The translations under genes and the position numbers were made by a program. This document shows, piece after piece, positions 1 through 64,000 of a stretch of 64,000 nucleotides of DNA. The notes under the pieces were generated by a model, which saw only the letters and a program-made list of their open reading frames with translations, was not told the DNA's origin and searched no databases. The DNA is from Streptomyces venezuelae (lineage in GTDB: Bacteria > Actinomycetota > Actinomycetes > Streptomycetales > Streptomycetaceae). Within the stretch, counting starts at the first letter, position 1; the number at the start of each line of letters is the position of its first letter. Location: NCBI RefSeq assembly GCF_008642295.1, contig NZ_CP029190.1, forward strand, positions 6,617,501 to 6,681,500. The letters run 5' to 3'.

Positions 1-921
<921 letters not shown>

Positions 922-975
922 CTAAGAGAACACGCAGAGCATCCCCGCAGACGAATGGCCGAATTCGTCGCCCGG

Positions 976-1476
976 TCACCCGCCCACGATCCGGCGCACG
1001 TTCTCGACGCTGCCACAGCCGGATGCCAGCTGCTTCTCGCGTTCCTTCAGGAACGCGGCGCCCAGCTCGGCCCGGCGCTCGTCGGGGACGTTCTCCCTGG
1101 CGCCGTTGAGGATCGTCCGCTCCTCCTCGTCCACGTGGTGGGAGACCGCCTTGACCAGGTCTTCCAGCCGCGAGTCCCAGGTGTCGGAACCGACATCGCC
1201 GACCTCCAGCAGCGCCAGCAGTGCCTTGTTGCCCTCGGCGTGCTCCTCCTCGCCGTGGTCCACTTCCTCATTGTCGACGTCCTTGAAGCGTTTGAGCGCT
1301 CCGTACACCTCGGCTTCCTCCGCCTCGCCGTGCGCGATGAGCAGGGCCGAGAACTTCTCCAGCGCCCCTGCCCGGTCGGCCTCGACGCTCCGCATACGGC
1401 GGAACAGGTCCTCCATGGTGCGGTGGTCCTTGAGGATCACCGCGACGACGTCCTGGTCCTTCCCGTCGCCCGCCAT
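976..1476 (-). CDS. Hemerythrin HHE domain protein
   Basis: Small (166 aa) soluble protein of the HHE cation-binding family, expected to bind a di-iron centre in a four-helix bundle. Candidate ligands are seen in the order KDHRTMEDLF (near residue 17), AHGEAEEAEVYG (near 50), DHGEEEHAEGNKAL (near 75) and SHHVDEEERTIL (near 113), the usual H...HxxxE...H...HxxxE-like spacing. Members in actinobacteria are linked to oxygen, NO or peroxide stress, which fits its place directly upstream of katG in the same direction. The start ATG has AGGAGG nearby. The C-terminus has one Cys (ASGCGSVENV). The exact ligand sensed cannot be told from sequence. Confidence 0.88.
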   Translation of the reverse strand: MAGDGKDQDVVAVILKDHRTMEDLFRRMRSVEADRAGALEKFSALLIAHGEAEEAEVYGALKRFKDVDNEEVDHGEEEHAEGNKALLALLEVGDVGSDTWDSRLEDLVKAVSHHVDEEERTILNGARENVPDERRAELGAAFLKEREKQLASGCGSVENVRRIVGG

Positions 1477-1567
1477 ACCGCTCGCCTCCTCGATCGGGGG
1501 TCCCCCTCACCAGGGCGCGTGCTCACTGGCAGGCGGTTGAAACCCCCCCGCGTCCCCGATCCCGGCC

Positions 1568-2410
1568 TCACGCTCGGTGATGACCGTCGGGCGTACGGTG
1601 ACCGTGCTCGGTGAACGTACCGCGCTCGGTGAACGAGCCGTGCCGGCCCGCCCCGGCCGCGAACCGGGCGGCACCCGCCGACGTCTCGCCGGCCGACAGC
1701 GGCACCATGCCGTGCCGCAGCTCGGCCGCCAGCGCCTCGGGCTCGGCCAGACCGTGCTGCTCCCGTACGGACAGCCGGTCGTGGCGCAGGCACAGCTGCG
1801 GGAACGCGGCGATCTCCCGCGCGAGTTCCTCCGCCGCCTGCCGGGCCTGCCCCGGCGGCACCAGGCGGTTGGCCAGCCCGATCGCGTACGCCTCGGAGGC
1901 CGGCACCGGCCGACCGGTGAGGATCAGGTCCATGGCGCGGCTCTCGCCGATCAGCCGCGGCAGCCGGACCGTACCGCCGTCGATCAGCGGCACCCCCCAC
2001 CGGCGGCAGAACACCCCGAGGACGGCGTCCTCCTCCACCACGCGCAGATCGCACCACAGGGCCAGTTCCAGCCCGCCGGCCACCGCATGGCCGGCGACGG
2101 CCGCGATGACCGGCTTGGTCAGGCGCAGCCGGGTCGGCCCCATCGGGCCGTCGCCGTCCGGCTCCACCCGGTTCCCGCGCCCGGTGCCCACGGCCTTGAG
2201 GTCGGCGCCCGCGCAGAACGTCCCGCCCTCGCCCCACAGCACGGCCACCGAGGCTTCGTCATCGGCCTCGAAAGAGCGGAACGCATCGGCCAGCTGCCGG
2301 GCCGTCGGGCCGTCCACCGCATTGCGGGCGACCGGCCGTGACAACACCACGGTCGTCACGGGGCCGGCCCGCTCGGTGCGGACGGCGGGTGCCCCTGGGG
2401 TATCGGTCAT
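1568..2410 (-). CDS. Enoyl-CoA hydratase/isomerase family protein
   Basis: Crotonase-fold protein of 280 residues. The CoA/oxyanion-hole motif is seen in EGGTFCAGADLKAVG (about residues 60-74), and the second oxyanion segment is AVAGHAVAGGLELALWCDLRV (about 107-127, quoted here only as landmarks AGHAVAGG and LALWCDLRV). The catalytic Glu position after GVPLIDGGTVRLPRL holds no obvious Glu pair, so true hydratase activity on fatty enoyl-CoA is not certain. The C-terminus is rich in Gly, Thr and His (TERGTFTEHGHRTPDGHH), an unusual tail. The start ATG at 2408-2410 was chosen because the longer frame upstream is only overlap with the glycosidase gene. The gap to that gene is 32 bases, so co-transcription with the sugar operon is possible. 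Confidence 0.85.
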   Translation of the reverse strand: MTDTPGAPAVRTERAGPVTTVVLSRPVARNAVDGPTARQLADAFRSFEADDEASVAVLWGEGGTFCAGADLKAVGTGRGNRVEPDGDGPMGPTRLRLTKPVIAAVAGHAVAGGLELALWCDLRVVEEDAVLGVFCRRWGVPLIDGGTVRLPRLIGESRAMDLILTGRPVPASEAYAIGLANRLVPPGQARQAAEELAREIAAFPQLCLRHDRLSVREQHGLAEPEALAAELRHGMVPLSAGETSAGAARFAAGAGRHGSFTERGTFTEHGHRTPDGHHRA

Positions 2411-2442
2411 GGCGGCATTCTCACGTGGCCGCCGCCCGGGAG

Positions 2443-3987
2443 CTACTGCTTCCGCAGATACGGCAGCCGGGCCAGGGGTGCGTCGACCCACACCGTGGCC
2501 GGGCCCGTGTACGACCGGCCGTCGTCGGCCAGCCAGGTGCCCGGCGGGATGACCACCTCGCGCCCGACCGCGCCCTTGGTCACCACCGGGGCCACCATCA
2601 GGCCGTCGCCCAGCAGGAACTGGTCGGTCACCGCTGCATAGCCGCGATGGGGGAACGCCCATTCGAGGGGGCGCTGGACCGGTTCGCCCGTGGCCGCGGC
2701 ATGCGCGGCCAGAGCGAGGATCTCCGGGGCCAGCTCGGTGTGGAGGCGGGCGGCTGCGCGGACGATGGCGAGGTTCTCGGGGGAGAGCACCCGCCATGGT
2801 GCCGCGGAGAACTGCATCATGGGGAACAGCGCGGCGATCTGCGCGTAGCGGACGAACAGTTCCTCGTCGAAACCCTCGCCGTCCTCGCTCGGGACGAAGC
2901 GGAACTCGCCGCCCCCGATCATGTCGGGACAGCTGAACGCATGGCCGGTCAGGGACTGGGCCAGGGCGTTCGGGATCAGACTGTCCAGCCCGAACCGTCC
3001 CTCCCACAGGTGGTACTTGTCCTGCTGGCGCTGTGCCAGCGGCAGACCCGCCGCTCGCCACGCATCACGGAACTCGTTGAGCGGCCAGTCGGTACCGAAG
3101 AGGTTCCAGGCATGGGTGTACGCCTCCGGGTCGGCGCACCCGAGCGCACGCCACCAGGGCGCGTCGCCGCCGTCGAACTTGAACCCGTCGATGCCGATGT
3201 CGTCGCGCAGCGCCTCCAGCCGGCCGGTGAGCCACGCCCGTGCCCGCGGGTCGAGCAGATCGAGGCCGGCACTCCAGCCGTTCCACCACCAGGCCACCTT
3301 GGCCCGCCCGCCGGCTCCGCCGCCACCGGCGCCGGTCTCCGTATCGCGGACCAGCAGGCCCTGGTCGCCCAGCTGCCGGGCGGTGGGGGAGTCCGGGGTC
3401 ACATAGGGCACCAGCCACAGCATCACCTTGAAGCCGAGTCGGTGGAGCCGGGCGACCATGCCCGCCGGATCGGGGAAGCGGCCGGGGTGGAAGGTCCAGT
3501 CCCCGTAGTCGTTGCTCCACCGGTCGTCGATCATCAGCACGCCGGGCGGGAAGCCTTCCGCGAGCAGCCGCTCCGCGTACGTCAGCACCTTCTCCTGGGT
3601 CGGCTCGAACACCGTCTCGATCCACAGGTTGTACTGCGGTGCAGTGAAGAGCAGCGGGTCCGGCATCGTGCCGGACGGAGGGTAGTGGCGGGTGATCGCG
3701 TGCCGGTACGCCCCGCGCAGATCGCCGTGCCCCTCGCCGTGCTCGATGACCGCGCCCGCTTCGTGGGCGTGCGCGGTCAGCCGGCCGCCGGAGAGCGTGA
3801 AGGTGAAGGTGCGGTCGCTGTGCACCCAGCGACCGCGGTCGGAGAGCAGGAGCGGCATGCCCTGGTTGGCCAGGACGTCACGCAGATCGAAGGTGTAGCC
3901 GTCGGGGTACGGCATGTGCCGCCCTTCGGCGACGGCTCCGCCCCACCAGCGTTCCCCGTCGAGGAGGGGGAGTTCGAGTGTCGTCAT
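2443..3987 (-). CDS. Glycoside hydrolase family 31 (alpha-glucosidase/alpha-xylosidase type)
   Basis: Cytoplasmic glycosidase of 514 residues without a signal peptide. GH31 landmarks are APQYNLWIET, GVLMIDDRWSNDYGDW, the nucleophile motif GIDGFKFDGGD (Asp after FKF) and the later CPDMIGGGEF segment with the general acid region. The C-terminal part (DGLMVAPVVTKGAVGREV) is the usual GH31 beta-sandwich edge. It is shorter than many GH31 enzymes, which often exceed 650 residues, so it belongs to the compact bacterial subgroup. It is the last gene of the operon binding protein-permease-permease in reverse reading order, so it should cleave the imported oligosaccharide. Alpha-linked glucose, xylose or galactose cannot be told apart by eye. 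Confidence 0.9.
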   Translation of the reverse strand: MTTLELPLLDGERWWGGAVAEGRHMPYPDGYTFDLRDVLANQGMPLLLSDRGRWVHSDRTFTFTLSGGRLTAHAHEAGAVIEHGEGHGDLRGAYRHAITRHYPPSGTMPDPLLFTAPQYNLWIETVFEPTQEKVLTYAERLLAEGFPPGVLMIDDRWSNDYGDWTFHPGRFPDPAGMVARLHRLGFKVMLWLVPYVTPDSPTARQLGDQGLLVRDTETGAGGGGAGGRAKVAWWWNGWSAGLDLLDPRARAWLTGRLEALRDDIGIDGFKFDGGDAPWWRALGCADPEAYTHAWNLFGTDWPLNEFRDAWRAAGLPLAQRQQDKYHLWEGRFGLDSLIPNALAQSLTGHAFSCPDMIGGGEFRFVPSEDGEGFDEELFVRYAQIAALFPMMQFSAAPWRVLSPENLAIVRAAARLHTELAPEILALAAHAAATGEPVQRPLEWAFPHRGYAAVTDQFLLGDGLMVAPVVTKGAVGREVVIPPGTWLADDGRSYTGPATVWVDAPLARLPYLRKQ

Positions 3988-4018
3988 ACCTGTGGGCTTT
4001 CTCCGGTGTGGTGGAGGA

Positions 4019-4050
4019 GCGGGCCGGGGGGCCGGGGCCCCGCGGCCCGC
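4019..4050 (-). promoter_or_regulatory. Intercistronic hairpin after the binding-protein gene
   Basis: Inverted repeat between the solute-binding protein stop and the GH31 start. The 8-base outer arms 4019-4026 and 4043-4050 pair fully, then after a G/G mismatch four further G-C pairs form (4028-4031 with 4038-4041) around a 6-base loop. No T-run follows. Such hairpins after binding-protein genes in ABC operons often protect the upstream message or reduce read-through, giving more binding protein than enzyme. Function is inferred. Confidence 0.5.
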
Positions 4051-4080
4051 CGCTGAGCGGAATGGACTGCACGGCTCGGA

Positions 4081-5430
4081 CTACTTGACGGTGAAACCCT
4101 GTTCCTTGCCGAACCCGTTCAGCCGTTCCTCCCAGGTGGCCAGCGCGCCGGGCAGGTTCCCGCCGGGCTGCAGGGCCTGACCCACGGAGTCCTTGAAGAC
4201 GCTGTTGGCGTAGGGCTGGAAGGGCAGGTACTGCCAGCCGGGCCGGACGGCCTTCGACATGTCGGAGAAGACCTCGTTGGGCTTGCTGTTGGGGAAGAAC
4301 GGCACCTCGGCGCTGCGGAAACCGGGGTTGTCGAGCAGCAGCTTGGTCGCGGGGAACAGACCGACTTCGGAGTTGAGCGACTTGACCGCCTCCGGGTCTG
4401 AGTTGAGCCACTGGGCGAAGGCGACCGAGGCCTCCTTGTTCTTCGCCTGTGTGGTAACCGCCACCGACGAGCCGCCGTTCTCCGAGCTGACACCGCCCGG
4501 CATGGGCGCAACCGTCCACTGGCCCTTGCTCTGCGGGATGAACTGCTCCAGAACCGCCGGCGCCCAGGCGCCGGCCAGCCACGTCGCGTACCTTCCGGCG
4601 GCCATCGACTTCCACCACTCGTCGTTCCAGCTCACCGTGGATTCGACCAGCTTGTTCTCGATCAGCGGGCCCCAGGTGTCGGCGTAAGCCTTGCTTCCGG
4701 CGTCGTTCTTGAGGTTGATGGCGACGTCGGTGGTGCCGTTGACGGTGTACGGCTTGCCGCCGCGCTGCCAGATCAGGCTGTTGGTCGCGCCCGCGTCGCC
4801 GGGGTCGACGAACGAGATGAAGGTGTTCGGATCGGCGTCGTGGATCTTCTTGGCCAGCGTGCCGTACTCCTCCCACGTGGCCGGCGGTGTCGCACCGAAC
4901 CTGTCGAGGATGTCCTTGCGGTACAACATCGCCATCGGCCCGGTGTCCTGGGGTATGCCGTAGATCCCGCCCGCGACGTTGACCTGGGTCCAGGCCGACT
5001 CGGCGAACTTGTCCTTGAGGCCGGCCGCACCGTAGTCGGCGAGGTTGACCAGCGACTTGCTCACCGCGAACTGGGGGAGTGCGTAGTACTCGATCTGGGC
5101 GACGTCGGGGGCGCCCTTGCCTGCCTTGAGCGCGGTGGTCAGCTTGGTGTACTGGTCCTTGGACTGTCCCGCGTTGACGAGGTTGATCTTGATCTTCGGG
5201 TACTTCTTCTCGAACAGCGCGATCGTCTTGTCGATGTTCGGGACCCAGGACCAGAAGGTGATCTCGGCCGGCTTGTCCAGTGCTGCCTGCACGGCAGCGG
5301 GGTCGGCCTTGCCGCCGCCGTCGGAGCCGCCGGAGCCGCCGCCGCAGGCGGTGAGGGAGAGGGAGAGCGCGGCGGCGGTGGCCGCGGTGAGGGCGCGGGT
5401 GAGACCCGGCAGCCGCAGGGATCTGCTCAT
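4081..5430 (-). CDS. Sugar ABC transporter substrate-binding lipoprotein
   Basis: Extracellular solute-binding protein of family 1 (449 aa). A hydrophobic signal ending in the lipobox LSLTACGGG (Cys near residue 29) is followed by a Gly/Ser linker (GGSGGSDGGGK). Typical family-1 features follow: PAEITFWSWVPN, a Trp-rich middle (TVSWNDEWWKSMAAGRYATWLAGAWAP is the binding-cleft region, named here by position 245-270) and AFAQWLNSD near 320. AAGGA lies just before the ATG. The gene is followed by the GH31 glycosidase and preceded by two sugar permeases, and no ATPase is encoded here; actinobacterial systems of this type commonly share the MsiK ATPase. It probably binds an oligosaccharide on the outer face of the membrane. 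Confidence 0.93.
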   Translation of the reverse strand: MSRSLRLPGLTRALTAATAAALSLSLTACGGGSGGSDGGGKADPAAVQAALDKPAEITFWSWVPNIDKTIALFEKKYPKIKINLVNAGQSKDQYTKLTTALKAGKGAPDVAQIEYYALPQFAVSKSLVNLADYGAAGLKDKFAESAWTQVNVAGGIYGIPQDTGPMAMLYRKDILDRFGATPPATWEEYGTLAKKIHDADPNTFISFVDPGDAGATNSLIWQRGGKPYTVNGTTDVAINLKNDAGSKAYADTWGPLIENKLVESTVSWNDEWWKSMAAGRYATWLAGAWAPAVLEQFIPQSKGQWTVAPMPGGVSSENGGSSVAVTTQAKNKEASVAFAQWLNSDPEAVKSLNSEVGLFPATKLLLDNPGFRSAEVPFFPNSKPNEVFSDMSKAVRPGWQYLPFQPYANSVFKDSVGQALQPGGNLPGALATWEERLNGFGKEQGFTVK

Positions 5431-5467
5431 TTCGAATCCTTACATTCCGGACGTTGAGAGGGGTGGG

Positions 5468-6430
5468 CTACTGCTTGACGCCGCCGGCGGCCAGTCCCGA
5501 CTGCCAGAACCGCTGGAGGAAGAGGAACGAGACGATCAGCGGGACGATCGCCAGCAGGCTGCCGGTGATCACCAGAGGGAGGACCGGTGTGGCAGTGGCG
5601 ACGCCGCCCTGTGCGAGCGCGTTCCACTGGTGCAGCCCCACCGTGAGGGGGAACAGCTCCGGGTCGTTGAGCACGATCAGCGGCAGGAAGTAGTTGTTCC
5701 AGGTGGCCACGAGGGTGAACAGCAGCACGGTGACGAAACCCGGAGCCAGCAGGCGCAGCGAGATGGTGAGGAAGATGCGCAGTTCGCCGGCTCCGTCGAT
5801 GCGCGCGGCCTCCAGCATCGCGGGCGGAACCGCCTCGGTCGCGTACACCCGCATCAGGTAGAGCCCGAAAGGACTGGCAAGCGAGGGCAGCAGGACCGCC
5901 CACGGGGTGTTGACGATGCCCATGTCGCTGAACAGCAGGTACGTCGGGACTGCGAGGGCGGAGGCCGGGATCGAGATGGCCCCGATCACCACGGCGGACA
6001 CCACCCGCCGGCCGGTGAATTCGTACATGGCCAGGGCGTAGCCGCCCATCGTCGCGATGATCGAGGCGCCGCCCGCCCCGACCACGGAGTAGAGCACGGT
6101 GTTGCCGAACCAGCGCAGGTAGATCCCGTCGTCGTAGGTGAAGACGTCCCTGATGTTCTCGAACAGGTGGAAGCCGTCCCCGAACCACAGGCCGGAGGAG
6201 TCGAGAAGGGTCTGGTTCGACTTCGTCGCGCTGATGGTGAGCCAGACGAGGGGGATCAGCGTGTACGCGAGCATCAGCCCCATGGCCACGGTCAAGGCGG
6301 TGGACCTGCCCGGCCGGCTTCGAGGGGATTGGCCGCGGGGGCTCCGGCGGCGGGCGGGGGGTCGGCGGGACGCCCCTGCGGAGGACGCCTCTTCGGACCT
6401 GCTGACGGCCTCGGGCGCGGAAGTGGTCAC
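5468..6430 (-). CDS. Sugar ABC transporter permease, MalG type
   Basis: Integral membrane protein of 320 residues with six predicted membrane segments after a basic, Pro/Ser/Arg-rich N-terminal tail of about 45 residues. The EAA loop typical of the family is seen as EAARIDGAGELRIFLTISLRLLAP (about residues 205-228), which contacts the ATPase. The GTG start at 6428-6430 was chosen because it overlaps the upstream permease stop by four bases (GTGA), a standard coupling; the much longer frame upstream is overlap only. With the MalF-type partner it forms the membrane channel for the binding protein encoded next in the operon. Confidence 0.93.
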   Translation of the reverse strand: MTTSAPEAVSRSEEASSAGASRRPPARRRSPRGQSPRSRPGRSTALTVAMGLMLAYTLIPLVWLTISATKSNQTLLDSSGLWFGDGFHLFENIRDVFTYDDGIYLRWFGNTVLYSVVGAGGASIIATMGGYALAMYEFTGRRVVSAVVIGAISIPASALAVPTYLLFSDMGIVNTPWAVLLPSLASPFGLYLMRVYATEAVPPAMLEAARIDGAGELRIFLTISLRLLAPGFVTVLLFTLVATWNNYFLPLIVLNDPELFPLTVGLHQWNALAQGGVATATPVLPLVITGSLLAIVPLIVSFLFLQRFWQSGLAAGGVKQ

Positions 6431-7311
6431 AGCATGCGCTCCCTTCGGGCGGTCGCGCGCTGGACCGCGTACGCGACGATCACGGTCACCAGGCCGAGCA
6501 GTACCGCGACGGCTGCCGAGTAGTTGAACTGACGCCCCTCGAAGGCGAGGTTGTACGCGTACATGTTGGGGGTGTAGTTCGTGGAGACGGCGGAGGGCGC
6601 CAGGTTCTGGAGGACGCTCGGCTCGTTGAACAGCTGGAAGCTGCCGATCACCGAGAACGTCGTGGCCATCAGGAGTGCCGGGCGCAGGGCCGGAAGTTTG
6701 ATGCTGAACGCCTTGCGGATGGCGCCGGCGCCATCCACCTCGGCCGCCTCGTAGAGCTCTTCGGGGATGGACCGCAGCGCGGCGTAGAAGATCAGCATGT
6801 TGTAGCCGACGTACGACCACGTGACGATGTTGCCGATCGACGCGAGCATCCAGTTCTTGGAGAGCAGGTCGGGCACCTCGGTGTGCAAGAGGGCGCCGAT
6901 CTCGCCGACCAGGCCGAACCGGTCGCCGTACAGGTAGCCCCACATCAGGGCCGCGACCACGCCGGGGACGGCGTAGGGGACGAAGATGCCGATCCGGAAC
7001 AGCCCCGGCGCCCGCAGCCGCCCGCTGTCGATCGCGAGAGCGGCTGCCAGTGAGAGGCAGAGCATGAGCGGCACCTGGATCGCGAAGAAGAGGGCGACGC
7101 GGCCGAGGCCGGCATGGAACAGGTTGTCCCGGAACGCCTTGGTGTAGTTGTCCAGCCCGGCGAAGGTCATGCCCCCGACCATGCGTTCCTGATAGAGGCT
7201 CAGGTTGATCGAATAGATCAGTGGGGCCACGACTCCGATGACGAAGACGCAGAGGAACGGCAGGAGGAACGCATGGGCGGTGAGGTTGCGCCGAACAGCG
7301 CCGCGTTTCAC
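6427..7311 (-). CDS. Sugar ABC transporter permease, MalF type
   Basis: Membrane permease of 294 residues with about six segments; the EAA loop is EAAEVDGAGAIRKAFSIKLP (about residues 200-219). The GTG at 7309-7311 is preferred because GGAG stands eight bases before it and the protein then begins KRGAVRRNLTAHAFLLP, a normal permease start. A longer frame beginning at 7410 would start inside the LacI operator and in the untranslated leader, so it is rejected. First gene of the minus-strand sugar operon, divergent from the lacI-family gene. Confidence 0.92.
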   Translation of the reverse strand: MKRGAVRRNLTAHAFLLPFLCVFVIGVVAPLIYSINLSLYQERMVGGMTFAGLDNYTKAFRDNLFHAGLGRVALFFAIQVPLMLCLSLAAALAIDSGRLRAPGLFRIGIFVPYAVPGVVAALMWGYLYGDRFGLVGEIGALLHTEVPDLLSKNWMLASIGNIVTWSYVGYNMLIFYAALRSIPEELYEAAEVDGAGAIRKAFSIKLPALRPALLMATTFSVIGSFQLFNEPSVLQNLAPSAVSTNYTPNMYAYNLAFEGRQFNYSAAVAVLLGLVTVIVAYAVQRATARRERML

Positions 7312-7394
7312 CGCAGTCTCCGGCGGCGGCGGTCGGCGACGGGTGTCTCGCTGACCTGGGCTTGGTCGACTCTCACGGGAAAGACCTCCGATGC

Positions 7395-7410
7395 ATGTTA
7401 GCGCCAACAT
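7395..7410. promoter_or_regulatory. LacI-family operator O1
   Basis: Near-perfect palindrome ATGTTAGCGCCAACAT with the central GCGC typical of LacI-family operators. It lies about ten bases downstream of the predicted start of the sugar ABC transcript, so a bound repressor would block elongation or clearance. A sister site with the same ATGTTNGCGCNAACAT form stands before the regulator gene. Confidence 0.75.
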
Positions 7411-7426
7411 GGTGGCGCGGTTCGGA

Positions 7427-7455
7427 AGTGTGTCGACAGCTCTCGGACAGTGTCA
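7427..7455 (-). promoter_or_regulatory. Predicted promoter of the sugar ABC operon
   Basis: Reading the minus strand, a perfect -35 TTGACA (7450-7455) is separated by 17 bases from a -10-like CACACT (7427-7432). Transcription would start near 7420, placing operator O1 at about +10 to +25. The -10 is weak, which is common in Streptomyces. Inferred from sequence only. Confidence 0.5.
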
Positions 7456-7585
7456 AGAGTTTTGGCCAACACTTCTGGCGGATCGTCAGCGGCCTTGAAT
7501 TTGCAGGGATTTTCAGGAATCTGAAGAAGGGTCACCGGTCTGCCGGACCAACCGCAGCCGCTCGGTGGCCTGTTGACCGATGCGG

Positions 7586-7603
7586 CATGTTCGCGCAAAC
7601 ATG
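7586..7603. promoter_or_regulatory. LacI-family operator O2
   Basis: Palindrome CATGTTCGCGCAAACATG, the same pattern as O1 (ATGTTNGCGCNAACAT). On the plus strand TTGACC at 7573-7578 and AAACAT at 7597-7602 form a plausible -35/-10 pair with 18-base spacing, so O2 overlaps the promoter of the regulator gene itself. This suggests autoregulation as well as control of the divergent ABC operon. Confidence 0.72.
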
Positions 7604-7653
7604 ATCCCGGCCGGCAAGGTGCCCGGGCAGCACAGTGCGAGAGGAACTGCACC

Positions 7654-8724
7654 ATGGCGAAGGAAGGGCAGCGGCCACGCAAGCCCCGCTCCCCGGCCGC
7701 GGATCGCCCCAGGCCCCCGTCCATGGCGGATGTCGCGGCCATGGCAGGGGTTTCGGCGCAGACCGTGTCCCGCGTGCTCAACGCGACGGCCCGGGTCGAC
7801 GACACCACCCGCGACCGGGTCGTCCGGGCCGTACGCATGCTCGGATACCGGCCCAACACCGCTGCCCGGGCGCTCGCCACCGGCAAGTTCCGGATGATCG
7901 GTGTCATCAGCTTCGACCTCACGGCGCACGGAAACGCACGCACGCTGGAGTCGATCGTCGCCGCCGTGCAGTCCACCGAGTACTCCGTCAACGTCGTCGT
8001 CCCGCAGGCGCAGACCCAGGAGGCCGTGCTGGAGGCCTTCCGGAGGCTGAGCAGCCATGCGGTGGACGGGGTCATCGTGAACGAGGCACAGATCCTGACC
8101 GGTTCGCTGATGCTGCCCTACGGCCTGCCCGTCGTGGTCGTCGACGGCGGGGACGACCACCGCTACCCGGGCGTCCACACCGACCACGCGGCCGGTGCGG
8201 AGATCGCGGTGAACCACCTGCTCGGGCTCGGCCACCGCACGGTGTGGCACCTGGCCGGCCCACAGGACTCCCACCCCGCACGCCGCCGCGCCGAAGTGTG
8301 GCAGCGCGCACTCCAGGCGGCGGGCGCTCCGGTCCCGGCCGCCGTACACGGCGACTGGAGCGCCGAGAGCGGCTACCGGGCCGGCCGGGAACTCGCCGGC
8401 CGGCCGGAGGTCACCGCGGTGTTCGCCGCAAACGACCAGATGGCGCTCGGGCTGATCCGGGCGCTCCGCGAGGCAGGACGCTCCGTCCCGGAGGACGTGA
8501 GCGTGGTCGGGTTCGACAACATCGCCGAATCCGCCCACTTCCTGCCTCCCCTGACCACCGTCGACCAGGACCTCTCCCGGGTCGGTGCGGCCTGTGTGGC
8601 GCGGCTCCTGGGCCAGATCGAAGGCGCTCCGGCGACGGACTCCTCCATCGTGTCGGTCATGCCGACCCTGGTGGAACGCGCGAGCTCGGCGGCGCCACGT
8701 ACGCCACGCACGCCACGCATCTGA
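7654..8724 (+). CDS. LacI-family transcriptional regulator
   Basis: DNA-binding sugar-responsive regulator of 356 residues. The N-terminal helix-turn-helix is MADVAAMAGVSAQTVSRVLN (about residues 25-44), followed by the hinge RPNTAARALATGK. The periplasmic-binding-protein-like sensor domain includes GVISFD, VVVVDGGDD, ANDQMALGLIRALRE and VVGFDN. The start ATG is set by GAGGAAC seven bases before it; the longer upstream frame crosses operator O2 and is rejected. It is divergent from the sugar ABC operon and precedes GH42 and GH5 genes, so it most likely represses all of them until the cognate oligosaccharide is present. The C-terminus carries a short Pro-Arg-Thr repeat (PRTPRTPRI). Confidence 0.95.
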   Translation: MAKEGQRPRKPRSPAADRPRPPSMADVAAMAGVSAQTVSRVLNATARVDDTTRDRVVRAVRMLGYRPNTAARALATGKFRMIGVISFDLTAHGNARTLESIVAAVQSTEYSVNVVVPQAQTQEAVLEAFRRLSSHAVDGVIVNEAQILTGSLMLPYGLPVVVVDGGDDHRYPGVHTDHAAGAEIAVNHLLGLGHRTVWHLAGPQDSHPARRRAEVWQRALQAAGAPVPAAVHGDWSAESGYRAGRELAGRPEVTAVFAANDQMALGLIRALREAGRSVPEDVSVVGFDNIAESAHFLPPLTTVDQDLSRVGAACVARLLGQIEGAPATDSSIVSVMPTLVERASSAAPRTPRTPRI

Positions 8725-8793
8725 GCCCACTGCCCCCTGTCACACCCCATACGAGACCTCGTACGTCCTGAAGCTCCTGAAGGGGTAAGAACG

Positions 8794-10848
8794 ATGAACT
8801 CTCCGGCACACGACCGGACCCGGGCCCTCGGCACCCGACTGGGCGGCCTCGGATTCGGCGGCGACTACAACCCCGAGCAGTGGGACAAGGCCACCCGCGC
8901 CGAAGACCTGCGACTGATGAACGAGGCCGGCGTCAACCTCGTCAACCTGGCCATCTTCGCCTGGGCCCGCGTCGAACCCGCCCGAGACACCTACGACTTC
9001 GGGTTCTTCGACACCGTCATGGACGATCTGGCCGCCCACGGCATCACCGCCGACCTGGCCACCATGACCGCCTCACCACCCCCGTGGCTCGTCGCCGAGC
9101 ATCCCGGGATCCTGCCGGTCACCGCCTCCGGAGGCATCCTGTCCCCGGGCGGCCGCCAGCACTTCTGTCCCTCCAGCCCGGTCTTCCGCGACCGGGCCGT
9201 CCGCCTGGTCGAAGCCGTCGCCACGCACTACCGCGACCACCCGGCACTGGGCCTGTGGCACGTCGGCAACGAGTACGGAATCCATGTCACCGAATGCTTC
9301 TGCGACATCTCCGCCGCCGACTTCCGGCGCTGGCTGGCCGACCGGTACGGCGATGTCGACGCACTCAACGACGCCTGGTCCACCGACTTCTGGTCCCAGC
9401 GCTACACCTCCTTCGACCAGATCCTGCCCCCGCGCGCCGCACCCACCTACCCCAACCCCTCCCAGCAGCTCGACTTCAAGCGGTTCAGCAGTGACGCGCT
9501 GCGCACCTGCTTCGCCCTCGAACGCGACGTACTGCGCCGCATCACCCCCGACACCCCGGTGACCACGAACTTCCTCGCCGGACACAAGTCGGTCGACGTC
9601 CGCGCCTGGGCACCCGAAATGGACGTCCTCGCCCTCGACAGCTACCCGGACCCGCACGACGAGGCGGCGCACATCGAGGCGGCGCTCTCCTACGACCTGC
9701 TGCGCGGCGCGGCCGGCGGACGGCCGTGGCTGCTGACCGAGCAGGCCCCCTCCGCCGTCAACTGGCGGGGCCGCAACGCGGGCAAGGCTCCGGGCCGGAT
9801 GCGCCTGTGGAGCTGGCAGGCCGTCGCGCAGGGCGCGGACGCCGTCATGTACTTCCAGTGGCGGCAGTCCCGCGGCGGAGCGGAGAAGTTCCACTCCGGC
9901 ATGGTCCCGCACGCGGGGCCCGGTACCCGGGTGCACGCCGAGGTGCGCGAGCTGGGCCGCGAACTGGCCCTGGTGCCCGAGCTGGCCGGTACCCGGATCC
10001 GCAACGAGGTCGCGGTCGTGTTCGACTGGGAGAACTGGTGGGCGATCGAGCTCGACTCGCACCCCTCGGACGGAGTGCGCTGCATCGACCGCGTCCTCGA
10101 CCACTACGCCCCGCTGTTCGAGGCGGGCGTCGGCATCGACCTCGTCCACCCCTCGGCCGACCTCTCCCCGTACAAGTGCGTGGTGCTGCCGAGCCACTAC
10201 CTCCTGTCGGCCGAAAACGCCGACCGGATCAGCCGGTTCGTGGCGGACGGCGGATCCCTGCTCGCATCCTTCTTCACCGGGATCGTCGACGAGCACGACC
10301 GGGTGCACACGGGCGGCTATCCCGCTCCGCTGAGCGAGGTGCTGGGCGTACGCGTCGAGGAGTTCTGGCCGGCCGCAGTGGATGAGGAGGTCCCGCTGCG
10401 GGCCGCGGAGGCAGGAGCCCCGGCCCCCGCGCCGGCCTCGCTGTGGCGCGAGGACCTGAAGCTCACCGGCGCCCGCCCCGAGCTCTTCTTCGCCGGACCC
10501 GACTGGGACGAGGACCGCCCGGCGGCCACGGTGCACGCCCATGGCGCAGGGGCGGCGCGCTATGTCGCGACCCGCCCCGATCCCGTCACGATGCGGGCCA
10601 TCGTCGACCGCGCGCTCGCCGATGCGGGAGTGGCCCCCGTGCTGCCCGGCCTGCCCGCCGGCATCCAGGCGACGATCCGGCACGGAGCGGACCACGACGT
10701 CCTCATCCTGCTCAACCACACCGGGCACACCCATGAGGTGACGCTGCCCGCCGAGCGCCGGAACCTCCTCGACGGACAAAGGCCCGCCGTCCGGCACCTC
10801 ACCCTCGAACCGCGGGGCGTCGCCGTCCTCGGCAGCGCCGGCCTCTGA
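8794..10848 (+). CDS. Beta-galactosidase, glycoside hydrolase family 42
   Basis: Cytoplasmic enzyme of 684 residues that removes terminal beta-galactose from oligosaccharides. The GH42 start FGGDYNPEQW is at about residue 15. The acid/base Glu is in WHVGNEYG (about 155) and the nucleophile Glu in LLTEQAPSAVNWRG (about 315). Trimerisation/flavodoxin-like domain B and a small C-terminal beta domain follow (LLNHTGHTHEVTLP). Length is typical. AAGGGG lies before the ATG. It stands 69 bases after lacI in the same direction, so both may share the O2 promoter. The substrate is likely a plant galactan or arabinogalactan fragment, by inference from the pairing with GH5 and a sugar ABC importer. Confidence 0.95.
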   Translation: MNSPAHDRTRALGTRLGGLGFGGDYNPEQWDKATRAEDLRLMNEAGVNLVNLAIFAWARVEPARDTYDFGFFDTVMDDLAAHGITADLATMTASPPPWLVAEHPGILPVTASGGILSPGGRQHFCPSSPVFRDRAVRLVEAVATHYRDHPALGLWHVGNEYGIHVTECFCDISAADFRRWLADRYGDVDALNDAWSTDFWSQRYTSFDQILPPRAAPTYPNPSQQLDFKRFSSDALRTCFALERDVLRRITPDTPVTTNFLAGHKSVDVRAWAPEMDVLALDSYPDPHDEAAHIEAALSYDLLRGAAGGRPWLLTEQAPSAVNWRGRNAGKAPGRMRLWSWQAVAQGADAVMYFQWRQSRGGAEKFHSGMVPHAGPGTRVHAEVRELGRELALVPELAGTRIRNEVAVVFDWENWWAIELDSHPSDGVRCIDRVLDHYAPLFEAGVGIDLVHPSADLSPYKCVVLPSHYLLSAENADRISRFVADGGSLLASFFTGIVDEHDRVHTGGYPAPLSEVLGVRVEEFWPAAVDEEVPLRAAEAGAPAPAPASLWREDLKLTGARPELFFAGPDWDEDRPAATVHAHGAGAARYVATRPDPVTMRAIVDRALADAGVAPVLPGLPAGIQATIRHGADHDVLILLNHTGHTHEVTLPAERRNLLDGQRPAVRHLTLEPRGVAVLGSAGL

Positions 10849-10895
10849 CCGCTCCATCCCCCCGCACTCCCACCCCTCACCCCCCGGAGGAATCT

Positions 10896-12827
10896 GTGAG
10901 AAGACCCCTAGGCCGGGCGGTACTCGCCGCGGCGCTCCTGATCGGAGCGCTCGGCGCCGCCCCGGCCGTCGCATCCGCGACGGCCGCGACAGCCACCACG
11001 GCGACGAAGGCCACGACTCCCGGGACGGCCGCCGGCATATCCGCCGGCCTCGCCGACACCTGGCGTCCGCCCCTCAGCACCCGGGGCCGCTACATCGTCG
11101 ACGCCGACGGCAACCGCTTCAAGCTCAAGTCCGCGAACTGGCAGGGGGCCCAGGGCTCCTGGAGCGGCTCCGGGGACATCAACGACCCGGCCAGCCACCA
11201 CGACGGCGAGAAGGCCGACCAGATGCCGCTCGGTCTGGACCGCGCCCCGATCGCGCGGATCCTCGCCGACTTCCGCGCACTCGGCATCAACAGCATCCGG
11301 CTGCCGTTCTCGAACGAGATGCTGCACGACCAGCGCCCGGTCTCCGACGCCTCGGTCGCCGCCAACCCGCAGCTGCGCGGCAAGACCCCGCTCCAGGTCT
11401 TCGACGCCGTCGTCGCCGCCAGCACGGGCGAAGGCTTCGCGGTCATCCTCAACAACCACACCATCACCTCCCGCTTCTGCTGCGGCCTGGACGGCAACGA
11501 GCGCTGGAACACCAGCCAGTCCACGGCGCAGTGGGAGAACGACTGGATCAACCTCGCCCGCCGGTACAAGGACAACAAGCGCGTGGTCGGCGCCGACCTC
11601 TACAACGAGGTCCGCCGCACCATCACCGACGACGCCAACTGGGGCTGGGGCAACGATCACGACTGGTGGGCCGCCTCCCAGCGGCTCGGCGACCGGCTCC
11701 TCACCGAGGTCAGCCCCGACCTGCTGGTGGTCGTGGAAGGCATCAACTGGCAGGGCGTCCCGGCCGACGGACTGCCCCACTGGCGTCCCACCCTCGAACC
11801 GGTCCGCACCCTCTCGCACACCCTGGTCGCCTCGAACAAGCTGGTGTACGCGGCGCACTTCTACGGCTACACCGGGCCGAACCACACCGGCGCGACCGGC
11901 ATGGGCGAGACCCACGACCTGCGCTACCAGGAACTCTCCCGCGAAGAGCTCTTCGCGACCCTCCAGCGGCAGGCGTTCTACGTCTCGGCCGAAACCGGCC
12001 GGCACTTCACCGCACCCGTGTGGATCAGCGAGTTCGGCATCGGCAGCGACGAGTCCAACCCGCAGGCCCGCACCTGGTTCGGCAACTTCGTCGACCATCT
12101 GACCGCCAACGACACCGACTTCGCCTACTGGCCGCTGGTCGGATGGGCCGGACACGGCACCTGGTCGATCCTCAACTACGACACGACGGGCCGCCGTTCG
12201 GGCCTGCTGGACGGCAACGACTGGCGTGCCACCGCCTGGAACCGGCTCGTTACCGCGCCCACGAAGACCGGGCAGATCCCCGTCTCCGACACCTGGAACA
12301 TGCTCAGCCTCGACCACACCGATGCGGTCCAGTCGATGCGCGCACGGGCACTGGGCGACTGGGATGCGGGAGCCCGCAAGGGAGCCTGCCCCGACGGTCA
12401 GCGGCTCGTCGGCCTGGCGCACCGTGACGGCCGGGGACTGTGCACCGACGCGGGGGCCGCAGGTCTGGCCGCCGGCGGCGCGCCGACCGTGGTCAAGGAC
12501 GAGCGGTACGTCCAGCAGGGCGACTGGGCGGGCGGCTACACCAAGTACCAGTGCGCGCCGAACCAGTTCATGACCGGCTACAGCGTGCGGGGCCAGGCGG
12601 TCTCCGCCGTCCTGTGCGCCCCGGCAGGCAGGACCCTGGGGACAAACGGCCGCACCGTCTGGTTCGACCGGGGCGACAACCGGCCGGCCGGAGGCCCCGG
12701 CGGGGAGTTCGCCCAGGGCAACTACAAGGGGCAGTGCGGAACGGACGAGTACGCCGCCGGCATCGCCTTCACCGGAGCATGGGCCAAGGGCAAGACCCCG
12801 GACGCCCTGCTGTGCCGCAAGCTCTGA
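10896..12827 (+). CDS. Secreted GH5 glycoside hydrolase with Cys-containing C-terminal domain
   Basis: Exported glycosidase of 643 residues. The signal peptide has RRPLGR then a long Ala/Leu core ending AVASATA. The GH5 (cellulase-type) barrel spans roughly residues 60-440: LGINSIRLPFSNEML, NNHTITSRFCCG, the acid/base Glu in DLYNEVRR (about 233) and the nucleophile Glu in VWISEFGIGS (about 383). Residues 470-643 form a separate domain with paired Cys (ACPDGQRLVG, YQCAPNQFMTGY, QCGTDEYAAGIAF), possibly a carbohydrate-binding module; its family is not recognised. GGAGG stands six bases before the GTG start. It probably cuts the polymer outside the cell, feeding the ABC importer and GH42. A strong terminator follows. 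Confidence 0.9.
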   Translation: MRRPLGRAVLAAALLIGALGAAPAVASATAATATTATKATTPGTAAGISAGLADTWRPPLSTRGRYIVDADGNRFKLKSANWQGAQGSWSGSGDINDPASHHDGEKADQMPLGLDRAPIARILADFRALGINSIRLPFSNEMLHDQRPVSDASVAANPQLRGKTPLQVFDAVVAASTGEGFAVILNNHTITSRFCCGLDGNERWNTSQSTAQWENDWINLARRYKDNKRVVGADLYNEVRRTITDDANWGWGNDHDWWAASQRLGDRLLTEVSPDLLVVVEGINWQGVPADGLPHWRPTLEPVRTLSHTLVASNKLVYAAHFYGYTGPNHTGATGMGETHDLRYQELSREELFATLQRQAFYVSAETGRHFTAPVWISEFGIGSDESNPQARTWFGNFVDHLTANDTDFAYWPLVGWAGHGTWSILNYDTTGRRSGLLDGNDWRATAWNRLVTAPTKTGQIPVSDTWNMLSLDHTDAVQSMRARALGDWDAGARKGACPDGQRLVGLAHRDGRGLCTDAGAAGLAAGGAPTVVKDERYVQQGDWAGGYTKYQCAPNQFMTGYSVRGQAVSAVLCAPAGRTLGTNGRTVWFDRGDNRPAGGPGGEFAQGNYKGQCGTDEYAAGIAFTGAWAKGKTPDALLCRKL

Positions 12828-12845
12828 CCCCCGGAGCCCTATGAC

Positions 12846-12877
12846 GAGGGCCGGGCCCGGCAGCGGGCCCGGCCCTC
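12846..12877 (+). terminator. Strong GC hairpin between convergent genes
   Basis: Perfect 14-base stem (12846-12859 with 12864-12877, arms starting GAGGGCCGGG) and a four-base loop GCAG, without a long T-run. It lies 19 bases after the GH5 stop and before the stop of the convergent VOC gene, so it can end transcription from both sides, as usual for Streptomyces terminators. Confidence 0.8.
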
Positions 12878-12907
12878 ATCGCGCTCCATGGGCGGCCTGG
12901 CCCGGGA

Positions 12908-13705
12908 TCAGCCACGGCTCGGGGTGAGGACCACGAAATCGGCGTTCGACGGGTCGAGGCAGATCGCGAGCCGCCCCACGCCCTCCGCGTCCTCCGGCCC
13001 CATCATCAGGCTGCCGCCGGCGGCGGTGACCTTGGCCGCCGTGGCGTCACAGTCCTCGACGGCGAACACGGGGTGCCAGTACGGCCGCCCGCCCGTCAGG
13101 GTGAGGTGCTCCGCGGAGAGCTCCATCAGGCCGCCGTGCATGCGCTCCACAGGCAGGCCGGCGGGGGTGATCAGGGAGTACGTGCCCCCGCCGCCCGGCA
13201 GCTCCATATCGCTGAACGACCAGCCGAACAGGCCGCCGTAGAACTCCTTCGCCGCGGCGGCGTCGGTCGTGTACAGCTCGGCCCAGGACAGCGAGCCGGG
13301 CTCGTCCACCAGCTCGACGCCCTTGTCCGTCCCCGGCTGCCAGACCGCGAACTGTCCCCCCAGCGGGTCGTTGTACTGCGCCATCCGGCCGTACTCCTCG
13401 AGGTCCATCGGAGGCACCCGGACCGTGCCGCCCGCACGCTCCACCGCCTCGGTGGTGGCGTCCGCATCGGCGACGTTGTAGTAGATCATCCAGGCCGAGC
13501 GCGCCCCCTTCTCGGTGAGCTGCCCGAGCCCGGCGACGATCTTTCCGTCCTTGCGGAACATCCCGCCTTCCGGGTGATCCCCCTCGCCCATGGACTCGTA
13601 CTCCCACCCGAGCACGGAGCCGTAGAAGGCCGCGGCGGCCCGGACGTCGGGGGCGCCGAGGTCCAGCCAGCAGGGGGAGCCGGGGACGGCGTCAGTGGTG
13701 ATCAT
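12908..13705 (-). CDS. VOC family protein with two glyoxalase-like domains
   Basis: Soluble protein of 265 residues made of two vicinal-oxygen-chelate domains. Domain 1 starts PGSPCWLDLGAPDVRAAAAF and ends ...AQYNDPLGGQFAVWQPG; domain 2 starts SWAELYTTDAAAAKEFYGGLFGW and ends AICLDPSNADFVVLTP. The tandem layout resembles actinobacterial proteins annotated as hydroxylases or glyoxalase/bleomycin-resistance-like proteins. Metal ligands are not complete by eye, so the chemical role is unknown. It is convergent with the GH5 gene and 120 bases downstream of a deiminase gene on the same strand. Confidence 0.85.
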   Translation of the reverse strand: MITTDAVPGSPCWLDLGAPDVRAAAAFYGSVLGWEYESMGEGDHPEGGMFRKDGKIVAGLGQLTEKGARSAWMIYYNVADADATTEAVERAGGTVRVPPMDLEEYGRMAQYNDPLGGQFAVWQPGTDKGVELVDEPGSLSWAELYTTDAAAAKEFYGGLFGWSFSDMELPGGGGTYSLITPAGLPVERMHGGLMELSAEHLTLTGGRPYWHPVFAVEDCDATAAKVTAAGGSLMMGPEDAEGVGRLAICLDPSNADFVVLTPSRG

Positions 13706-13825
13706 GACGATTGCCTTTCGCAGGTCCGGTACGACCCCAGCGTGGCACCGGCCCCCGGCACCCGCCCGTCGGCGGCAGCCGCCCGCCGCAGCCGTGCGGT
13801 GAGCCGGCCGGACAGCGGCGGGCGG

Positions 13826-14989
13826 TCAGGCGGCGGGCTTGCCGGGCTGGTCGTGGGTCGCGCAGTGGATGCCGCCGCCGCCCGAGGCGATCGTGTCGAT
13901 CGCGACCGGCACGATGTCCCGCTTGGGGAAGTGCTCCTGCAGGATGCTGCGGGCCCGGTCGTCGGCCTTGCGGTCCCCGAACCTGGGCATGAACACGGCA
14001 TCGTTGGCGATGTAGAAGTTGGCGTAGGTCGACACGAAGTCGTCGCCCTCGCCGGTGATCCGGTTCAGGTCGGGCTGCGGCAGGTCGATCACCTCGAAGC
14101 GCCGGCCGCGGGCGTCCGTCGATGCCGACAGGACGGACTTCGCCTGGTCGGCGGAGCGCGACCAGGAGTCCGGCGGGGTGCTCGGGTGCGCGCGGTCCAG
14201 CAGGACCACACCGGGCGCGGTGAACCGCACCAGGCTGTCCACGTGGGCGTCCGTGATGTCCTCCCCGCGGACCCCGGCCAGCCATACGACCTTCTCGACG
14301 CCCAGGGTCTGCTTGAGCTCCGCCTCGATGGTGTCACGGTTCTTGCCGCGGTTGCGGTTGTCGTTGACGATCGAGCTCTCGGTGATCAGCAGGGTGCCCT
14401 CGCCGTCGGGCTCGAAGGAGCCGCCCTCCGCGACCAGGGGGGCCTGGACGCGGGGAATCCCGTACCTCGGGAGCAGGGTGCGGCCGACCACCCCGTCGTT
14501 CCGGTGTTCCTGCTTGCCGCCCCAGCCGTTGAAGTTGAAGTCGACCCCGGTCACCTTGCCGTCCTGCTCGACGAAGACGGGGACGGTGTCCCGTGCCCAG
14601 AGGTCGTCGACGGCCAGCGGGATCACCTCGACCTGGGAGCCGCAGGCCCGCTGTGCCGCGGTCACCTGCTCGGGGCGGGCCATCATCACGACCGCCTCGT
14701 ACTCCCCGACGGCCCGGGCGATCCGCGCAATGTCCTCGCGTACGTAGGGCAGGTCGCCCTCCCAGACCGAGGTGAGCGCCGGCCAGGACATGAACGTACG
14801 GGTGTGGCTCTCCCATTCGGCGCCCAGCCGGCGCTTGGCGCCCGCAGGGGCGGGTGCGGAGGGCCCGCCGGCGGTGCCGGTCCCGGCGCCGGCCTCGGTG
14901 GGGCCGCAGGCCGAGGCGCCCGCGACGACGGCGCCGATTCCGGCGAGGGTGCGAAGGACGGCCCGACGAGTGGGGGGCAGGAAGGACAC
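13826..14989 (-). CDS. Exported agmatine/peptidylarginine deiminase paralogue 1
   Basis: Member of the Porphyromonas-type peptidylarginine deiminase/agmatine deiminase family (387 aa). The N-terminus PTRRAVLRTLAGIG has a twin-Arg start and the segment ends in a possible lipobox GASAC, so it is probably a Tat-exported lipoprotein. Catalytic motifs are intact: VDDLWARDTVPVF (Asp), NFNGWGGK, DAHVDSLVRF (His) and the nucleophile Cys in ASGGGGIHCATH near the C-terminus. The GTG at 14987-14989 with GGAG upstream is preferred; an alternative GTG at 15031 would touch the TetR operator. It should hydrolyse a guanidino group to a ureido group plus ammonia, on agmatine or on peptidyl-Arg. Its own operator (15032-15049) lies just upstream. 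Confidence 0.9.
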   Translation of the reverse strand: MSFLPPTRRAVLRTLAGIGAVVAGASACGPTEAGAGTGTAGGPSAPAPAGAKRRLGAEWESHTRTFMSWPALTSVWEGDLPYVREDIARIARAVGEYEAVVMMARPEQVTAAQRACGSQVEVIPLAVDDLWARDTVPVFVEQDGKVTGVDFNFNGWGGKQEHRNDGVVGRTLLPRYGIPRVQAPLVAEGGSFEPDGEGTLLITESSIVNDNRNRGKNRDTIEAELKQTLGVEKVVWLAGVRGEDITDAHVDSLVRFTAPGVVLLDRAHPSTPPDSWSRSADQAKSVLSASTDARGRRFEVIDLPQPDLNRITGEGDDFVSTYANFYIANDAVFMPRFGDRKADDRARSILQEHFPKRDIVPVAIDTIASGGGGIHCATHDQPGKPAA

Positions 14990-15031
14990 GGGGAACTCCG
15001 ATCGTGCGCTGGGTCTCCGCCACTCTGACAC

Positions 15032-15049
15032 TGACTGGAAATTCAGTCA
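15032..15049. promoter_or_regulatory. TetR-type operator box 1
   Basis: TGACTGGAAATTCAGTCA, an 18-base palindrome differing at one base from box 3. It lies 43 bases before the start of exported deiminase 1 and overlaps the stop codon of the upstream tetR gene, so the deiminase can have its own regulated promoter. Confidence 0.75.
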
Positions 15050-15661
15050 ATTCGCGACAGGAGGGTGGGAGCCGAGCCGCTCGATTTCCAGTCCGATGGC
15101 CTCCCGGAGCAGGCTCCGGGCGTGCTCCAAGGGAAGCAGGCCGCTGAGCCAGCGGCCACTGAGACCCTCCAGTAGCACCGTCAGCCGTTCCGCCGCGGCC
15201 ATGGCGGCGGTGCGCGGCGCGGCCGGACAGAGCTCGGCGAGATGGCCCGCGATCTCCGCCGCCCAGGCCGCGCCCGCTGCCGCGAGTTCGTCCCGCAGCT
15301 CCGGATCGAAGACCGAGTGGGCCCGCAGCTCGCCCCAGGCCGTGCTGTTCTCGCGCACCTCGGGCAGGTCCTGGAACTCCAGCAGCAGGGTCCGCTCCAG
15401 GAGGTGCCGCGGGTCGGACGGGCCGGCCGCGGCCATGCCCTCGCCCTCGCCCTCCCCGGTCGCGGTGTAGCGGTCCGCCCGCTCCCCGAGGAACGCCAGG
15501 GCGTGCCGCAGGATGCCGGGCCGGTCCTTGAAGTGGTAGTAGATCAAGGCGGTGGACACCCCGGCCTCGGCCGCCAGGTCCGCCACCCGCAGCCCCCGGA
15601 CGCCCCGGCGTGCGATGACCCGTGCGGCACCGGTGAGGATGGCTCTTCTGCGGTCGGTCAC
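15047..15661 (-). CDS. TetR-family regulator A (deiminase island)
   Basis: DNA-binding repressor of 204 residues. The N-terminal HTH is GLRVADLAAEAGVSTALIYYHF (about residues 24-45). The ligand domain includes LLLEFQDLPEVRENSTAWGELRA, almost the same as in the divergent regulator B, and the two share about 60 percent identity by eye, so they arose by duplication. The GTG start has GGAGG before it. It reads divergently from regulator B across 147 bases holding operator box 2. A ligand related to agmatine, polyamines or arginine peptides is a reasonable guess from context only. Confidence 0.92.
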   Translation of the reverse strand: MTDRRRAILTGAARVIARRGVRGLRVADLAAEAGVSTALIYYHFKDRPGILRHALAFLGERADRYTATGEGEGEGMAAAGPSDPRHLLERTLLLEFQDLPEVRENSTAWGELRAHSVFDPELRDELAAAGAAWAAEIAGHLAELCPAAPRTAAMAAAERLTVLLEGLSGRWLSGLLPLEHARSLLREAIGLEIERLGSHPPVAN

Positions 15662-15703
15662 TGTGTTCCCTCCTGGCCGTGTGCGTCTCGCCCGGTCCCA
15701 TAC

Positions 15704-15721
15704 TGACTGAAAATTCGGTTA
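15704..15721. promoter_or_regulatory. TetR-type operator box 2 (divergent tetR pair)
   Basis: TGACTGAAAATTCGGTTA, matching the TGACTGAAWTTTCAGTCA palindrome except at two positions in one arm. It sits between the divergent tetR genes, 43 bases before regulator A and 88 before regulator B, the expected place for autoregulation. Its weaker match suggests lower affinity than boxes 3 and 4. Confidence 0.68.
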
Positions 15722-15808
15722 GCAGCACGCCAGTGCGCCGCACCTCCGGTATTCCCGGGTTGCGGGCCGCCGGTCCCTGTGCCGGAACGCCCCGGTAAGG
15801 TGCGGGTC

Positions 15809-16435
15809 ATGGCGTCTCGCAGTACTCAGATCCTTGAAGCAGCCGCCCGGGTCATCGCCCGGCGCGGGGTCCGCGGGCTGCGCGTGGAGGAACTCGCTGC
15901 CGAGGCCGGGGTGTCCACCGCCCTGATCTACTACCACTTCAAGGACCGGACCGGGGTCCTGCGCCAGACGCTCGAGTTCATCAACGACCGCGCCGAGCGC
16001 TACACCACGGACCGCGACCCGGACGACCCGCCGCTCACCCCCCGGGAAGAGCTGGAGGAGACGCTGCTGCTGGAGCTCCAGGACACCACGGAGGTCCGGG
16101 AGAACAGCTCGGCCTGGGGCGAACTGCGGGCGAGCGCCGTCTTCGACGAGGTGCTGCGCGAGGATCTCGCCAGGGCCACCCTGGTGTGGGTGCAGGAGGT
16201 CGCCGCGATGCTGGGCCGGATCCGGCCGATGGCGCCGGCCTCCGCGCTCGCCGCCGCGGCCGAACGGCTCACCGCCCTGCTGGAAGGGCTCAGCATGCGC
16301 TGGCTCAGCGGAGGCATCGGGATCGGCCATGCGCGGGAGCTGATGCGCGGCGCCATCGATGCGGAACTGGCCGGGCTGGCCGGGCCGGCCGGACCGGTCT
16401 CCCGCAGCGGCGATCCGGGCACTCCCGGACGCTGA
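15809..16435 (+). CDS. TetR-family regulator B (deiminase island)
   Basis: Paralogue of regulator A (208 aa). HTH GLRVEELAAEAGVSTALIYYHF is near residues 24-45 and is almost identical to that of A, so both should read the same DNA box. LLLELQDTTEVRENSSAWGELRA marks the shared ligand domain. The ATG at 15809 is preferred over an earlier GTG-type start because AAGG lies eight bases before it. A terminator hairpin follows the gene and separates it from the operator pair of deiminase 2. Two near-identical repressors could form heterodimers or respond to different ligands. Confidence 0.92.
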   Translation: MASRSTQILEAAARVIARRGVRGLRVEELAAEAGVSTALIYYHFKDRTGVLRQTLEFINDRAERYTTDRDPDDPPLTPREELEETLLLELQDTTEVRENSSAWGELRASAVFDEVLREDLARATLVWVQEVAAMLGRIRPMAPASALAAAAERLTALLEGLSMRWLSGGIGIGHARELMRGAIDAELAGLAGPAGPVSRSGDPGTPGR

Positions 16436-16448
16436 TCCGAACACGCAC

Positions 16449-16475
16449 CGTCCCGTCCGCTCGGCGGACGGGACG
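16449..16475 (+). terminator. Terminator after tetR B
   Basis: Perfect 12-base stem CGTCCCGTCCGC (16449-16460) with GCGGACGGGACG (16464-16475), loop TCG, followed by TTTCA. It lies 14 bases after the tetR B stop and insulates the regulator from the deiminase 2 transcript. Confidence 0.8.
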
Positions 16476-16493
16476 TTTCACTGTCCCATCTAT

Positions 16494-16511
16494 TGACTGA
16501 ATTTTCAGTCA
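16494..16511. promoter_or_regulatory. TetR-type operator box 3
   Basis: TGACTGAATTTTCAGTCA, the best palindrome of the four boxes. It is exactly 40 bases (about four helical turns) upstream of box 4, so two repressor dimers would bind on the same face of the helix before deiminase 2. Confidence 0.82.
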
Positions 16512-16533
16512 GTGCCACAGTGCGCTCAGGCCT

Positions 16534-16551
16534 TGACTGAATTTTCAGTCG
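16534..16551. promoter_or_regulatory. TetR-type operator box 4 with overlapping promoter
   Basis: TGACTGAATTTTCAGTCG, identical to box 3 except for the last base. TTGACT at 16533-16538 can serve as the -35 element and AAGACT at 16557-16562 as the -10, spacer 18 bases, so the repressor would cover the -35 region. The start codon of deiminase 2 is 40 bases downstream. Confidence 0.78.
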
Positions 16552-16590
16552 GGTGGAAGACTCCCCTCCACGCCGAGAAATGAGACACCG

Positions 16591-17601
16591 ATGGCTGATT
16601 ACCGTATGCCCGCCGAGTGGTCCGAGCACGAGGGCTGCCTCATGGCCTGGCCCACCCGCGAGGACCTGTGGGGGAGCGTCCTGGCCGAGGTGAAGGAGGA
16701 GTACGCCAACGTCGCCCGCGCCATCGCCGCCTTCGAGCCCGTGACCATGGTCGCCCCGCCCGGCCACGGCGCGGACGCCCGGGACCGCTGCGGGGCCCCG
16801 GGCACCGGCGTCACGGTGATCGAGCTGCCGCTCGACGACTCCTGGTTCCGCGACTCCGCCCCGCTCTTCGTCCTCGACGGCGACGGCAACCGCGCCGGCG
16901 TGGACTTCCGCTTCAACGCCTGGGGCGGCAAGCACCACCCCTTCGACTCCGACGACCGGGTCAGCGCCCTGCTGCTGGAACACGTCGGCGTCGACCGGAT
17001 CGCCTCCGAGATGATCCTCGAAGGCGGGTCCATCACCGTCGACGGCGAGGGCACGCTGATCACCACCGAGCAGTGCCTGCTGCACCCCAACCGCAACCCC
17101 GGGATGGACCGCGACGAGATCGAGGCCGAGCTGAAGTCCCGGCTCGGGGTCACCAAGGTCATCTGGCTGCCCTACGGCGGCCTCCTCGACACCGAGACCG
17201 ACGGCCACGTCGACGGCGTCTGCGCCTTCGCCGCCCCCGGCACCGTCGTCGTCTCCCTGCCCGAGGACCCCGACCACCCCGACTACGCCCGGATGCGCGC
17301 CAACCGTGCCGTGCTGGAGGCGTCCACCGACGCCCGCGGCCGGCGGCTGGAGATCGTCGAGGTGCCGCAGACGGCCTTCGCGGACCTCGCCGACAGCAAG
17401 ATCGAGGTGTCCTACCTGAACTACTACATCGCCAACGGCGGCGTCGTCGTCCCGGTGGCCGGGGTGCCCCAGGACGAGGCCGCCCTCGCCGTCATCGCCT
17501 CGGCCCACCCCGGCCGCAAGGTCGTCGGGGTGCGGGCCCTCGCCATCGCCTTCGGCGGCGGCGGTATCCACTGCATCACCCAGCAGATTCCCGCCGTCTG
17601 A
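16591..17601 (+). CDS. Agmatine deiminase, cytoplasmic paralogue 2
   Basis: Family enzyme of 336 residues without any signal peptide, starting directly with MPAEWSEHEGCLMAWPT, the classical agmatine deiminase N-terminus. Catalytic motifs are DDSWFRDSAPLF (Asp), FNAWGGKHH, ETDGHVDGVCAF (His) and GGGGIHCITQQ (nucleophile Cys). Agmatine deiminase converts agmatine to N-carbamoylputrescine plus ammonia. This copy is the closest of the three to characterised agmatine deiminases. It heads the operon that continues with the ABC importer after 96 bases, under operator boxes 3 and 4. No N-carbamoylputrescine amidase gene is in the window. Confidence 0.92.
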   Translation: MADYRMPAEWSEHEGCLMAWPTREDLWGSVLAEVKEEYANVARAIAAFEPVTMVAPPGHGADARDRCGAPGTGVTVIELPLDDSWFRDSAPLFVLDGDGNRAGVDFRFNAWGGKHHPFDSDDRVSALLLEHVGVDRIASEMILEGGSITVDGEGTLITTEQCLLHPNRNPGMDRDEIEAELKSRLGVTKVIWLPYGGLLDTETDGHVDGVCAFAAPGTVVVSLPEDPDHPDYARMRANRAVLEASTDARGRRLEIVEVPQTAFADLADSKIEVSYLNYYIANGGVVVPVAGVPQDEAALAVIASAHPGRKVVGVRALAIAFGGGGIHCITQQIPAV

Positions 17602-17697
17602 CCGGAGAACCGGAGAACCGGCCGTTCCCGGCGGTCCGCCCCGGCGGTCCGCCCGCTCCTCCAGCACCGCATCCCTCACGGAAAAGAGAGCGCGACG

Positions 17698-19368
17698 ATG
17701 ACCCCCTCACCCCGCACGGGCAGACGCCCGCACCGCCAGGCCGGCCGCCGCGGCACCGCGGCGGCCCTCACCACCGCCGTGCTGGCCTCCTTCGCCCTGC
17801 TCTCCGCCTGTACGGGTCCGCCCCAGGGCGACGCCGGCACGGTCACCGACGTCCGGCTCTCCACCTCCACGCCCCCGGCCCGCGGCGAGATCGACTCCTT
17901 CAGCTGGGCCGTCTACGCCGAACCGCCCACCCTCGACTACACGGTGGCCTTCGACTACCCGCAGAACACCATCCTGTCCAATGTGTGCGAGAGCCTGATG
18001 CGCTGGACCCCGGGGCTCACCACCGAACCCGGCCTCGCCCTCAAGGCCGCCAACCCCGACCCCACCACCTGGGTCTACGACCTCCGCCCCGGCGTCCGCT
18101 TCCACGACGGCAAGGAGATGACCGCCGACGACGTGGTCTTCAGCCTCGGCCGGCAGATGGACCCCGACAACGCCGCCGCCTGGGCCCAGGTCTTCCAGAA
18201 CGTCACCGCCGTCACCAAGACCGGCCCGCTCCAGGTCACCGTCAAGCTCAAGAAGCCCGACTCCCAGTTCCCGCAGTACATGGCCACCGCCGCCGGCGTG
18301 GTCGCCTCCAAGGCGGGCGTCGAGGCGGCCGGCCGGGACTACGGCACCACCGGCGGTCTCGCCTGCACCGGCCCGTTCCGGCTCGGCACCTGGACCAAGG
18401 GCCAGTCCATCGAACTGGACCGCTTCGACGGCTACTGGGGCACCAAGGCCAAGTCCAGGAAGGCCGTCTTCCGCGTCCTGACCGATCCCTCCGCCCGTAC
18501 CAACGCCATGCTCAGGGGCGAGGTCGACGGCGGCTACCTGATCCCCACCGAGAGCTACGCCCGGCTGCGCGGAAGCGGCACCGGAACCCTGTACTTCGGC
18601 GAGGGCCTGAGCACCGTCAACGTCAACATCACCGATATGAAGGGGCCGCTCGGCGACGTCCGCGTCCGCCGGGCCCTGTCCCTGGCACTCGACCGCACCG
18701 GCTTCGTCAAGGCCGGACTCGGCGGCGCGGGCACCGTCACCAACTCCCTCACCACCCGGGCCGCCTGGGCCGCCGCCCCCGAGCAGACGCTCAAGGCCGC
18801 CTTCGACAGCCTCCCGCCCTCCGGCCAGGACATCGACAAGGCCAAGGCCCTGGTCCGGGAGGCCGGCGCCACCGGCAAGACCCTGACCGTCGCCACCAGC
18901 TCCATCGGCCAGGACGTCTCCCTCCTCGCCACCGCCGTCCAGGCCGCCGGCAGCCGGATCGGCCTGGACATCCGGCTCAAGACCATCGCCCCCAACGCCT
19001 TCACCGCACTGTTCACCGACCCCCAGGCGCGCGAGGGCATCGACATGTTCCCGCTCACCTACTACGACTCGATCACCGACCCCCTCGACCTGCTGCAGAA
19101 CTTCAAGACCGGTGCGTACATGAACTTCGCCGGCTACAGCGACCCGCAGTACGACGAACTCGTCGACCAGGCCTCCGCCGTCTACCCCGTCGAGCAGCGG
19201 CTGGCCATCGAGGCGAAGCTCCAGCACCGCGCCTCCGAGCAGCTGCTGTGGATCCCCGTCGCCGAGTGGCCCACCGCCTTGTACCTGGGCAAGCGGATCA
19301 CCGGCGCCCCCACCACCATCGCGTACATGTACTACCCGTGGGCCGCCGACGTGGGGGCCGCACAGTGA
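17698..19368 (+). CDS. Family-5 (Dpp/Opp type) substrate-binding lipoprotein
   Basis: Exported binding protein of 556 residues. The signal ends in the lipobox FALLSACTG (Cys near residue 39). Family-5 features: FSWAVYAEPPTLDY, YDLRPGVRFHDGKEMTADDVVFSLGR (only FHDGKEMTADDV is the key motif), GPFRLGTWTKGQSIELDRFDGYWG region near 220-245, and IPVAEWPTALYLG near the C-terminus. It would capture peptides, polyamine-like compounds or similar on the outer membrane face and pass them to the permeases coded directly after it (4-base GTGA overlap). Context favours arginine- or citrulline-containing peptides or agmatine products, but this is inference. Confidence 0.92.
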   Translation: MTPSPRTGRRPHRQAGRRGTAAALTTAVLASFALLSACTGPPQGDAGTVTDVRLSTSTPPARGEIDSFSWAVYAEPPTLDYTVAFDYPQNTILSNVCESLMRWTPGLTTEPGLALKAANPDPTTWVYDLRPGVRFHDGKEMTADDVVFSLGRQMDPDNAAAWAQVFQNVTAVTKTGPLQVTVKLKKPDSQFPQYMATAAGVVASKAGVEAAGRDYGTTGGLACTGPFRLGTWTKGQSIELDRFDGYWGTKAKSRKAVFRVLTDPSARTNAMLRGEVDGGYLIPTESYARLRGSGTGTLYFGEGLSTVNVNITDMKGPLGDVRVRRALSLALDRTGFVKAGLGGAGTVTNSLTTRAAWAAAPEQTLKAAFDSLPPSGQDIDKAKALVREAGATGKTLTVATSSIGQDVSLLATAVQAAGSRIGLDIRLKTIAPNAFTALFTDPQAREGIDMFPLTYYDSITDPLDLLQNFKTGAYMNFAGYSDPQYDELVDQASAVYPVEQRLAIEAKLQHRASEQLLWIPVAEWPTALYLGKRITGAPTTIAYMYYPWAADVGAAQ

Positions 19369-20324
19369 GCTTCCTCCGATTCGCCGTACGCCGGCTCGCG
19401 GAGATGGCCGCCACCCTCCTCGCCGCCTCGTTCGTGGTGTTCGGCGCCATGTACCTGGCACCGGGCAGCCCGGCGAGCTTCCTGCTCGCCGGCCGCTCGG
19501 CCTCCCCGGAGGCCCTCGCCGCGGTCAACGCCCAGTACCACCTGAACGACCCGTTCCTCGTACGGTACTTCCGCTGGCTCGGCGACGTGGTGCACGGCGA
19601 CTTCGGGCGCTCCCTCACCTACCGCACCGATGTCTCGCGCCTCCTCGCGGACCGGCTCCCCGTCACCCTGCTGCTGATCACCATGGCCCTCGCCGTGGTC
19701 GTGGCGGTCGGTCTGCTGCTGGGCCGGACCGCCGCCGTCCGCGGCGGCGCCACCGACTCCGGCATCCTCGTCGGCACCACCCTCGCCGTGGGCACCCCGT
19801 CCTTCGTCGCGGCCGTCCTGCTCCAGGGCCTCTTCGCGGTCCGGCTCGGCTGGTTCCCCAGCAGCGGCGCCGGCGACGGCTTCACCGACATGCTCTGGCA
19901 CCTCACCCTCCCCGCGATCGCCCTCGCCCTCTACCTGATCGGCATGCTCGCCCGGGTCACCCGCTCGGCCATGCTCGAAGCCCTCGACAGCGAGCACGTC
20001 ACCGTGGCCCGCAGCCGCGGAGTCCCCGAACGCCAGGTCATCCGCCGCCATGTCCTCCGCAACTCCCTCGGCACGGTCCTGACCACCGGCGGACTGATCG
20101 TCTCCACCCTGCTGGTGTGCACCATCCTCGTGGAGACCGCGTTCAGCATCGGCGGCATCGGCCAGCTGCTCGAACTGTCCACCACCACCAAGGACTTCCC
20201 GACCGTGCAGGCGATCTCCCTGATCATCGTCGCCCTCTTCATGACCGTGAACCTGATCGTGGACCTGCTGCTCCCGCTGGTCGACCCGCGGGTCAGCCTC
20301 GGCACCAGGGGGGCCGCCGCGTGA
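19365..20324 (+). CDS. ABC transporter permease, DppB type
   Basis: Membrane protein of 319 residues with about six segments and the DppB-like N-terminus FLRFAVRRLAEMAATLLAASF followed by APGSPASFLL. The EAA-type loop is VTVARSRGVPERQVIRRHVLRNSLGT (about 215-240), which docks on the ATPases. The GTG at 19365 overlaps the binding-protein stop by four bases; the very long frame further upstream is only an overlap with other genes. Second gene of the importer operon. Confidence 0.93.
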   Translation: MSFLRFAVRRLAEMAATLLAASFVVFGAMYLAPGSPASFLLAGRSASPEALAAVNAQYHLNDPFLVRYFRWLGDVVHGDFGRSLTYRTDVSRLLADRLPVTLLLITMALAVVVAVGLLLGRTAAVRGGATDSGILVGTTLAVGTPSFVAAVLLQGLFAVRLGWFPSSGAGDGFTDMLWHLTLPAIALALYLIGMLARVTRSAMLEALDSEHVTVARSRGVPERQVIRRHVLRNSLGTVLTTGGLIVSTLLVCTILVETAFSIGGIGQLLELSTTTKDFPTVQAISLIIVALFMTVNLIVDLLLPLVDPRVSLGTRGAAA

Positions 20325-21187
20325 CCGCCGCCTCCGCCCCCGCCCTCGCCCGTCGGCCCGGTCTCTCCCGGATCCGCGCCACCGGCTCCCCGCTCCACCT
20401 CGTCTGCCTGGCCCTGGTCGCGCTCGTCGTGCTCGCCGCCCTCCTCGCACCCTGGCTGGCACCCCACGACCCCAACGCTGTCGACCTGGGCACCGCCCTG
20501 GCCGCACCCTCCGCCGCACACCCGCTCGGCGTGGACGCCGCCGGCCGGGACACCCTCTCCCGCCTGCTGCTCGGCGCCCGCACCTCGCTGCTCGGCCCGC
20601 TGGGCGTGGTCGCCTTCTCCACCGTCGCCGGCATCGCCGTCGGGATGGCCGCGGCCTGGCGGGGCGGCTGGCTCGACTCCGTCCTCTCCCGCAGCACCGA
20701 GCTGGTCTTCGCCTTCCCCGGCATGCTGCTCGCCATCCTGATCATCTCCGTCTACGGCGAGGGCCTGCTCGCCCCCGTCATCGCCCTCGCCGTCGCCTAC
20801 CTGCCCTACGTCAGCCGCCTGACCCGGTCACTGGTCCTCGCCGAGCGGGAGCGCCCGTACGTGAGCGCCTACCGGGTCCAGGGCCACTCGGCGCTCCAGA
20901 TCTGTCTGCGCCACATCCTGCCCAACATCGCCCCCGTCGTCCTCGCCCAGTCCACCATCAACTTCGGCTACGCCCTCATGGACCTCGCCGGACTGTCCTT
21001 CCTCGGACTCGGCGTCCCCGCGCTCACGCCCGACTGGGGCCGCATGGTCTTCGACGGGCAGACCGCCGTCCAGCACGGCTACCCGCTGTCCGCGGTCCTG
21101 CCCTGCGTCTTCATCGTGCTGACCGTGGTCGCCTTCAACGTGGTGGGCGAACGGTGGGCGGACCGCATAGCCAGGAGAGCACGATGA
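20321..21187 (+). CDS. ABC transporter permease, DppC type
   Basis: Membrane protein of 288 residues. DppC hallmarks are APHDPNAVDLGTALAAPSAAHPLGVDAAGRDTLSRLL (key part HPLGVDAAGRDTLSRLL, about 60-78) and the EAA loop YVSAYRVQGHSALQICLRHILPN (key part GHSALQICLRHILPN). The GTG at 20321 overlaps the DppB stop by four bases (GTGA) and fixes the start. It pairs with the DppB-type subunit to form the channel. Confidence 0.93.
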   Translation: MTAASAPALARRPGLSRIRATGSPLHLVCLALVALVVLAALLAPWLAPHDPNAVDLGTALAAPSAAHPLGVDAAGRDTLSRLLLGARTSLLGPLGVVAFSTVAGIAVGMAAAWRGGWLDSVLSRSTELVFAFPGMLLAILIISVYGEGLLAPVIALAVAYLPYVSRLTRSLVLAERERPYVSAYRVQGHSALQICLRHILPNIAPVVLAQSTINFGYALMDLAGLSFLGLGVPALTPDWGRMVFDGQTAVQHGYPLSAVLPCVFIVLTVVAFNVVGERWADRIARRAR

Positions 21188-22188
21188 GCCCGACCGGCCC
21201 GACGCACACCCTCGACGTCCAAGGGCTGAGGGTCACCCTGCCCGGTACCGCCCGGCCCGTCCTCGACGGCGTCGACCTCACCGTCGCCCGCGGGGAGACC
21301 GTCGCCCTCGTCGGCGAGTCCGGCTCGGGGAAGTCCCTCACCTCCCGCAGCGCGCTGGGCCTGCTGCCGCCCGGCGCGGTCGTCGAAGGCACCGTACGGG
21401 TCGGCGTCGAGGATCTGTTCGCCCTGGACGCCGGCCGACTGCGCGAGGTGTGCGCCGGGCGGGTGGCCATGGTCTTCCAGGACCCGCGCGCCGCCGTCAA
21501 CCCGCTGCGCCGCATCGGCGACTTCCTCACCGAGAGCGTCACCCTCACCGGTGCCGTGAACCGGCGGGAGGCCACGTCCCGGGCGGTCGAGCTCCTCGAA
21601 GCCGTGGGCCTGGACGCGTCCGTCCTGCGGAAGTATCCCGGCCAGGTCTCCGGGGGCATGCTCCAGCGCGTCGTGATCGCAGCGGCCCTGATGGGGGACC
21701 CCGAGCTCCTGCTGGCCGACGAACCCACCACGGCGCTGGACGTCACCAGCCAGGCCGAGGTCATCGCCCTGCTGGCCGGACTCCGCGAACGCTTCGGCAC
21801 CGGCCTGCTGTTCGTCACCCACGACCTCGACCTCGCCGCCGCCATCAGTGACCGCGTCTACGTCATGTACGCCGGTCGGATCGCCGAGACCGGCCCGGCC
21901 CAGGTCCTCTTCAGCCGCCCCCGGCACCCGTACACGGCCGCCCTGCTGGCCTCCACCCCGCGGATGGACGGCCCCAGGGGCCGGCTCGCCGCCATCCACG
22001 GCCAGCCGCCCGACCTGCGGGAACCCCTGCACGGCTGTGCCTTCGCCGCCCGCTGCCCGCTCGCCACCGAGGTCTGCGACCAGCGGGCCCCGGAGCCGGC
22101 CGCGGCCCCGGACCGGCCGGAGCACCGGGCCGCCTGCCACCACAGCGACCGGCTCGAAAGGAGCACCGCCGATGTCGTCGACGTCTGA
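21184..22188 (+). CDS. ABC transporter ATP-binding protein, DppD type
   Basis: Cytoplasmic ATPase of 334 residues. Walker A is [10 protein letters not shown] (about residues 39-48), signature VSGGMLQR, Walker B LLLADEPTTALD, and the H-loop FVTHDLD. The C-terminal oligopeptide-transporter extension has the Cys motif CAFAARCPLATEVC (about 290-304), which often binds an iron-sulfur cluster in this family. ATGA overlap with the DppC stop gives the start. It acts with the DppF-type partner. Confidence 0.94.
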   Translation: MSPTGPTHTLDVQGLRVTLPGTARPVLDGVDLTVARGETVALVGESGSGKSLTSRSALGLLPPGAVVEGTVRVGVEDLFALDAGRLREVCAGRVAMVFQDPRAAVNPLRRIGDFLTESVTLTGAVNRREATSRAVELLEAVGLDASVLRKYPGQVSGGMLQRVVIAAALMGDPELLLADEPTTALDVTSQAEVIALLAGLRERFGTGLLFVTHDLDLAAAISDRVYVMYAGRIAETGPAQVLFSRPRHPYTAALLASTPRMDGPRGRLAAIHGQPPDLREPLHGCAFAARCPLATEVCDQRAPEPAAAPDRPEHRAACHHSDRLERSTADVVDV

Positions 22189-23047
22189 GACGAACGCACT
22201 GGAAGTCAGGGGACTGCGCCGGTCCTTCGGGGCCGTCCGTGCGGTGGACGACGTGTCCTTCGTCCTCCCCGAGGGCGGATCGCTGGGCATCGTGGGGGAG
22301 TCCGGCTCCGGCAAGAGCACCACGGCCCGCATCGTCGTCGGGCTGGAGCAGGCCGACGCGGGGGAGGTGCTCGTACGGGGCCGGGCCCGGACGGGACGCG
22401 CCCGCGGACGGGCCGCCCGGCTGGCCCGCGCCCGCGAGATCCAGATGGTGTTCCAGGACCCCTATCTCTCCCTCGACCCGCGCACCGGCGTCGAGGCGGC
22501 CCTGCGCGAGACGCTCAGCCTGCACTTCCCCGGCCGCGACCCTGCCCGGCGGATCCGTGAACTGCTCGACCAGGTGGGCCTGGGCAGCCGGGCCGCCGAC
22601 GCCCTGCCGCGGCAGCTTTCCGGCGGCCAGCGCCAGCGCGTCGCCATCGCCCGGGCCCTCGCCGTGGAACCGGCCGTCCTGGTCCTCGACGAGGCGGTCG
22701 CCGCGCTCGACGTCTCCGTACAGGCGCAGATCCTCAATCTGCTGGCCGACGTCCGGGAACAGACCGGGGTCGGGTACCTCTTCATCACCCACGACCTCGG
22801 GGTCGTCCGGTGCGTCACCGACGAGATCGTCGTGATGCGCCACGGCGCCGTGGTCGAACAGGGCGGCACGGCGGAGGTCCTGGCCGCTCCCCGGCACCCG
22901 TACACCCGGCTGCTGCTGGATTCGGTGCCCCGCCCGGGCTGGGATCCCCAGGCGATCGCCGCGGCGCGCCGGGCACTCCAGGGCTGTCCTGCGCCAGGTC
23001 CGGCGACCGCCGGGTCCAGCGGAACGCCGCAGCTTGGTCAGTTGTGA
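22172..23047 (+). CDS. ABC transporter ATP-binding protein, DppF type
   Basis: ATPase of 291 residues. Walker [11 protein letters not shown] is near residue 38, signature LSGGQRQRV, Walker [12 protein letters not shown] (Ala-Val replacing the common Pro-Thr) and H-loop FITHDLG. It lacks the full C-terminal Cys cluster of DppD (only one Cys in LQGCPAPG). The ATG at 22172 has AAAGGAG eight bases upstream and overlaps DppD by 17 bases; a longer frame starting at 21848 lies inside dppD and is rejected. Confidence 0.93.
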
Positions 23048-23112
23048 CCCTTCGGTCAACCCCGCAGCCAGGCGGGGGAGTCGGTATCCCCAAGGAAGAC
23101 CAGGAGACCCCC

Positions 23113-24273
23113 ATGAACGATCACGCAGCACACCCGCCCGCCGAGGGCGCGGGCATGGGCCGGCGCAGGTTCCTGGCGGCGGCCGGCCTCACCGCCGCCG
23201 CTGCCGCGCTCGCGGCGGCCGAGGGCCGGGCCGGGGCGGCCCCCCGTACGGCTCCTGCGGCGGTGGGCACCTTCCGGGTGCCGATCGAGGACGTCCGCCA
23301 CACCCGCACCTGGATGGCCTGGCCGGACAGCAGCTCGATCTGGGGCGGCAAGCTGAGCGGCGTCCAGTCGGACATCGCCCTGATCGCCCGCACCATCGCC
23401 AGGTACGAGCCGGTCTACCTGTGCGCCAACCCCGGCAGTGCCGCCAAGGCCCGCTCCCTGTGCGGCCCGGCCGTCACCGTCATCACCACCATCCCCGTCG
23501 ACGACTGCTGGATGCGCGACACCGGCCCGGTCTTCCGTACCGACGGGGCGGGCGGGCTGGACGCGGTCGGCCTGAGTTTCAACGGCTGGGGCAACAAGCA
23601 GGCGCACGCCAAGGACACCCTGGTCGCCGGCCGGATCGCCGGCCACGTCGGCGTCCCGTTCACCGTGGCCGGCCTGGTGGGCGAGGGCGGCGCGGTAGAG
23701 CAGGACGGCGCCGGCACCCTGATGGCCACCCGCAGCAGTCTCGTCAACAAGAACCGCAACCCCGGCATGTCGCAGAGCCGGATCGAGGCCGCGCTGTGCA
23801 CGGCCTACGGCGCGACCAAGGTCATCTGGTTCGACGGCGTGTACGGCCAGGACATCACCGACGACCACGTCGACGCCACCTCCCGCTTCCTCGCCCCCGG
23901 GAAGGCCCTCGTCCAGATGCCCCTGGCCTCGGACAACGACGTCTACGCCAAGGACGCCCGCCAGCAGTTCCAGATCCTGTCCGGAGCCACCACCGCGGGC
24001 GGCACCCGGATGACCGTCGAGAAGCTCCAGGGCCCCGACTACGACAAGATCCGCTCTACCCACCCGGACTTCCTGGCCTCGTACGCCAACTACTACGTGT
24101 GCAACGGTGCCGTCATCAGCGGCCAGTTCGGCGACACCCGGGCCGACGCCGCGGCCAAGGCCACGCTGACGCGCCTCTTCCCCGGCCGCGTGGTCGAACA
24201 GCTCAACATCGACCGCCTCGGCACCGGCGGCGGCGGAGTCCACTGCGTCACCCAGCAGCAGCCGGCCGCCTAG
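23113..24273 (+). CDS. Exported agmatine/peptidylarginine deiminase paralogue 3
   Basis: Third deiminase of the island (386 aa). The N-terminus [20 protein letters not shown] is a clear twin-Arg Tat signal, with probable cleavage after GAAPRTAPA. Catalytic motifs are intact: [13 protein letters not shown] (Asp), [22 protein letters not shown] (His) and [11 protein letters not shown] (nucleophile Cys). AGGAG lies seven bases before the ATG. It follows the ABC operon by 65 bases in the same direction and may belong to the same transcript. As an exported enzyme it should act on substrates outside the membrane, unlike paralogue 2. Confidence 0.92.
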
Positions 24274-24318
24274 GGTCTGCCGCCGTCGCGCCATCGCCGC
24301 GTCACGCCCCCGGCCTTA

Positions 24319-24352
24319 TTGCACATATATTGCAGTTGCAGAAGCAAGGCAG
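24319..24352. promoter_or_regulatory. Tandem Nur-like 6-5-6 boxes before tsaD paralogue
   Basis: Two abutting 17-base units. Unit 1 is TTGCAC-ATATA-TTGCAG (24319-24335) and unit 2 is TTGCAG-AAGCA-AGGCAG (24336-24352). Both fit the tTGCaa-N5-ttGCAA pattern described for Nur, the nickel-responsive Fur-family regulator of Streptomyces coelicolor. A -10-like TATATT (24326-24331) lies inside unit 1, and the ribosome-binding site starts at 24353, so bound repressor would block initiation. The same double arrangement occurs at 29604-29637 and 32914-32947. Confidence 0.75.
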
Positions 24353-24365
24353 AAGGAGGCGTGCT

Positions 24366-25439
24366 GTGGGCGGACCGGTAGTGCTGGGAATCGAGTCCTC
24401 GTGTGACGAGACCGGTGCGGGGATCGTGCGCGACGGAAAGCTGCTCGCCCACGTGGTGGCGTCGAGCATGGACGAGCACGCCCGGTTCGGCGGGGTGGTC
24501 CCCGAAATCGCGGCCCGCGCCCACCTCCAGGCGTTCAACCCCGTCGTCCGGCAGGCCCTCGACCAGGCCGGACTGCGGCTCGGCCAGCTCGACGCCATCG
24601 CCGTCACCACCGGACCCGGACTCTCCGGAGCCCTCCAGGTGGGCCTGGCCGGCGCCAAGTCCCTGGCCTACGCGGCCGGACTGCCGCTGTACGGGGTGCA
24701 CCACCTCGCCGGGCACGTGGCCGCCGACACCCTGGAGCACGGCCCGCTGCCCAACCCGTGCATGGTGCTGATCGTCTCCGGCGGCCACACCTCGCTGCTG
24801 CTCGTACGGGACCTCGTACGCGATCCGATCCTGCACCTGGGCGACACCGTGGACGACGCGGCCGGGGAGTGCTTCGACAAGGTGGCACGGGTCTTCGGCC
24901 TGCCCTACCCGGGCGGCCCGGCCATCGACCGGGCCGCCCGCGGGGGGAACGGCTGCGCGGTGGCCTTCCCGCGCCCCCTCACCCGTGCGGGTGACGCCCC
25001 GTACGCCTTCTCCTTCTCCGGACTGAAGACCGCCGCCGCCCGCTGGGCCGAGCAGCACCGCATCCGGGGCGAGGAGATCCCGGTGGCCGACGGCGCCGCC
25101 TCGCTCCAGGAGGCCATCGCGGACGTGCTCACCCGCAAGGCGCTGGCCGCCTGCCGGGAGTACGAGGTGCGCACGCTGGTCGTGGTCGGCGGAGTGGCCG
25201 CGAACTCGCGGGTGCGGGCTCTGGCCGAGGAGCGGTGCGCCGCCGCCGGTGTCGAACTGCGGGTGCCCCCGCTGACGCTGTGCACCGACAACGGGGCGAT
25301 GATCGCCGCCGTCGGCGACCTGCTGGTGCGGGCGGGCTCGGAACCCGCGCAGCTCGACGTCTCGATCGACCCGTCCGCGCCACTGGAGTACGCCGCCCTG
25401 CACCCGGTGGCCCGCGCCGCCGCCCCCCTTCCCGCCTGA
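24366..25439 (+). CDS. tsaD: TsaD/Kae1-family protein, stand-alone paralogue
   Basis: ASKHA-fold protein of 357 residues of the family that transfers the threonylcarbamoyl group to A37 of ANN-decoding tRNAs. Motifs are complete: [13 protein letters not shown] at the N-terminus, [12 protein letters not shown], the metal-site HHLAGH (about 118-123), [10 protein letters not shown], and [10 protein letters not shown] with the third metal ligand Asp (near 305). In streptomycetes the housekeeping tsaD usually sits with tsaB, rimI and alr; none of these is here, so this is probably a second copy. AAGGAGG precedes the GTG. It is convergent with the MATE gene (26 bases apart) and shares its operator type with the RiPP and importer operons. 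It may be an alternative t6A enzyme for metal starvation or a tailoring enzyme; neither is proven. Confidence 0.88.
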
Positions 25440-25465
25440 CGCCGCGGCCCGGACGCGACGCGGCC

Positions 25466-26836
25466 TCAGGCGAGGTCCGCCTGCGGGGCCTTCGGCGGGC
25501 CGGCCCGCTGCGCCGGGTCCTTGCCCGCGAACCGCTTCCGGTACCGCGGGACCAGCAGTGCGCAGTACAGGACGGCGAAGGAGGTCCATGCCAGGTACAG
25601 GCCGGGCAGGCCGAGACCGGCGTGCACGCCCAGCAGCCACCCGAGCGGGATGAGCAGCAGGTAGTCGCTGGTCACGGAGGCGACCAGGACGGCCCGGGTG
25701 TCCCCGGCGGCGCGGAGCAGCGCGGCGTACGCCATGCCGGCTGCCAGCGGCGCCATGCTCAGCAGGGCCACCGGGGTCGCACCCCAGGCGCGTTCCGCGA
25801 CCACGGGGTCCGAGGTGATCCGGTCCAGCAGGACCGGGCCGAGGGCGAGGGCCGAGGCCGAGGGCAGGGCGAGCATCAGCAGCAGGAGCCTGAGGCCCGT
25901 CGGATGCCAGGACCGGGCGCCCCGGGTGTCGCCCCGGCCGAGTTCCTGGCCGGCCAGGATGGTGATCGCCGTGGATGCGGAGCCGAGGAAGGTGAACACG
26001 ACGAGGGTCAGGTTGTCCACGATCCGGTACGCGGCGAGATCGTGGGTGCTCATGCGGGCGGCGAAGCCCGCCATCAGGGCCTCGTTGACGTAGCCGATGC
26101 CGAGCGTGGTCATCTCGGGCCAGCCGATCCGCCACAGCCGCCCGGCCTCGGCCCGGGTGGCTTCCGCCGCCTCCGCGGAGTCCCCGGCGGCGCGCGGCAG
26201 CCGGCTCCGGCAGTACACCAGCAGGAAGCCGGTCCCGGCTGCCGTGGCGGCGAGGGTGGAGAACGCGGCCCCGGTCACGCCGAGGCCCGCACGGAAGATG
26301 AACAGCAGGCCGAGCGGGAGGTTCACCAGGTTGACGAGCAGCGCCGTGTACATCGCCGCCCGGGTCGCCCCGGTCCCGGCGCAGGCGGCCTGGAGGGTGA
26401 AGGACACGGCGGCGAAGGGAACGGCGAGCGCCAGGATGCGCAGATAGCCGGTTCCCGGCCCGAGGACCTCGCCGGCCGCGCCCAGAGCCCTCAGGGCGTA
26501 CGGCGCCGCCGCGTACAGGACGGAGCCGAGGGCCGCTCCGGCGGCCACGGAGGTGATCAGCCCGGTGCGTACGACCCGGCCGACCTCCCCGCTCCGGCCG
26601 GCGCCGTGGCACCGGGCCACCCGGACCTGGACCGCCGTGGCCCAGCCGCGGACGACGATCAGCGCGACGAAGTACACGGGCGCGGCGAGGGCGAAGGCGC
26701 CGAGGGCGTCGGTGGACACGCGGGCGAGCATGAGCGTGTCGACGATGTTGACCGCGACCTGGGTCAGTCCGGCCACGAGCAGCGGGCAGGCCAGGACCCA
26801 TGCGCCGCGGAGCGTGGGGCGGGCGGGACCGTTCAC
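25466..26836 (-). CDS. MATE-family multidrug/metabolite exporter
   Basis: Integral membrane protein of 456 residues with twelve predicted segments in two homologous halves, typical of MATE. Half 1 begins LRGAWVLACPLLVAGLTQVAVNIVDTLMLA; the second half begins WRIGWPEMTTLGIGYVNEALMAGFAARM (key landmarks ITQ-like GLTQVAVN and GWPEMTTLG). The GTG at 26834-26836 overlaps the oxidoreductase stop by four bases (GTGA), so it is the last gene of the peptide-ycaO operon. It would use an ion gradient to export the matured peptide. Longer upstream reading frames in this register are overlap with ycaO. Confidence 0.9.
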   Translation of the reverse strand: MNGPARPTLRGAWVLACPLLVAGLTQVAVNIVDTLMLARVSTDALGAFALAAPVYFVALIVVRGWATAVQVRVARCHGAGRSGEVGRVVRTGLITSVAAGAALGSVLYAAAPYALRALGAAGEVLGPGTGYLRILALAVPFAAVSFTLQAACAGTGATRAAMYTALLVNLVNLPLGLLFIFRAGLGVTGAAFSTLAATAAGTGFLLVYCRSRLPRAAGDSAEAAEATRAEAGRLWRIGWPEMTTLGIGYVNEALMAGFAARMSTHDLAAYRIVDNLTLVVFTFLGSASTAITILAGQELGRGDTRGARSWHPTGLRLLLLMLALPSASALALGPVLLDRITSDPVVAERAWGATPVALLSMAPLAAGMAYAALLRAAGDTRAVLVASVTSDYLLLIPLGWLLGVHAGLGLPGLYLAWTSFAVLYCALLVPRYRKRFAGKDPAQRAGPPKAPQADLA

Positions 26837-27855
26837 AGAGCGGCCTGGGCGGCTTCCAGCAGCTCGGGGTCGCGGTCGAGGAGGATCAGGGTGTCCACCC
26901 GGGAGTCCTTCCAGGCCAGGATGCGGTCGACGATGGCGGGAATCGGTCCCGGCAGGGCGACCTCGTCGAGCAGCGAGTCGGGGACGGCCGCCACGGCATC
27001 CGGCCGGTGGCCTTCCGCCAGGTGCCGGCGGATGGTGTGGGCCGGGCCCTCGTACCCCATCCGGCAGGCCACGTCGAAGTAGGTGTTCCGGCCACCCGGT
27101 CCCACCGCGCCGATCAGATGCGCGAACAGCGGGCGGAGCCGGTCGCGGCCCTCCTCGACCGTCTCGGCGCGGGCCACGTAGACGATGGGGCTGATCTTCA
27201 TATCGGCGGGGGTGCGGCCGGACCGGCGCAGGCCCGTGTCCAGCGGCCGGGTCAGGGCGGCCTCGTGTTCCGGCGCGTAGAAGCCCGCCAGCCAGCCGTC
27301 GGCGATCTCGCCGGTCAGCTCGACGTTGCGCGGCCCGATCGCCCCGAGATACAGGGGGAGGTCCGGACGCAGCGGCCGGATGTCGGCCTTCACCGGTCGG
27401 GCGGTGCCGCTGGAGCCGGGGCCCCGGTAGGGCAACTGGTAGATGTCGCCGACGTGTTCGACACGCTCGGCGTGCTCGATGGCCTTGCGGACGATCGTGA
27501 CGTACTCGCGGGTGCGTTGCAGCGGGCGGGAGTACGGGCGGCCGTGCCAGCCTTCGACGATCCACGGGACGGACAGGCCGAGGCCGAGCTGGAACCGGCC
27601 GCCCGAGAGCACGTCCAGCGTCATGGCGGTCATCGCGGTGGCGGCCGGGGTGCGCGCCGGGATCTGCATGATCGCGGTGCCGAGCTTGAGGTGTTCGGTG
27701 GTCGCGGCGAGGTATCCGAGGACGCTGACGGCGTCGGGGCCGTACTCCTCGACGCTCCACACGGAGTCGATGCCGATCCGGTCGGCGTGCCGGACGATGG
27801 GGAGGATCTCTTCGACGGGTTCTCCGCCGTAGCCCAGGGCGAGCCCGAGACGCAT
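26833..27855 (-). CDS. LLM-class (F420-dependent type) oxidoreductase
   Basis: Luciferase-like monooxygenase-fold protein of 340 residues. Landmarks are RLGLALGYGG at the N-terminus, ADRIGIDSVWSVEEYGPDAVSVLGYLA (key part GIDSVWSVEEYG), TAIMQIPARTPAATAMTAMTLD (key part PARTPAATAM), SGGRFQLGLGLS and PLYLGAIGPRN. These are typical of actinobacterial F420-linked members. GAGGAG precedes the ATG. It stands 39 bases after ycaO and overlaps the MATE gene, so it is probably a peptide-modifying redox enzyme, for example oxidising or reducing a heterocycle. F420 versus FMN use cannot be settled from sequence. Confidence 0.9.
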   Translation of the reverse strand: MRLGLALGYGGEPVEEILPIVRHADRIGIDSVWSVEEYGPDAVSVLGYLAATTEHLKLGTAIMQIPARTPAATAMTAMTLDVLSGGRFQLGLGLSVPWIVEGWHGRPYSRPLQRTREYVTIVRKAIEHAERVEHVGDIYQLPYRGPGSSGTARPVKADIRPLRPDLPLYLGAIGPRNVELTGEIADGWLAGFYAPEHEAALTRPLDTGLRRSGRTPADMKISPIVYVARAETVEEGRDRLRPLFAHLIGAVGPGGRNTYFDVACRMGYEGPAHTIRRHLAEGHRPDAVAAVPDSLLDEVALPGPIPAIVDRILAWKDSRVDTLILLDRDPELLEAAQAAL

Positions 27856-27894
27856 GCGATGGCTCCTCGTGTCGAGTCGGTGTCCGACGGTTCG

Positions 27895-29298
27895 TCAGGA
27901 GAACGGAAGCGGGTCGAGGACCAGGGCGGTCGGCACGGGTGGCCGGGGGATCCAGCCGCGGGCGGCCGGCTCCCGGTACAGCCGCCGGCCGCCCAGGAAG
28001 GGGAAGGCGGCCGGGGCGTTGCAGGAGAGCCCCGGCACCAGGACGCGGGCGACGTGCAGCCCGGCCGCCCGTACCGGCGGGGGTGTGAGATCCACGGCGA
28101 TGGCCCGCAGGCCCTGGGCGTGGAGGAGGCGGAGGTACCCGCCGAGGTCCGCCGGACCGGCCGCGGCCGGCTGCCGCGTTCCGCGCAGCGGGCGCGGGGC
28201 GCGGAGCCGGTCCAGCCGGGCATCCTGCATGCGCGGGTCCAGGTACAGCTGGAGATGGAGGCCGACGTCGTTGACGTCCCGCCAGTCGGCGCGGAAGTCG
28301 TCCCGGTAGGCGCGGTCGCTGCGGTACGGCCGGTAGGGCCGGTGGTCCACCCGCCCCTGACGGACCGCGGTCCAGAAGTCGCTGCTGTGGTCGAGGAGTT
28401 CCAGGGAGGTCCCGTGCGTGCCGACCGCCTCGGTCAGCGCCTTGGCGGCGGCTGCCCGGGCGGTGCTGCGGCAGGCGCTGCCGAAGGCCGCGATGCCCCG
28501 GGCGGGATCCTCGATGAAGGCGCCGGCGACGACCACGTCCAGGGTGGAGGGGATGCGCAGCAGGGTCACGCGCAGTCCCGAGGCCGCGGCCTCCGCCAGC
28601 GCGGTCGCGAGGGCGCCGTCGCCGCCGTCGTACGGGATGTCCAGAGGGGCGGCGGGCGAGCCGCTGAGCCACCACAGGGTCACCGCATCGCGCTCCAGCA
28701 CCTCCCGTAGCGCGGCCAGCCGGGCCTCCTCCGGGCTGGTCCCGGCCGCCGTGCCCGCGAGGACCGGGTAGTTGGTGGGCGGCTGCGCCCTGCGCGCACC
28801 GCGGAAGTAGTTGACGTAGCACAGGGACGCGGGCACCCAGGTTTCCGAGCCGCTGCCCAGGTCCCGGCCGGGCGTCCAGGCGATCGGCAGATCGCGGGTC
28901 ATCGGGACGAACGGGAAGCCCCGGCGGGCGTACTGGCGGGGCGAGTACAGGGCGAACTCGGCGGGATCCACGGCCGTGCGGCCGGAGGCGGACCACCGGA
29001 TGTGACTGGCCGTCGGCAGGTCGTCCGGGACCAGGTTGGCGCAGTACCGCTCGACCGCCTCGCCCACGGCCGCACGCCGGGCCTGCTCGGCGTCGCCGAG
29101 TGCCGCACCGCCGGTGACGGTGTCGACCGCGGCCGGGCCGAGTGCGGGGTCCGCCGCGAGGTGGGCGGTGTAGGAGATACAGCTCGGCACCGTCTCCACG
29201 CGCGGACGGTCCCGGCCGACGTGGCGGATCAGGTGCAGTCCGGCGTCCGCGAGACGACCGGTGACGGTCTCGGCGACACCCGGGTTCCCGGTCACCAC
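27895..29298 (-). CDS. YcaO-domain protein, stand-alone
   Basis: ATP-dependent YcaO enzyme of 467 residues; characterised members activate peptide backbone amides to form azolines, amidines or thioamides. Nucleotide-binding motifs are seen: AVGEAVERYC (about 87-96), RLAALREVLERDAVTLWW (about 185-202) and ACRSTARAAAAKALTEAVGT (about 265-284). The C-terminus ends LVLDPLPFS, close to the Pro-rich ends important in azoline-forming YcaOs. No E1-like partner, TfuA or RRE-bearing dehydrogenase is encoded nearby, so it resembles stand-alone YcaOs such as those of bottromycin-type pathways in architecture only. The start is GTG at 29296-29298 behind GAGGAG. It follows the 39-residue peptide gene across a 148-base leader with a long hairpin. 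Confidence 0.92.
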   Translation of the reverse strand: MVTGNPGVAETVTGRLADAGLHLIRHVGRDRPRVETVPSCISYTAHLAADPALGPAAVDTVTGGAALGDAEQARRAAVGEAVERYCANLVPDDLPTASHIRWSASGRTAVDPAEFALYSPRQYARRGFPFVPMTRDLPIAWTPGRDLGSGSETWVPASLCYVNYFRGARRAQPPTNYPVLAGTAAGTSPEEARLAALREVLERDAVTLWWLSGSPAAPLDIPYDGGDGALATALAEAAASGLRVTLLRIPSTLDVVVAGAFIEDPARGIAAFGSACRSTARAAAAKALTEAVGTHGTSLELLDHSSDFWTAVRQGRVDHRPYRPYRSDRAYRDDFRADWRDVNDVGLHLQLYLDPRMQDARLDRLRAPRPLRGTRQPAAAGPADLGGYLRLLHAQGLRAIAVDLTPPPVRAAGLHVARVLVPGLSCNAPAAFPFLGGRRLYREPAARGWIPRPPVPTALVLDPLPFS

Positions 29299-29325
29299 AG
29301 CCCCACGCTCCTCGATCGGTGGTGT

Positions 29326-29369
29326 CGTGCGGTGGGAGGTGGTGACGACGCACCGCCCCCCACCGCACG
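29326..29369 (-). promoter_or_regulatory. Long hairpin between precursor gene and ycaO
   Basis: Arms CGTGCGGTGGG (29326-29336) and CCCACCGCACG (29359-29369) pair perfectly over 11 bases. After one mismatch seven more pairs (one G-U) form with 29338-29344 and 29351-29357, leaving a 6-base loop. It lies 28 bases before the ycaO start on the message. RiPP operons often carry such an attenuator after the precursor gene to make much more peptide than enzyme; that role is inferred here. Confidence 0.7.
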
Positions 29370-29375
29370 GTTGCC

Positions 29376-29439
29376 CTGTCGTTCTGTGGTTCTGTCGCTC
29401 TGTCGCTCTGTCGCTCTGTCGCTCTGTCGTTCTGTCAGT
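29376..29439. repeat. Eight tandem octamers between precursor gene and ycaO
   Basis: Eight head-to-tail octamers: CTGTCGTT, CTGTGGTT, four exact CTGTCGCT copies (29392-29423), CTGTCGTT and CTGTCAGT. On the transcript this reads as repeats of AGCGACAG. It starts eight bases after the precursor stop and ends near the hairpin arm. Short repeats like this can change copy number by slippage, altering leader length before ycaO. Confidence 0.85.
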
Positions 29440-29446
29440 CGGTCCG

Positions 29447-29566
29447 TCAGTCGTCGGAGTCCTCGACGTCCTCACGCCACTCGAACGGCGCGTCGACGGC
29501 GGGGGTGTGCGACTTCAGGCAGCCCGGCCTGGGCTCTTCCCGTTCCGCCCAACCATCGTGAGCCAT
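29447..29566 (-). CDS. Short peptide, candidate RiPP precursor (39 aa)
   Basis: Small acidic peptide starting MAHDGWAEREEPRPGCLKSH. It has 12 Asp/Glu, one Cys (16), Ser 19, Thr 21, His 3 and His 20, and an acidic end (WREDVEDSDD). The only clustered modifiable residues are in PGCLKSHTP (14-22), which may be the core; the acidic C-terminal part could be a follower. The ATG has a perfect AAGGAGG seven bases upstream, strong evidence that this short frame is translated. It is the first gene after the promoter and Nur-like boxes and is followed by ycaO. No known precursor family is recognised. Confidence 0.8.
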   Translation of the reverse strand: MAHDGWAEREEPRPGCLKSHTPAVDAPFEWREDVEDSDD

Positions 29567-29603
29567 GTGCGTCCTCCTTGAGATCGGCACACCGAGTGCT
29601 CTG

Positions 29604-29637
29604 CTGCACTCACTGTGCAGGTGCAGTGGACGTGCAA
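29604..29637. promoter_or_regulatory. Tandem Nur-like 6-5-6 boxes before the peptide-ycaO operon
   Basis: On the minus strand: TTGCAC-GTCCA-CTGCAC (29621-29637) directly followed by CTGCAC-AGTGA-GTGCAG (29604-29620), each a 17-base 6-5-6 unit. They lie immediately after the predicted -10 element, covering +1 to about +30, and end 37 bases before the peptide start codon, so binding should repress. The arrangement equals that at 24319-24352 and 32914-32947. Confidence 0.75.
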
Positions 29638-29638
29638 G

Positions 29639-29668
29639 AAGGTAGAAGCCGTGCGTCCGGATACTCAA
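29639..29668 (-). promoter_or_regulatory. Predicted promoter of the peptide-ycaO operon
   Basis: Minus strand -35 TTGAGT (29663-29668), 18-base spacer, -10 TACCTT (29639-29644). Start of transcription would be near 29632, inside the first Nur-like box. The rest of the 265-base gap to the importer ATPase gene (29567-29831) holds only a small CCGGGC-AGG-GCCCGG hairpin at 29771-29785 that may end the importer transcript. Confidence 0.55.
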
Positions 29669-29831
29669 CACCTCCCGGCGCCGGGGGTGATGGATTCGGA
29701 CACAGCCGGATTCCGCCGGTGCGGAGACCGGTGTTCCGGGCGGGACGACTGGGGCGCGGTCACCGGTTTCCCGGGCAGGGCCCGGCAGCCGGCCGGCCGA
29801 TGGTGCGGCCCCGGCTCCGCTGCCCGATCGC

Positions 29832-30707
29832 TCAGTCCTGTGGAACGGCCGGTTCTCCCCCCTCCAGTGCCGCGCCGACGGCCCGTTCACGGCCAGGCAG
29901 GACGCTGACGAAGGGCACCCCGGTGCGCGGGTGCTCGATGACCTCGGCCTCGACCTCGTACACCTCGGACAGCAGCGGGGCCGTCAGGACCTCCGCCGGC
30001 TTGCCGGTGGCGACCACGCGGCCACCGGCCATGACGCAGATCCGGTCGGAGAAGGCCGCCGCGAGGTTCAGGTCGTGCAGCGCGACGACCGCGGTCACTC
30101 CGAGCCCGCGCACCAGCCTCAGGGCGTCGAGCTGGTGGCGCAGGTCCAGGTGGTTGGTCGGCTCGTCCAGGACCATGGTCCCCGTGCACTGGGCGAGCGC
30201 GCGGGCGATCAGGACCCGCTGCTTCTCCCCGCCCGACAGATGGTCGAACGGCGCTTGGGCGAGCGCATCCACGCGGAGTTCCGCCAGCGACCGCATGATG
30301 ATGTCCCGGTCCTCCGCATCGTCCCCCGCGAAGGCCCGCTTGTGCGGGGTGCGGCCCATGGCCACCACGTCGTACACGGTCAGCTCGAAGTCCCCGGAGG
30401 TCTCCTGCAGGACGGCCGCGAGCCGCCGGGCGAGCCGTTTGCCCGGCATCCGCCACACGTCCTCGCCGTCGAGCAGGACCCGGCCCGCCGTGGGCCGCAG
30501 CGCCCGGTAGAACGTACGGAGCAGGGTGGACTTGCCGGCGCCGTTGGGGCCGACCAGCCCCACCACCTCACCGGGCGCCACGTTCAGCGATGCCTCGTGG
30601 ACCAGGGTCCTGCCGTTCACCACCACGCTGACGCCCTCGGCGTCGAGACGGCCGGCGCCGTGGGCCGGCCGCGTGGTCGGCGTGCTCGGCGTGCGCAGCG
30701 TGTTCAT
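29832..30707 (-). CDS. FecCD-type metal-chelate importer, ATP-binding protein
   Basis: ATPase of 291 residues of the siderophore/cobalamin (FecE/BtuD) class. Walker A is GPNGAGKSTLLRTFYRAL (about residues 53-70), signature LSGGEKQRVLIARAL, Walker B TMVLDEPTNHLDLRHQ and H-loop ALHDLNLAA. The start ATG overlaps the permease stop by four bases (ATGA). Annotated relatives are called B12, F420-0 or iron-chelate transporters; the substrate is not decided by sequence. It is the last gene of the importer operon, directly upstream (in map order) of the RiPP operon. Confidence 0.93.
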   Translation of the reverse strand: MNTLRTPSTPTTRPAHGAGRLDAEGVSVVVNGRTLVHEASLNVAPGEVVGLVGPNGAGKSTLLRTFYRALRPTAGRVLLDGEDVWRMPGKRLARRLAAVLQETSGDFELTVYDVVAMGRTPHKRAFAGDDAEDRDIIMRSLAELRVDALAQAPFDHLSGGEKQRVLIARALAQCTGTMVLDEPTNHLDLRHQLDALRLVRGLGVTAVVALHDLNLAAAFSDRICVMAGGRVVATGKPAEVLTAPLLSEVYEVEAEVIEHPRTGVPFVSVLPGRERAVGAALEGGEPAVPQD

Positions 30708-31804
30708 CGGGCTCCCTTGCGTCGCATCAGCCAGAGGAAGAAGGGGCCGCCGACGAGGGCGGTGAGGATGCCCACGGGGATCTCCTCCGGGCTCATGAAC
30801 GTACGGGCGGCCAGGTCGGCGGCGATCAGGAAGGCCGCCCCCAGCAGGGCCGCGGCGGGCAGCGCGCGGCGGTGGTCGGCGCCCACGAGCAGCCGCACCA
30901 CATGCGGCATGATCAGCCCGACGAAGCCGATCTGGCCGCTGACCGCGACGATCGTGCCGATCATCAGGGCGACCAGCGTGAACAGGGCGCCGCGGAACCG
31001 GTGGACGTCCAGACCGAGGGAGGCGGCGGCCTCCTCCCCGGCCAGCAGGAGGTTGAGCGGACGGCAGACACCGAGGAGCACGGCGGTGCCGAGCAGTACG
31101 GCACCCGCCGGAATCCACACCGTGGTCCAGGTGGTGCCGGCCAGGCCGCCCAGCATCCAGCGCAGCGCGGACTGCGTCTTGTGCGGGTCGTTGGAGGTGA
31201 CGATCAGGAAGCTGGCCAGCGCCGACAGCACTTCGGCCATGGCCACACCCGCCAGGACCAGCCGTACGGTCGTCATCCTGCCGCCCGAACGGGCCAGGAA
31301 GTAGACGGCGATCAGGGCGGCCAGGGCGCCGCAGAACGCGGCGACCGGCAGGGTGAACAACCCGAACGCGGTCAGGTTCAGGACCAGGACGAGCACCGCC
31401 CCGACCGACGCACCCGAGGACACTCCCAGCAGCATCGGGTCGGCCAGCGGATTGCGGACCAGCGCCTGGAGCGCCATCCCGGCCACCGACAGACCCGCGC
31501 CCACCACACCGGCCAGCAGCACCCGGGGCAGCCGGACGTCGATGACGATCGTCTCGCGCACCGGGCTCCAGGTCGGCTCGGCGAGGGCCGGGTGCACGCG
31601 GTGCAGCAGGATGCCCCACACCTGGTCGGCCGGCACGCTGATCGAGCCCGCCGCGATGCCGGCCGTGGCGGCGCAGACCACCAGGGCGCCGAGGCATGCC
31701 AGCACCAGGCCGTAGGGGAGCCCGGGACGCCGCGCCGGGCCGGGCCGGGTCTCCGTGCGGAGCTTGGTCATCCCTTCGGCCGCCGGGGCCTTCACCCCGG
31801 TCAC
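30704..31804 (-). CDS. FecCD-family importer permease
   Basis: Membrane permease of 366 residues with about ten segments, as in BtuC. Family motifs are DVRLPRVLLAGVVGAGLSVAG (key part RLPRVLLAGVVGAGL), LQALVRNPLADPMLLGVSSGAS (key part RNPLADPMLLGVSSGA, about 110-125), GQIGFVGLIMPHVVR and the EEIPVGILTALVGGPFFLWLM end. The GTG at 31802-31804 overlaps the binding-protein stop by four bases; an internal ATG at 31771 is possible but has no usable ribosome site. It forms the homodimeric channel for a metal chelate or cobalamin-like ligand. Confidence 0.92.
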   Translation of the reverse strand: MTGVKAPAAEGMTKLRTETRPGPARRPGLPYGLVLACLGALVVCAATAGIAAGSISVPADQVWGILLHRVHPALAEPTWSPVRETIVIDVRLPRVLLAGVVGAGLSVAGMALQALVRNPLADPMLLGVSSGASVGAVLVLVLNLTAFGLFTLPVAAFCGALAALIAVYFLARSGGRMTTVRLVLAGVAMAEVLSALASFLIVTSNDPHKTQSALRWMLGGLAGTTWTTVWIPAGAVLLGTAVLLGVCRPLNLLLAGEEAAASLGLDVHRFRGALFTLVALMIGTIVAVSGQIGFVGLIMPHVVRLLVGADHRRALPAAALLGAAFLIAADLAARTFMSPEEIPVGILTALVGGPFFLWLMRRKGAR

Positions 31805-32787
31805 CGGAGACGTTCCGGGTGGAGCTGCTTCGCCAGGGACTCCACGGCCGACGGCATCCGGACGCCGAGCACGGTGGAGGACAGCGGCAGCACCGCGAAC
31901 CGCTGGTTCCTGATGGCGGGGACGTCCTTGAGTGCCGGGTTGGCGAGCAGGAACTTCTTCTTGTCCTCGACGGACTGGTCGCCGTAGTCGTAGATGACGA
32001 TGGCCTCGGGGGCGCGCTGCGCCACCTGCTCGAAGGACACGTCGCCGAAGGCCTTGTCGAGGTCGGCGAAGAGGTTCACCCCGCCGGCCCGCCGGATCAT
32101 CTCGTTGCCGATGCCCTTGCCGCCCGCGGTGAACGCCGTCTTGTCGCCGCTGTCGTACACGAAGAGCTTGACCGGGGTGACGCCGGTGAGCCGGCTCTCG
32201 ACCGTGTCCAGGGTGGCGTGCAGCTTCGTCAGCCGTTCCTCGGCCCGCTCGGGCACCCCGAAGATCTTGGCGAGGGTACGGATCTCCTCGTCCATGGAGG
32301 CCACCGTGACCGGGCCGGTGGGGCACTCCTCGGTGTTGAGGTGGGTGTTGATCCCGGCCTTGGTGAAGGCGGCCCGGCTGCGGCCCTCCTTCTCGTCGAA
32401 GGTGGAGGACCACCCGCCGTAGACGAAGTCGGGCTCGGTCTCGAGGAGTGCCTCGAAGGAGGGGTACTCCTTGGAGATGACCTTCACGCTGTCGTAGGCG
32501 GCCTGGTACTCGGGGAGGATCCGGTCGTCGAGATAGCCCGTGCCCGCCATCGACTTCTCCAGGCCGAGCGCGAGCAGGACCTCGGTGGCGTGCTGGTTCA
32601 GTGAGACGGCGCGCTGCGGCGGACGCTGGTAGGTGGACTTCACCCCGCAGTTCTCGACCGTGACCGGAAAGCCCTTGGCGGTTGCGCCCGCTGACGGGCC
32701 GGCGGAGGGCGTGGTGCCGCCGCAGCCGGATATGAGCAGGGCCATGGCGAACGCGGACAGCACGGATTTCGGGTGGTTGCGGGGCAT
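31801..32787 (-). CDS. FecB/BtuF-type substrate-binding lipoprotein
   Basis: Exported binding protein of 328 residues with a class III fold. The signal ends in the lipobox ALLISGCGG (Cys near residue 23). Landmarks are PQRAVSLNQHATEVLLALGL (about 65-84), LLETEPDFVYGGWSS and FEQVAQRAPEAIVIYDYGD. GAGAGGA stands seven bases before the ATG at 32787, which is preferred over an in-frame GTG 15 bases upstream. First gene of the importer operon, behind its own Nur-like operator. Family members bind Fe-siderophores, cobalamin or F420-related ligands; a nickel or cobalt chelate is suggested here by the operator. Confidence 0.92.
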   Translation of the reverse strand: MPRNHPKSVLSAFAMALLISGCGGTTPSAGPSAGATAKGFPVTVENCGVKSTYQRPPQRAVSLNQHATEVLLALGLEKSMAGTGYLDDRILPEYQAAYDSVKVISKEYPSFEALLETEPDFVYGGWSSTFDEKEGRSRAAFTKAGINTHLNTEECPTGPVTVASMDEEIRTLAKIFGVPERAEERLTKLHATLDTVESRLTGVTPVKLFVYDSGDKTAFTAGGKGIGNEMIRRAGGVNLFADLDKAFGDVSFEQVAQRAPEAIVIYDYGDQSVEDKKKFLLANPALKDVPAIRNQRFAVLPLSSTVLGVRMPSAVESLAKQLHPERLR

Positions 32788-32913
32788 GGGTGGTCCTCTC
32801 ACCGCAGATGCATCGGATGTTCTTCACGCCTCGTCAGGGCACGGGGCCGAGCGAGGGCTTGCGGCCCGGCCCGCAGGAATCCGGCCACTCCGGTAGGCCC
32901 TCCCCGACCGCTG

Positions 32914-32947
32914 CTGCAACGTAGGGGCAACTGCAGATCGCCCGCAA
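32914..32947. promoter_or_regulatory. Tandem Nur-like 6-5-6 boxes before the chelate importer
   Basis: Plus strand: CTGCAA-CGTAG-GGGCAA (32914-32930) directly followed by CTGCAG-ATCGC-CCGCAA (32931-32947), two abutting 17-base units. The minus strand shares GGCYTTATTGC-N8-TGCAGTTGC with the tsaD site. It lies 127 bases before the binding-protein ATG; the rest of the gap 32788-33069 shows no gene, and no confident promoter hexamers were found. Confidence 0.7.
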
Positions 32948-33069
32948 TAAGCCGAGGCGGGGCGGGGAGGGCTCACGGGGGCGCACGGGGTCGCGCGGGC
33001 GGAGGCGTGCAACGCCCGCGGGACGGCAGGGCGTTTCACGGGCCGGTGGTGTGCCGGGGGCCGGGGGCC

Positions 33070-33177
33070 TTAAGGCAGGTCGGTGTCCTGCCCGCTCATG
33101 ACGGGGGCGGGTGCCGAGCGGGAGTCGCCCGGACCTCTGGAAACGCACGTCATGGTGGTGGCGGTGGGGTCGGCCAC
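33070..33177 (-). CDS. Small ORF (35 aa) below the cobalamin riboswitch
   Basis: Reading frame of 35 codons starting at GTG 33175-33177 behind AAGGAGAGT, a very good ribosome site, and ending TAA at 33070. The product runs VADPTATTMTCVSRGPGDSR and ends SGQDTDLP; it has one Cys, no membrane segment and no recognised family. It starts 72 bases after the riboswitch and ends 282 bases before the importer gene, which has its own operator. It may be a regulatory leader peptide, a small protein, or the remnant 5' end of a lost riboswitch-controlled gene. Confidence 0.5.
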   Translation of the reverse strand: MADPTATTMTCVSRGPGDSRSAPAPVMSGQDTDLP

Positions 33178-33249
33178 GTCAACTCTCCTTCGCGAGTCGC
33201 GGCAGAAAGGCCCCGAGAACCGTCCTTCGGGACCCCGCATGCACCTTCG

Positions 33250-33425
33250 GCACGCGGGCAACGGGCAGGTCTTCGGACTCACGGGCACATCTCGTCGTGG
33301 ACGAGGCTCCTACTGGCCGTCGCTTCCCAGACCCGGCCGGGTCCAGTGCGTATGACGGCGGTCGTTCCCGCTCACCGCTGCGGGGCAGTCCCGGATTCCC
33401 ACCGGGTTCCCTCTTGCGACGCATC
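33250..33425 (-). ncRNA. Cobalamin (B12) riboswitch
   Basis: Minus-strand RNA element with the conserved order of the adenosylcobalamin riboswitch: GGGAACCCGGTGGGAATCC at the 5' end (near 33395-33413), GACTGCCCCGCAGCGGTGA (near 33372-33390), the central CACTGG and GGGAAGCG segments (33319-33345) and the B12 box AGTCCGAAGACCTGCC (33264-33279). A hairpin CCCGCGTGC/GCATGCGGG just downstream (about 33237-33259) may be the expression platform. The controlled frame begins 72 bases on. The remaining bases to 33521 hold the riboswitch promoter region, divergent from the phosphatase gene. Confidence 0.92.
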
Positions 33426-33521
33426 CCGCCTGGCGGACGGGGCGAACCAGCTGCGCCCCCACCCTACCCCCGCCCGAACGACGGCATGTGGCAGCAGCGG
33501 CTAGGGTGAGATGAGGAGCCT

Positions 33522-34373
33522 GTGGCAGAGCCAGGAGCCGTGATGCGCGGACACCGTCCTGAGCCGCCCGACAGTGGGCAGGAGCTTCTGGTCGCCCTGG
33601 GGCAGCTCGTCGATCAGGCCCTGGAACGGGTGGAGTACCAGCGGGCCAGGGCCGAGCTGGCCGTGGCATTGCAGCGCCATATGCTCCCGCCCGAGCTGCC
33701 GGAACTCCCCGGACTGCGGCTGGCCGCCCGGTACGCGCCGTCCCGAGGCGGTCTGGAGGTCGGCGGCGACTGGTACGACGCCTTCGTCATGTACGACGGG
33801 TCACTGGGGCTCACGGTCGGCGACGTGCAGGGCCACGATGTGGAGGCCATCGCCTTCATGGGGCAGGTGAGGACCAGCCTGCGCGCTCTCGCACAGGGGA
33901 CCAGCGACCCCCGGGAGGTACTGGCCCGCGCCAACGACCTGCTGATCGCCATGGGCTTCGGCCTCTTCGCGACCTGCTGCTTCCTCCGTTTCGACCCGGT
34001 CAGCCGCGATCTCACGGTTTCCCGGGCCGGCCATGTCCCGATGGTCTGGGCCACCGCCGGAGGCGGCCACGGCATCGCACTCGACCGTGGCGGGCCACCG
34101 CTCGGCATCGTGCCGGGTGAGCGGTATCCGGCGACCCACCGGCGGCTGACGGAGGCGGGGGTGCTGGTGCTGCTCACCGACGGAGTGGTGGAGGGCCCGC
34201 ACTACCCGATGGAGTCCGGTCTGGCCGAAGTGGCCAGACTCGTACGCGCGGGATTCGACGCCGATCCCGACGTGCTGGCCTCCGCCGTCGTCAAAGTGGC
34301 CGACCTGACGGGACACCGCGACGATGCCGCAGTCCTCGTCGTCCGCTACGACGGCCCGCAGGAGCCGGGCTGA
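33522..34373 (+). CDS. PP2C/SpoIIE-type serine phosphatase
   Basis: Soluble phosphatase of 283 residues. A short helical N-terminus (LVDQALERVEYQRARAELAVALQRHMLPPELPELPGL) leads into the SpoIIE/RsbU core: RYAPSRGGLEVGGDWYDAF (metal Asp), GLTVGDVQGHDVEAIAFMGQVR (metal Asp in GDVQGHD), FDPVSRDLTVSRAGHVP and LLTDGVVEG, ending with DDAAVLVVRYDG. Such enzymes dephosphorylate anti-anti-sigma factors. No sensor (GAF/PAS) domain is attached. The GTG at 33522 has GAGGAG before it; an ATG at 33543 is an alternative. The MASE1 gene follows 76 bases later and may supply the sensing part. Confidence 0.92.
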   Translation: MAEPGAVMRGHRPEPPDSGQELLVALGQLVDQALERVEYQRARAELAVALQRHMLPPELPELPGLRLAARYAPSRGGLEVGGDWYDAFVMYDGSLGLTVGDVQGHDVEAIAFMGQVRTSLRALAQGTSDPREVLARANDLLIAMGFGLFATCCFLRFDPVSRDLTVSRAGHVPMVWATAGGGHGIALDRGGPPLGIVPGERYPATHRRLTEAGVLVLLTDGVVEGPHYPMESGLAEVARLVRAGFDADPDVLASAVVKVADLTGHRDDAAVLVVRYDGPQEPG

Positions 34374-34449
34374 CCGATGGGCGCTCTCGGGATGCCGCCG
34401 GGGTACCGCAGGGGTCGCCGGGGGCGGCATCGGAGCGCAGACTGCTGTC

Positions 34450-35436
34450 GTGCGCAGTGCAGAGAGGACGGGTCGTATCGGGTCCACCGCTCTGCGCATC
34501 CTCGCCGTCGCAGCCGCCTACTACGGGGCCGCACAGATCGGCCTCCTCTACCAGCTGGTGCGCGACCAGGTCACCCCCCTGTGGCCGCCGACCGGCGTCG
34601 CGCTGGCCGGGCTGCTCACCATGGGGCTGCGCGTCTGGCCGGGCATCGCCCTGGGTGCATTCCTGGTCAATGTGTCCCTCGGGCCCTCGCTGCTCTCCGT
34701 ACTGGCCATCACCGCGGGCAACACCCTCGCGCCGGTCTGTGCCGCTCTGATGCTGCGCAGAGCCGGGTTCAGGAACGAGCTGGACCGCCTCCGGGACGTA
34801 CTGGCACTGGTCTTCCTCGGCGCGCTCACCGGGATGCTGATCAGTTCCACCATCGGCAGCGGCGTCCTGGTCCTCTCCGGGGCAGTGGACGCGGGCGACT
34901 TCTGGCCGACCTGGTCGGTGTGGTGGACCGGTGACGCCATGGGGATCCTGGTCGTCACACCCTTCCTGCTCGTGCTGCGCACGGCCCGGTGGCCTGCGCG
35001 CGCAGGGCCCGGCCGCTGGCTCGAGGCGGCGGCACTGGCTTTCGGCACGGTCTTCACCACGCTCGTGGCGACGCGCACCCCCGAGTCGAGCCTGCTCTTC
35101 CTCGTCTCGCCGTTCCTGATCTGGGCGGCCATCCGCTTCCGGCTGGCCGGCGCAGCGCCGTGCGCGCTCGTCGTGTCGACGCTGGCGATTCAGGCTGCCG
35201 CCGCCGACAAGGGGCCGTTCGCCGGCGAGGACGTCTTCGCCGACATGGTCACGCTCCAGGCCTTCAACGGCACGACCGCCCTGACCGCCCTTCTCCTCGC
35301 GGCCGTCATCACCGAACGCGACGCGACGCACGAGGAGATCAAACGGGTCTGCGCCCGGCTCGCGGAGATGGTGAGCCGCATGGAGCCGGGACCCGATTCG
35401 CACGAGCACCCGCCCGAGAACCACCCGCCCCCATGA
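34450..35436 (+). CDS. MASE1-domain integral membrane protein
   Basis: Membrane protein of 328 residues with about eight segments matching the MASE1 sensory domain: YYGAAQIGLLYQLVRDQVTPLWPPTGVALAGLL (key part VTPLWPPTGVALA), FWPTWSVWWTGDAMGILVVTP (key part WWTGDAMGILVVTP) and LVSPFLIWAAIRF. After the last segment a short helix (EEIKRVCARLAEMVSRME) ends the protein; no GGDEF, kinase or phosphatase domain is attached. The start is uncertain; GTG 34450 is chosen because the frame before it overlaps the phosphatase gene end. It may signal to the SpoIIE-type phosphatase encoded just upstream. Confidence 0.82.
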   Translation: MRSAERTGRIGSTALRILAVAAAYYGAAQIGLLYQLVRDQVTPLWPPTGVALAGLLTMGLRVWPGIALGAFLVNVSLGPSLLSVLAITAGNTLAPVCAALMLRRAGFRNELDRLRDVLALVFLGALTGMLISSTIGSGVLVLSGAVDAGDFWPTWSVWWTGDAMGILVVTPFLLVLRTARWPARAGPGRWLEAAALAFGTVFTTLVATRTPESSLLFLVSPFLIWAAIRFRLAGAAPCALVVSTLAIQAAAADKGPFAGEDVFADMVTLQAFNGTTALTALLLAAVITERDATHEEIKRVCARLAEMVSRMEPGPDSHEHPPENHPPP

Positions 35437-35541
35437 CGCCCCGGTGGGGTACACGGGGCGGCCACAGAGTGGCGGTTTGCCGCGACCGTATCGTCATCGT
35501 TGGTTAGGCTGACCAGCCGGACACGACGGGGGGGGCTCGCG

Positions 35542-36261
35542 TTGGATCGTCTGGCCGGAGCAGACCCGGAGGTCGGCCCGGCCGCGCTGTCGGCAGGGCG
35601 CGGTGTGGGCCGGCAACGCGCGCTGCTGCCACCGTCGTTGCGTGCCCGGCTCGGAACGGTCGCGGCCGTGGCCGCGCTGGTGGTGCTCGCCCTGGGGGTC
35701 CGGTACGCGGGCGCCGGCGAGCCCGGCACGGTGGACGCGCGGATCCGGGCGGCGGTGGACGGTGCACGGCCGCCGTGGTGGCGGCACGCCGCCCTGGCCA
35801 CGGACTTCCTGGGGGAGCCGGCGGGAGCGGCGGCCCTGGTTGCGGCCATCGTGACGGGCTGCCTGCTGCTCCGGCATCCGCGGGCAGCGGTGCTGGTCGT
35901 GGCCGGCACCGGCACGGCCGTAGGGGTGACGACGCTGCTCAAGCCCCTGGTGGGGCGCACCATCAACGGCGGGTACCTGTCCTACCCGAGCGGCCACACC
36001 GCCTTCCTCACCGCGCTCGCCCTCTCACTGGCCCTGCTCGCGACCGGCCGCCGGCCCGGCCTCGGCAAGGCGGCCGGCCTGTCGCTCGTCCTCACCGCGG
36101 CGCTGGTCGCCGGCACCGCCATGGGCTGGGCGCAGGTCGCCCTGGGCGCGCACTACCCGACCGATGTCCTCGGCGGCTGGTGCACCGCGCTCGCGGTGGT
36201 CCCGGCGACCGCATGGCTGGTCGACCGGCTGGCCGACACCCTTCGCCCGAAGCCTCACTGA
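35542..36261 (+). CDS. PAP2-family membrane phosphatase
   Basis: Membrane phosphatase of about 239 residues acting on lipid phosphates such as undecaprenyl pyrophosphate or phosphatidate. The three PAP2 motifs are KPLVGRTING (motif 1), SYPSGHTAF (motif 2, catalytic His) and GAHYPTDVLGG (motif 3). Five or six membrane segments flank them. The start is uncertain: TTG 35542 has a G-rich stretch upstream, TTG 35500 is an alternative. It is convergent with the exopolysaccharide locus, 22 bases from it, and could recycle the lipid carrier used there. Confidence 0.87.
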   Translation: MDRLAGADPEVGPAALSAGRGVGRQRALLPPSLRARLGTVAAVAALVVLALGVRYAGAGEPGTVDARIRAAVDGARPPWWRHAALATDFLGEPAGAAALVAAIVTGCLLLRHPRAAVLVVAGTGTAVGVTTLLKPLVGRTINGGYLSYPSGHTAFLTALALSLALLATGRRPGLGKAAGLSLVLTAALVAGTAMGWAQVALGAHYPTDVLGGWCTALAVVPATAWLVDRLADTLRPKPH

Positions 36262-36283
36262 CATCACGCCAACTGACGGAGCC

Positions 36284-37609
36284 TCATGCCAAGCGGCGGA
36301 ACACGGGCTTCACCGGCCGCCCGGCCAGCCAGGGAACGGGGTCGGCGGCGTCCAGTGCCTTCCGGTACACCGCACAGGCCTGGGCCACCACGTCGACGGT
36401 GTGCTCGATGTCGGCCTCGGTCAGTGCGCTGCTCACCACGAACGACGGGGCCAGCACCCCGCCCGCGAGGAGCCGCCGCAGAAACAGGGTCCGGTACTCC
36501 TGCGAGGGCTCCCGGTTCTCGTCCAGGGTGGCGAAGACCAGATTGCTGGCCCGGCCCCGGACGAGGACGTGGTCGGCCACCCCCATCGCAGCCGCGGCCT
36601 CGCGGACACCGGCGGCCAGCCGCTCGCCGAGGGCGTGCAGCCGCGCGGTGATGCCCTCCTCGACATAGGTGGTCTGCACGGCCATCGCGGCGGCCAGTGC
36701 ATGCGTTTCCGCACCGTGCGTGGTGGACAGCAGGAACACCCGGTCGCCGGAGTGGCGCAGCCCGCCCCGCTCCATCAGCTCGCGGCGCCCGGCCAGCGCG
36801 GAGACGGCGAACCCGTTGCCCAGTGCCTTGCCGAAGGCGGAGAGGTCGGGGGTCACGCCGTACAGGCCCTGGGCGCCCGCCTCGGACCAGCGGAGACCGG
36901 TGATCATCTCGTCGAAGACCAGGACACAGCCGTGCCGGTCGGCCAGCTCGCGCAGACCGGCGAGATACCCGGGCGGCGGTTCGGTATGGCCGGCGGGTTC
37001 GAGGATCAGGCAGGCGACCTCGCCCCGGTACCGGGTGAGCAGCTCTTCCGTGGCGGCCAGGTCCCCGTACGGGAACGCCACGGTCAGGTCGGTGATCGCC
37101 GCCGGAATGCCGGCGGACATCGGCGTGGTGCCGATGAACCAGTCGTCGACGGAGAAGAACGGATGGTCGCCGCAGATCGCGACCCGCGGGCGCCCGGTGA
37201 CGGCGCGGGCGAGCCGCACCGCGCCCGTGGTGACATCGGAGCCGTTCTTCGCGAACTTCACCATCTCGGCGGTCGGCACCGTGGCCAGGAAACGCTCCGC
37301 GGCCTCGGCCTCCACGATGGACGGCCGTACGAAGTTGCTGCCGCGGTCGAGTTCCCGCCGTACCGCCTCGATCACGCGGGGGTGGGCGTGGCCGAGGCTG
37401 ACCGACCGCAGGCCGGAGCCGTACTCGATGTAGCGGTTGCCGTCGACGTCCCACACGTGGGCGCCGCGGCCGTGGCTGATGACCGGGGCCAGGTTCTCGG
37501 GGTACTGGTCGTCGCCCTTGGCGTAGGTGTGCGCGCCCCCGGGGATCACGGCGTGCAGCCGCTCGTTCGCCGTCCGGGACCGGGGGAGTTCGAACTCTTC
37601 GGTGTCCAC
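36284..37609 (-). CDS. Class III aminotransferase (glutamate-1-semialdehyde mutase-like)
   Basis: PLP enzyme of 441 residues. Landmarks are IPGGAHTYAKGDDQYPENLAPV at the N-terminus (key part GGAHTYAKG), NGSDVTTGAVRLARA (PLP phosphate site), VFDEMITGLR (PLP-contacting Asp) and the Schiff-base Lys in SAFGKALGNGF (about 275). The N-terminal HTYAKG variant is common in sugar-cluster aminotransferases rather than haem-pathway HemL. It is the last gene of the exopolysaccharide locus and likely makes an amino sugar or amino-acid side group. Next gene upstream ends seven bases before its start. Confidence 0.9.
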   Translation of the reverse strand: MDTEEFELPRSRTANERLHAVIPGGAHTYAKGDDQYPENLAPVISHGRGAHVWDVDGNRYIEYGSGLRSVSLGHAHPRVIEAVRRELDRGSNFVRPSIVEAEAAERFLATVPTAEMVKFAKNGSDVTTGAVRLARAVTGRPRVAICGDHPFFSVDDWFIGTTPMSAGIPAAITDLTVAFPYGDLAATEELLTRYRGEVACLILEPAGHTEPPPGYLAGLRELADRHGCVLVFDEMITGLRWSEAGAQGLYGVTPDLSAFGKALGNGFAVSALAGRRELMERGGLRHSGDRVFLLSTTHGAETHALAAAMAVQTTYVEEGITARLHALGERLAAGVREAAAAMGVADHVLVRGRASNLVFATLDENREPSQEYRTLFLRRLLAGGVLAPSFVVSSALTEADIEHTVDVVAQACAVYRKALDAADPVPWLAGRPVKPVFRRLA

Positions 37610-37616
37610 GGTGATG

Positions 37617-38168
37617 TCAGTTCTCCTTCTGCTTCAGGACTTCGGCGAGGCTCGGTGCCTCCCGGTCCCGCCGGGACATCGAGGTGACCGGCAGCGGCCA
37701 GGGGACGGCGAGCTCCGGATCGTCGAAGGCGATCGTCACGTCCTCGGCCGGATCGTGCGGGCGGTCGATCCGGTACGAGGTGTCGGCGGTCTCGGAGAGC
37801 GCCTGGAAGCCGTGCGCGCAGCCCGCCGGGATGTACAGGGTCGTCTGCGTCTCGCCGGACAGTTCGAAGAAGGCCCGGTTGCGGTACGTCGGCGAGTCCG
37901 GCCGCAGGTCCACGACGACGTCGAAGATCCTCCCGTACGAGCACCGCACCAGCTTGGCCTCACCGGCACCGGAGCGCAGGTGCAGGCCGCGCAGCACGCC
38001 CCGGACCGAGCGGGACACGCTGTCCTGGACGAAGGCGGCCGGGTCGAGACCCACCGAGCGGATCACCTCGGCGTCGAACGTGCGGCAGAAGAAGCCGCGC
38101 TCGTCGGCGTACGGCGTCGGCTCGAACAGGTACGCGCCGTCGATCTCCGGGACTCGGGTCGCCTTCAT
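37617..38168 (-). CDS. dTDP-4-dehydrorhamnose 3,5-epimerase family (RmlC-like)
   Basis: Cupin epimerase of 183 residues. Landmarks are PTPYADERGFFCRTFD (substrate site), VSRSVRGVLRGLHLRSG (catalytic His in GLHLR), FDVVVDLRPDSPTY, LYIPAGCAHGFQAL and TADTSYRID (Tyr). The set of catalytic residues looks intact. In this locus, which uses CDP-sugar and C-methylation genes, it may act on a CDP- or dTDP-4-keto sugar. ATGA overlap with the pyruvyl transferase stop fixes the start. Confidence 0.92.
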   Translation of the reverse strand: MKATRVPEIDGAYLFEPTPYADERGFFCRTFDAEVIRSVGLDPAAFVQDSVSRSVRGVLRGLHLRSGAGEAKLVRCSYGRIFDVVVDLRPDSPTYRNRAFFELSGETQTTLYIPAGCAHGFQALSETADTSYRIDRPHDPAEDVTIAFDDPELAVPWPLPVTSMSRRDREAPSLAEVLKQKEN

Positions 38169-39424
38169 GGGGTCTCCAGCAGGGTGTGGGCGTGGCCGGC
38201 CGCGGGGAAGAGGGCCGCGGTCAAGGCGGTGAACTGGTGCTCCAGGCGCCGGGCGGCGGCCCGGTTCCGCTCGCGGAGCGTCCGCCGCAGCTCCGCCGAT
38301 CGCAGCTCCAGCGCACGGAACTGGGTCAGCAGCCGGTCGGGGTCGACCTCGCGGGCCGGGTGGCAGTACGCGCCCAGCCCCATCCCTTCCATCAGCGCAT
38401 CGCTCTTGGCCGCATAGCCGAGGGCGAGCGTCGGCGTACCGACCCGCAGCGCGCAGACCAGGTTGTGGTACCGGGTCGCCACCACGGCGTCGGCAGCCGC
38501 CATCTCCTTCATCAGGTCGGCCAGCGAGGCCGCCGGGGCAGCGGTGACCAGCGGCGAGTCCACCGCGTCGAGGATCGCGGCGACCACCGGCGCATCGCAT
38601 GCATCGCCGGTGAGCAGCCGCACCGGCCTGCCGTCCTCGACCAGCGCCCGGACGAAGCGGGTCGTCCCGTCGAGGTACTGCCGGTGGATCTCCTCGGCCC
38701 GGGCGCGGTCGTCGTTGCCGCCGTGGAAGGCCATGACCCCGACGCAGACCGGGCCCCGTCCCGGGCCCGGGCCCGGGTCCGGCGAACCCGAGAGCCCGCC
38801 GGGTCCGCCGGGTCCGCTCGGCGGCGGCGCCGGCAGGGCGAACGCGAGATCCGGGTAGACCTCGTCGCGCGCGGTGTCCACGCCCATCGCCCGCATCGCA
38901 TCGCGGGACAGGTCATCCCGGTACGACCGGTACCCGGCCAGCCGCGCCGACCAGCGCACCAGGGCCCGGGTCGGCCGGTCGCCGATCGGGGCGGCACCGA
39001 CGCCGACCAGTGCGACCCGGGTGCGCAGCAGCCGGCCGCTCGCACAGAGCAGGAACAGCGAGTACGGGAAGCCCCACGGCCGCAGCGGCAGGGTCGCCTC
39101 CAGGACGCCCATGCCCGGCACGATCACCACGTCGTGCCGGCGCACCCAGGCGGCGGTGCGGAAGGCGTCGACCAGTTTCCCCAGGCCCTTTCCCGCGATC
39201 GCGCCCGCCCGCGAGGCGGTCCGGTACTCCCCGCGGTACCAGTGCAGCCGCGTCGCGGGGATCCCGTACCGGCTCGCGACGACCTCGGGGCCGCCGCACA
39301 GCGCGTCCACCACCGCCTCCGGGTGCTCGGCGCGGAGGTATCCGAGCACGGCCTCCAGCGACCCGTCGTTGCCGAGGTTGCCGGAGCCGAGCAGGCCGAA
39401 CACCCCCACCCGCACCGCGGTCAC
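38165..39424 (-). CDS. Polysaccharide pyruvyl transferase family protein
   Basis: Protein of 419 residues with the GT-B-like fold of CsaB/PssM enzymes that put pyruvate ketals on sugars. Landmarks are VGVFGLLGSGNLGNDGSLEAVL at the N-terminus (key part GSGNLGNDGS), VIVPGMGVLEATLP, LVGVGAAPI, the middle VYPDLAF, and VVATRYHNLVCALRVGTPTLALGYAAK (key part TRYHNLVCALRVGTP) in the C-terminal half. A Gly/Pro-rich linker (GPGGPGGLSGSPDPGPGP) near 210 is unusual. GTG start overlaps the glycosyltransferase stop by four bases. Confidence 0.88.
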   Translation of the reverse strand: MTAVRVGVFGLLGSGNLGNDGSLEAVLGYLRAEHPEAVVDALCGGPEVVASRYGIPATRLHWYRGEYRTASRAGAIAGKGLGKLVDAFRTAAWVRRHDVVIVPGMGVLEATLPLRPWGFPYSLFLLCASGRLLRTRVALVGVGAAPIGDRPTRALVRWSARLAGYRSYRDDLSRDAMRAMGVDTARDEVYPDLAFALPAPPPSGPGGPGGLSGSPDPGPGPGRGPVCVGVMAFHGGNDDRARAEEIHRQYLDGTTRFVRALVEDGRPVRLLTGDACDAPVVAAILDAVDSPLVTAAPAASLADLMKEMAAADAVVATRYHNLVCALRVGTPTLALGYAAKSDALMEGMGLGAYCHPAREVDPDRLLTQFRALELRSAELRRTLRERNRAAARRLEHQFTALTAALFPAAGHAHTLLETP

Positions 39425-40368
39425 GCCCGCCTCCCCTCACGGCCGGCGACGAGGGCGTCCACGGAGACCGCGAGCCGGTCCGGGACAACCGGGACACGGT
39501 CCTCGACCCGCTCGCCGGCACCCGGCCGGACCCGGCTGGTCAGCCACGCGGCCAGGTGGCGGTAGCAGGCACGCCGGTCGGCCGGGGACAGCGGAGCCCG
39601 CCGGATCGCCGCGGCGAAACCCCATACGTACTCGGCCAGCAGCCGGGGCGTCGGGTGCAGCAGGCCCGCCCGGCGCGGGTCCAGATTCACGCACCGGGAG
39701 CGCTTGGAAGGGTTCGCCCGCTCGGCGCGGGTGGGGTGGTCGCGGCGGAAGTACAGCAGCTCCGGCACCTGGTGGAAGGGCCCGTGCAGGGTGATCTCGG
39801 CGACGAAGGTGCGGTCCGCGTGGTGGTAGCTGTCGTGCGGCTTCACCCGGCGCAGCACATCGGCCCGCATCACGCCGTAGAAGTCGTCGCCACCCGGCTC
39901 GAACAGCAGGCTGCGGAACCGCTCCGGCGCCTGCGGGGAGTCGGTGGCCAGCCCGTACTCGTACGGGACCTTCACCCGGCCGTCGCCGTCGATGACGGCC
40001 TGGCCGCTGTGCGCGAGGATCACCTCCGGCCGCTCGTCCAGCGCCTCGACACAGGACCGCAGCAGGTCCCGGGCGTACAGGTCGTCGTGCGAGGCCCATT
40101 TGAACAGCTCGCCCCGGCACTCGGTGAACACATGGTTGTGGTTCGGCGCGGCGCCGATGTTCCGGGGCAGCCGGAGGTAGCGGATGCGCGAGTCCTGCGC
40201 GGCGTACCGGCGGCAGATGTCCCGGGTCCCGTCGGTCGAGGCATTGTCGGAGATGACCAGCTCGAAGTCCTCGTAGGTCTGGCCCAGCAGGGCGTCCAGG
40301 GCCTCGGCGAGGTACTCCTCGCCGTTGTACACGGGCAGGCCGATGCTCAGCCTGGGAAGGGCGGTCAT
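39421..40368 (-). CDS. Family 2 glycosyltransferase
   Basis: GT-A enzyme of 315 residues without membrane segments. The N-terminal nucleotide-sugar site is SIGLPVYNGEEYLAEAL and VISDNASTDGT; KWASHDDLYA carries the DxD-like metal motif (HDD, about 97-99). The acceptor half includes ADRTFVAEITLHGPF. It transfers a sugar to the growing repeat unit on the inner membrane face. The start ATG overlaps the flippase stop by four bases (ATGA). Confidence 0.92.
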   Translation of the reverse strand: MTALPRLSIGLPVYNGEEYLAEALDALLGQTYEDFELVISDNASTDGTRDICRRYAAQDSRIRYLRLPRNIGAAPNHNHVFTECRGELFKWASHDDLYARDLLRSCVEALDERPEVILAHSGQAVIDGDGRVKVPYEYGLATDSPQAPERFRSLLFEPGGDDFYGVMRADVLRRVKPHDSYHHADRTFVAEITLHGPFHQVPELLYFRRDHPTRAERANPSKRSRCVNLDPRRAGLLHPTPRLLAEYVWGFAAAIRRAPLSPADRRACYRHLAAWLTSRVRPGAGERVEDRVPVVPDRLAVSVDALVAGREGRRA

Positions 40369-41699
40369 GACGTCCTCACTTCGGAAAGGGGGTTCAGGGC
40401 GCGCTCGCGCAGGGCGGACCGCAGGTGCAGCCACCACACGGCCGAGCCGCAGACGGTCGCGGTGGCGACGCCCCAGGCCGACCCGGAGGTGCCGGCCAGG
40501 GCCGCCCCGCCGAGCCCGCCGATGACGTAACAGGCGGATGCGAACAGCTGGGCGGGCATACTGCGCCGGGCCGCGCCGAGCGCGCGCAGCCCGGCCGCCG
40601 CGCCGGTGCCGAGGCCGGCGCCCGCGACCCCGAGCGTGGCCGGCACGATGAGATCCGAGGCCCCGCTCCAGACACCGCCGAGCACGAACGCGCCGACCCG
40701 GTCCGGCACCAGCAGCAGCGCCGCGCCCCAGAGCAGTGCGGCGGCGGCCTGCGCGCCGCCCAGCAGGAGGCAGAACCGGCCCAGCCGGTGCGGGGCCCGC
40801 CGCAGCACCCGCGCCGCCTCCGCAACGGTGACCAGCGACAGCCCCATCAGCACGGCCAGGAACGGGCCGAGCAGGAGCTCGGCGCCCCGGACCACACCCA
40901 CCGCGCCGACGCCGACGATCGCGCCGAGGCCGTACGCCCGCAGCTGGGACGCCCCGCTGACGCCGACGTTCTCGACCAGGTACCGGTAGCCGAGGTCGCG
41001 GTGCTCGCGCAGCCACGCGCGGGCTCCGGTGAGCCGGGGCCGGACGCCGGACTGGAACCAGCCGTAGCCCGCGGCCACCGCGGCGGCGGCGCCCCAGGCG
41101 AGCACATACGCGGCCACGCTGTCCCCCGTGCTCAGGCGCGCCGCCACCACCATCGCCGGGATGAGCGCAAGGCCCGCCAGGAGGTCGTTGACGAACGCCT
41201 TCCGCCCGGTGCCGGCGGCGGAGAACGAGTACCGCCAGGCGTCCTGCAGCAGCAGGGCCGGCAGGACGACGCCGAGACAGCCGAACGCCGCCCCCACGCT
41301 GCCGCCGAGTACCGGCCCCACCACCAGGAACACCGCGCCGAAGACGGCACCGACGCCGAGCGCGGTACCCGAGGACCGGGCCACCGCCTCCCGCCAGGCC
41401 GCCTCCGGCACGCCGCTGAAGCGCACCACGAGCGGGTCGGTGGCCAGCCCGCGGGAGACGCCGAGCACCACGCCGTAGGTCACCCAGGCCAGGCTGAACA
41501 CCCCGAACGCGGTCAGCCCCAGCGAGCGTGCCACATGGATGCCCACCGCGAAGTTGGTCATGCTGCAGACCGCCTGGTCGGCCAGCCCCCAGGACAGCCG
41601 GCCGACGATGGCCCGCCTGGCGGCGGGCCGGGGGCCGGTGCCGCCGCCCCGGGCCGCCGATGCCGTCGCCTTCTCCCTCCCGGTGGCCATGGACGTCAT
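40365..41699 (-). CDS. Polysaccharide flippase-like membrane protein (Wzx type)
   Basis: Membrane protein of 444 residues with about twelve to fourteen segments after a basic N-terminal tail. Early landmarks are LSWGLADQAVCSMTNFAVGIHVARSLG (key part SMTNFAVGIHVARSLG), typical of MOP-superfamily exporters; DAWRYSFSAAGTGRKAFVNDL in the middle resembles Wzx loops. It would flip lipid-linked repeats across the membrane. The start overlaps the DUF4910 gene stop by four bases. Confidence 0.82.
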   Translation of the reverse strand: MTSMATGREKATASAARGGGTGPRPAARRAIVGRLSWGLADQAVCSMTNFAVGIHVARSLGLTAFGVFSLAWVTYGVVLGVSRGLATDPLVVRFSGVPEAAWREAVARSSGTALGVGAVFGAVFLVVGPVLGGSVGAAFGCLGVVLPALLLQDAWRYSFSAAGTGRKAFVNDLLAGLALIPAMVVAARLSTGDSVAAYVLAWGAAAAVAAGYGWFQSGVRPRLTGARAWLREHRDLGYRYLVENVGVSGASQLRAYGLGAIVGVGAVGVVRGAELLLGPFLAVLMGLSLVTVAEAARVLRRAPHRLGRFCLLLGGAQAAAALLWGAALLLVPDRVGAFVLGGVWSGASDLIVPATLGVAGAGLGTGAAAGLRALGAARRSMPAQLFASACYVIGGLGGAALAGTSGSAWGVATATVCGSAVWWLHLRSALRERALNPLSEVRTS

Positions 41700-42970
41700 G
41701 CCTTGATCAGCCCGGCGCCGTGCAGGGCATCGGCCGCGGCGGCGACGGTGTCGAACGGCAGCCCGGACCGCTCGGCGACGTCCAGCAGGCTGTGCGCGCC
41801 GTCGGACATGCTGAGCACCCAGAGCATCGCCAGCTGCGCCTGCCGGGCGTCACTGCGTCCGCCGAGCGACCCGTACAACCCCCGCCGCCCCAGCTGTGGT
41901 TCGCCGTACGGACTGAGGTTGAGGTACCGCCGGTTGCGGTCCAGCACGGCGAAGGCCTCCCGGCAGACGGCGAGGGTGTCCGCCATCGCCTCCGGGGAGA
42001 CGAAGTCCGGGTTGTCCGCCGAGGTGTGGTACTCGGGGTACCCGGCGTACGGGGTCCGGGTGAGCGAGCCCACGCCGAGGTCGAACCCGGGGGAGCAGTA
42101 CTGCCGCTCGTCGTACCCGTACGGAGTGAACTCCTGCACGGTGTGCGGGCGTTCGGAGGTCTTCAGGACGTGCCGCAGCACCCGGTCGATCTCCGCGTCA
42201 CCGCGCCTGCTCTGCTTGTACGTCAGGGAGCCCCGGTCGCCCGCGCAGGCCAGCACCAGGCCGTGTTCGACCAGCTCCACCCGTTCCCTGTTGCGGGCCA
42301 GCCAGGTGATCGCCCCGATGGTGCCGGGGGCGAAGACGAACCGGTAGGTGTAGTACGGGCTCTCCTCGGCCAGCGCCCGCGCCAGGAACGCCGCCACCGC
42401 GATCCCGGCCAGGTTGTCGTTGGCCAGTGACGGGTGGCAGACGTGACAGGAGACGAGCACCTCCTCGGGGACCCGCCCGGGGACCACATGCTCGGCGTAG
42501 GTGAGGTGGCCGTCGGCGAGCGTGGAGTCCACGCACACCTCGTAGTCGCCCTCGGGCAGCGCGTCCAGGGTGTTCTGGGCCAGGCAGAACCCCCACTCCG
42601 GTGCGTAGTAACTCGTCCGGTACGGCACCAGATCCGGCTGGTCCGGCAGCGTGTACAGGTGGTCGCGCAGCTCCGACAGCGGCATGGTCCGCCGCACCGG
42701 CACGCTGTACCCGAGCACGTGCAGGCTGGAGGCGGCGAAGTCGACGACCCGGTGGCCGGCGGCGTCGGCGACGTACGCGTCCCGGATGTTCCACTCCTGC
42801 GGCACCGTCCAGTCGAGGACCTGTGTCCCCGTCGGCACCTCGTGCACCTCCAGCGGGAGGTACTCGCCGACGATCTCCAGGGTGGCGCGGACACCGTCAC
42901 CGGTGATGCTCCGGCAGAGCGGATACAGCCGCTCCACCAGGGCGTGCATCTGCGCGCCGGCCCCGGTCAT
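41696..42970 (-). CDS. DUF4910 aminopeptidase-like protein with winged-helix end
   Basis: Protein of 424 residues. The N-terminus LVERLYPLCRSITGDGVRATL is characteristic of DUF4910; the M28-like core includes VSCHVCHPSLANDNLAGIAVAAFLARAL (key part CHVCHPSLANDN, about 175-186) and YHTSADNPDF near 345. The last 60 residues (MLWVLSMSDGAHSLLDVAERSGLPFDTVAAAADALHGAGLI) look like a winged helix. This family is often found in CDP-deoxysugar operons together with a C-methyltransferase and a cytidylyltransferase, as here, but its reaction is not established. Start ATG overlaps the epimerase stop by four bases. Confidence 0.88.
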   Translation of the reverse strand: MTGAGAQMHALVERLYPLCRSITGDGVRATLEIVGEYLPLEVHEVPTGTQVLDWTVPQEWNIRDAYVADAAGHRVVDFAASSLHVLGYSVPVRRTMPLSELRDHLYTLPDQPDLVPYRTSYYAPEWGFCLAQNTLDALPEGDYEVCVDSTLADGHLTYAEHVVPGRVPEEVLVSCHVCHPSLANDNLAGIAVAAFLARALAEESPYYTYRFVFAPGTIGAITWLARNRERVELVEHGLVLACAGDRGSLTYKQSRRGDAEIDRVLRHVLKTSERPHTVQEFTPYGYDERQYCSPGFDLGVGSLTRTPYAGYPEYHTSADNPDFVSPEAMADTLAVCREAFAVLDRNRRYLNLSPYGEPQLGRRGLYGSLGGRSDARQAQLAMLWVLSMSDGAHSLLDVAERSGLPFDTVAAAADALHGAGLIKA

Positions 42971-43992
42971 CCGCGCCACCGCAGGGTGTCGTCCACCGCA
43001 CCGGACCCGGATGCCTCGCGCAGCACGGCCAGCCGGGTGAAGCGCTGCTCGAAGTCCTCCCGGGTCAGCCCGTGCTTCCGGTAGGCCTCGGCGAGTTCGC
43101 GTGCGCCCTGCTGCACCGTCCACTCGCAGTCGAAGCCGGGGATCGCCGCGCGGAACCGGGAGAAGTCCACCCGGTACGACCTGGGATCGGCGCCGTTCTC
43201 CCCGGTGATCCGCACCTTTGCGCCGGACACCGCCTCGGCGACCTGCTCGGCGATCTCGGCGACCGTGACGTTGTTGGTCTCGCTGCCGATGTTGAACGCC
43301 CGGTCGTGCACCGCCTCGCGGGGCGCGGTGAGCGCGGCCGTGAAGGCCCGTGCGATGTCGGCTGCGTGCACCAGCGGGCGCCAGGGGGTGCCGTCGGAGA
43401 GCACCAGGACCTCGCCGGACAGCAGGGCGTGGCCCACCAGGTTGTTCAGCACGATGTCGGCGCGCAGCCGGGGCGAGTACCCGAAGGCGGTGGCGTTGCG
43501 CATGAACACCGGGCTGAACTCGTCGTCGCCCAGGGCGTGCAGGTCGTCCTCCACCCGCACCTTGGACTCCGCGTACGGCGTCACCGGGCGCAGCGGGGCG
43601 TCCTCGCCCACCAGGGCGTCACCGCCGGCGGCGCCGTAGACCGAGCAGGTGGAGGCGTACAGGAAGCGCCGCACTCCGGCGTCGCGGGCCAGCCGGGCCA
43701 GCCGGACGGAGGCGTGGTGGTTGATGTCGTAGGTGAGTTCCGGCGCCAGCGATCCCAGCGGGTCGTTGGAGAGCGCGGCCAGGTGGATCACGGCGTCCAC
43801 CCCGGCCAGGTGCTCGGCCGTGACATCGCGCAGGTCCACCCGGTGCCCGGGCGGGTCGGCGGGCTGCGGGCCCAGCAGGCAGTCGGCGAACAGGCCGGAG
43901 TCGAGACCGGTGACCTCGTGCCCGGCGGCCGTGAGGACCGGGGCCATCACGGTGCCCAGGTAGCCCTGATGCCCGGTCAGCAGTACGCGCAA
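42967..43992 (-). CDS. NAD-dependent sugar epimerase/dehydratase (SDR)
   Basis: Extended SDR enzyme of 341 residues. Rossmann motif GHQGYLGTVMAPVL (about 7-20), DVIH-type segment GVDAVIHLAALSND, catalytic Ser-Thr near YASTCSVYG and the Tyr-xxx-Lys pair in TPYAESKVRVE (Tyr about 140, Lys 144). NVTVAEIAE is a later landmark. It likely reduces or epimerises a nucleotide keto sugar in the C-methyl-sugar branch of the locus. Confidence 0.92.
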   Translation of the reverse strand: MRVLLTGHQGYLGTVMAPVLTAAGHEVTGLDSGLFADCLLGPQPADPPGHRVDLRDVTAEHLAGVDAVIHLAALSNDPLGSLAPELTYDINHHASVRLARLARDAGVRRFLYASTCSVYGAAGGDALVGEDAPLRPVTPYAESKVRVEDDLHALGDDEFSPVFMRNATAFGYSPRLRADIVLNNLVGHALLSGEVLVLSDGTPWRPLVHAADIARAFTAALTAPREAVHDRAFNIGSETNNVTVAEIAEQVAEAVSGAKVRITGENGADPRSYRVDFSRFRAAIPGFDCEWTVQQGARELAEAYRKHGLTREDFEQRFTRLAVLREASGSGAVDDTLRWRG

Positions 43993-43995
43993 GGT

Positions 43996-44643
43996 TCAAT
44001 CCCCCAGGTCGAGAGTGAGTTTGGTGACGGCGAACGCCTCGGCGTAGCGCGCGTGGCATTCGATGCCGCGGATCCGTGCGAGGCCGAGGAAGGCCTCCCG
44101 GTCGTACCAGGGCCGGTGCCGCTGCGAGGGATAGTGCTCCTGCAGCAGCCGTACCTTCTCTTCGGCGATCTCCGGCGACAGCGGCTGGTACGCCGTCGGA
44201 CGGCCGAGATCGCCGTCCCACTTGACGATCTCGTAGCCGAGGACGAGATGGTCGCGGAACGCGGTGGGCAGCAGTTGCGCAAGCCCGCGGTGGTCCTGGT
44301 GCGCATCCTCGGTACGCGGGGCGAGGACCAGGTCGGGCTCGGTCCGCCCGCGCAGTTCCTCGACCGCGGCCTTGGCTTCCTCCCAGTGCGCGGGCAGCCG
44401 GCCGTCCGGCAGCTTGAGCACGGTCAGCCGCAGGTCGGCGCCCGGGCAGAAGGCGGTGAGCGCGGCCTCTTCCTCCGCCTCGCGCTCGCCGCCACCGCCG
44501 GACAGCACCAGCGCGTCGATCCTGATGCCCGGCCGGGCGTGGCACAGCGTCAGCAGGGTGCCGCCGGCCCCGATGGCGATGTCGTCGCAGTGCGCCCCCA
44601 CCGCGACGATCCGGTCCAGTCGCCGGTTCCCGAGCCGGATCAC
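43996..44643 (-). CDS. PIG-L family deacetylase
   Basis: Zinc-dependent LmbE-like N-deacetylase of 215 residues. VGAHCDDIAIGAGGTLL (AHxDD zinc and catalytic motif, about residues 15-31) and EDAHQDHRGLAQLL (HxxH second zinc motif, about 112-125) are seen. It removes an acetyl group from an N-acetyl sugar or similar. GTG start at 44641-44643 overlaps the cytidylyltransferase stop by four bases. It is three bases from the epimerase gene. Confidence 0.9.
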   Translation of the reverse strand: MIRLGNRRLDRIVAVGAHCDDIAIGAGGTLLTLCHARPGIRIDALVLSGGGGEREAEEEAALTAFCPGADLRLTVLKLPDGRLPAHWEEAKAAVEELRGRTEPDLVLAPRTEDAHQDHRGLAQLLPTAFRDHLVLGYEIVKWDGDLGRPTAYQPLSPEIAEEKVRLLQEHYPSQRHRPWYDREAFLGLARIRGIECHARYAEAFAVTKLTLDLGD

Positions 44644-45482
44644 GCGGTCCTCGCCCCGGCGCCGCCCCGGATGCCGCCCCCGGCGCCGGCCGCGCCCGCC
44701 GCCACGCCGTCCCGTTCCCACACGGCCCACGGACGGTCGCCCTGGGCGTAGGCGGCATCGAGCGCAGCCCGTTCCTTCACGGTGTCGGTCGGCTTCCAGA
44801 AACCGCGGTGCCGGTGCGCCACCAGCCGGCCGCGCTTGGCCAGTCCGGCACATCCGTCGGCGACCAGGTCCCCGCCCTCGGGGATGTGGTCGAAGACCTC
44901 CTGGCGGAGCACGAAATAGCCGCCGTTCTCCCACAGCGGCAGCTCGCTCACCGCGGTGATGCCGCCCACCAGGCCGTCCTCGCCCAGGTCCACGCAGTGG
45001 AAGGACTGCTGCGGCGGCACCACCATCATCGAGGCACCGGCATCGCGCCGGGCGAACCGGTCGATCATCTCCGGCAGCGGGGCGTCGGTGAGCACATCGG
45101 CGTAGTTGGCGAGGAACATCTCGTCGCCGTCCAGGTGATGCCGCACCCGGCGCAGCCGCTCCCCGATGGGCGACTCGATGCCGGTCTGCGCGAAGGTGAT
45201 CGTCCAGTCGGCTATGTCGGTGGACAGTAACTCGGTCCGCCCGCCGCGCAGCACGAAGTCATTGGAGGTCGTCTCCTCGTAGTTGAGGAAGAAGTCCTTG
45301 ATGTGGTGCGCCCCGTACCCGAGGCACAGGATGAACTCCTTGTGCCCGAAGTACGCGTAGTAGCGCATGACGTGCCAGATCAACGGCCGCGGGCCGACCA
45401 TCGCCATCGGCTTGGGCACGTCGTCGGAGGCACCGCTGCGCATGCGCAGCCCGTAACCGCCGCAGAACAGGACGACCTTCAT
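44640..45482 (-). CDS. Glucose-1-phosphate cytidylyltransferase-like nucleotidyltransferase
   Basis: Enzyme of 280 residues of the RfbF class, which makes CDP-glucose from CTP and glucose 1-phosphate. The nucleotide loop is FCGGYGLRMRSGASDDVPKPM (key part GGYGLRMR and PKPM, about 8-25). LGYGAHHIKDFFLNYE, NYADVLTD and WENGGYFVLRQEVFDHI follow, and GFWKPTDTVKE near 250 is typical. The last 30 residues are Gly/Ala-rich (AGAAGAGGGIRGGAGART). It supplies the activated sugar for the C-methyltransferase and SDR enzymes next to it. Confidence 0.92.
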   Translation of the reverse strand: MKVVLFCGGYGLRMRSGASDDVPKPMAMVGPRPLIWHVMRYYAYFGHKEFILCLGYGAHHIKDFFLNYEETTSNDFVLRGGRTELLSTDIADWTITFAQTGIESPIGERLRRVRHHLDGDEMFLANYADVLTDAPLPEMIDRFARRDAGASMMVVPPQQSFHCVDLGEDGLVGGITAVSELPLWENGGYFVLRQEVFDHIPEGGDLVADGCAGLAKRGRLVAHRHRGFWKPTDTVKERAALDAAYAQGDRPWAVWERDGVAAGAAGAGGGIRGGAGARTA

Positions 45483-45495
45483 GCTGCTACCTCTT

Positions 45496-46740
45496 TCACG
45501 ACGTGACCTCGACAATGCTCAGTTCCGGGATGGGAAAGACCAGCCGGCCGCCCCACTCGTGCACGAAGGACAGCTGCTCGACCAGCTCGTCCCGCAGGTT
45601 CCAGGGGAGGACGAGTACGTAGTCGGGCCGGTCGGCGGCGATCCGCTCGGGCGGCAGCACCGGGATGCGGGTGCCCGGGGTGAACCTCCCGTGCTTGTAG
45701 GGGTTGCGGTCGACCGTGTAGGCGAGCAGGTCGGGCCGGATGCCGCAGTGGTTGAGCAGGGTGTTGCCCTTGCCGGGGGCGCCGTAGCCGACGACCGTCT
45801 CGCCGCGCTCGGCCGCCTCGATGAGGAACCGCAGGAGGTCCCGGCGCACCTTGGCCACCCGGGCGGAGAACTCGGCGTACCCGGACAGCTCCTGCAGTCC
45901 GGCCGCCTTCTCCCGGTCCAGCACCTCGGCCACCCGTCGGCCCGGCTCGCCGGCCACCTCGGCCGGCCGGGCCCACAGCCGGATGGAGCCGCCGTGGGTG
46001 GGCAGCAGCTCCACGTCCACCAGCGTGAGTCCGCCGCTCGCCAGCGCCCGGGCCGCGGAGGCGACCGTGTAGTACTGGAAGTGCTCGTGGTAGATCGTGT
46101 CGTACTGGTTCTTCTCGATCAGGGTCAGCAGGTGCTGCACCTCGATGGAGACCCAGCCGTCGTCGGCGACCAGGGCGCGCAGCCCCTGGGTGAACCCGAC
46201 GACATCGGGGATGTGCGCGTACACGTTGTTGGCCACGACCAGGTCCGCCGGGCCGTGCTCGGCGCGGACGGCCGAGCCGGTGGCCGGGTCCAGGAACTCC
46301 GTGAGCGTGGGCACCCCCGCCTCCCGCGCCGCGGCACCGACGTTCACCGACGGCTCGATGCCCAGGCAGCGGATCCCCCGGTCCACCATGTGCCGGAGCA
46401 GGTACCCGTCGTTGCTGGCGACCTCGACCACGAAGGCTTCCTTCGCCGCGGAGTCGAGGTCCAGCCGCCGGACGGCGTCGGCGACGAAGGTGCGCGCGTG
46501 CTCCACCCAGGAGGTCGAGTAGGAGGAGAAGTACGCATACTCCTGGAACGTCTCCTCCGGAGTGATCAGCGGAGGGATCTGCGCCAGCCAGCACTCCGTG
46601 CAGACCCGCAGGTGCAGCGGGTACGCCGGCTCCGGCCGGTCCAGTTGGTCCGCGGCGAGAAAGCTCTCGCACGGCGGGGTCGCCCCGAGGTCGACGACGC
46701 TCGCCAGCGTCGCCGAGCCGCAGAGTCGGCATCCGGTCAT
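45496..46740 (-). CDS. Sugar C-methyltransferase (SAM-dependent, zinc-binding N-terminus)
   Basis: Methyltransferase of 414 residues with three parts: an N-terminal Cys4 zinc domain (CRLCG near 4 and CTECWLAQ near 48), a SAM-binding core (VVEVASNDGYLLRHM, about 105-119) and a C-terminal domain with VGYGAPGKGNTLLN (about 310-323). This is the layout of NDP-hexose C-methyltransferases such as those of mycarose pathways. HEHFQYYT near 222 holds catalytic His/Tyr positions. It should put a methyl branch on a keto sugar. Gap to the cytidylyltransferase is 13 bases. Confidence 0.92.
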   Translation of the reverse strand: MTGCRLCGSATLASVVDLGATPPCESFLAADQLDRPEPAYPLHLRVCTECWLAQIPPLITPEETFQEYAYFSSYSTSWVEHARTFVADAVRRLDLDSAAKEAFVVEVASNDGYLLRHMVDRGIRCLGIEPSVNVGAAAREAGVPTLTEFLDPATGSAVRAEHGPADLVVANNVYAHIPDVVGFTQGLRALVADDGWVSIEVQHLLTLIEKNQYDTIYHEHFQYYTVASAARALASGGLTLVDVELLPTHGGSIRLWARPAEVAGEPGRRVAEVLDREKAAGLQELSGYAEFSARVAKVRRDLLRFLIEAAERGETVVGYGAPGKGNTLLNHCGIRPDLLAYTVDRNPYKHGRFTPGTRIPVLPPERIAADRPDYVLVLPWNLRDELVEQLSFVHEWGGRLVFPIPELSIVEVTS

Positions 46741-48020
46741 CTACTGCCCCCATCCCTGCCCGCGCGGGTGCCCCGCGGCGAGCCAGCGTTTCCGTTCCCT
46801 GTCGGCGGCGGGACGTCCCCGCCGCCGTACCGACCCGCGATGGCGGTGCGGTACTCCTCCACCAGACGTTCCAGCCCGACGGCAGGGCTGAAGCCCTGCT
46901 CGTAACGGAGCCGGGCCGCCCGGCCCATCTCCCGGTTGCGAGCCGGCTCGGCCGCGATCCGGCGTATGCAGGACGCGAGCGAGCCGGACTCGCCCGGCCG
47001 GTGCAGCAGCCCGGTCACCCCGTCCTCGACGAGTTCGGTGAAGGCGCCGTGACCGGCGGCAACAGCCGGGACCCCGGCCGCCATCGCCTCCACGACCACC
47101 AGACCGAACGCCTCCAGCCAGGTCGAGGGAGCCACCACGGCGACCGACCGGGCGACGGCCTCCCGGCTCTCCGCCGCGTCGTACAGGCCGACGTACCGCA
47201 CGTCCTCCCGGCCCGCCGCCCAGGCGGTCACCTCCCGCTCCAGCGGCCCCGCCCCGGCGACCACCAGCGGCACGCCCACACCGCCGCCGGCGGCGATCTC
47301 GTCCCACGCGGCCATGAGCAGCCGTACGCCCTTGGCCTCCGCGAGCCGGCCCAGATAGAGCAGGTGCTCGCCGGCACCCGTCCGGCCGACGCCCGGTTCG
47401 GGCACGAAGTTGTGCTTCACGGCCAGCCGTTCGGGCGGCATGCCCGACCGCACCAGCACCTCGCGCTGCGCCGCGGAGATGCACAGGAACCGCTCCACCC
47501 CGGACCACCAGCGCCGCCGGTTGACCGACAGGCTGACCGCGAGCGGTACCGTCGCCAGCCGGGAGTTCCGGTAGCAGCCGTGCCGGACGGCGGGCAGCGG
47601 CGCCCTCCCGACGCACTCGGTGCACGGCCGGCCGTCCCGCTGCAGCGTGCCGGGCGGGCAGACCTGGGTGTAGTTGTGCAGCGTGGCGACGGCGGGCACG
47701 TCGGCATCGGCGCAGGCGGCCAGCACCGCGGGCGACAGGAGCGGGAAGACGTTGTGGACGTGCACCACGTCCGGCCGCTCGGTGCGGAGCTGGCCGGCGA
47801 GTTCCGCGCGGACCGCCGGGTTCCACGGCACCAGCAGCGGGACCGCGGCCTTGGCCGGCAGGGACCGGGCGGCGATGTCGTCGCTGCGCCGCTCGAACAC
47901 CTCGACCCGGTGGCCGGCCGCCCGCAGCAGCTCCACCTCCTGGTCGACGACCTTGTTCTCCCCGCTCGGCTGCGCCGAGGCGTAGCGGTTGTGCACCACC
48001 AGCACGTGCAGGCTGTCCAT
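46737..48020 (-). CDS. Family 4 glycosyltransferase A
   Basis: GT-B enzyme of 427 residues. VVHNRYASAQPSGENKVVDQEVELL is the N-terminal acceptor side (key part SGENKVVDQE). HNFVPEPG, LYLGRLAEAKGVRLL and EAFGLVVVEAMAAGVPAVAAGHGAFTELV (key part EAFGLVVVEAMAAGVP, about 335-350) are donor-binding motifs with the EX7E pair. Two Cys in CPPGTLQRDGRPCTEC may bind metal. The ATG at 48018-48020 was chosen; the longer frame upstream is overlap with the ligase gene. Confidence 0.92.
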   Translation of the reverse strand: MDSLHVLVVHNRYASAQPSGENKVVDQEVELLRAAGHRVEVFERRSDDIAARSLPAKAAVPLLVPWNPAVRAELAGQLRTERPDVVHVHNVFPLLSPAVLAACADADVPAVATLHNYTQVCPPGTLQRDGRPCTECVGRAPLPAVRHGCYRNSRLATVPLAVSLSVNRRRWWSGVERFLCISAAQREVLVRSGMPPERLAVKHNFVPEPGVGRTGAGEHLLYLGRLAEAKGVRLLMAAWDEIAAGGGVGVPLVVAGAGPLEREVTAWAAGREDVRYVGLYDAAESREAVARSVAVVAPSTWLEAFGLVVVEAMAAGVPAVAAGHGAFTELVEDGVTGLLHRPGESGSLASCIRRIAAEPARNREMGRAARLRYEQGFSPAVGLERLVEEYRTAIAGRYGGGDVPPPTGNGNAGSPRGTRAGRDGGSR

Positions 48021-48022
48021 GC

Positions 48023-49255
48023 TCAGGTCACCTCCGTCGTTCGGACCCGTCCCGGTACCGGGCGTCCAGGAGCTTCGGCCGCCGGGAGGGGAGTGGCCGC
48101 GGCAGGTGCCGCCAGCAGTGAGGCGGCCACGGCCAGATGCAGCAGGTACGGCGAGGCGTCGCCCAGCCCGGCCTCGGTGTACGACGCGATCGCGCAGTAG
48201 GCGATCAGGAAGATCGCGCAGGCCCGCTGGAGCGACGGCGGTCGCAGCAGCGCCACACCGCCCAGCACGACGATCACCGCAGCCACGAGGGCGGCGCCGG
48301 TCAGCCCCTGTTCGTGGTAGACGGCCAGCCAGCTGTTGTCGATCGGCAGCCCGCCGAACGACTTGTCGCCCAGGCCCATCCCGAACAGCTGCTCCGTGGT
48401 CGTCCTGGGGGCCGCCAGCAGGGCGTCCCAGACCTTGGCCCGGCCGGTCAGGTTGGAGAAGTTCTCCTTGCTCTGCCCGCGCAGGAACCACGCCTGCAGC
48501 GCGGAGTTGAACCCCACCGCGGCCACGACGGCGCACAGTACCGCCCAGCCGAAGAACCGGCGGGCCGCGGCGCTGGTCAGCACGAGCGAGCCGATCGCCA
48601 GCACCAGCCCGATGACCAGGCCGAGCGTGGCGGTCCGGGTGTGGGTCAGCGCGAGCAGGACCAGGGCCGGCACGATGACCACCGCCGCGCTGCGCCCGTC
48701 GGTCCGGCGGCCGAGTACGAGCAGCACGGTGAGCCCGGTGATCACCGCGGCGTACTGTCCGATCTGCGGCGGGGTGAGCGGCCACAGCGCGCCGACCAGC
48801 CGCCCGCCGTAGAGCTCGGGCATGGCGGCACCCGGAGAGATGACCGCACCGGCGGCCACCGACCCGAGGACCGCGAAGTACATCCGGATATGGCGCCGGA
48901 CGAACCCCAGGCCGCCGTCCCACCAGCGGCTGAGCAGCCACAGCGTGCCGACGAAGAGCGCCAGCCGGGTACACCGGAACAGCGCGCCGAACCCGGACTC
49001 CAGATTCGCGCTGGACATCACGCTCGGCACCAGCAGCAGGGTGAGCAGCACCAGGAAGGCACTGGCCCGGATGCGCAGCCGCAGGTTGACCGCGAGCGCC
49101 AGGGCGAACGCGGCGACGAGCGCGCCCATGGTGACCATCTGGATCAGGGAGCGGGGCAGCGGGACGATGGTCTGCGCCCCGGCGGAGCCGAGCGTGTTGA
49201 GGACCAGCAGCCCCCAGACGGTACCGACGATCTTCGACGTGTGGCCCGTGTCCAT
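48023..49255 (-). CDS. O-antigen ligase/polymerase-like membrane protein (Wzy type)
   Basis: Integral membrane protein of 410 residues with ten to twelve segments. The periplasmic loop motif NLTGRAKVWDALLAAPRTTTEQLFGMG (key part GRAKVWDALLAA, about 270-281) with GDKSFGGLPIDNSWLAVYHEQGL afterwards is the Wzy/O-antigen ligase signature. The ATG at 49253-49255 is preferred because AGGAGG lies nine bases before it, while the GTG at 49264 directly touches that site. It probably polymerises or ligates the repeat unit. Confidence 0.85.
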   Translation of the reverse strand: MDTGHTSKIVGTVWGLLVLNTLGSAGAQTIVPLPRSLIQMVTMGALVAAFALALAVNLRLRIRASAFLVLLTLLLVPSVMSSANLESGFGALFRCTRLALFVGTLWLLSRWWDGGLGFVRRHIRMYFAVLGSVAAGAVISPGAAMPELYGGRLVGALWPLTPPQIGQYAAVITGLTVLLVLGRRTDGRSAAVVIVPALVLLALTHTRTATLGLVIGLVLAIGSLVLTSAAARRFFGWAVLCAVVAAVGFNSALQAWFLRGQSKENFSNLTGRAKVWDALLAAPRTTTEQLFGMGLGDKSFGGLPIDNSWLAVYHEQGLTGAALVAAVIVVLGGVALLRPPSLQRACAIFLIAYCAIASYTEAGLGDASPYLLHLAVAASLLAAPAAATPLPAAEAPGRPVPGRVRTTEVT

Positions 49256-49256
49256 C

Positions 49257-50810
49257 TCAGCCACCCTCCTGTGCCCGGAAGGTGCTGCCGGTGTCCTGCT
49301 GGTACGGCGTGCCCTGCCACTGCCCGAAGTCGAGCACCTGGCTCGGGTCCGGGGCGACGAACTGCCACGGTCCGAGGTAGACGTTGTCGTGCCAGCGGTT
49401 GTGCTGCTCGCGGGTGATCGCCTCGGCCACCCGCTCGCCGTGGTAGGGCGACCAGTCCGGATAGGTGCCGTAGTTGGCCAGCACGGCCATCCGGTCGCAC
49501 TTCACCGTGCACCCGACCACGGACTTGTCGAGCACGAAGCGGTTGTCGTGGATGTCCACCCGCTGGGTCTTCCACCGGCAGTCGGAGTAGAGCGGTGCGG
49601 TGGCGATCCCCGGCCGGGTGCAGCGGCCGGTGTCCTCCACCAGCAGCGTGCACTCACCGGAGGAGGTGTTGGCCGGGCTGTTGCAGAACCGGTCGGCGTT
49701 CTCCCACAGGGTGATCCCGGACCAGTTGTTCTCCAGCAGGTTCCGGTAGATCTCGATCTTGTCCGTGCGGGCCCGGACCCGCGGTTCGCCGCCGGACTCG
49801 GACAGATAGACGGTCGCGAACGGGAAGCTGTCGCCGCGTTCGGCGTTCTTGCGGCCCTCGACCCAGTTGTTCCGCCGGATCGTGTTGTTCCGGATGATCG
49901 CGTTGTAGCTGGTCTCGTAGATCAGCGCGGCACCGTCGTTGGCCTCCAGCACATTGTCCTCGATGAGGACGTCGTTGTTGTTGGTGTCCGCCCACAACCC
50001 GGGTCCGCGGTTGTCGTGCACCCAGTTGCCGCGGACGTCGGCGCCGTTGACGGCCCAGAGCTTGACGCCCCCGGTGCAGCCGCAGCCCGGCTGCCGCCGC
50101 TCCCAGTCGTCGGTGTTGTTGGCCGTGATCTCGTTGCCCTCGATCAGCAGGCCGCTCACCGGGGCACCGGACTTGTAGGCGTTCATTCCGTACTGCCCGT
50201 TGCCGCGCAGGCAGCTGGCCCGGACCCGCTGGCGGGCACCGGCCATCAGCCCCGCACCGGAGTTGTTCTGGATCACCGCGTGCTCGATCAGCCATCCGTC
50301 GGCCGAGTCGTGGTTGACCACGCCCTCGTTGTGTGGCGCGATGAACCCCTGCACGGTCAGATGGCGGATGGTGACCTGGCCGGCCGAACCGCCGAACGCG
50401 TACTGGTTGGTCTTCAGACCGTCGAGCACCGCGCCCGGCGCGCCGAGATAGCTGTTCCCCTCCTTGGGGATCACCTGGGCATAACGGTCCGCTTCGAGCC
50501 GGTGCGTTCCCGGCCGAAGCCAGAACGTGGTGTTCGGCGGGCTGCTCTTGGTCTTTGCGGCCAGGTCGCCGACCACCGCGGGGTCGACGGTCACCGCGCC
50601 GGCCGGCGCCTCGGCCGGACCGGGCGCCGGCCCGGCACACACCCGGGCCGCGGACGGGGCGGGCGCCCCGGACGTCCCGGGTGCCCCGGACGCCGACGAT
50701 GCACGGGTCGGCTCGGCCCCGGTGCCCGGCGTGCCCGTACAGCCGCCCGCCGCCAGGACCAGCACCAGCAGGGCAGCCGGCACCGCCCGGTGCCCTCTCC
50801 TGATCACCAC
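49257..50810 (-). CDS. Right-handed parallel beta-helix lipoprotein
   Basis: Exported protein of 517 residues. The signal ends in a lipobox LVLAAGGCTG (Cys near 24), then a Ser/Ala/Pro linker. From residue 80 on, repeated Asn-rich turns (HAVIQNNSGAGLM, GLLIEGNEITANN, VRGNWVHDNRG, VLIEDNVLEANDG, AIIRNNTIRRNNW) form a parallel beta-helix as in pectate lyases and polysaccharide-modifying enzymes. Several paired Cys suggest disulfides. Its place within the exopolysaccharide operon suggests a lyase, epimerase or binding role for the secreted polymer; catalytic residues were not identified. Confidence 0.88.
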   Translation of the reverse strand: MVIRRGHRAVPAALLVLVLAAGGCTGTPGTGAEPTRASSASGAPGTSGAPAPSAARVCAGPAPGPAEAPAGAVTVDPAVVGDLAAKTKSSPPNTTFWLRPGTHRLEADRYAQVIPKEGNSYLGAPGAVLDGLKTNQYAFGGSAGQVTIRHLTVQGFIAPHNEGVVNHDSADGWLIEHAVIQNNSGAGLMAGARQRVRASCLRGNGQYGMNAYKSGAPVSGLLIEGNEITANNTDDWERRQPGCGCTGGVKLWAVNGADVRGNWVHDNRGPGLWADTNNNDVLIEDNVLEANDGAALIYETSYNAIIRNNTIRRNNWVEGRKNAERGDSFPFATVYLSESGGEPRVRARTDKIEIYRNLLENNWSGITLWENADRFCNSPANTSSGECTLLVEDTGRCTRPGIATAPLYSDCRWKTQRVDIHDNRFVLDKSVVGCTVKCDRMAVLANYGTYPDWSPYHGERVAEAITREQHNRWHDNVYLGPWQFVAPDPSQVLDFGQWQGTPYQQDTGSTFRAQEGG

Positions 50811-50850
50811 GCCTCCTCCCCGGGGCCTGTTGTGGACGTGCCGGCCACGG

Positions 50851-52818
50851 TCACCGGCCGTGGAACCTGAGTACGGTCGTGAACTCCCCGGACCTCGCAG
50901 TGCCGTCGGCGGAACCGGTGCCGACCAGCGTGGTGGCGGGCTCCTTGCGCCCGAACCCGGCCGAGTACCAGCCCAGCGGAGGGCCGGTCTCCCCGCGGTG
51001 CGCCCGCCAGTCCAGCTGCCCGGGCAGCTCGAGCACCGCGGAGCGGTCCTCGCCGTCCCGGGTCCAGCTGAGCTGTGCCCGGTTCCCCTCCAGGACCGCG
51101 GCGATCTCCGGGCCGAGGTGGAACGCCAGGCGCACGGACCCGCCGTCGCCCCGGATCTCGTCGACCATCCGCAGCTCGCGGCTCGTGGCGGTCAGCTCCA
51201 CCCGGCGGCGGTGTACGGAACCCTGGTAGCCGTCGTGCTCGGCGCACCAGCGGGCGGTGCCCCCTGCGGAGGCGCCGGCGGTGTCCGCGACCAGGACGCG
51301 GCTGCGGGCCTGCCGGGTCCACAGGAACGGGCCGCCGGAGACGGACTGGTCGCCGCCGTCCAGCTGCACGGTGTTGTGGGCGAGGGTCGACCGGAAGTAC
51401 TGCCGCCACTCGGGCTGCCCGTGGTAGCAGAACGTCCCCGGGTCGGCGAGCACGTCGACCCCGTCGTGCCGGACCTCCACCGACAGCGCGTCCGCGTGGG
51501 CGTGCGCGGCGATGGACAGAAACCCGTGCGGACCACCGTCGCAGCGGCACCAGATCTTCCCCGGACCGCGCAGGATCGTCAGCCCCGCATCGGCGAAGTG
51601 GTCCGGCCGGTCCACCGGGCGGGTCACGGCCGGCGCAGCGGGCCGGATGAGCGCGGCCAGCAGCGGGGTCCGCACATCGGTGCCGGTCACCGTCGGCCAC
51701 CAGGCGAGCCGGCCGAACACGGCGTCCCCGGTGGCCAGCAGCGAGGCCCAGCGGTCGGTGCCCGCCCCGTCCAGGACCAGACCGTGCCCGTCGTCCGCAT
51801 CCCCTTGCCGCGGCGGCCTCAGCCGGTCGTCCACGACGGCCGCGAGCGCGTCGGTCATCCGCAGCAGCACCACCCGGACCGTCGCCGGGACCGGCACACC
51901 GGCGGTATCCGCCTCGGCCACCGCGGCCAGGCCGAGCTCCAGTACCAGTCCGTGGTACTCGGTGGCCAGCTCGCGGTTGAGACCGGAGTGGAAGGTGTTG
52001 CCGCGCAGGTGCCGCTCCAGCGACCGCAGCGCGCCGGCCCGCCAGCGCACCGAGGACGGGAACCATCCGAACGCGCAGGCCGCCGCGAACTGCCCGGCCG
52101 CCTCGGCGATCACGTGGTTGTTCGCCGAAGACCCCCGGCTGGGGAAGGCGGCCAGCCAGCGCTGGTGATGCCAGATCTGGTTCAGCGCCACCGGGTTGCC
52201 CTCGAACAGCCCGGCCGCGCCCGGCCAGCCGTCCAGCAGCCGGCGGACCCACACCCAGGACAGCAGCCGGATGCCCAGCTCGATCCCACTGATCCAGTGC
52301 ACGCCGCGCAGCGGCGGGTTGGCGGCCCACCACGACCGCAGGTGCCCGGCCACGCGCTCGGCGTACCGCTCGTCCCCGGTGATCGCGTAGGCGGCGGCGA
52401 GCACGGTGAGGTACTGGTGCCGGGAGAGCTCCCAGATCTGCTTGACGTCCCCGACCGCGTCCTCGCTCCGGTAGGGCACGTCGAAGGCGTAACCGGACGG
52501 AGCGCGGCGCCCGGTCTTCGGGTCGTACCACCAGTCCGGGTCGACCAGGTCCTCGCGGTCCACCCCGAAGTACTCGGCGTGCCCGGCCATCAGCCGGTCC
52601 GCCGCGGCGACAAGACGTTTGGCGGCGTCCGGAGGCACCGCGGCGACCGCCCGGGCGGGCAGCACGGCGGTGAACCGGGCGCCGGTCACGCTCGGGCAGG
52701 CCGGCGGCGGTACCGACCGCCACCGCCGCCTGCGCACCGCGTCGACCGCCCGGCCGCCGACCTCCCGCGGTCCCATCCGGGAGAGCCGCCGCAGGTACCA
52801 GCCCGCGCTCATGCTCAT
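50851..52818 (-). CDS. Heparinase II/III-like (alginate lyase family) protein
   Basis: Protein of 655 residues. The N-terminal alpha/alpha toroid holds WELSRHQYLTVLAAAYAITGDERYA (key part ELSRHQYL) and SSANNHVIAEAAGQ (catalytic Asn-His region, about 228-241). The C-terminal beta-sandwich starts near 440 with HAHADALSVEVRHDGVDVLADPGTFCYHG (key part HAHADALS and DPGTFCYHG) and RSTLAHNTVQLDG. No clear signal peptide is seen, yet such proteins are common in exopolysaccharide operons, where they cut or trim uronic-acid polymers. ATGA overlap with the fusion oxidoreductase stop fixes the start. Confidence 0.9.
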   Translation of the reverse strand: MSMSAGWYLRRLSRMGPREVGGRAVDAVRRRRWRSVPPPACPSVTGARFTAVLPARAVAAVPPDAAKRLVAAADRLMAGHAEYFGVDREDLVDPDWWYDPKTGRRAPSGYAFDVPYRSEDAVGDVKQIWELSRHQYLTVLAAAYAITGDERYAERVAGHLRSWWAANPPLRGVHWISGIELGIRLLSWVWVRRLLDGWPGAAGLFEGNPVALNQIWHHQRWLAAFPSRGSSANNHVIAEAAGQFAAACAFGWFPSSVRWRAGALRSLERHLRGNTFHSGLNRELATEYHGLVLELGLAAVAEADTAGVPVPATVRVVLLRMTDALAAVVDDRLRPPRQGDADDGHGLVLDGAGTDRWASLLATGDAVFGRLAWWPTVTGTDVRTPLLAALIRPAAPAVTRPVDRPDHFADAGLTILRGPGKIWCRCDGGPHGFLSIAAHAHADALSVEVRHDGVDVLADPGTFCYHGQPEWRQYFRSTLAHNTVQLDGGDQSVSGGPFLWTRQARSRVLVADTAGASAGGTARWCAEHDGYQGSVHRRRVELTATSRELRMVDEIRGDGGSVRLAFHLGPEIAAVLEGNRAQLSWTRDGEDRSAVLELPGQLDWRAHRGETGPPLGWYSAGFGRKEPATTLVGTGSADGTARSGEFTTVLRFHGR

Positions 52819-55040
52819 CGGGGCCTCGCCAGGGTGACCGGCGTGCCGGCGGCCAGGCCGGTCTGTACGGCGAGGGTGGCCGAGGTGGTGGCGACCAGTG
52901 ACTCCAGCGGCACCGGCATCGGCCCGCCGGTCCGCACGGCCCGGATGAACGCGGCCAGTTCGGCGGACTGGCCCTTGTCCCGGGCCTTGGGCAGCCGGGA
53001 GCTGACCCACCGCTTGCGGCCGACCCCTCCGTCTGCAAACACCGAGGCGCGGACGAAGTCGTCGAACTTCAGCACCCTGCCGTCCGCGACCAGGTCCAGC
53101 GTCTCCTTGGGGAAGCCGGACGCACCGGTGGTGACATAGCCGATCGTGGCGGTGGACCCGTCCGCGTAGCGCAGCATGATCTGGACGTCACCGCCGGCCT
53201 CGGCGCCGGACGGGGCGACCGCGTACACCGAGACCGGGTCGGAGCCGAGCAGCCAGCTCGCCGTGTCGATGAAGTGTCCGCCCTCGCCGGCGAACCGGGA
53301 GCCCTCGGTGGCCTGTTGGAGGTACCAGCTGCCGTGCCCGAGCCGGCCCGCGTTGACCAGGTAGCGCAGGCTCGCCGGACCCGTCCGGGCGCCGAACCGG
53401 TTTTTGGCCTCCCGCAGCAGTGGCGCGAACCGGCGGTTGAAGCCCACCTGCAGCCGGTCGTTGCCGGACTCCTCCACCGCCGCCAGCACACCGGCCAGTT
53501 CGTCCTCGGTGAGGGCCAGCGGCTTCTCCACGAACACCGTCTTGCCGGCGAGCAGCGCCTTCCGGGTCAGTTCGGCGTGCGAACTGTGCCGGGTGACCAC
53601 GAACACCGCGTCGACCGCCGGGTCGCCGAGCACGGAGTCGAGGTCGGTGGTGGCCCCGGTGAACCCGAACTTGCGCTGGGCGTTGGCCGCGGACAGCGCC
53701 GTCGTGGTGACGACCGTCGACAGCGTGACCCCCTCGCGTTCCGCCAGGTGCGGCAGCAGCATCGACGACGCGTAGTTCCCCGCGCCGACGAAGGCCAGCC
53801 GCACCGGTGCCCCCGCGGGCCGGACCGGGGCGGACCGGGCCGGGGCGGACGCCGCGTCACCGCGCCGCACCGCGGGCACGGTCACCGCCGGGGCTGCCAC
53901 GTTCCCGTCCTCCGTCTGATCGGGGTACCGGAACAGCACGGCCACGGCCTTCAGCTCGCCGTCCTTGAGCTGCTGGTACGTCTTGACGGCGTCGTCGAAG
54001 TCGGCGATGTGGGAGATCAGGGGCTCCACATCGACGCTGCCGCGGGCGAGGAGATCGAGGAAGCAGGCCAGGTTGCGGCGCTCGGTCCAGCGCACGTAGC
54101 CGATGGGGTAGTCCCGTCCCTCGAGCTCGTACTCCGGGTCATAGCGCCCGGGGCCGTAGCTGCGGGAGAACCGGACGTCGAGCTCCTTCTCGTAGTACGC
54201 GTTCCACGGCAGGTCCAGCCGGCACTTGCCGATGTCGACCACCCGGCCGCGGTCCCGGCTCAGCCGGGCGGCCAGCTCGACGGGCTGGTTGCTGCCGCCG
54301 CCGGCCGCCAGGTACACCTGGTCCACGCCGTGACCGCCACTCAGCTCGGCGACAGCCGTCTCCACGGCCGCGGATCCGGGATCGCCGCAGGCCGCGGCAC
54401 CCAGGCGGGCGGCGAGCTCGCAGCGCACCGGGTCGGGGTCGGCCCCGACGACACGGACCCCCGAGGCGGTGAGGAGCTGCACCACCAGCTGACCGATCAG
54501 CCCGAGGCCGATGACCAGTGCGGTCTCTCCCAGCTGCGGCTCGCCCTGGCGGACGCCCTGCAAGGCGATCGACCCGACGGTGCCGAAGGCCGCGTGCCGC
54601 GGCGCAAGGCCGTCCGGCAGCGGGGTGTAGAGGTTCTTGGGCACCCAGTTCAGTTCCGCGTGCAGCGCGTGCTCGTTGCCGGCGCAGGCCACCAGGTCAC
54701 CGACCGCCACATCGTCGATCCCGGCGCCGACCTGCTCGACCACCCCGCACAGCGAGTAGCCCAGCGGTGTGTACGAGTCCAGCTTGCCCATCACCTTGCG
54801 GTAGGTGGCGGGCACCCCGTTGACGGCCACGCTCTGCATGACCTTGGCCACCTGGTCCGGCCGGGAGCGGGCCTTGCCCAGCATCGACATGCCGGCCTCG
54901 GACACCTTCATCATTTCGGTTCCGGTGGATATCAGCGAGTAGGCGGTGCGGACCAGCACACCGCCCGGCTTGCAGCCCGGCACCGGTACGTCGAGCACGG
55001 CCAGCTCGCCGCTCTTGTAGTTCTGCACGACCTGTTTCAC
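52815..55040 (-). CDS. Fusion of zinc-type alcohol dehydrogenase and Gfo/Idh/MocA oxidoreductase
   Basis: Two-domain dehydrogenase of 741 residues. Residues 1-375 are an MDR domain: GYSLCGVVEQVGAG, ACAGNEHALHAE and the NAD site GLGLIGQLVVQLL. A low-complexity linker (about 380-410) leads to a Gfo/Idh/MocA domain: LAFVGAGNYASSMLLPHLA (about 412-430), VTRHSSHAE, FVEKPLALTEDEL and GFNRRFAPL. The fusion occurs in many bacterial exopolysaccharide clusters, next to heparinase-like and asparagine-synthase genes as here. It probably oxidises and reduces a nucleotide or glycosyl-linked sugar. Confidence 0.93.
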   Translation of the reverse strand: MKQVVQNYKSGELAVLDVPVPGCKPGGVLVRTAYSLISTGTEMMKVSEAGMSMLGKARSRPDQVAKVMQSVAVNGVPATYRKVMGKLDSYTPLGYSLCGVVEQVGAGIDDVAVGDLVACAGNEHALHAELNWVPKNLYTPLPDGLAPRHAAFGTVGSIALQGVRQGEPQLGETALVIGLGLIGQLVVQLLTASGVRVVGADPDPVRCELAARLGAAACGDPGSAAVETAVAELSGGHGVDQVYLAAGGGSNQPVELAARLSRDRGRVVDIGKCRLDLPWNAYYEKELDVRFSRSYGPGRYDPEYELEGRDYPIGYVRWTERRNLACFLDLLARGSVDVEPLISHIADFDDAVKTYQQLKDGELKAVAVLFRYPDQTEDGNVAAPAVTVPAVRRGDAASAPARSAPVRPAGAPVRLAFVGAGNYASSMLLPHLAEREGVTLSTVVTTTALSAANAQRKFGFTGATTDLDSVLGDPAVDAVFVVTRHSSHAELTRKALLAGKTVFVEKPLALTEDELAGVLAAVEESGNDRLQVGFNRRFAPLLREAKNRFGARTGPASLRYLVNAGRLGHGSWYLQQATEGSRFAGEGGHFIDTASWLLGSDPVSVYAVAPSGAEAGGDVQIMLRYADGSTATIGYVTTGASGFPKETLDLVADGRVLKFDDFVRASVFADGGVGRKRWVSSRLPKARDKGQSAELAAFIRAVRTGGPMPVPLESLVATTSATLAVQTGLAAGTPVTLARPR

Positions 55041-55059
55041 CCAAACTCCTCTGAAATTC

Positions 55060-56994
55060 CTAAGCCGTTAACCGAGTGCTCTGGCCGGACCCAGAGGTCG
55101 CGTTGCGATACCAGTACTCGAGGGTCAGCACGTGCCACAGATGCTTGGAGAAGTCCCGCTGCCCGGCGGCGTCCTCGGCGACCATGCGCGCCAGCGCGTC
55201 ACGGCGCAGGAGCCCGGAGCCGACCAGCACGCCGTCGTGCACCACCTCGCGTACCAGCGGCGCCAGGTCCCGGCTCATCCAGGCCCGCAGCGGGGCGCTG
55301 AACAGGCCCTTGGGCCGGTACACGATCTCCTTGGGCAGGACCGAGGTGGCCGCCTCCTTGAGGACGGCCTTGCCCTGCCGCCCGACGATCTTGCGGTTGC
55401 CGGGCACGGCGAAGGCCGCCCGGACCACCTCCACGTCCACGTACGGCACCCGCACCTCGGTCGACGCGGCCATGCTGGAGCGGTCGGTGTACGCGAGGTT
55501 CAGGCCCGGCAGGAACATCCTGGCGTCGCCCAGGCACATGCGGTTGACGAAGTCGTCGAGCTCGTTGTCCCGGTAGACGTCCGCATGCTCGGTCAGCACG
55601 TCGTCGACCGCCCCGGCCAGGTCCGGATCGACCAGGGCGAGCAGCTCCTGACGGTCGTACATGGTGTAGCTGCGCCGGAACGCGGTCTCCTCCGGCAGGT
55701 CGGCGAAGGACAGGAACCGCTTGGCGAACCGCACCGACCGGTACCCCCGGCGGGCCGTGGCGACCGGCAGCCGGTCCACGACCGCGGACACCCCGCGCCG
55801 CAGGGGCCGCGGGACGCGCTGGTAGCGCAGCGCGAGCAGGTTGGCCAGGTGCTTGCGGTACCCGGCGAACAGCTCGTCGGCCCCCATCCCCGAGAGCATC
55901 ACCTTGACCCCGGCCTCCCGGGCGGCCGAGCAGATCAGGAAGGTGTTGATCGCGGCGGGGTCGCCGATCGGCTCGTCCAGGTGGTACGTCATCCGGGGCA
56001 GCAGGTCGAGCACGTCCGGAGCGATCTCGATCTCGTGCAGGTCGACGCCGAACCGCTCGGCCACCCGCCGGGCATAGCGGAGGTCGTCCGGCATCGCCTC
56101 GAACCTGGCGTCCTCGGCGCGGAACCCGATCGTGTAGGCGGAGATCCCGGGTTGCTCGCGGGCCGCCAGCGCGGTCAGGTAACTGGAGTCCAGCCCGCCG
56201 GAGAGGAAGGTCGCCACCGGGACGTCGGAGAGCAGGTGGCGCCGGGTCGACTCCTCGACGATGGCGGCAAGGTCCGGCCGCTCGCCGCTGCGGGCCCGCT
56301 CCCGCCCCTCGGCGGCAACCTCCTTCAGGTGCCAGAACCGGCCGCGCTCCACCCGGCCGTCGGGCCGGCACCGCAGCCAGCTCCCCGGCGGCAGCTTCTC
56401 CGCCTCGCGGAACGCGCACCGCGAGTCCGGCACCCAGTAGTACAGCAGTGAGGCCACCAGCGCCGCATGGTCCACCTCCAGCGAGCCGCCGGTGGCGGCG
56501 GCGAGCGCCTTCAGTTCGGAGGCGAACACCAGCCCCTCACCGCGCCGGAGCAGGAACAGCGGCTTGATGCCCAGCTGATCGCGGACGAGCACCAGCTCAC
56601 CGGTCCGCTCGTCGAAGATCCCGAACGCGAACATCCCGCGCAGCCTGGGCAGGCAGTCCGTACCCCAGCGCCGCCAGGCCTCCAGCAGCACCTCGGAGTC
56701 GGAGGTGCCGCGGAAGCGCACCCCGGCGGCTGCCAGTTCGGCGCGCAGCTCGGGCGCGTTGTACAGCTCGCCGTTGTACGTCAGGACCAGGCCGTCCCTG
56801 ACCATCGGCTGGGCGCCGGTGTCGGACAGGTCGATGATGGCCAGCCGACGGTGCCCGAGGTGCACCTCGCCGTCCCCGGCGGAGTGGCTGTACCGGCCGG
56901 CCCCGTCCGGGCCGCGGTGGGCCAGGGTATCGGTGAGCCGGTCGGCGACGGCCTTCCCGTCCGGCCATCGGTACGTGCCTGCGATGCCACACAT
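55060..56994 (-). CDS. asnB: Asparagine synthase (glutamine-hydrolysing) family
   Basis: AsnB-type amidotransferase of 644 residues. The Ntn nucleophile is Cys2 in MCGIAGTYRW; glutaminase landmarks are HRGPDGAGRY, HRRLAIIDLS and YNGELYN. The synthetase half has the pyrophosphatase loop FLSGGLDSS (about 262-270), YHLDEPIGDPAA and SGMGADELFAGYRKH. All active-site parts seem present. In polysaccharide loci this family is thought to amidate uronic acids rather than make free asparagine; UDP-glucose dehydrogenase nearby would provide the uronic acid. It starts only four bases after the stop of the Wzz-like gene upstream. Confidence 0.93.
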   Translation of the reverse strand: MCGIAGTYRWPDGKAVADRLTDTLAHRGPDGAGRYSHSAGDGEVHLGHRRLAIIDLSDTGAQPMVRDGLVLTYNGELYNAPELRAELAAAGVRFRGTSDSEVLLEAWRRWGTDCLPRLRGMFAFGIFDERTGELVLVRDQLGIKPLFLLRRGEGLVFASELKALAAATGGSLEVDHAALVASLLYYWVPDSRCAFREAEKLPPGSWLRCRPDGRVERGRFWHLKEVAAEGRERARSGERPDLAAIVEESTRRHLLSDVPVATFLSGGLDSSYLTALAAREQPGISAYTIGFRAEDARFEAMPDDLRYARRVAERFGVDLHEIEIAPDVLDLLPRMTYHLDEPIGDPAAINTFLICSAAREAGVKVMLSGMGADELFAGYRKHLANLLALRYQRVPRPLRRGVSAVVDRLPVATARRGYRSVRFAKRFLSFADLPEETAFRRSYTMYDRQELLALVDPDLAGAVDDVLTEHADVYRDNELDDFVNRMCLGDARMFLPGLNLAYTDRSSMAASTEVRVPYVDVEVVRAAFAVPGNRKIVGRQGKAVLKEAATSVLPKEIVYRPKGLFSAPLRAWMSRDLAPLVREVVHDGVLVGSGLLRRDALARMVAEDAAGQRDFSKHLWHVLTLEYWYRNATSGSGQSTRLTA

Positions 56995-56997
56995 GTC

Positions 56998-58518
56998 CTA
57001 CCGAGCCTCCTGGTCGTTGTCCGGAACCCGGGCAGCCCGGACCGTTCCTCGCTCCCTGTGCAGCCGGCCCGCCCCGTTGTGCCGGGCCGGCCGCCCGTTC
57101 CGGCCGCGCAGCGCGGTGTGCGGCCCGTCCCACAGCGTGCCGTCGGTCCGGTCCCGCGGATCGGGGTCGATCAGCACCACACCGATCACCGCAAGGCCCA
57201 GGTCGGCGAGCTGCCGTGCCACGGTGTGCAGCCATGCGGTGCTGCCGCGCCCGGCCCGTACGACGAGCACGGTCTGCGTACCGAGGTACGGCAGGTCGGT
57301 CCACGCCGCGCCGGGCGCCACCGAACCGACGCCGAGCCGGCGCTCCTGCTGCGGCCCGGCCGCGGCCTGCTCGCCGCCGACCACGGCCGGGTCTCCCGGC
57401 TTGGCGCGGCGGCCGGCCAGCGGCCGGCCCGGCAGGCCGTCGACGACGACCACCGGGTCCTCCGGCGCGAGTTCCCTGGCGAGGTCCAGGGCGATCGCGC
57501 CCGTGCAGCGCGCACACCCCAGTTCCAGCAGCGCCAACGGCTCTGTCGATCCCCGTACGGCGCGGGCCAGGGTCGTGGTGAGCCCGGTCCGTGCCGCCCC
57601 GGTCCGCCGGCGCCGCCACGGCCGGCCCGACCGGAGGGGGAGCTCCGCGATCACCGAGGCACCGAGGTTCGCCGCGATGTCCCGGCGCAGCACCGGGCGG
57701 TCCGCCACCACCGTGCCGACCGCGGCCACCGCGAGCCCGAGGACGAGCCCGAGCACGAGCCCGATCGCGGCGTTGGTGGCAGCGGTCCCGGGCAGGGAGT
57801 GCCGTACCGCCCGCGGGGCGTCCACGATCTGGGTGCCGGCGACGAGCTGGGGCGTGCCGATCCGCGCCTCCGCGGCGCGCCGGCCGAAATCGCTGATCCG
57901 CGAGGTGAGTTCGGCCCGGCGGGCGAAGAGCGATTCCATGTTCGCCGAGGCCTTTGGCCCGCCCCCCGGCGATGCGCTTCCGATCGCCTTGTCGACCTGG
58001 GCGAGTTCGTCCCGCATCCGGTCGCGCTGGTCGAGCAGGGTCTTTGCCTCGGCGTCCGCGGCTTCCTGGATCCGCTTCACATGGTCCGCGACGAACGCAT
58101 CGGCCAGCGCCTTGGCCCGGGCCACCGCTTCCGTCTCGCTCTCACCCGTCACACTGATCTGCAACAGGTTGTTGGTCAGGCCGGTACCCGTGTAGTCCTC
58201 CATGAAGTCCTCCGGTTTTTCCGAGGACTTCAGGGACTGCAGGGCCTGGCCTGCGATCCGCGTGGTGTGCAGCAGCGCGACGTCGGTGCGGATCAGCGTA
58301 CCGGGGTCGTTCGGCTGGTCCGCCTGATGGGCGACCAGCACCTTGGTCACCGCGGTCGGCGGCGCCGGCATCAGGACCGCCACCGCCGCGCCCGCCAGCA
58401 TCCCCAGCAGCGCCAGGGACCACCAGAGGCGGCGGCGCCTGCGTACCGCGACGACCAGCGCCTGCAGGTCCAGCAGCGGAGCGGCGGCCGAGGGCTCCAG
58501 CGTCGTACTCGTCGTCAC
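56998..58518 (-). CDS. Wzz/chain-length determinant-like protein 1 with degenerate kinase-like end
   Basis: Membrane protein of 506 residues. A first membrane segment (LWWSLALLGMLAGAAVAVLM, about 30-49) is followed by a periplasmic coiled-coil part (EAADAEAKTLLDQRDRMRDELAQVDKAIG) and a second segment near 245-265 (NAAIGLVLGLVLGLAVAAVG). The cytoplasmic end (about 330-480) contains LDLARELAPEDPVVVVDG but no Walker A Gly-Lys-Ser/Thr, so it looks like a tyrosine-kinase domain that has lost ATP binding. It would govern polymer length. GTG start overlaps the next Wzz-like stop by four bases. Confidence 0.82.
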   Translation of the reverse strand: MTTSTTLEPSAAAPLLDLQALVVAVRRRRRLWWSLALLGMLAGAAVAVLMPAPPTAVTKVLVAHQADQPNDPGTLIRTDVALLHTTRIAGQALQSLKSSEKPEDFMEDYTGTGLTNNLLQISVTGESETEAVARAKALADAFVADHVKRIQEAADAEAKTLLDQRDRMRDELAQVDKAIGSASPGGGPKASANMESLFARRAELTSRISDFGRRAAEARIGTPQLVAGTQIVDAPRAVRHSLPGTAATNAAIGLVLGLVLGLAVAAVGTVVADRPVLRRDIAANLGASVIAELPLRSGRPWRRRRTGAARTGLTTTLARAVRGSTEPLALLELGCARCTGAIALDLARELAPEDPVVVVDGLPGRPLAGRRAKPGDPAVVGGEQAAAGPQQERRLGVGSVAPGAAWTDLPYLGTQTVLVVRAGRGSTAWLHTVARQLADLGLAVIGVVLIDPDPRDRTDGTLWDGPHTALRGRNGRPARHNGAGRLHRERGTVRAARVPDNDQEAR

Positions 58519-59882
58519 ACCGAACCCCGCCTCGCGTCGTCGCCCACTGCGAGCGCCGGCTCGGCGCCCTCCGGAAGGCGGCCGGCGGACCGCGTCGGAC
58601 GGGCCCGGACCGGGCCGGCGAGGACGGTGCCGGTGATCTCGTGCCCGGCGTCCGCACACGCCTCGGCGATGCCGGCGAGCTCCCCGGCGGTCCAGTTGCC
58701 CGCGCTGAGGACGACCAGGGCACCGGACTCGTCCCCGTGGTCCGGCACCAGCGGCCGGGACGCCGAAACCTTCACCACCCGCAGCAGCGGATCGCCGTCG
58801 GCCTCGGTGGCGAGCCGCCCGGCGGCCCGGCCGGCGATCTCGTCGCCCTCCGGAACGACGACCAGCAGCCGCCGAGGAGCCGGCAGTTGCTCCCGCAGCC
58901 GGGCGCACACCCGCCGGTGGCGGATCGTCCGGCCGGCCTCGTCGCCGGAGGCCGGCGGGGCCGGTACGTCCCACCGGACGTCCAGGCCCAGCAGCCGGCG
59001 GATCCGGGCCACCGGGCCACGGTCCTCCGGCCGGTGCGCGGGCTCTTCCTCCGGTACGTCGACGGTACCCAGCAGGGCCGCGCCCAGCGCCGCGGCCATC
59101 TCCGGTCCGGTGCGCAGCCGGCGGCTCATCCGTGCGGCGGTGAGATGGCCGATGACCCCGAGCAGGAAGAACAGCAGCGCCCCGGCGACGATGAGCTGCA
59201 CCCGCGTCGGCGGTGCCTTGCCGGCCGGCCGGGCCGCCGGCCCCATGACGACCATGCCTGCCTTGTCGGCAGCCGGGTCGGCCTGTTCCAGCTTGGTGAC
59301 GGCCTCCTGCAGCGCGGTGCGCAGCTTGGTGAGCTCGGTGCGGGTCTGCACGCTCTCCACGCTCTGCCCCGGGCCGGCCGCATCGGCCAGCTCGGTGATC
59401 CGGCGGCTGGTCTGCGCCACCGTCTTGCGCAGGGCCTCGGGCCCCGCCTCCGCCGCGGGGTCGGCGGTGTCACCGGCGATCCGTGCGGCGAACGCGACGA
59501 ACTGCCGGGCCACCTCGTCGGAGAGCCGCTGAGCGCGCTCCGGGGTGTCGGCGGTACCCGAGATCCTGATGATGTTCCCGTCGGTGGCCTTGGCGCTCAC
59601 CCGGTCCTGTAGCTCGCTGCTGCTGACCGCGGTCCAGCCGAGGGTGGCCGCCGCGCGGTCGACCACCACCGAACTGGCCGCGATCTCCGCCTGGGTCAGC
59701 AGCTCACGCTCCTCCCACGCCCCCGGCAGCAGTACCGATGCCGAGGTCGTGTAACGCGGCGGAAGCAGCAGGGAGGTGCCGTAGCCGACGAGCGCACCCA
59801 CCACCGCGAGGATGATGAGGAGCCGCCGGCGCCGGCGGACGATCCGCCCGATCGTGACCAGGCGTATGGTGTCATCGCTCAA
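58515..59882 (-). CDS. Wzz/chain-length determinant-like protein 2
   Basis: Membrane protein of 455 residues: first segment LLIILAVVGALVGYGTSLLL (about 20-39), PPRYTTSASVLLP as the Wzz-type motif, periplasmic helices, then VQLIVAGALLFFLLGVIGHLTAA (second segment near 235-257). The cytoplasmic part (VARIRRLLGLDVRWDV and LLVVVPEGDEIAGRAAGRL) has no Walker motifs. The TTG at 59880-59882 is chosen: GGAGGAG stands nine bases before it, and it overlaps the upstream glycosyltransferase stop. Paired with protein 1, it may form one mixed complex. Confidence 0.82.
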   Translation of the reverse strand: MSDDTIRLVTIGRIVRRRRRLLIILAVVGALVGYGTSLLLPPRYTTSASVLLPGAWEERELLTQAEIAASSVVVDRAAATLGWTAVSSSELQDRVSAKATDGNIIRISGTADTPERAQRLSDEVARQFVAFAARIAGDTADPAAEAGPEALRKTVAQTSRRITELADAAGPGQSVESVQTRTELTKLRTALQEAVTKLEQADPAADKAGMVVMGPAARPAGKAPPTRVQLIVAGALLFFLLGVIGHLTAARMSRRLRTGPEMAAALGAALLGTVDVPEEEPAHRPEDRGPVARIRRLLGLDVRWDVPAPPASGDEAGRTIRHRRVCARLREQLPAPRRLLVVVPEGDEIAGRAAGRLATEADGDPLLRVVKVSASRPLVPDHGDESGALVVLSAGNWTAGELAGIAEACADAGHEITGTVLAGPVRARPTRSAGRLPEGAEPALAVGDDARRGSV

Positions 59883-61147
59883 CGGTGCGGTCTCCTCCTT
59901 GCCCTTCCCGTTCGCCCGGCGGCACCGGAGCACGGTCGGGGCAGGCGGCGGCGTAGGCGGCGAGCAGCGACGCCTGGGAGTTCCGCCAGGAGAGCGGCCC
60001 GTTGATCCGCTCCCGGCCGATCGTGCCCATCCGGTCCCGCTTCTCGGGATCGTCCAGCAGCATGGCGATGAGCTTGGCGAACTGAGCCTCGTCGTTGGCG
60101 GGTGCATAGACGGCGGCGTCCCCGGCGGAGACCCGCGCCTCCCGGAGGTCGAACGAGACGATCGGCCGGCCCATCACCATGTATTCCAGAACCTTGTTCA
60201 TGGTCGACACGTCGTTGAGCGGATTGCGCGGGTCGGGGGAGAGGCACACGTCCGCGGTGGACAGGTACCGCGCCAGGTCGGCGTCCGGAATGCGCCCGGT
60301 GAACTGCACCTGGTCCGAGAGCCCGAGCCGCCGGGACAGCTCCACCATCGCGTCGAAGGTGTCACCACCGCCGACGAACACCGCGTGCCAGTCCGTCCGC
60401 CCGACCTCGTCGCGCAGCTTCGCGAGGGCCCGCAGGGCGTAGTCCACCCCGTCCTGCGGTCCCATGACGCCGAGATAGCACAGCAGATGGGGCTTGCCGC
60501 GCTTCAGCTCCTCCTCGGGCGGCACCGGCCGGAACCGGTCGGTGTCCGGCGCGCTGCGCACCACGAAGACGTCCGACGGCTTCAGGCCGCCACGGCGCAG
60601 TGCGACATCGCGGTAGCTCTCGTTGGTGGCCAGCACCACGTCCGCGGCCCGGTAGGTCAGCCGCTCCAGCGCGCACACGGCACGGTAGAGCAGGTCCTTG
60701 CCGCGGTCGAACCGGGACAGGTACAGCTCGGGCACCAGGTCGTGCTGGTCGAAGACGAACCGCGCCCCGCGCCGCCGCTTCAGCCACAGCGCCGGCAGGA
60801 ACAGCAGGTCCGGCGGGTTGCAGGCGTGGACCACGTCGACCGGGCCGACCTTGCGGGCCAGCCGGAACGTATGCCACAGCGCCGTTCCGTACTCCTGCAG
60901 GAAGCCGGCCGGCCCGCCGGTGGCGGCGCGCAGCGGGTAGCGGTGGATCCGCACCCCGTCGATCTCCGCCTCCGGTTCCGTGTCCCGCTTCTCGCCTTGG
61001 GGACAGATGACGTGTACGGTCCAGCCCGCGTCGCGCAGCGTGGTGCACTCCTGCCACACCCGCCGGTCGAAGGGCACCGAGAGGTTCTCCACCAGGATCA
61101 GCGCGCGCCGGGCCGGCCCGGCGCCGCTGTTTGCGTTACCGGTCGCG

Positions 61148-61158
<11 letters not shown>
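59872..61158 (-). CDS. Family 4 glycosyltransferase B
   Basis: GT-B enzyme of 428 residues. LILVENLSVPFDRRVWQECTTLRDAGWTV is the N-terminal fold (key part FDRRVWQECTTLRDAG), DVVHACNPPDLLFLPAL and FDQHDLVPELYLSRF follow, and the donor side has YLGVMGPQDGVDYALRAL, DVCLSPDPRNPLNDVSTMNKVLEYMVMGRP (key part NKVLEYMVMGRPIV) with the EX7E-like Glu. The TTG start overlaps the UDP-glucose dehydrogenase end by 11 bases and is uncertain. Likely adds an early sugar after the initiating transferase. Confidence 0.92.
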
Positions 61159-62464
<1,306 letters not shown>

Positions 62465-62481
62465 GACCCGTTCCTCCCCCT

Positions 62482-62504
62482 GGGCAGGCCCTTCTGGCCT
62501 GCCC
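62482..62504 (-). promoter_or_regulatory. Perfect hairpin between sugar transferase and dehydrogenase genes
   Basis: GGGCAGGCC (62482-62490) and GGCCTGCCC (62496-62504) pair over nine bases with a five-base loop. On the minus-strand message it lies after the sugar transferase stop and 18 bases before the dehydrogenase ATG, next to its ribosome site. It could end part of the transcripts or protect the following message; no T-run is present. Confidence 0.55.
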
Positions 62505-62537
62505 TTCGCGAGCCGACCGGACTACTTCCCCCGCGCA

Positions 62538-64000
62538 TCAGTACGCCCCCTGCCCCTGGAGCACCGCGCGCAGCGTCTTCCACAAGATCACCGCGTCCAG
62601 CGCGAGCGACCAGTCCTCCACGTACCGCAGGTCCAGCCGGACCGCCTCCTCCCAGGGCAGGTCACTGCGTCCGCTGATCTGCCACAGGCCGGTGAGCCCC
62701 GGTTTGACCAGCAGCCGCCGCCGGATGTCCGGGCCGTACGCGGCGGACTCCTCCGGCAGCGGAGGCCGCGGACCGACGAGTGACATCGATCCAGTGAGCA
62801 CGTTGAACAGCTGCGGGAGCTCGTCGAGCGAGTACCGGCGCAGCATCGATCCCACCCGGGTCACCCGCGGATCCCGGCGGAGCTTGAACAGCAGGCCGGC
62901 GCCCTCGTTGCGGTGGGCCAGCTCGGCCCGGGCCCGGTGGGCCCCGGCGACCATGGTGCGGAACTTGACCATGGTGAACTCGCGGCCGTCCTTGCCGACC
63001 CTGCGCTGGAAGTAGAACACCCCGCCCCGGCTGTCCACGAGCACGAGCAGCCCGACGAGCACCATCAGCGGCGCGAACAGCAGCAACAGGACCGCCGCGC
63101 CCATCCGGTCGACGACCTCCTTGACCGCTCGGCGCCCCCCGGTGAAGATCGGCATGCTGACCCGCAGCAGCGGGATCCCGAGCACCGCGTCGACGTGCAG
63201 CCGCGGGCCGGCCACCTCCATCAGCACCGGGGCCACGACCATCTCGGCATCGCTGCCCTCGAGGTTCCAGGCCAGCCGCTGCAGCCGGTCCGGTGACCAC
63301 TGCGGGTCCGGTGTGACCGCGACGACACGGTAGCCGTCGCGGCGCACATGGCCCGCGACCGCCGTGAGCCGGCCGACGACCGGCACTCCGTCCAGCCGGT
63401 CACCGTCGGGCCCCACACCGTCCGGCGTGCACACCGCCTCCACACGCCAGCCGAGGTGCGGGAACTTACGGGTCCGGGTGATCAGATCGCGCAGGGTGGC
63501 CGGACTCCCAGCGGCGAGCACCGGGCGCAGGCACCGCCCTTCCTTGCGCTGTCGGTGCAGCCACAGGCGCAGCAGATACCGCGCGGTCATGGTGATGAGT
63601 GCGATCGCCGGAATCGCGACGAAGATCCAGAGCTTGATGTTGTGCGAGGTGAGGGCGATGCCGCCGAGCGCCAGGACGACAACCGCCGTGAACAGGGAAC
63701 GTCCGAGCCGGCGGAATTCCTCGGCGCCCTGGCCGAGCACGGCCGGGGCCCATGCGCGGCTTACCGCAAGCGCTCCCAGCACCAGCAGTTCGGTGCCGAA
63801 AGCGAGGATTCCCCACCTCTCGTGCCAGTTGGCTGCGTCCCTGGCCCCGAAGAAGAGGCCGATCGACGCGACCACCAGGGCGGTGGCCACGGTGTCGCTG
63901 GTGATCACGGTCCGGCGGTACCGCTGCTCCCAGTCGAACGCGGGCTGGTTGATCGTCCCGTTCGCCGGCCGCCCGCGCGCCGACGAAAACGGGCTGACTA
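62538..64000 (-). CDS. Polyprenyl glycosylphosphotransferase (initiating sugar transferase), 5' end outside window
   Basis: Membrane enzyme that moves a sugar phosphate to the lipid carrier and starts repeat-unit synthesis. The frame stays open to the right edge (visible start VSPFSSARGR...), so the true start is beyond base 64000. N-terminal part: four membrane segments (about 63560-63900) and a CoA-binding-like domain (LAAGSPATLRDL). C-terminal catalytic domain: FYFQRRVGKDGREFTMVKFRTM, RRYSLDELPQLFNVLTGSMSLVGPRPPLPEE (key part SLDELPQLFNVL and LVGPRPP) and GLTGLWQISGRSDLPWEE. It is the first known gene of the locus in reading order. Confidence 0.95.
   Translation of the reverse strand, partial: VSPFSSARGRPANGTINQPAFDWEQRYRRTVITSDTVATALVVASIGLFFGARDAANWHERWGILAFGTELLVLGALAVSRAWAPAVLGQGAEEFRRLGRSLFTAVVVLALGGIALTSHNIKLWIFVAIPAIALITMTARYLLRLWLHRQRKEGRCLRPVLAAGSPATLRDLITRTRKFPHLGWRVEAVCTPDGVGPDGDRLDGVPVVGRLTAVAGHVRRDGYRVVAVTPDPQWSPDRLQRLAWNLEGSDAEMVVAPVLMEVAGPRLHVDAVLGIPLLRVSMPIFTGGRRAVKEVVDRMGAAVLLLLFAPLMVLVGLLVLVDSRGGVFYFQRRVGKDGREFTMVKFRTMVAGAHRARAELAHRNEGAGLLFKLRRDPRVTRVGSMLRRYSLDELPQLFNVLTGSMSLVGPRPPLPEESAAYGPDIRRRLLVKPGLTGLWQISGRSDLPWEEAVRLDLRYVEDWSLALDAVILWKTLRAVLQGQGAY

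Follow-up and report, generated by a model that had tools for sequence, protein, structure and literature searches.

A predicted Nur-type regulon in Streptomyces venezuelae joins a YcaO-type peptide operon, a FecBCD-type importer and a TsaD paralogue: a candidate nickel/cobalt metallophore system

In a stretch of 64,000 nucleotides of Streptomyces venezuelae DNA (hereafter the window), three transcription units were found to lie behind double operators of the type expected for the nickel-responsive repressor Nur. The reading of these operators as predicted Nur sites is well supported. For the whole explanation, that the three units form a Nur regulon in which a YcaO-modified peptide acts with a FecBCD importer as a nickel/cobalt metallophore induced by nickel and B12 shortage, I put the chances slightly above even. 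The switch shared with nickel-starvation genes suggests that a small modified peptide scavenges nickel, and probably cobalt too.

Results

Three double operators of one architecture

The features are listed in Table 1.

Table 1. Features of the three units in the window
Feature	Position	Strand	Remarks
Double Nur-type operator 1	24319..24352		5′ of the TsaD paralogue
TsaD paralogue	24366..25439	+	TIGR03723 403.7 (cut-off 296.1)
MATE exporter	25466..26836	-	PF01554, TIGR00797 over cut-off
LLM-class F420-type oxidoreductase	26833..27855	-	TIGR03559 336.6 (cut-off 335)
YcaO protein	27895..29298	-	PF02624; TIGR03604 284.1 (cut-off 219.25)
Putative precursor peptide, 39 residues, core KSHTPAVDAPFEW	29447..29566	-	Conserved in 13 aligned relatives
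Double Nur-type operator 2	29604..29637		5′ of the peptide operon
ABC importer ATPase, FecE/BtuD type	29832..30707	-	PF00005
FecCD-type permease	30704..31771 (start maybe 31804)	-	PF01032
FecB-type substrate-binding lipoprotein	31801..32787 (start maybe 32802)	-	PF01497
Double Nur-type operator 3	32914..32947		5′ of the FecBCD importer
Cobalamin riboswitch	33247..33466	-	RF00174, 86.5 bits; 5′ of operator 3 and the importer

On the forward strand, TTGCACATATATTGCAG is followed by TTGCAGAAGCAAGGCAG at 24319, CTGCACTCACTGTGCAG by GTGCAGTGGACGTGCAA at 29604, and CTGCAACGTAGGGGCAA by CTGCAGATCGCCCGCAA at 32914. The first-pass annotation had described three identical double sites at these places. 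The sites are present, and nTGCAn-N5-nnGCAn describes each of the six 17-mers, which follow one another with a period of 17 bases. It is the architecture, however, that is common to all three; the letters differ, the six units in order departing from TTGCAA-N5-TTGCAA at 2, 4, 4, 3, 3 and 4 positions. The genes behind the sites are those that had been named, with 13 bases between operator 1 and the TsaD start (24366), 37 bases between operator 2 and the peptide start (29566), and 126 or 111 bases between operator 3 and the FecB start, depending on which of its two possible starts is used.

The genome was compared by pattern and family searches. The double pattern TGCAN8GCAN2TGCAN8GCA (14 fixed bases) has exact matches at three places in the 7.5 Mb genome, which are the three operators only, while the reversed-pattern control has none; if one mismatch is allowed, the count is 8 rows, against 2 for the control. 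The genome G109 likewise has three exact places. Since the pattern was derived from the three sites themselves, the genome count is post hoc. A 34-base matrix built on 29 sodF promoters of other genomes was used as a blind test, and the three operators were the top three places of the window (12.1, 6.2 and 4.95), scores of which none was reached in any of 40 simulated windows. Chance had been judged an unlikely source of three double sites, and these counts agree. In a simulated 7.5 Mb sequence, the same matrix gave five places at or above 4.9, four at or above 6.2 and none at or above 12. In 185 kb of real DNA, partly picked for box-like matches, two places scored at least 4.9, and operators 2 and 3 are thus not significant by matrix score alone; their prediction rests on the exact double form, the promoter position and the conservation in other genomes. 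A single 17-base box with at most two mismatches occurs at 17 places in the whole genome against 12 for the control, barely over background.

Nur and its predicted regulon

The genome encodes Nur, as judged from a match to PDB 3eyy (E 2.2e-77, residues 1-139), an entry that PMC7055735 gives as Nur of S. coelicolor. It also encodes sodN, sodF and the sodF small RNA s-SodF. The double site recurs, with one mismatch, in the sodF promoter (C1:4972664), and Nur-type boxes were found at two further places, namely a cbiM gene (C1:3069762, PF01891) and the second TsaD paralogue (C1:1811538). The equation of the operator unit with the Nur box is borne out by the published box, which in PMC3919588 has the same 6-5-6 form, single units here lying two to four mismatches off. 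With Nur encoded, boxes at sodF and cbiM, and the top three ranks in the sodF matrix, the proposal of one likely nickel-responsive regulon over the three units is strengthened. When nickel is plentiful, Ni-Nur dimers would bind next to one another on the paired 17-base boxes and keep the genes silent; when it is short, the three units would be induced along with sodF and cbiM.

At sodF itself, the upstream unit overlaps TAGCGT, by eye a possible -10 element, which makes tandem binding less certain than at three loci with a good palindrome in each unit (L060, L064 and L068). A palindrome at C1:4402202 also fits a single box; it precedes a small antitoxin-like gene (by eye) and was set aside.

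Could the boxes serve a regulator other than Nur, for instance a nickel regulator resembling SrnR or some undescribed factor? In S. griseus, SrnR/SrnQ is reported as a nickel-dependent sodF repressor (PMC7055735), and the single 17-base units are degenerate, but the form of the box is that of the published Nur box (PMC3919588) and a Nur orthologue is encoded. I regard this alternative as quite improbable.

The expectation that nikABCDE would be among the top Nur-box genes failed. No NikA over the curated cut-off was found in the genome, and no Nur-type box was seen at its 11 NikA-like matches; thus, the metal-uptake gene observed in the regulon is cbiM. The ABC genes at 17698-23047 of the window were considered as nikABCDE and rejected, with a NikA score (TIGR02294) of 97.7 against 393 and no box in the window scans.

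The peptide operon

A cyclodehydratase-type YcaO domain and a conserved peptide adjoining ycaO, the marks of a YcaO-type RiPP, were both found in the sequence. The closest solved relatives of the YcaO protein are MusD, LynD and TruD. HTPAV, F and W are invariant over 13 aligned peptides, while the homologue P0015 has HMPAV, with the Thr of HTP replaced by Met and the Ser kept. Where family names were shown for the peptide, they were hypothetical or uncharacterized only. Azole-forming RiPPs (TOMM, with SagD-like YcaO proteins, and cyanobactins with their cyclodehydratases) are alike in a short conserved peptide adjoining YcaO, in the YcaO score over the TIGR03604 cut-off and in the kinship with MusD, LynD and TruD. 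The usual enzyme in azole-forming RiPP operons is a SagB-type dehydrogenase, whereas an F420-type LLM enzyme stands in the operon here.

From the computed operators, gene families, conservation and riboswitch, the following course may be proposed. The YcaO protein would activate the peptide, probably at a Ser or Thr in its core KSHTP; the LLM enzyme would then probably oxidise the product. After export by the MATE protein, the modified peptide would chelate extracellular nickel and/or cobalt, and the FecBCD importer would return the metal-peptide complex.

The importer and its second control

The riboswitch in front of the importer was called by Rfam; a regular expression missed cobalamin riboswitches that Rfam detects. 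It makes B12/cobalt a second input to the importer, an input absent from the first-pass annotation, and B12 shortage would favour expression through it.

The nearest models of the importer, all below cut-off, are those of the F420-0 transporter, followed by corrinoid and heme transporters, so that the importer may carry something else. One such reading is that it supplies the LLM enzyme, which is F420-dependent and scores over the cut-off of its F420-type model, with a precursor of F420. The three nearest NCBIfam models are indeed TIGR03868, TIGR03869 and TIGR03873, yet all three scores are under their cut-offs (193.5/392.4, 304.3/437.35 and 274.7/372.4), and the nickel and B12 control would be left unexplained. 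I consider this very improbable.

Conservation in relatives

Is the arrangement conserved? It was revealed that a peptide of 33-45 residues with HTPAVxxxFxW recurs with YcaO, an F420-type LLM enzyme and FecBCD in several actinobacterial genera, with MATE and an FhuF-like protein as frequent additions. For the counts, L049, L051 and L054 duplicate L040, L041 and L042, so each of these loci was counted once, and L055 (a 3.3 kb contig) was excluded. A double Nur-type site lies 5′ of 10 of 13 peptide genes and ends 22-63 bases before the start, the site of L042 being weak (2.1); at the peptide genes of L052, L057 and L067, no Nur-type site was found. In L052, a box overlaps the start of a cobalamin riboswitch 5′ of FhuF-like, peptide, YcaO, LLM and MATE genes. 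Transcobalamin-like secreted proteins noticed by eye near L052, L057, L067 and L163 had no Pfam match in the four tested, and the likeness was set aside.

In 7 of 8 close clusters, FecBCD stands beside the peptide genes. The region 5′ of FecB was compared in the eight loci whose FecB shows 67% identity or more (the window, L040, L041, L042, L048, L050, L053 and L064). A Nur-type site lies there in six; those of the window, L048, L053 and L064 score at least 4 in the sodF matrix, while those of L041 and L050 fit the consensus only and score below 4, and none was seen in L040 or L042. A cobalamin riboswitch lies 5′ of FecB in the window, L040, L042, L050, L053 and L064 (6/8). Four of the eight have both elements and none lacks both. 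The cluster of L040 adjoins sodF, s-SodF and a nikA-like gene, and that of L050 adjoins cobO and a cobaltochelatase-type gene (over cut-off). An FhuF-type C-terminal motif was found in five of eight close clusters, with Pfam FhuF_C in all four tested; the window, L041 and L048 lack the motif. Reductive release of the metal, as would fit Co(III), may be the task of the FhuF-like protein in relatives.

A role of the importer in uptake of the peptide is inferred from their shared location, and the operators and riboswitches point to metal-type control. Alternatively, the operators may be genuine Nur sites while FecBCD takes up corrinoids (B12) and the peptide, made in nickel shortage, is an antibiotic or signal of unrelated function. 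The riboswitch at 6 of 8 importers, the cobalamin genes adjoining L050, the nearness of BtuC/corrinoid-type models (though below cut-off) and the presence of BtuF among the PDB matches are all consistent with this reading. However, FecBCD accompanies the peptide genes in 7 of the 8 close clusters, the riboswitch of L052 sits 5′ of the peptide operon, relatives have the FhuF-like partner, and BtuF matches FecB weakly (about 4e-8 at best, where the top match has 6e-42). A corrinoid importer beside an unrelated peptide is rated unlikely, though it deserves to be taken seriously.

Outside this group, no double Nur-type site with at most one mismatch was found in 33 distant two-YcaO clusters (30 with an FecCD match). 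No HTP precursor was found in the two-YcaO clusters of other genera by a search confined to peptides of up to 80 residues that follow a ribosome-site motif.

Comparison with known systems

Peptide chelators are familiar for iron, and one ribosomal chelator is known for copper. That one, methanobactin, is a copper metallophore whose peptide, exporter and importer are under metal control. The candidate system would resemble it in these respects, but has other enzymes and another precursor and is under predicted nickel and B12 control; the MATE protein scores 29 bits against a cut-off of 285 in the MbnM model. Thiooxazole metallophores, a further class of RiPP metallophores named in a reference title within PMC13174530 and likened here by that title only, likewise differ in enzymes, precursor and control. 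Siderophore uptake by FecBCD and an FhuF reductase shares the importer type and, in relatives, the FhuF_C protein. It differs in that a nickel box and a cobalamin riboswitch stand here in place of iron control, full-length FhuF models stay below cut-off, and the window cluster has no FhuF.

No nickel/cobalt metallophore from a ribosomal peptide was found described in the open-access literature searched; one paper, PMC11278768, contains the word "nickelophore". Taken together, the control elements, the gene families and their conservation across several genera yield a nickel/cobalt ribosomal metallophore candidate with a defined precursor. The fuller claim, an actinobacterial YcaO-modified ribosomal peptide serving as a joint nickel/cobalt metallophore under Nur and B12 riboswitch control with FhuF-like unloading, is tentative, and I place it a little under even.

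The Nur regulon of S. coelicolor, in which sodF and nikABCDE are repressed and sodN is regulated inversely, is alike in Nur, box form, sodF site, sodN and s-SodF. The regulon proposed here adds the YcaO peptide operon, the FecBCD importer and two TsaD paralogues, and is without a NikA over cut-off. If true, natural-product synthesis would join nickel uptake and superoxide defence in the Nur regulon, as would translation-related paralogues, namely TsaD and an alanyl-tRNA synthetase with a fused GNAT domain.

The TsaD paralogue and other matches in the genus

The TsaD of the window is 89% identical to the second paralogue and 59% to the housekeeping copy, and may serve in nickel starvation as a paralogue of the enzyme that modifies tRNA. 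It adjoins the biosynthetic operon and has the same operator type, as would fit a spare copy that shields the producer from a TsaD-inhibiting peptide product. Against such self-resistance, the paralogue is present in 73 of 295 genomes and the YcaO protein (E 1e-60) in just 9 of 392, two draws that overlap partly, and no close TsaD was found by tblastn in 50 related YcaO loci, the single match being partial (46%). I find self-resistance scarcely credible and retain the nickel-starvation paralogue as the preferred reading. The same box lies 5′ of TsaD2 in all 28 oriented loci (L137 and L143 left out). Among 30 exact double-pattern matches read in the genus, 16 belong to sodF, 10 to a GNAT gene, 2 to TsaD2 and 2 to other genes; the GNAT genes mostly adjoin a nickel/peptide-type ABC gene.

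Three probable double operators in the window and the nickel regulator

The first-pass annotation had placed double Nur-like sites before a TsaD paralogue, before an operon for a peptide, a YcaO protein, an LLM enzyme and a MATE protein, and before a FecBCD importer; all three were found at the coordinates it gave. It had called them identical, but their sequences differ. Each does consist of a pair of adjoining 17-mers that fit nTGCAn-N5-nnGCAn, but each of the six units departs by 2 to 4 mismatches from the published Nur box, tTGCaa-N5-ttGCAA (PMC3919588), with which they had been equated. Their restriction to these gaps was borne out, as the exact double pattern has no other match in the 7.5 Mb genome. 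With one mismatch allowed, three more places appeared (against 2 matches for the control). Two of them are promoters, those of sodF and of a second TsaD paralogue; the third is an intergenic stretch that separates a LuxR-type gene from an ABC exporter gene. A single box at one mismatch or fewer occurs twice in the genome, once at a cbiM gene and once at the second TsaD paralogue. At locus L160 of the same genome, whose gene families were assigned by eye, the further double site has a LuxR-type gene on one side and two ABC exporter genes on the other, and the cluster also has a condensation-like gene.

Four Fur-family genes were found in the genome. One of the proteins aligns over its full length (E 2.2e-77) to structure 3eyy, which PMC7055735 gives as S. 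coelicolor Nur. The genome also encodes sodN, sodF and the sodF-derived sRNA, and eleven proteins are similar to NikA, each under the curated cut-off.

For an independent test, SodF was sought in 41 genomes of the genus and matched in 35. Upstream of the 30 listed sodF loci, a Nur-box 17-mer was found at three or fewer mismatches in every case, and at two or fewer in 29. A 34-base weight matrix was built on 29 sodF promoters (27 unique), excluding that of the genome under study. The top three places in the window were sites 1-3, and none of 40 simulated windows attained any of the three site scores. Simulated DNA of 7.5 Mb gave 5 places at 4.9 or more and none at 12; 185 kb of real DNA, partly chosen for box-like matches, gave 2 at 4.9 or more. 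By matrix score site 1 is strong; the case for sites 2 and 3 rests on form, position and conservation. Judged from sequence, sites 1-3 are very probably Nur operators.

Two further features of the window may be mentioned. A dipeptide/nickel-type ABC operon without a Nur box is flanked by three agmatine-deiminase-like genes, one of which falls below curated cut-offs. A weak 35-codon ORF with a low coding score lies between the riboswitch and operator 3; no tblastn match to it was found in the 8 related loci searched.

Positions of the double sites and of associated features
Feature	Position in window or locus	Position in own genome (C1)	Remark
Site 1	24319-24352		before TsaD paralogue
Site 2	29604-29637		before peptide operon
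Site 3	32914-32947		before FecBCD importer
Further double Nur-type site	L160:8962-8995	288961-288994	matrix score 14.0
GNAT-AlaRS fusion ORF	L158:3192-6443	1807191-1810442	1083 residues
metE with cobalamin riboswitch	L164:9026-12988		adjoins Nur-boxed TsaD2
Cobalamin riboswitch, FhuF-type gene	L067:16479-17465		Amycolatopsis arida
35-codon ORF	33070-33177 (-)
Dipeptide/nickel-type ABC operon	17698-23047
Agmatine-deiminase-like genes	13826-24273		three; copy at 23155 below cut-offs

The double pattern across the genus and the TsaD paralogues

Among 199 genomes of the genus, the exact double pattern gave 83 matches at 81 distinct places in 71 genomes, and its reversed control gave 10. Three exact places each were found in two genomes, that under study and G109. 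Among the 30 listed of the 81 places, sodF accounts for 16, a GNAT gene (assigned by Pfam for three loci and by eye for seven) for 10 and the Nur-boxed TsaD paralogue (TsaD2) for 2; the remaining 2 lie elsewhere. A nikA-like gene from the related locus L040 has a tblastn match at 26-29% in five of the 10 GNAT loci; a family-5 binding protein lies beside the GNAT gene in two more, and a permease in one.

The genome has three TsaD genes; a fourth TsaD-family match, adjoining the housekeeping copy, resembles TsaB. Both paralogues, which are 89% alike, carry Nur-type sites. The window copy shares 59% identity with the housekeeping TsaD. The paralogue was found in 73 of 295 genomes (E 1e-140). Thirty TsaD2 loci were listed, and in all 28 that could be oriented, the window locus included, a Nur box lies 50-83 bases ahead of the GIESSCDE motif, with two or fewer mismatches in 25 and three or four in 3. 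The second paralogue shares a 4-base overlap with an ORF encoding an N-terminal GNAT domain and a full alanyl-tRNA synthetase, and a GNAT or AlaRS match lies within 1.5 kb downstream of TsaD2 in 9 of the 30 listed loci. In genome G227, a double site and TsaD paralogue are followed by FecB, FecCD and FecE genes. Locus L164, with its riboswitch-bearing metE, is another neighbourhood of nickel and B12.

The peptide cluster and its possible product

The peptide of the window operon has 39 residues. Among 392 genomes of the genus, 9 (own genome counted) have the YcaO at E 1e-60, and named genomes gave 50 loci. Eight distinct clusters form a close group: the window cluster, L040, L041, L042, L048, L050, L052 and L053. 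All eight have peptide, YcaO, LLM and MATE genes, and seven have FecBCD. The FhuF C-terminal motif occurs in L040, L042, L050, L052, L053 and the distant L067; among the close clusters it is absent from the window, L041 and L048. Pfam FhuF_C was confirmed in all four clusters tested. Thirteen aligned peptides share HTPAV...F.W. A peptide profile search gave 34 protein clusters, named, where at all, only hypothetical or uncharacterized; in one homologue Met replaces the Thr of HTP. Two YcaO matches occur in 33 of the 50 loci, from many actinobacterial genera (L056, L059, L061-L063, L065, L066, L069-L093, L096), 30 of them with a FecCD match. With one mismatch allowed, no double Nur-type site turned up in any of these 33, nor did an HTP precursor in a search for ORFs of up to 80 residues with a ribosome-site motif.

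Ten of the 13 peptide genes checked have a double Nur-type site ending 22-63 bases before the start (weak in L042, matrix score 2.1), and L052, L057 and L067 have none there. FecB at 67% identity or more defines eight loci, namely the close clusters other than L052, together with L064. Six have a Nur-type site, six a cobalamin riboswitch, four both, and all eight at least one; the sites of L041 and L050 are consensus-based only, with matrix scores under 4. In L050, L052 and L053 the Rfam match to the riboswitch overlaps the box at its start. In L052 this pair precedes FhuF-like, peptide, YcaO, LLM and MATE genes; the window order differs, the riboswitch lying upstream of the operator.

There is perhaps an even chance that the peptide product is a nickel/cobalt metallophore brought back by FecBCD, since predicted control by nickel and B12 is shared, since exporter and importer lie within one cluster, and since relatives have a siderophore-reductase-like partner. 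The main rival explanation is a corrinoid importer that adjoins an unrelated peptide. The neighbours of L040 (sodF, s-SodF and the nikA-like gene, its score below the cut-off) and of L050 (a cobaltochelatase-type gene and cobO) fit the nickel/cobalt reading. Open-access literature on Nur with YcaO or tsaD, on YcaO with nickel metallophores, on nickel or cobalt metallophores in general, and on nickelophores yielded nothing recognised as this system. In L067, the gene with the FhuF-type motif is preceded by a cobalamin riboswitch and lies a short way downstream of YcaO, LLM and MATE genes.
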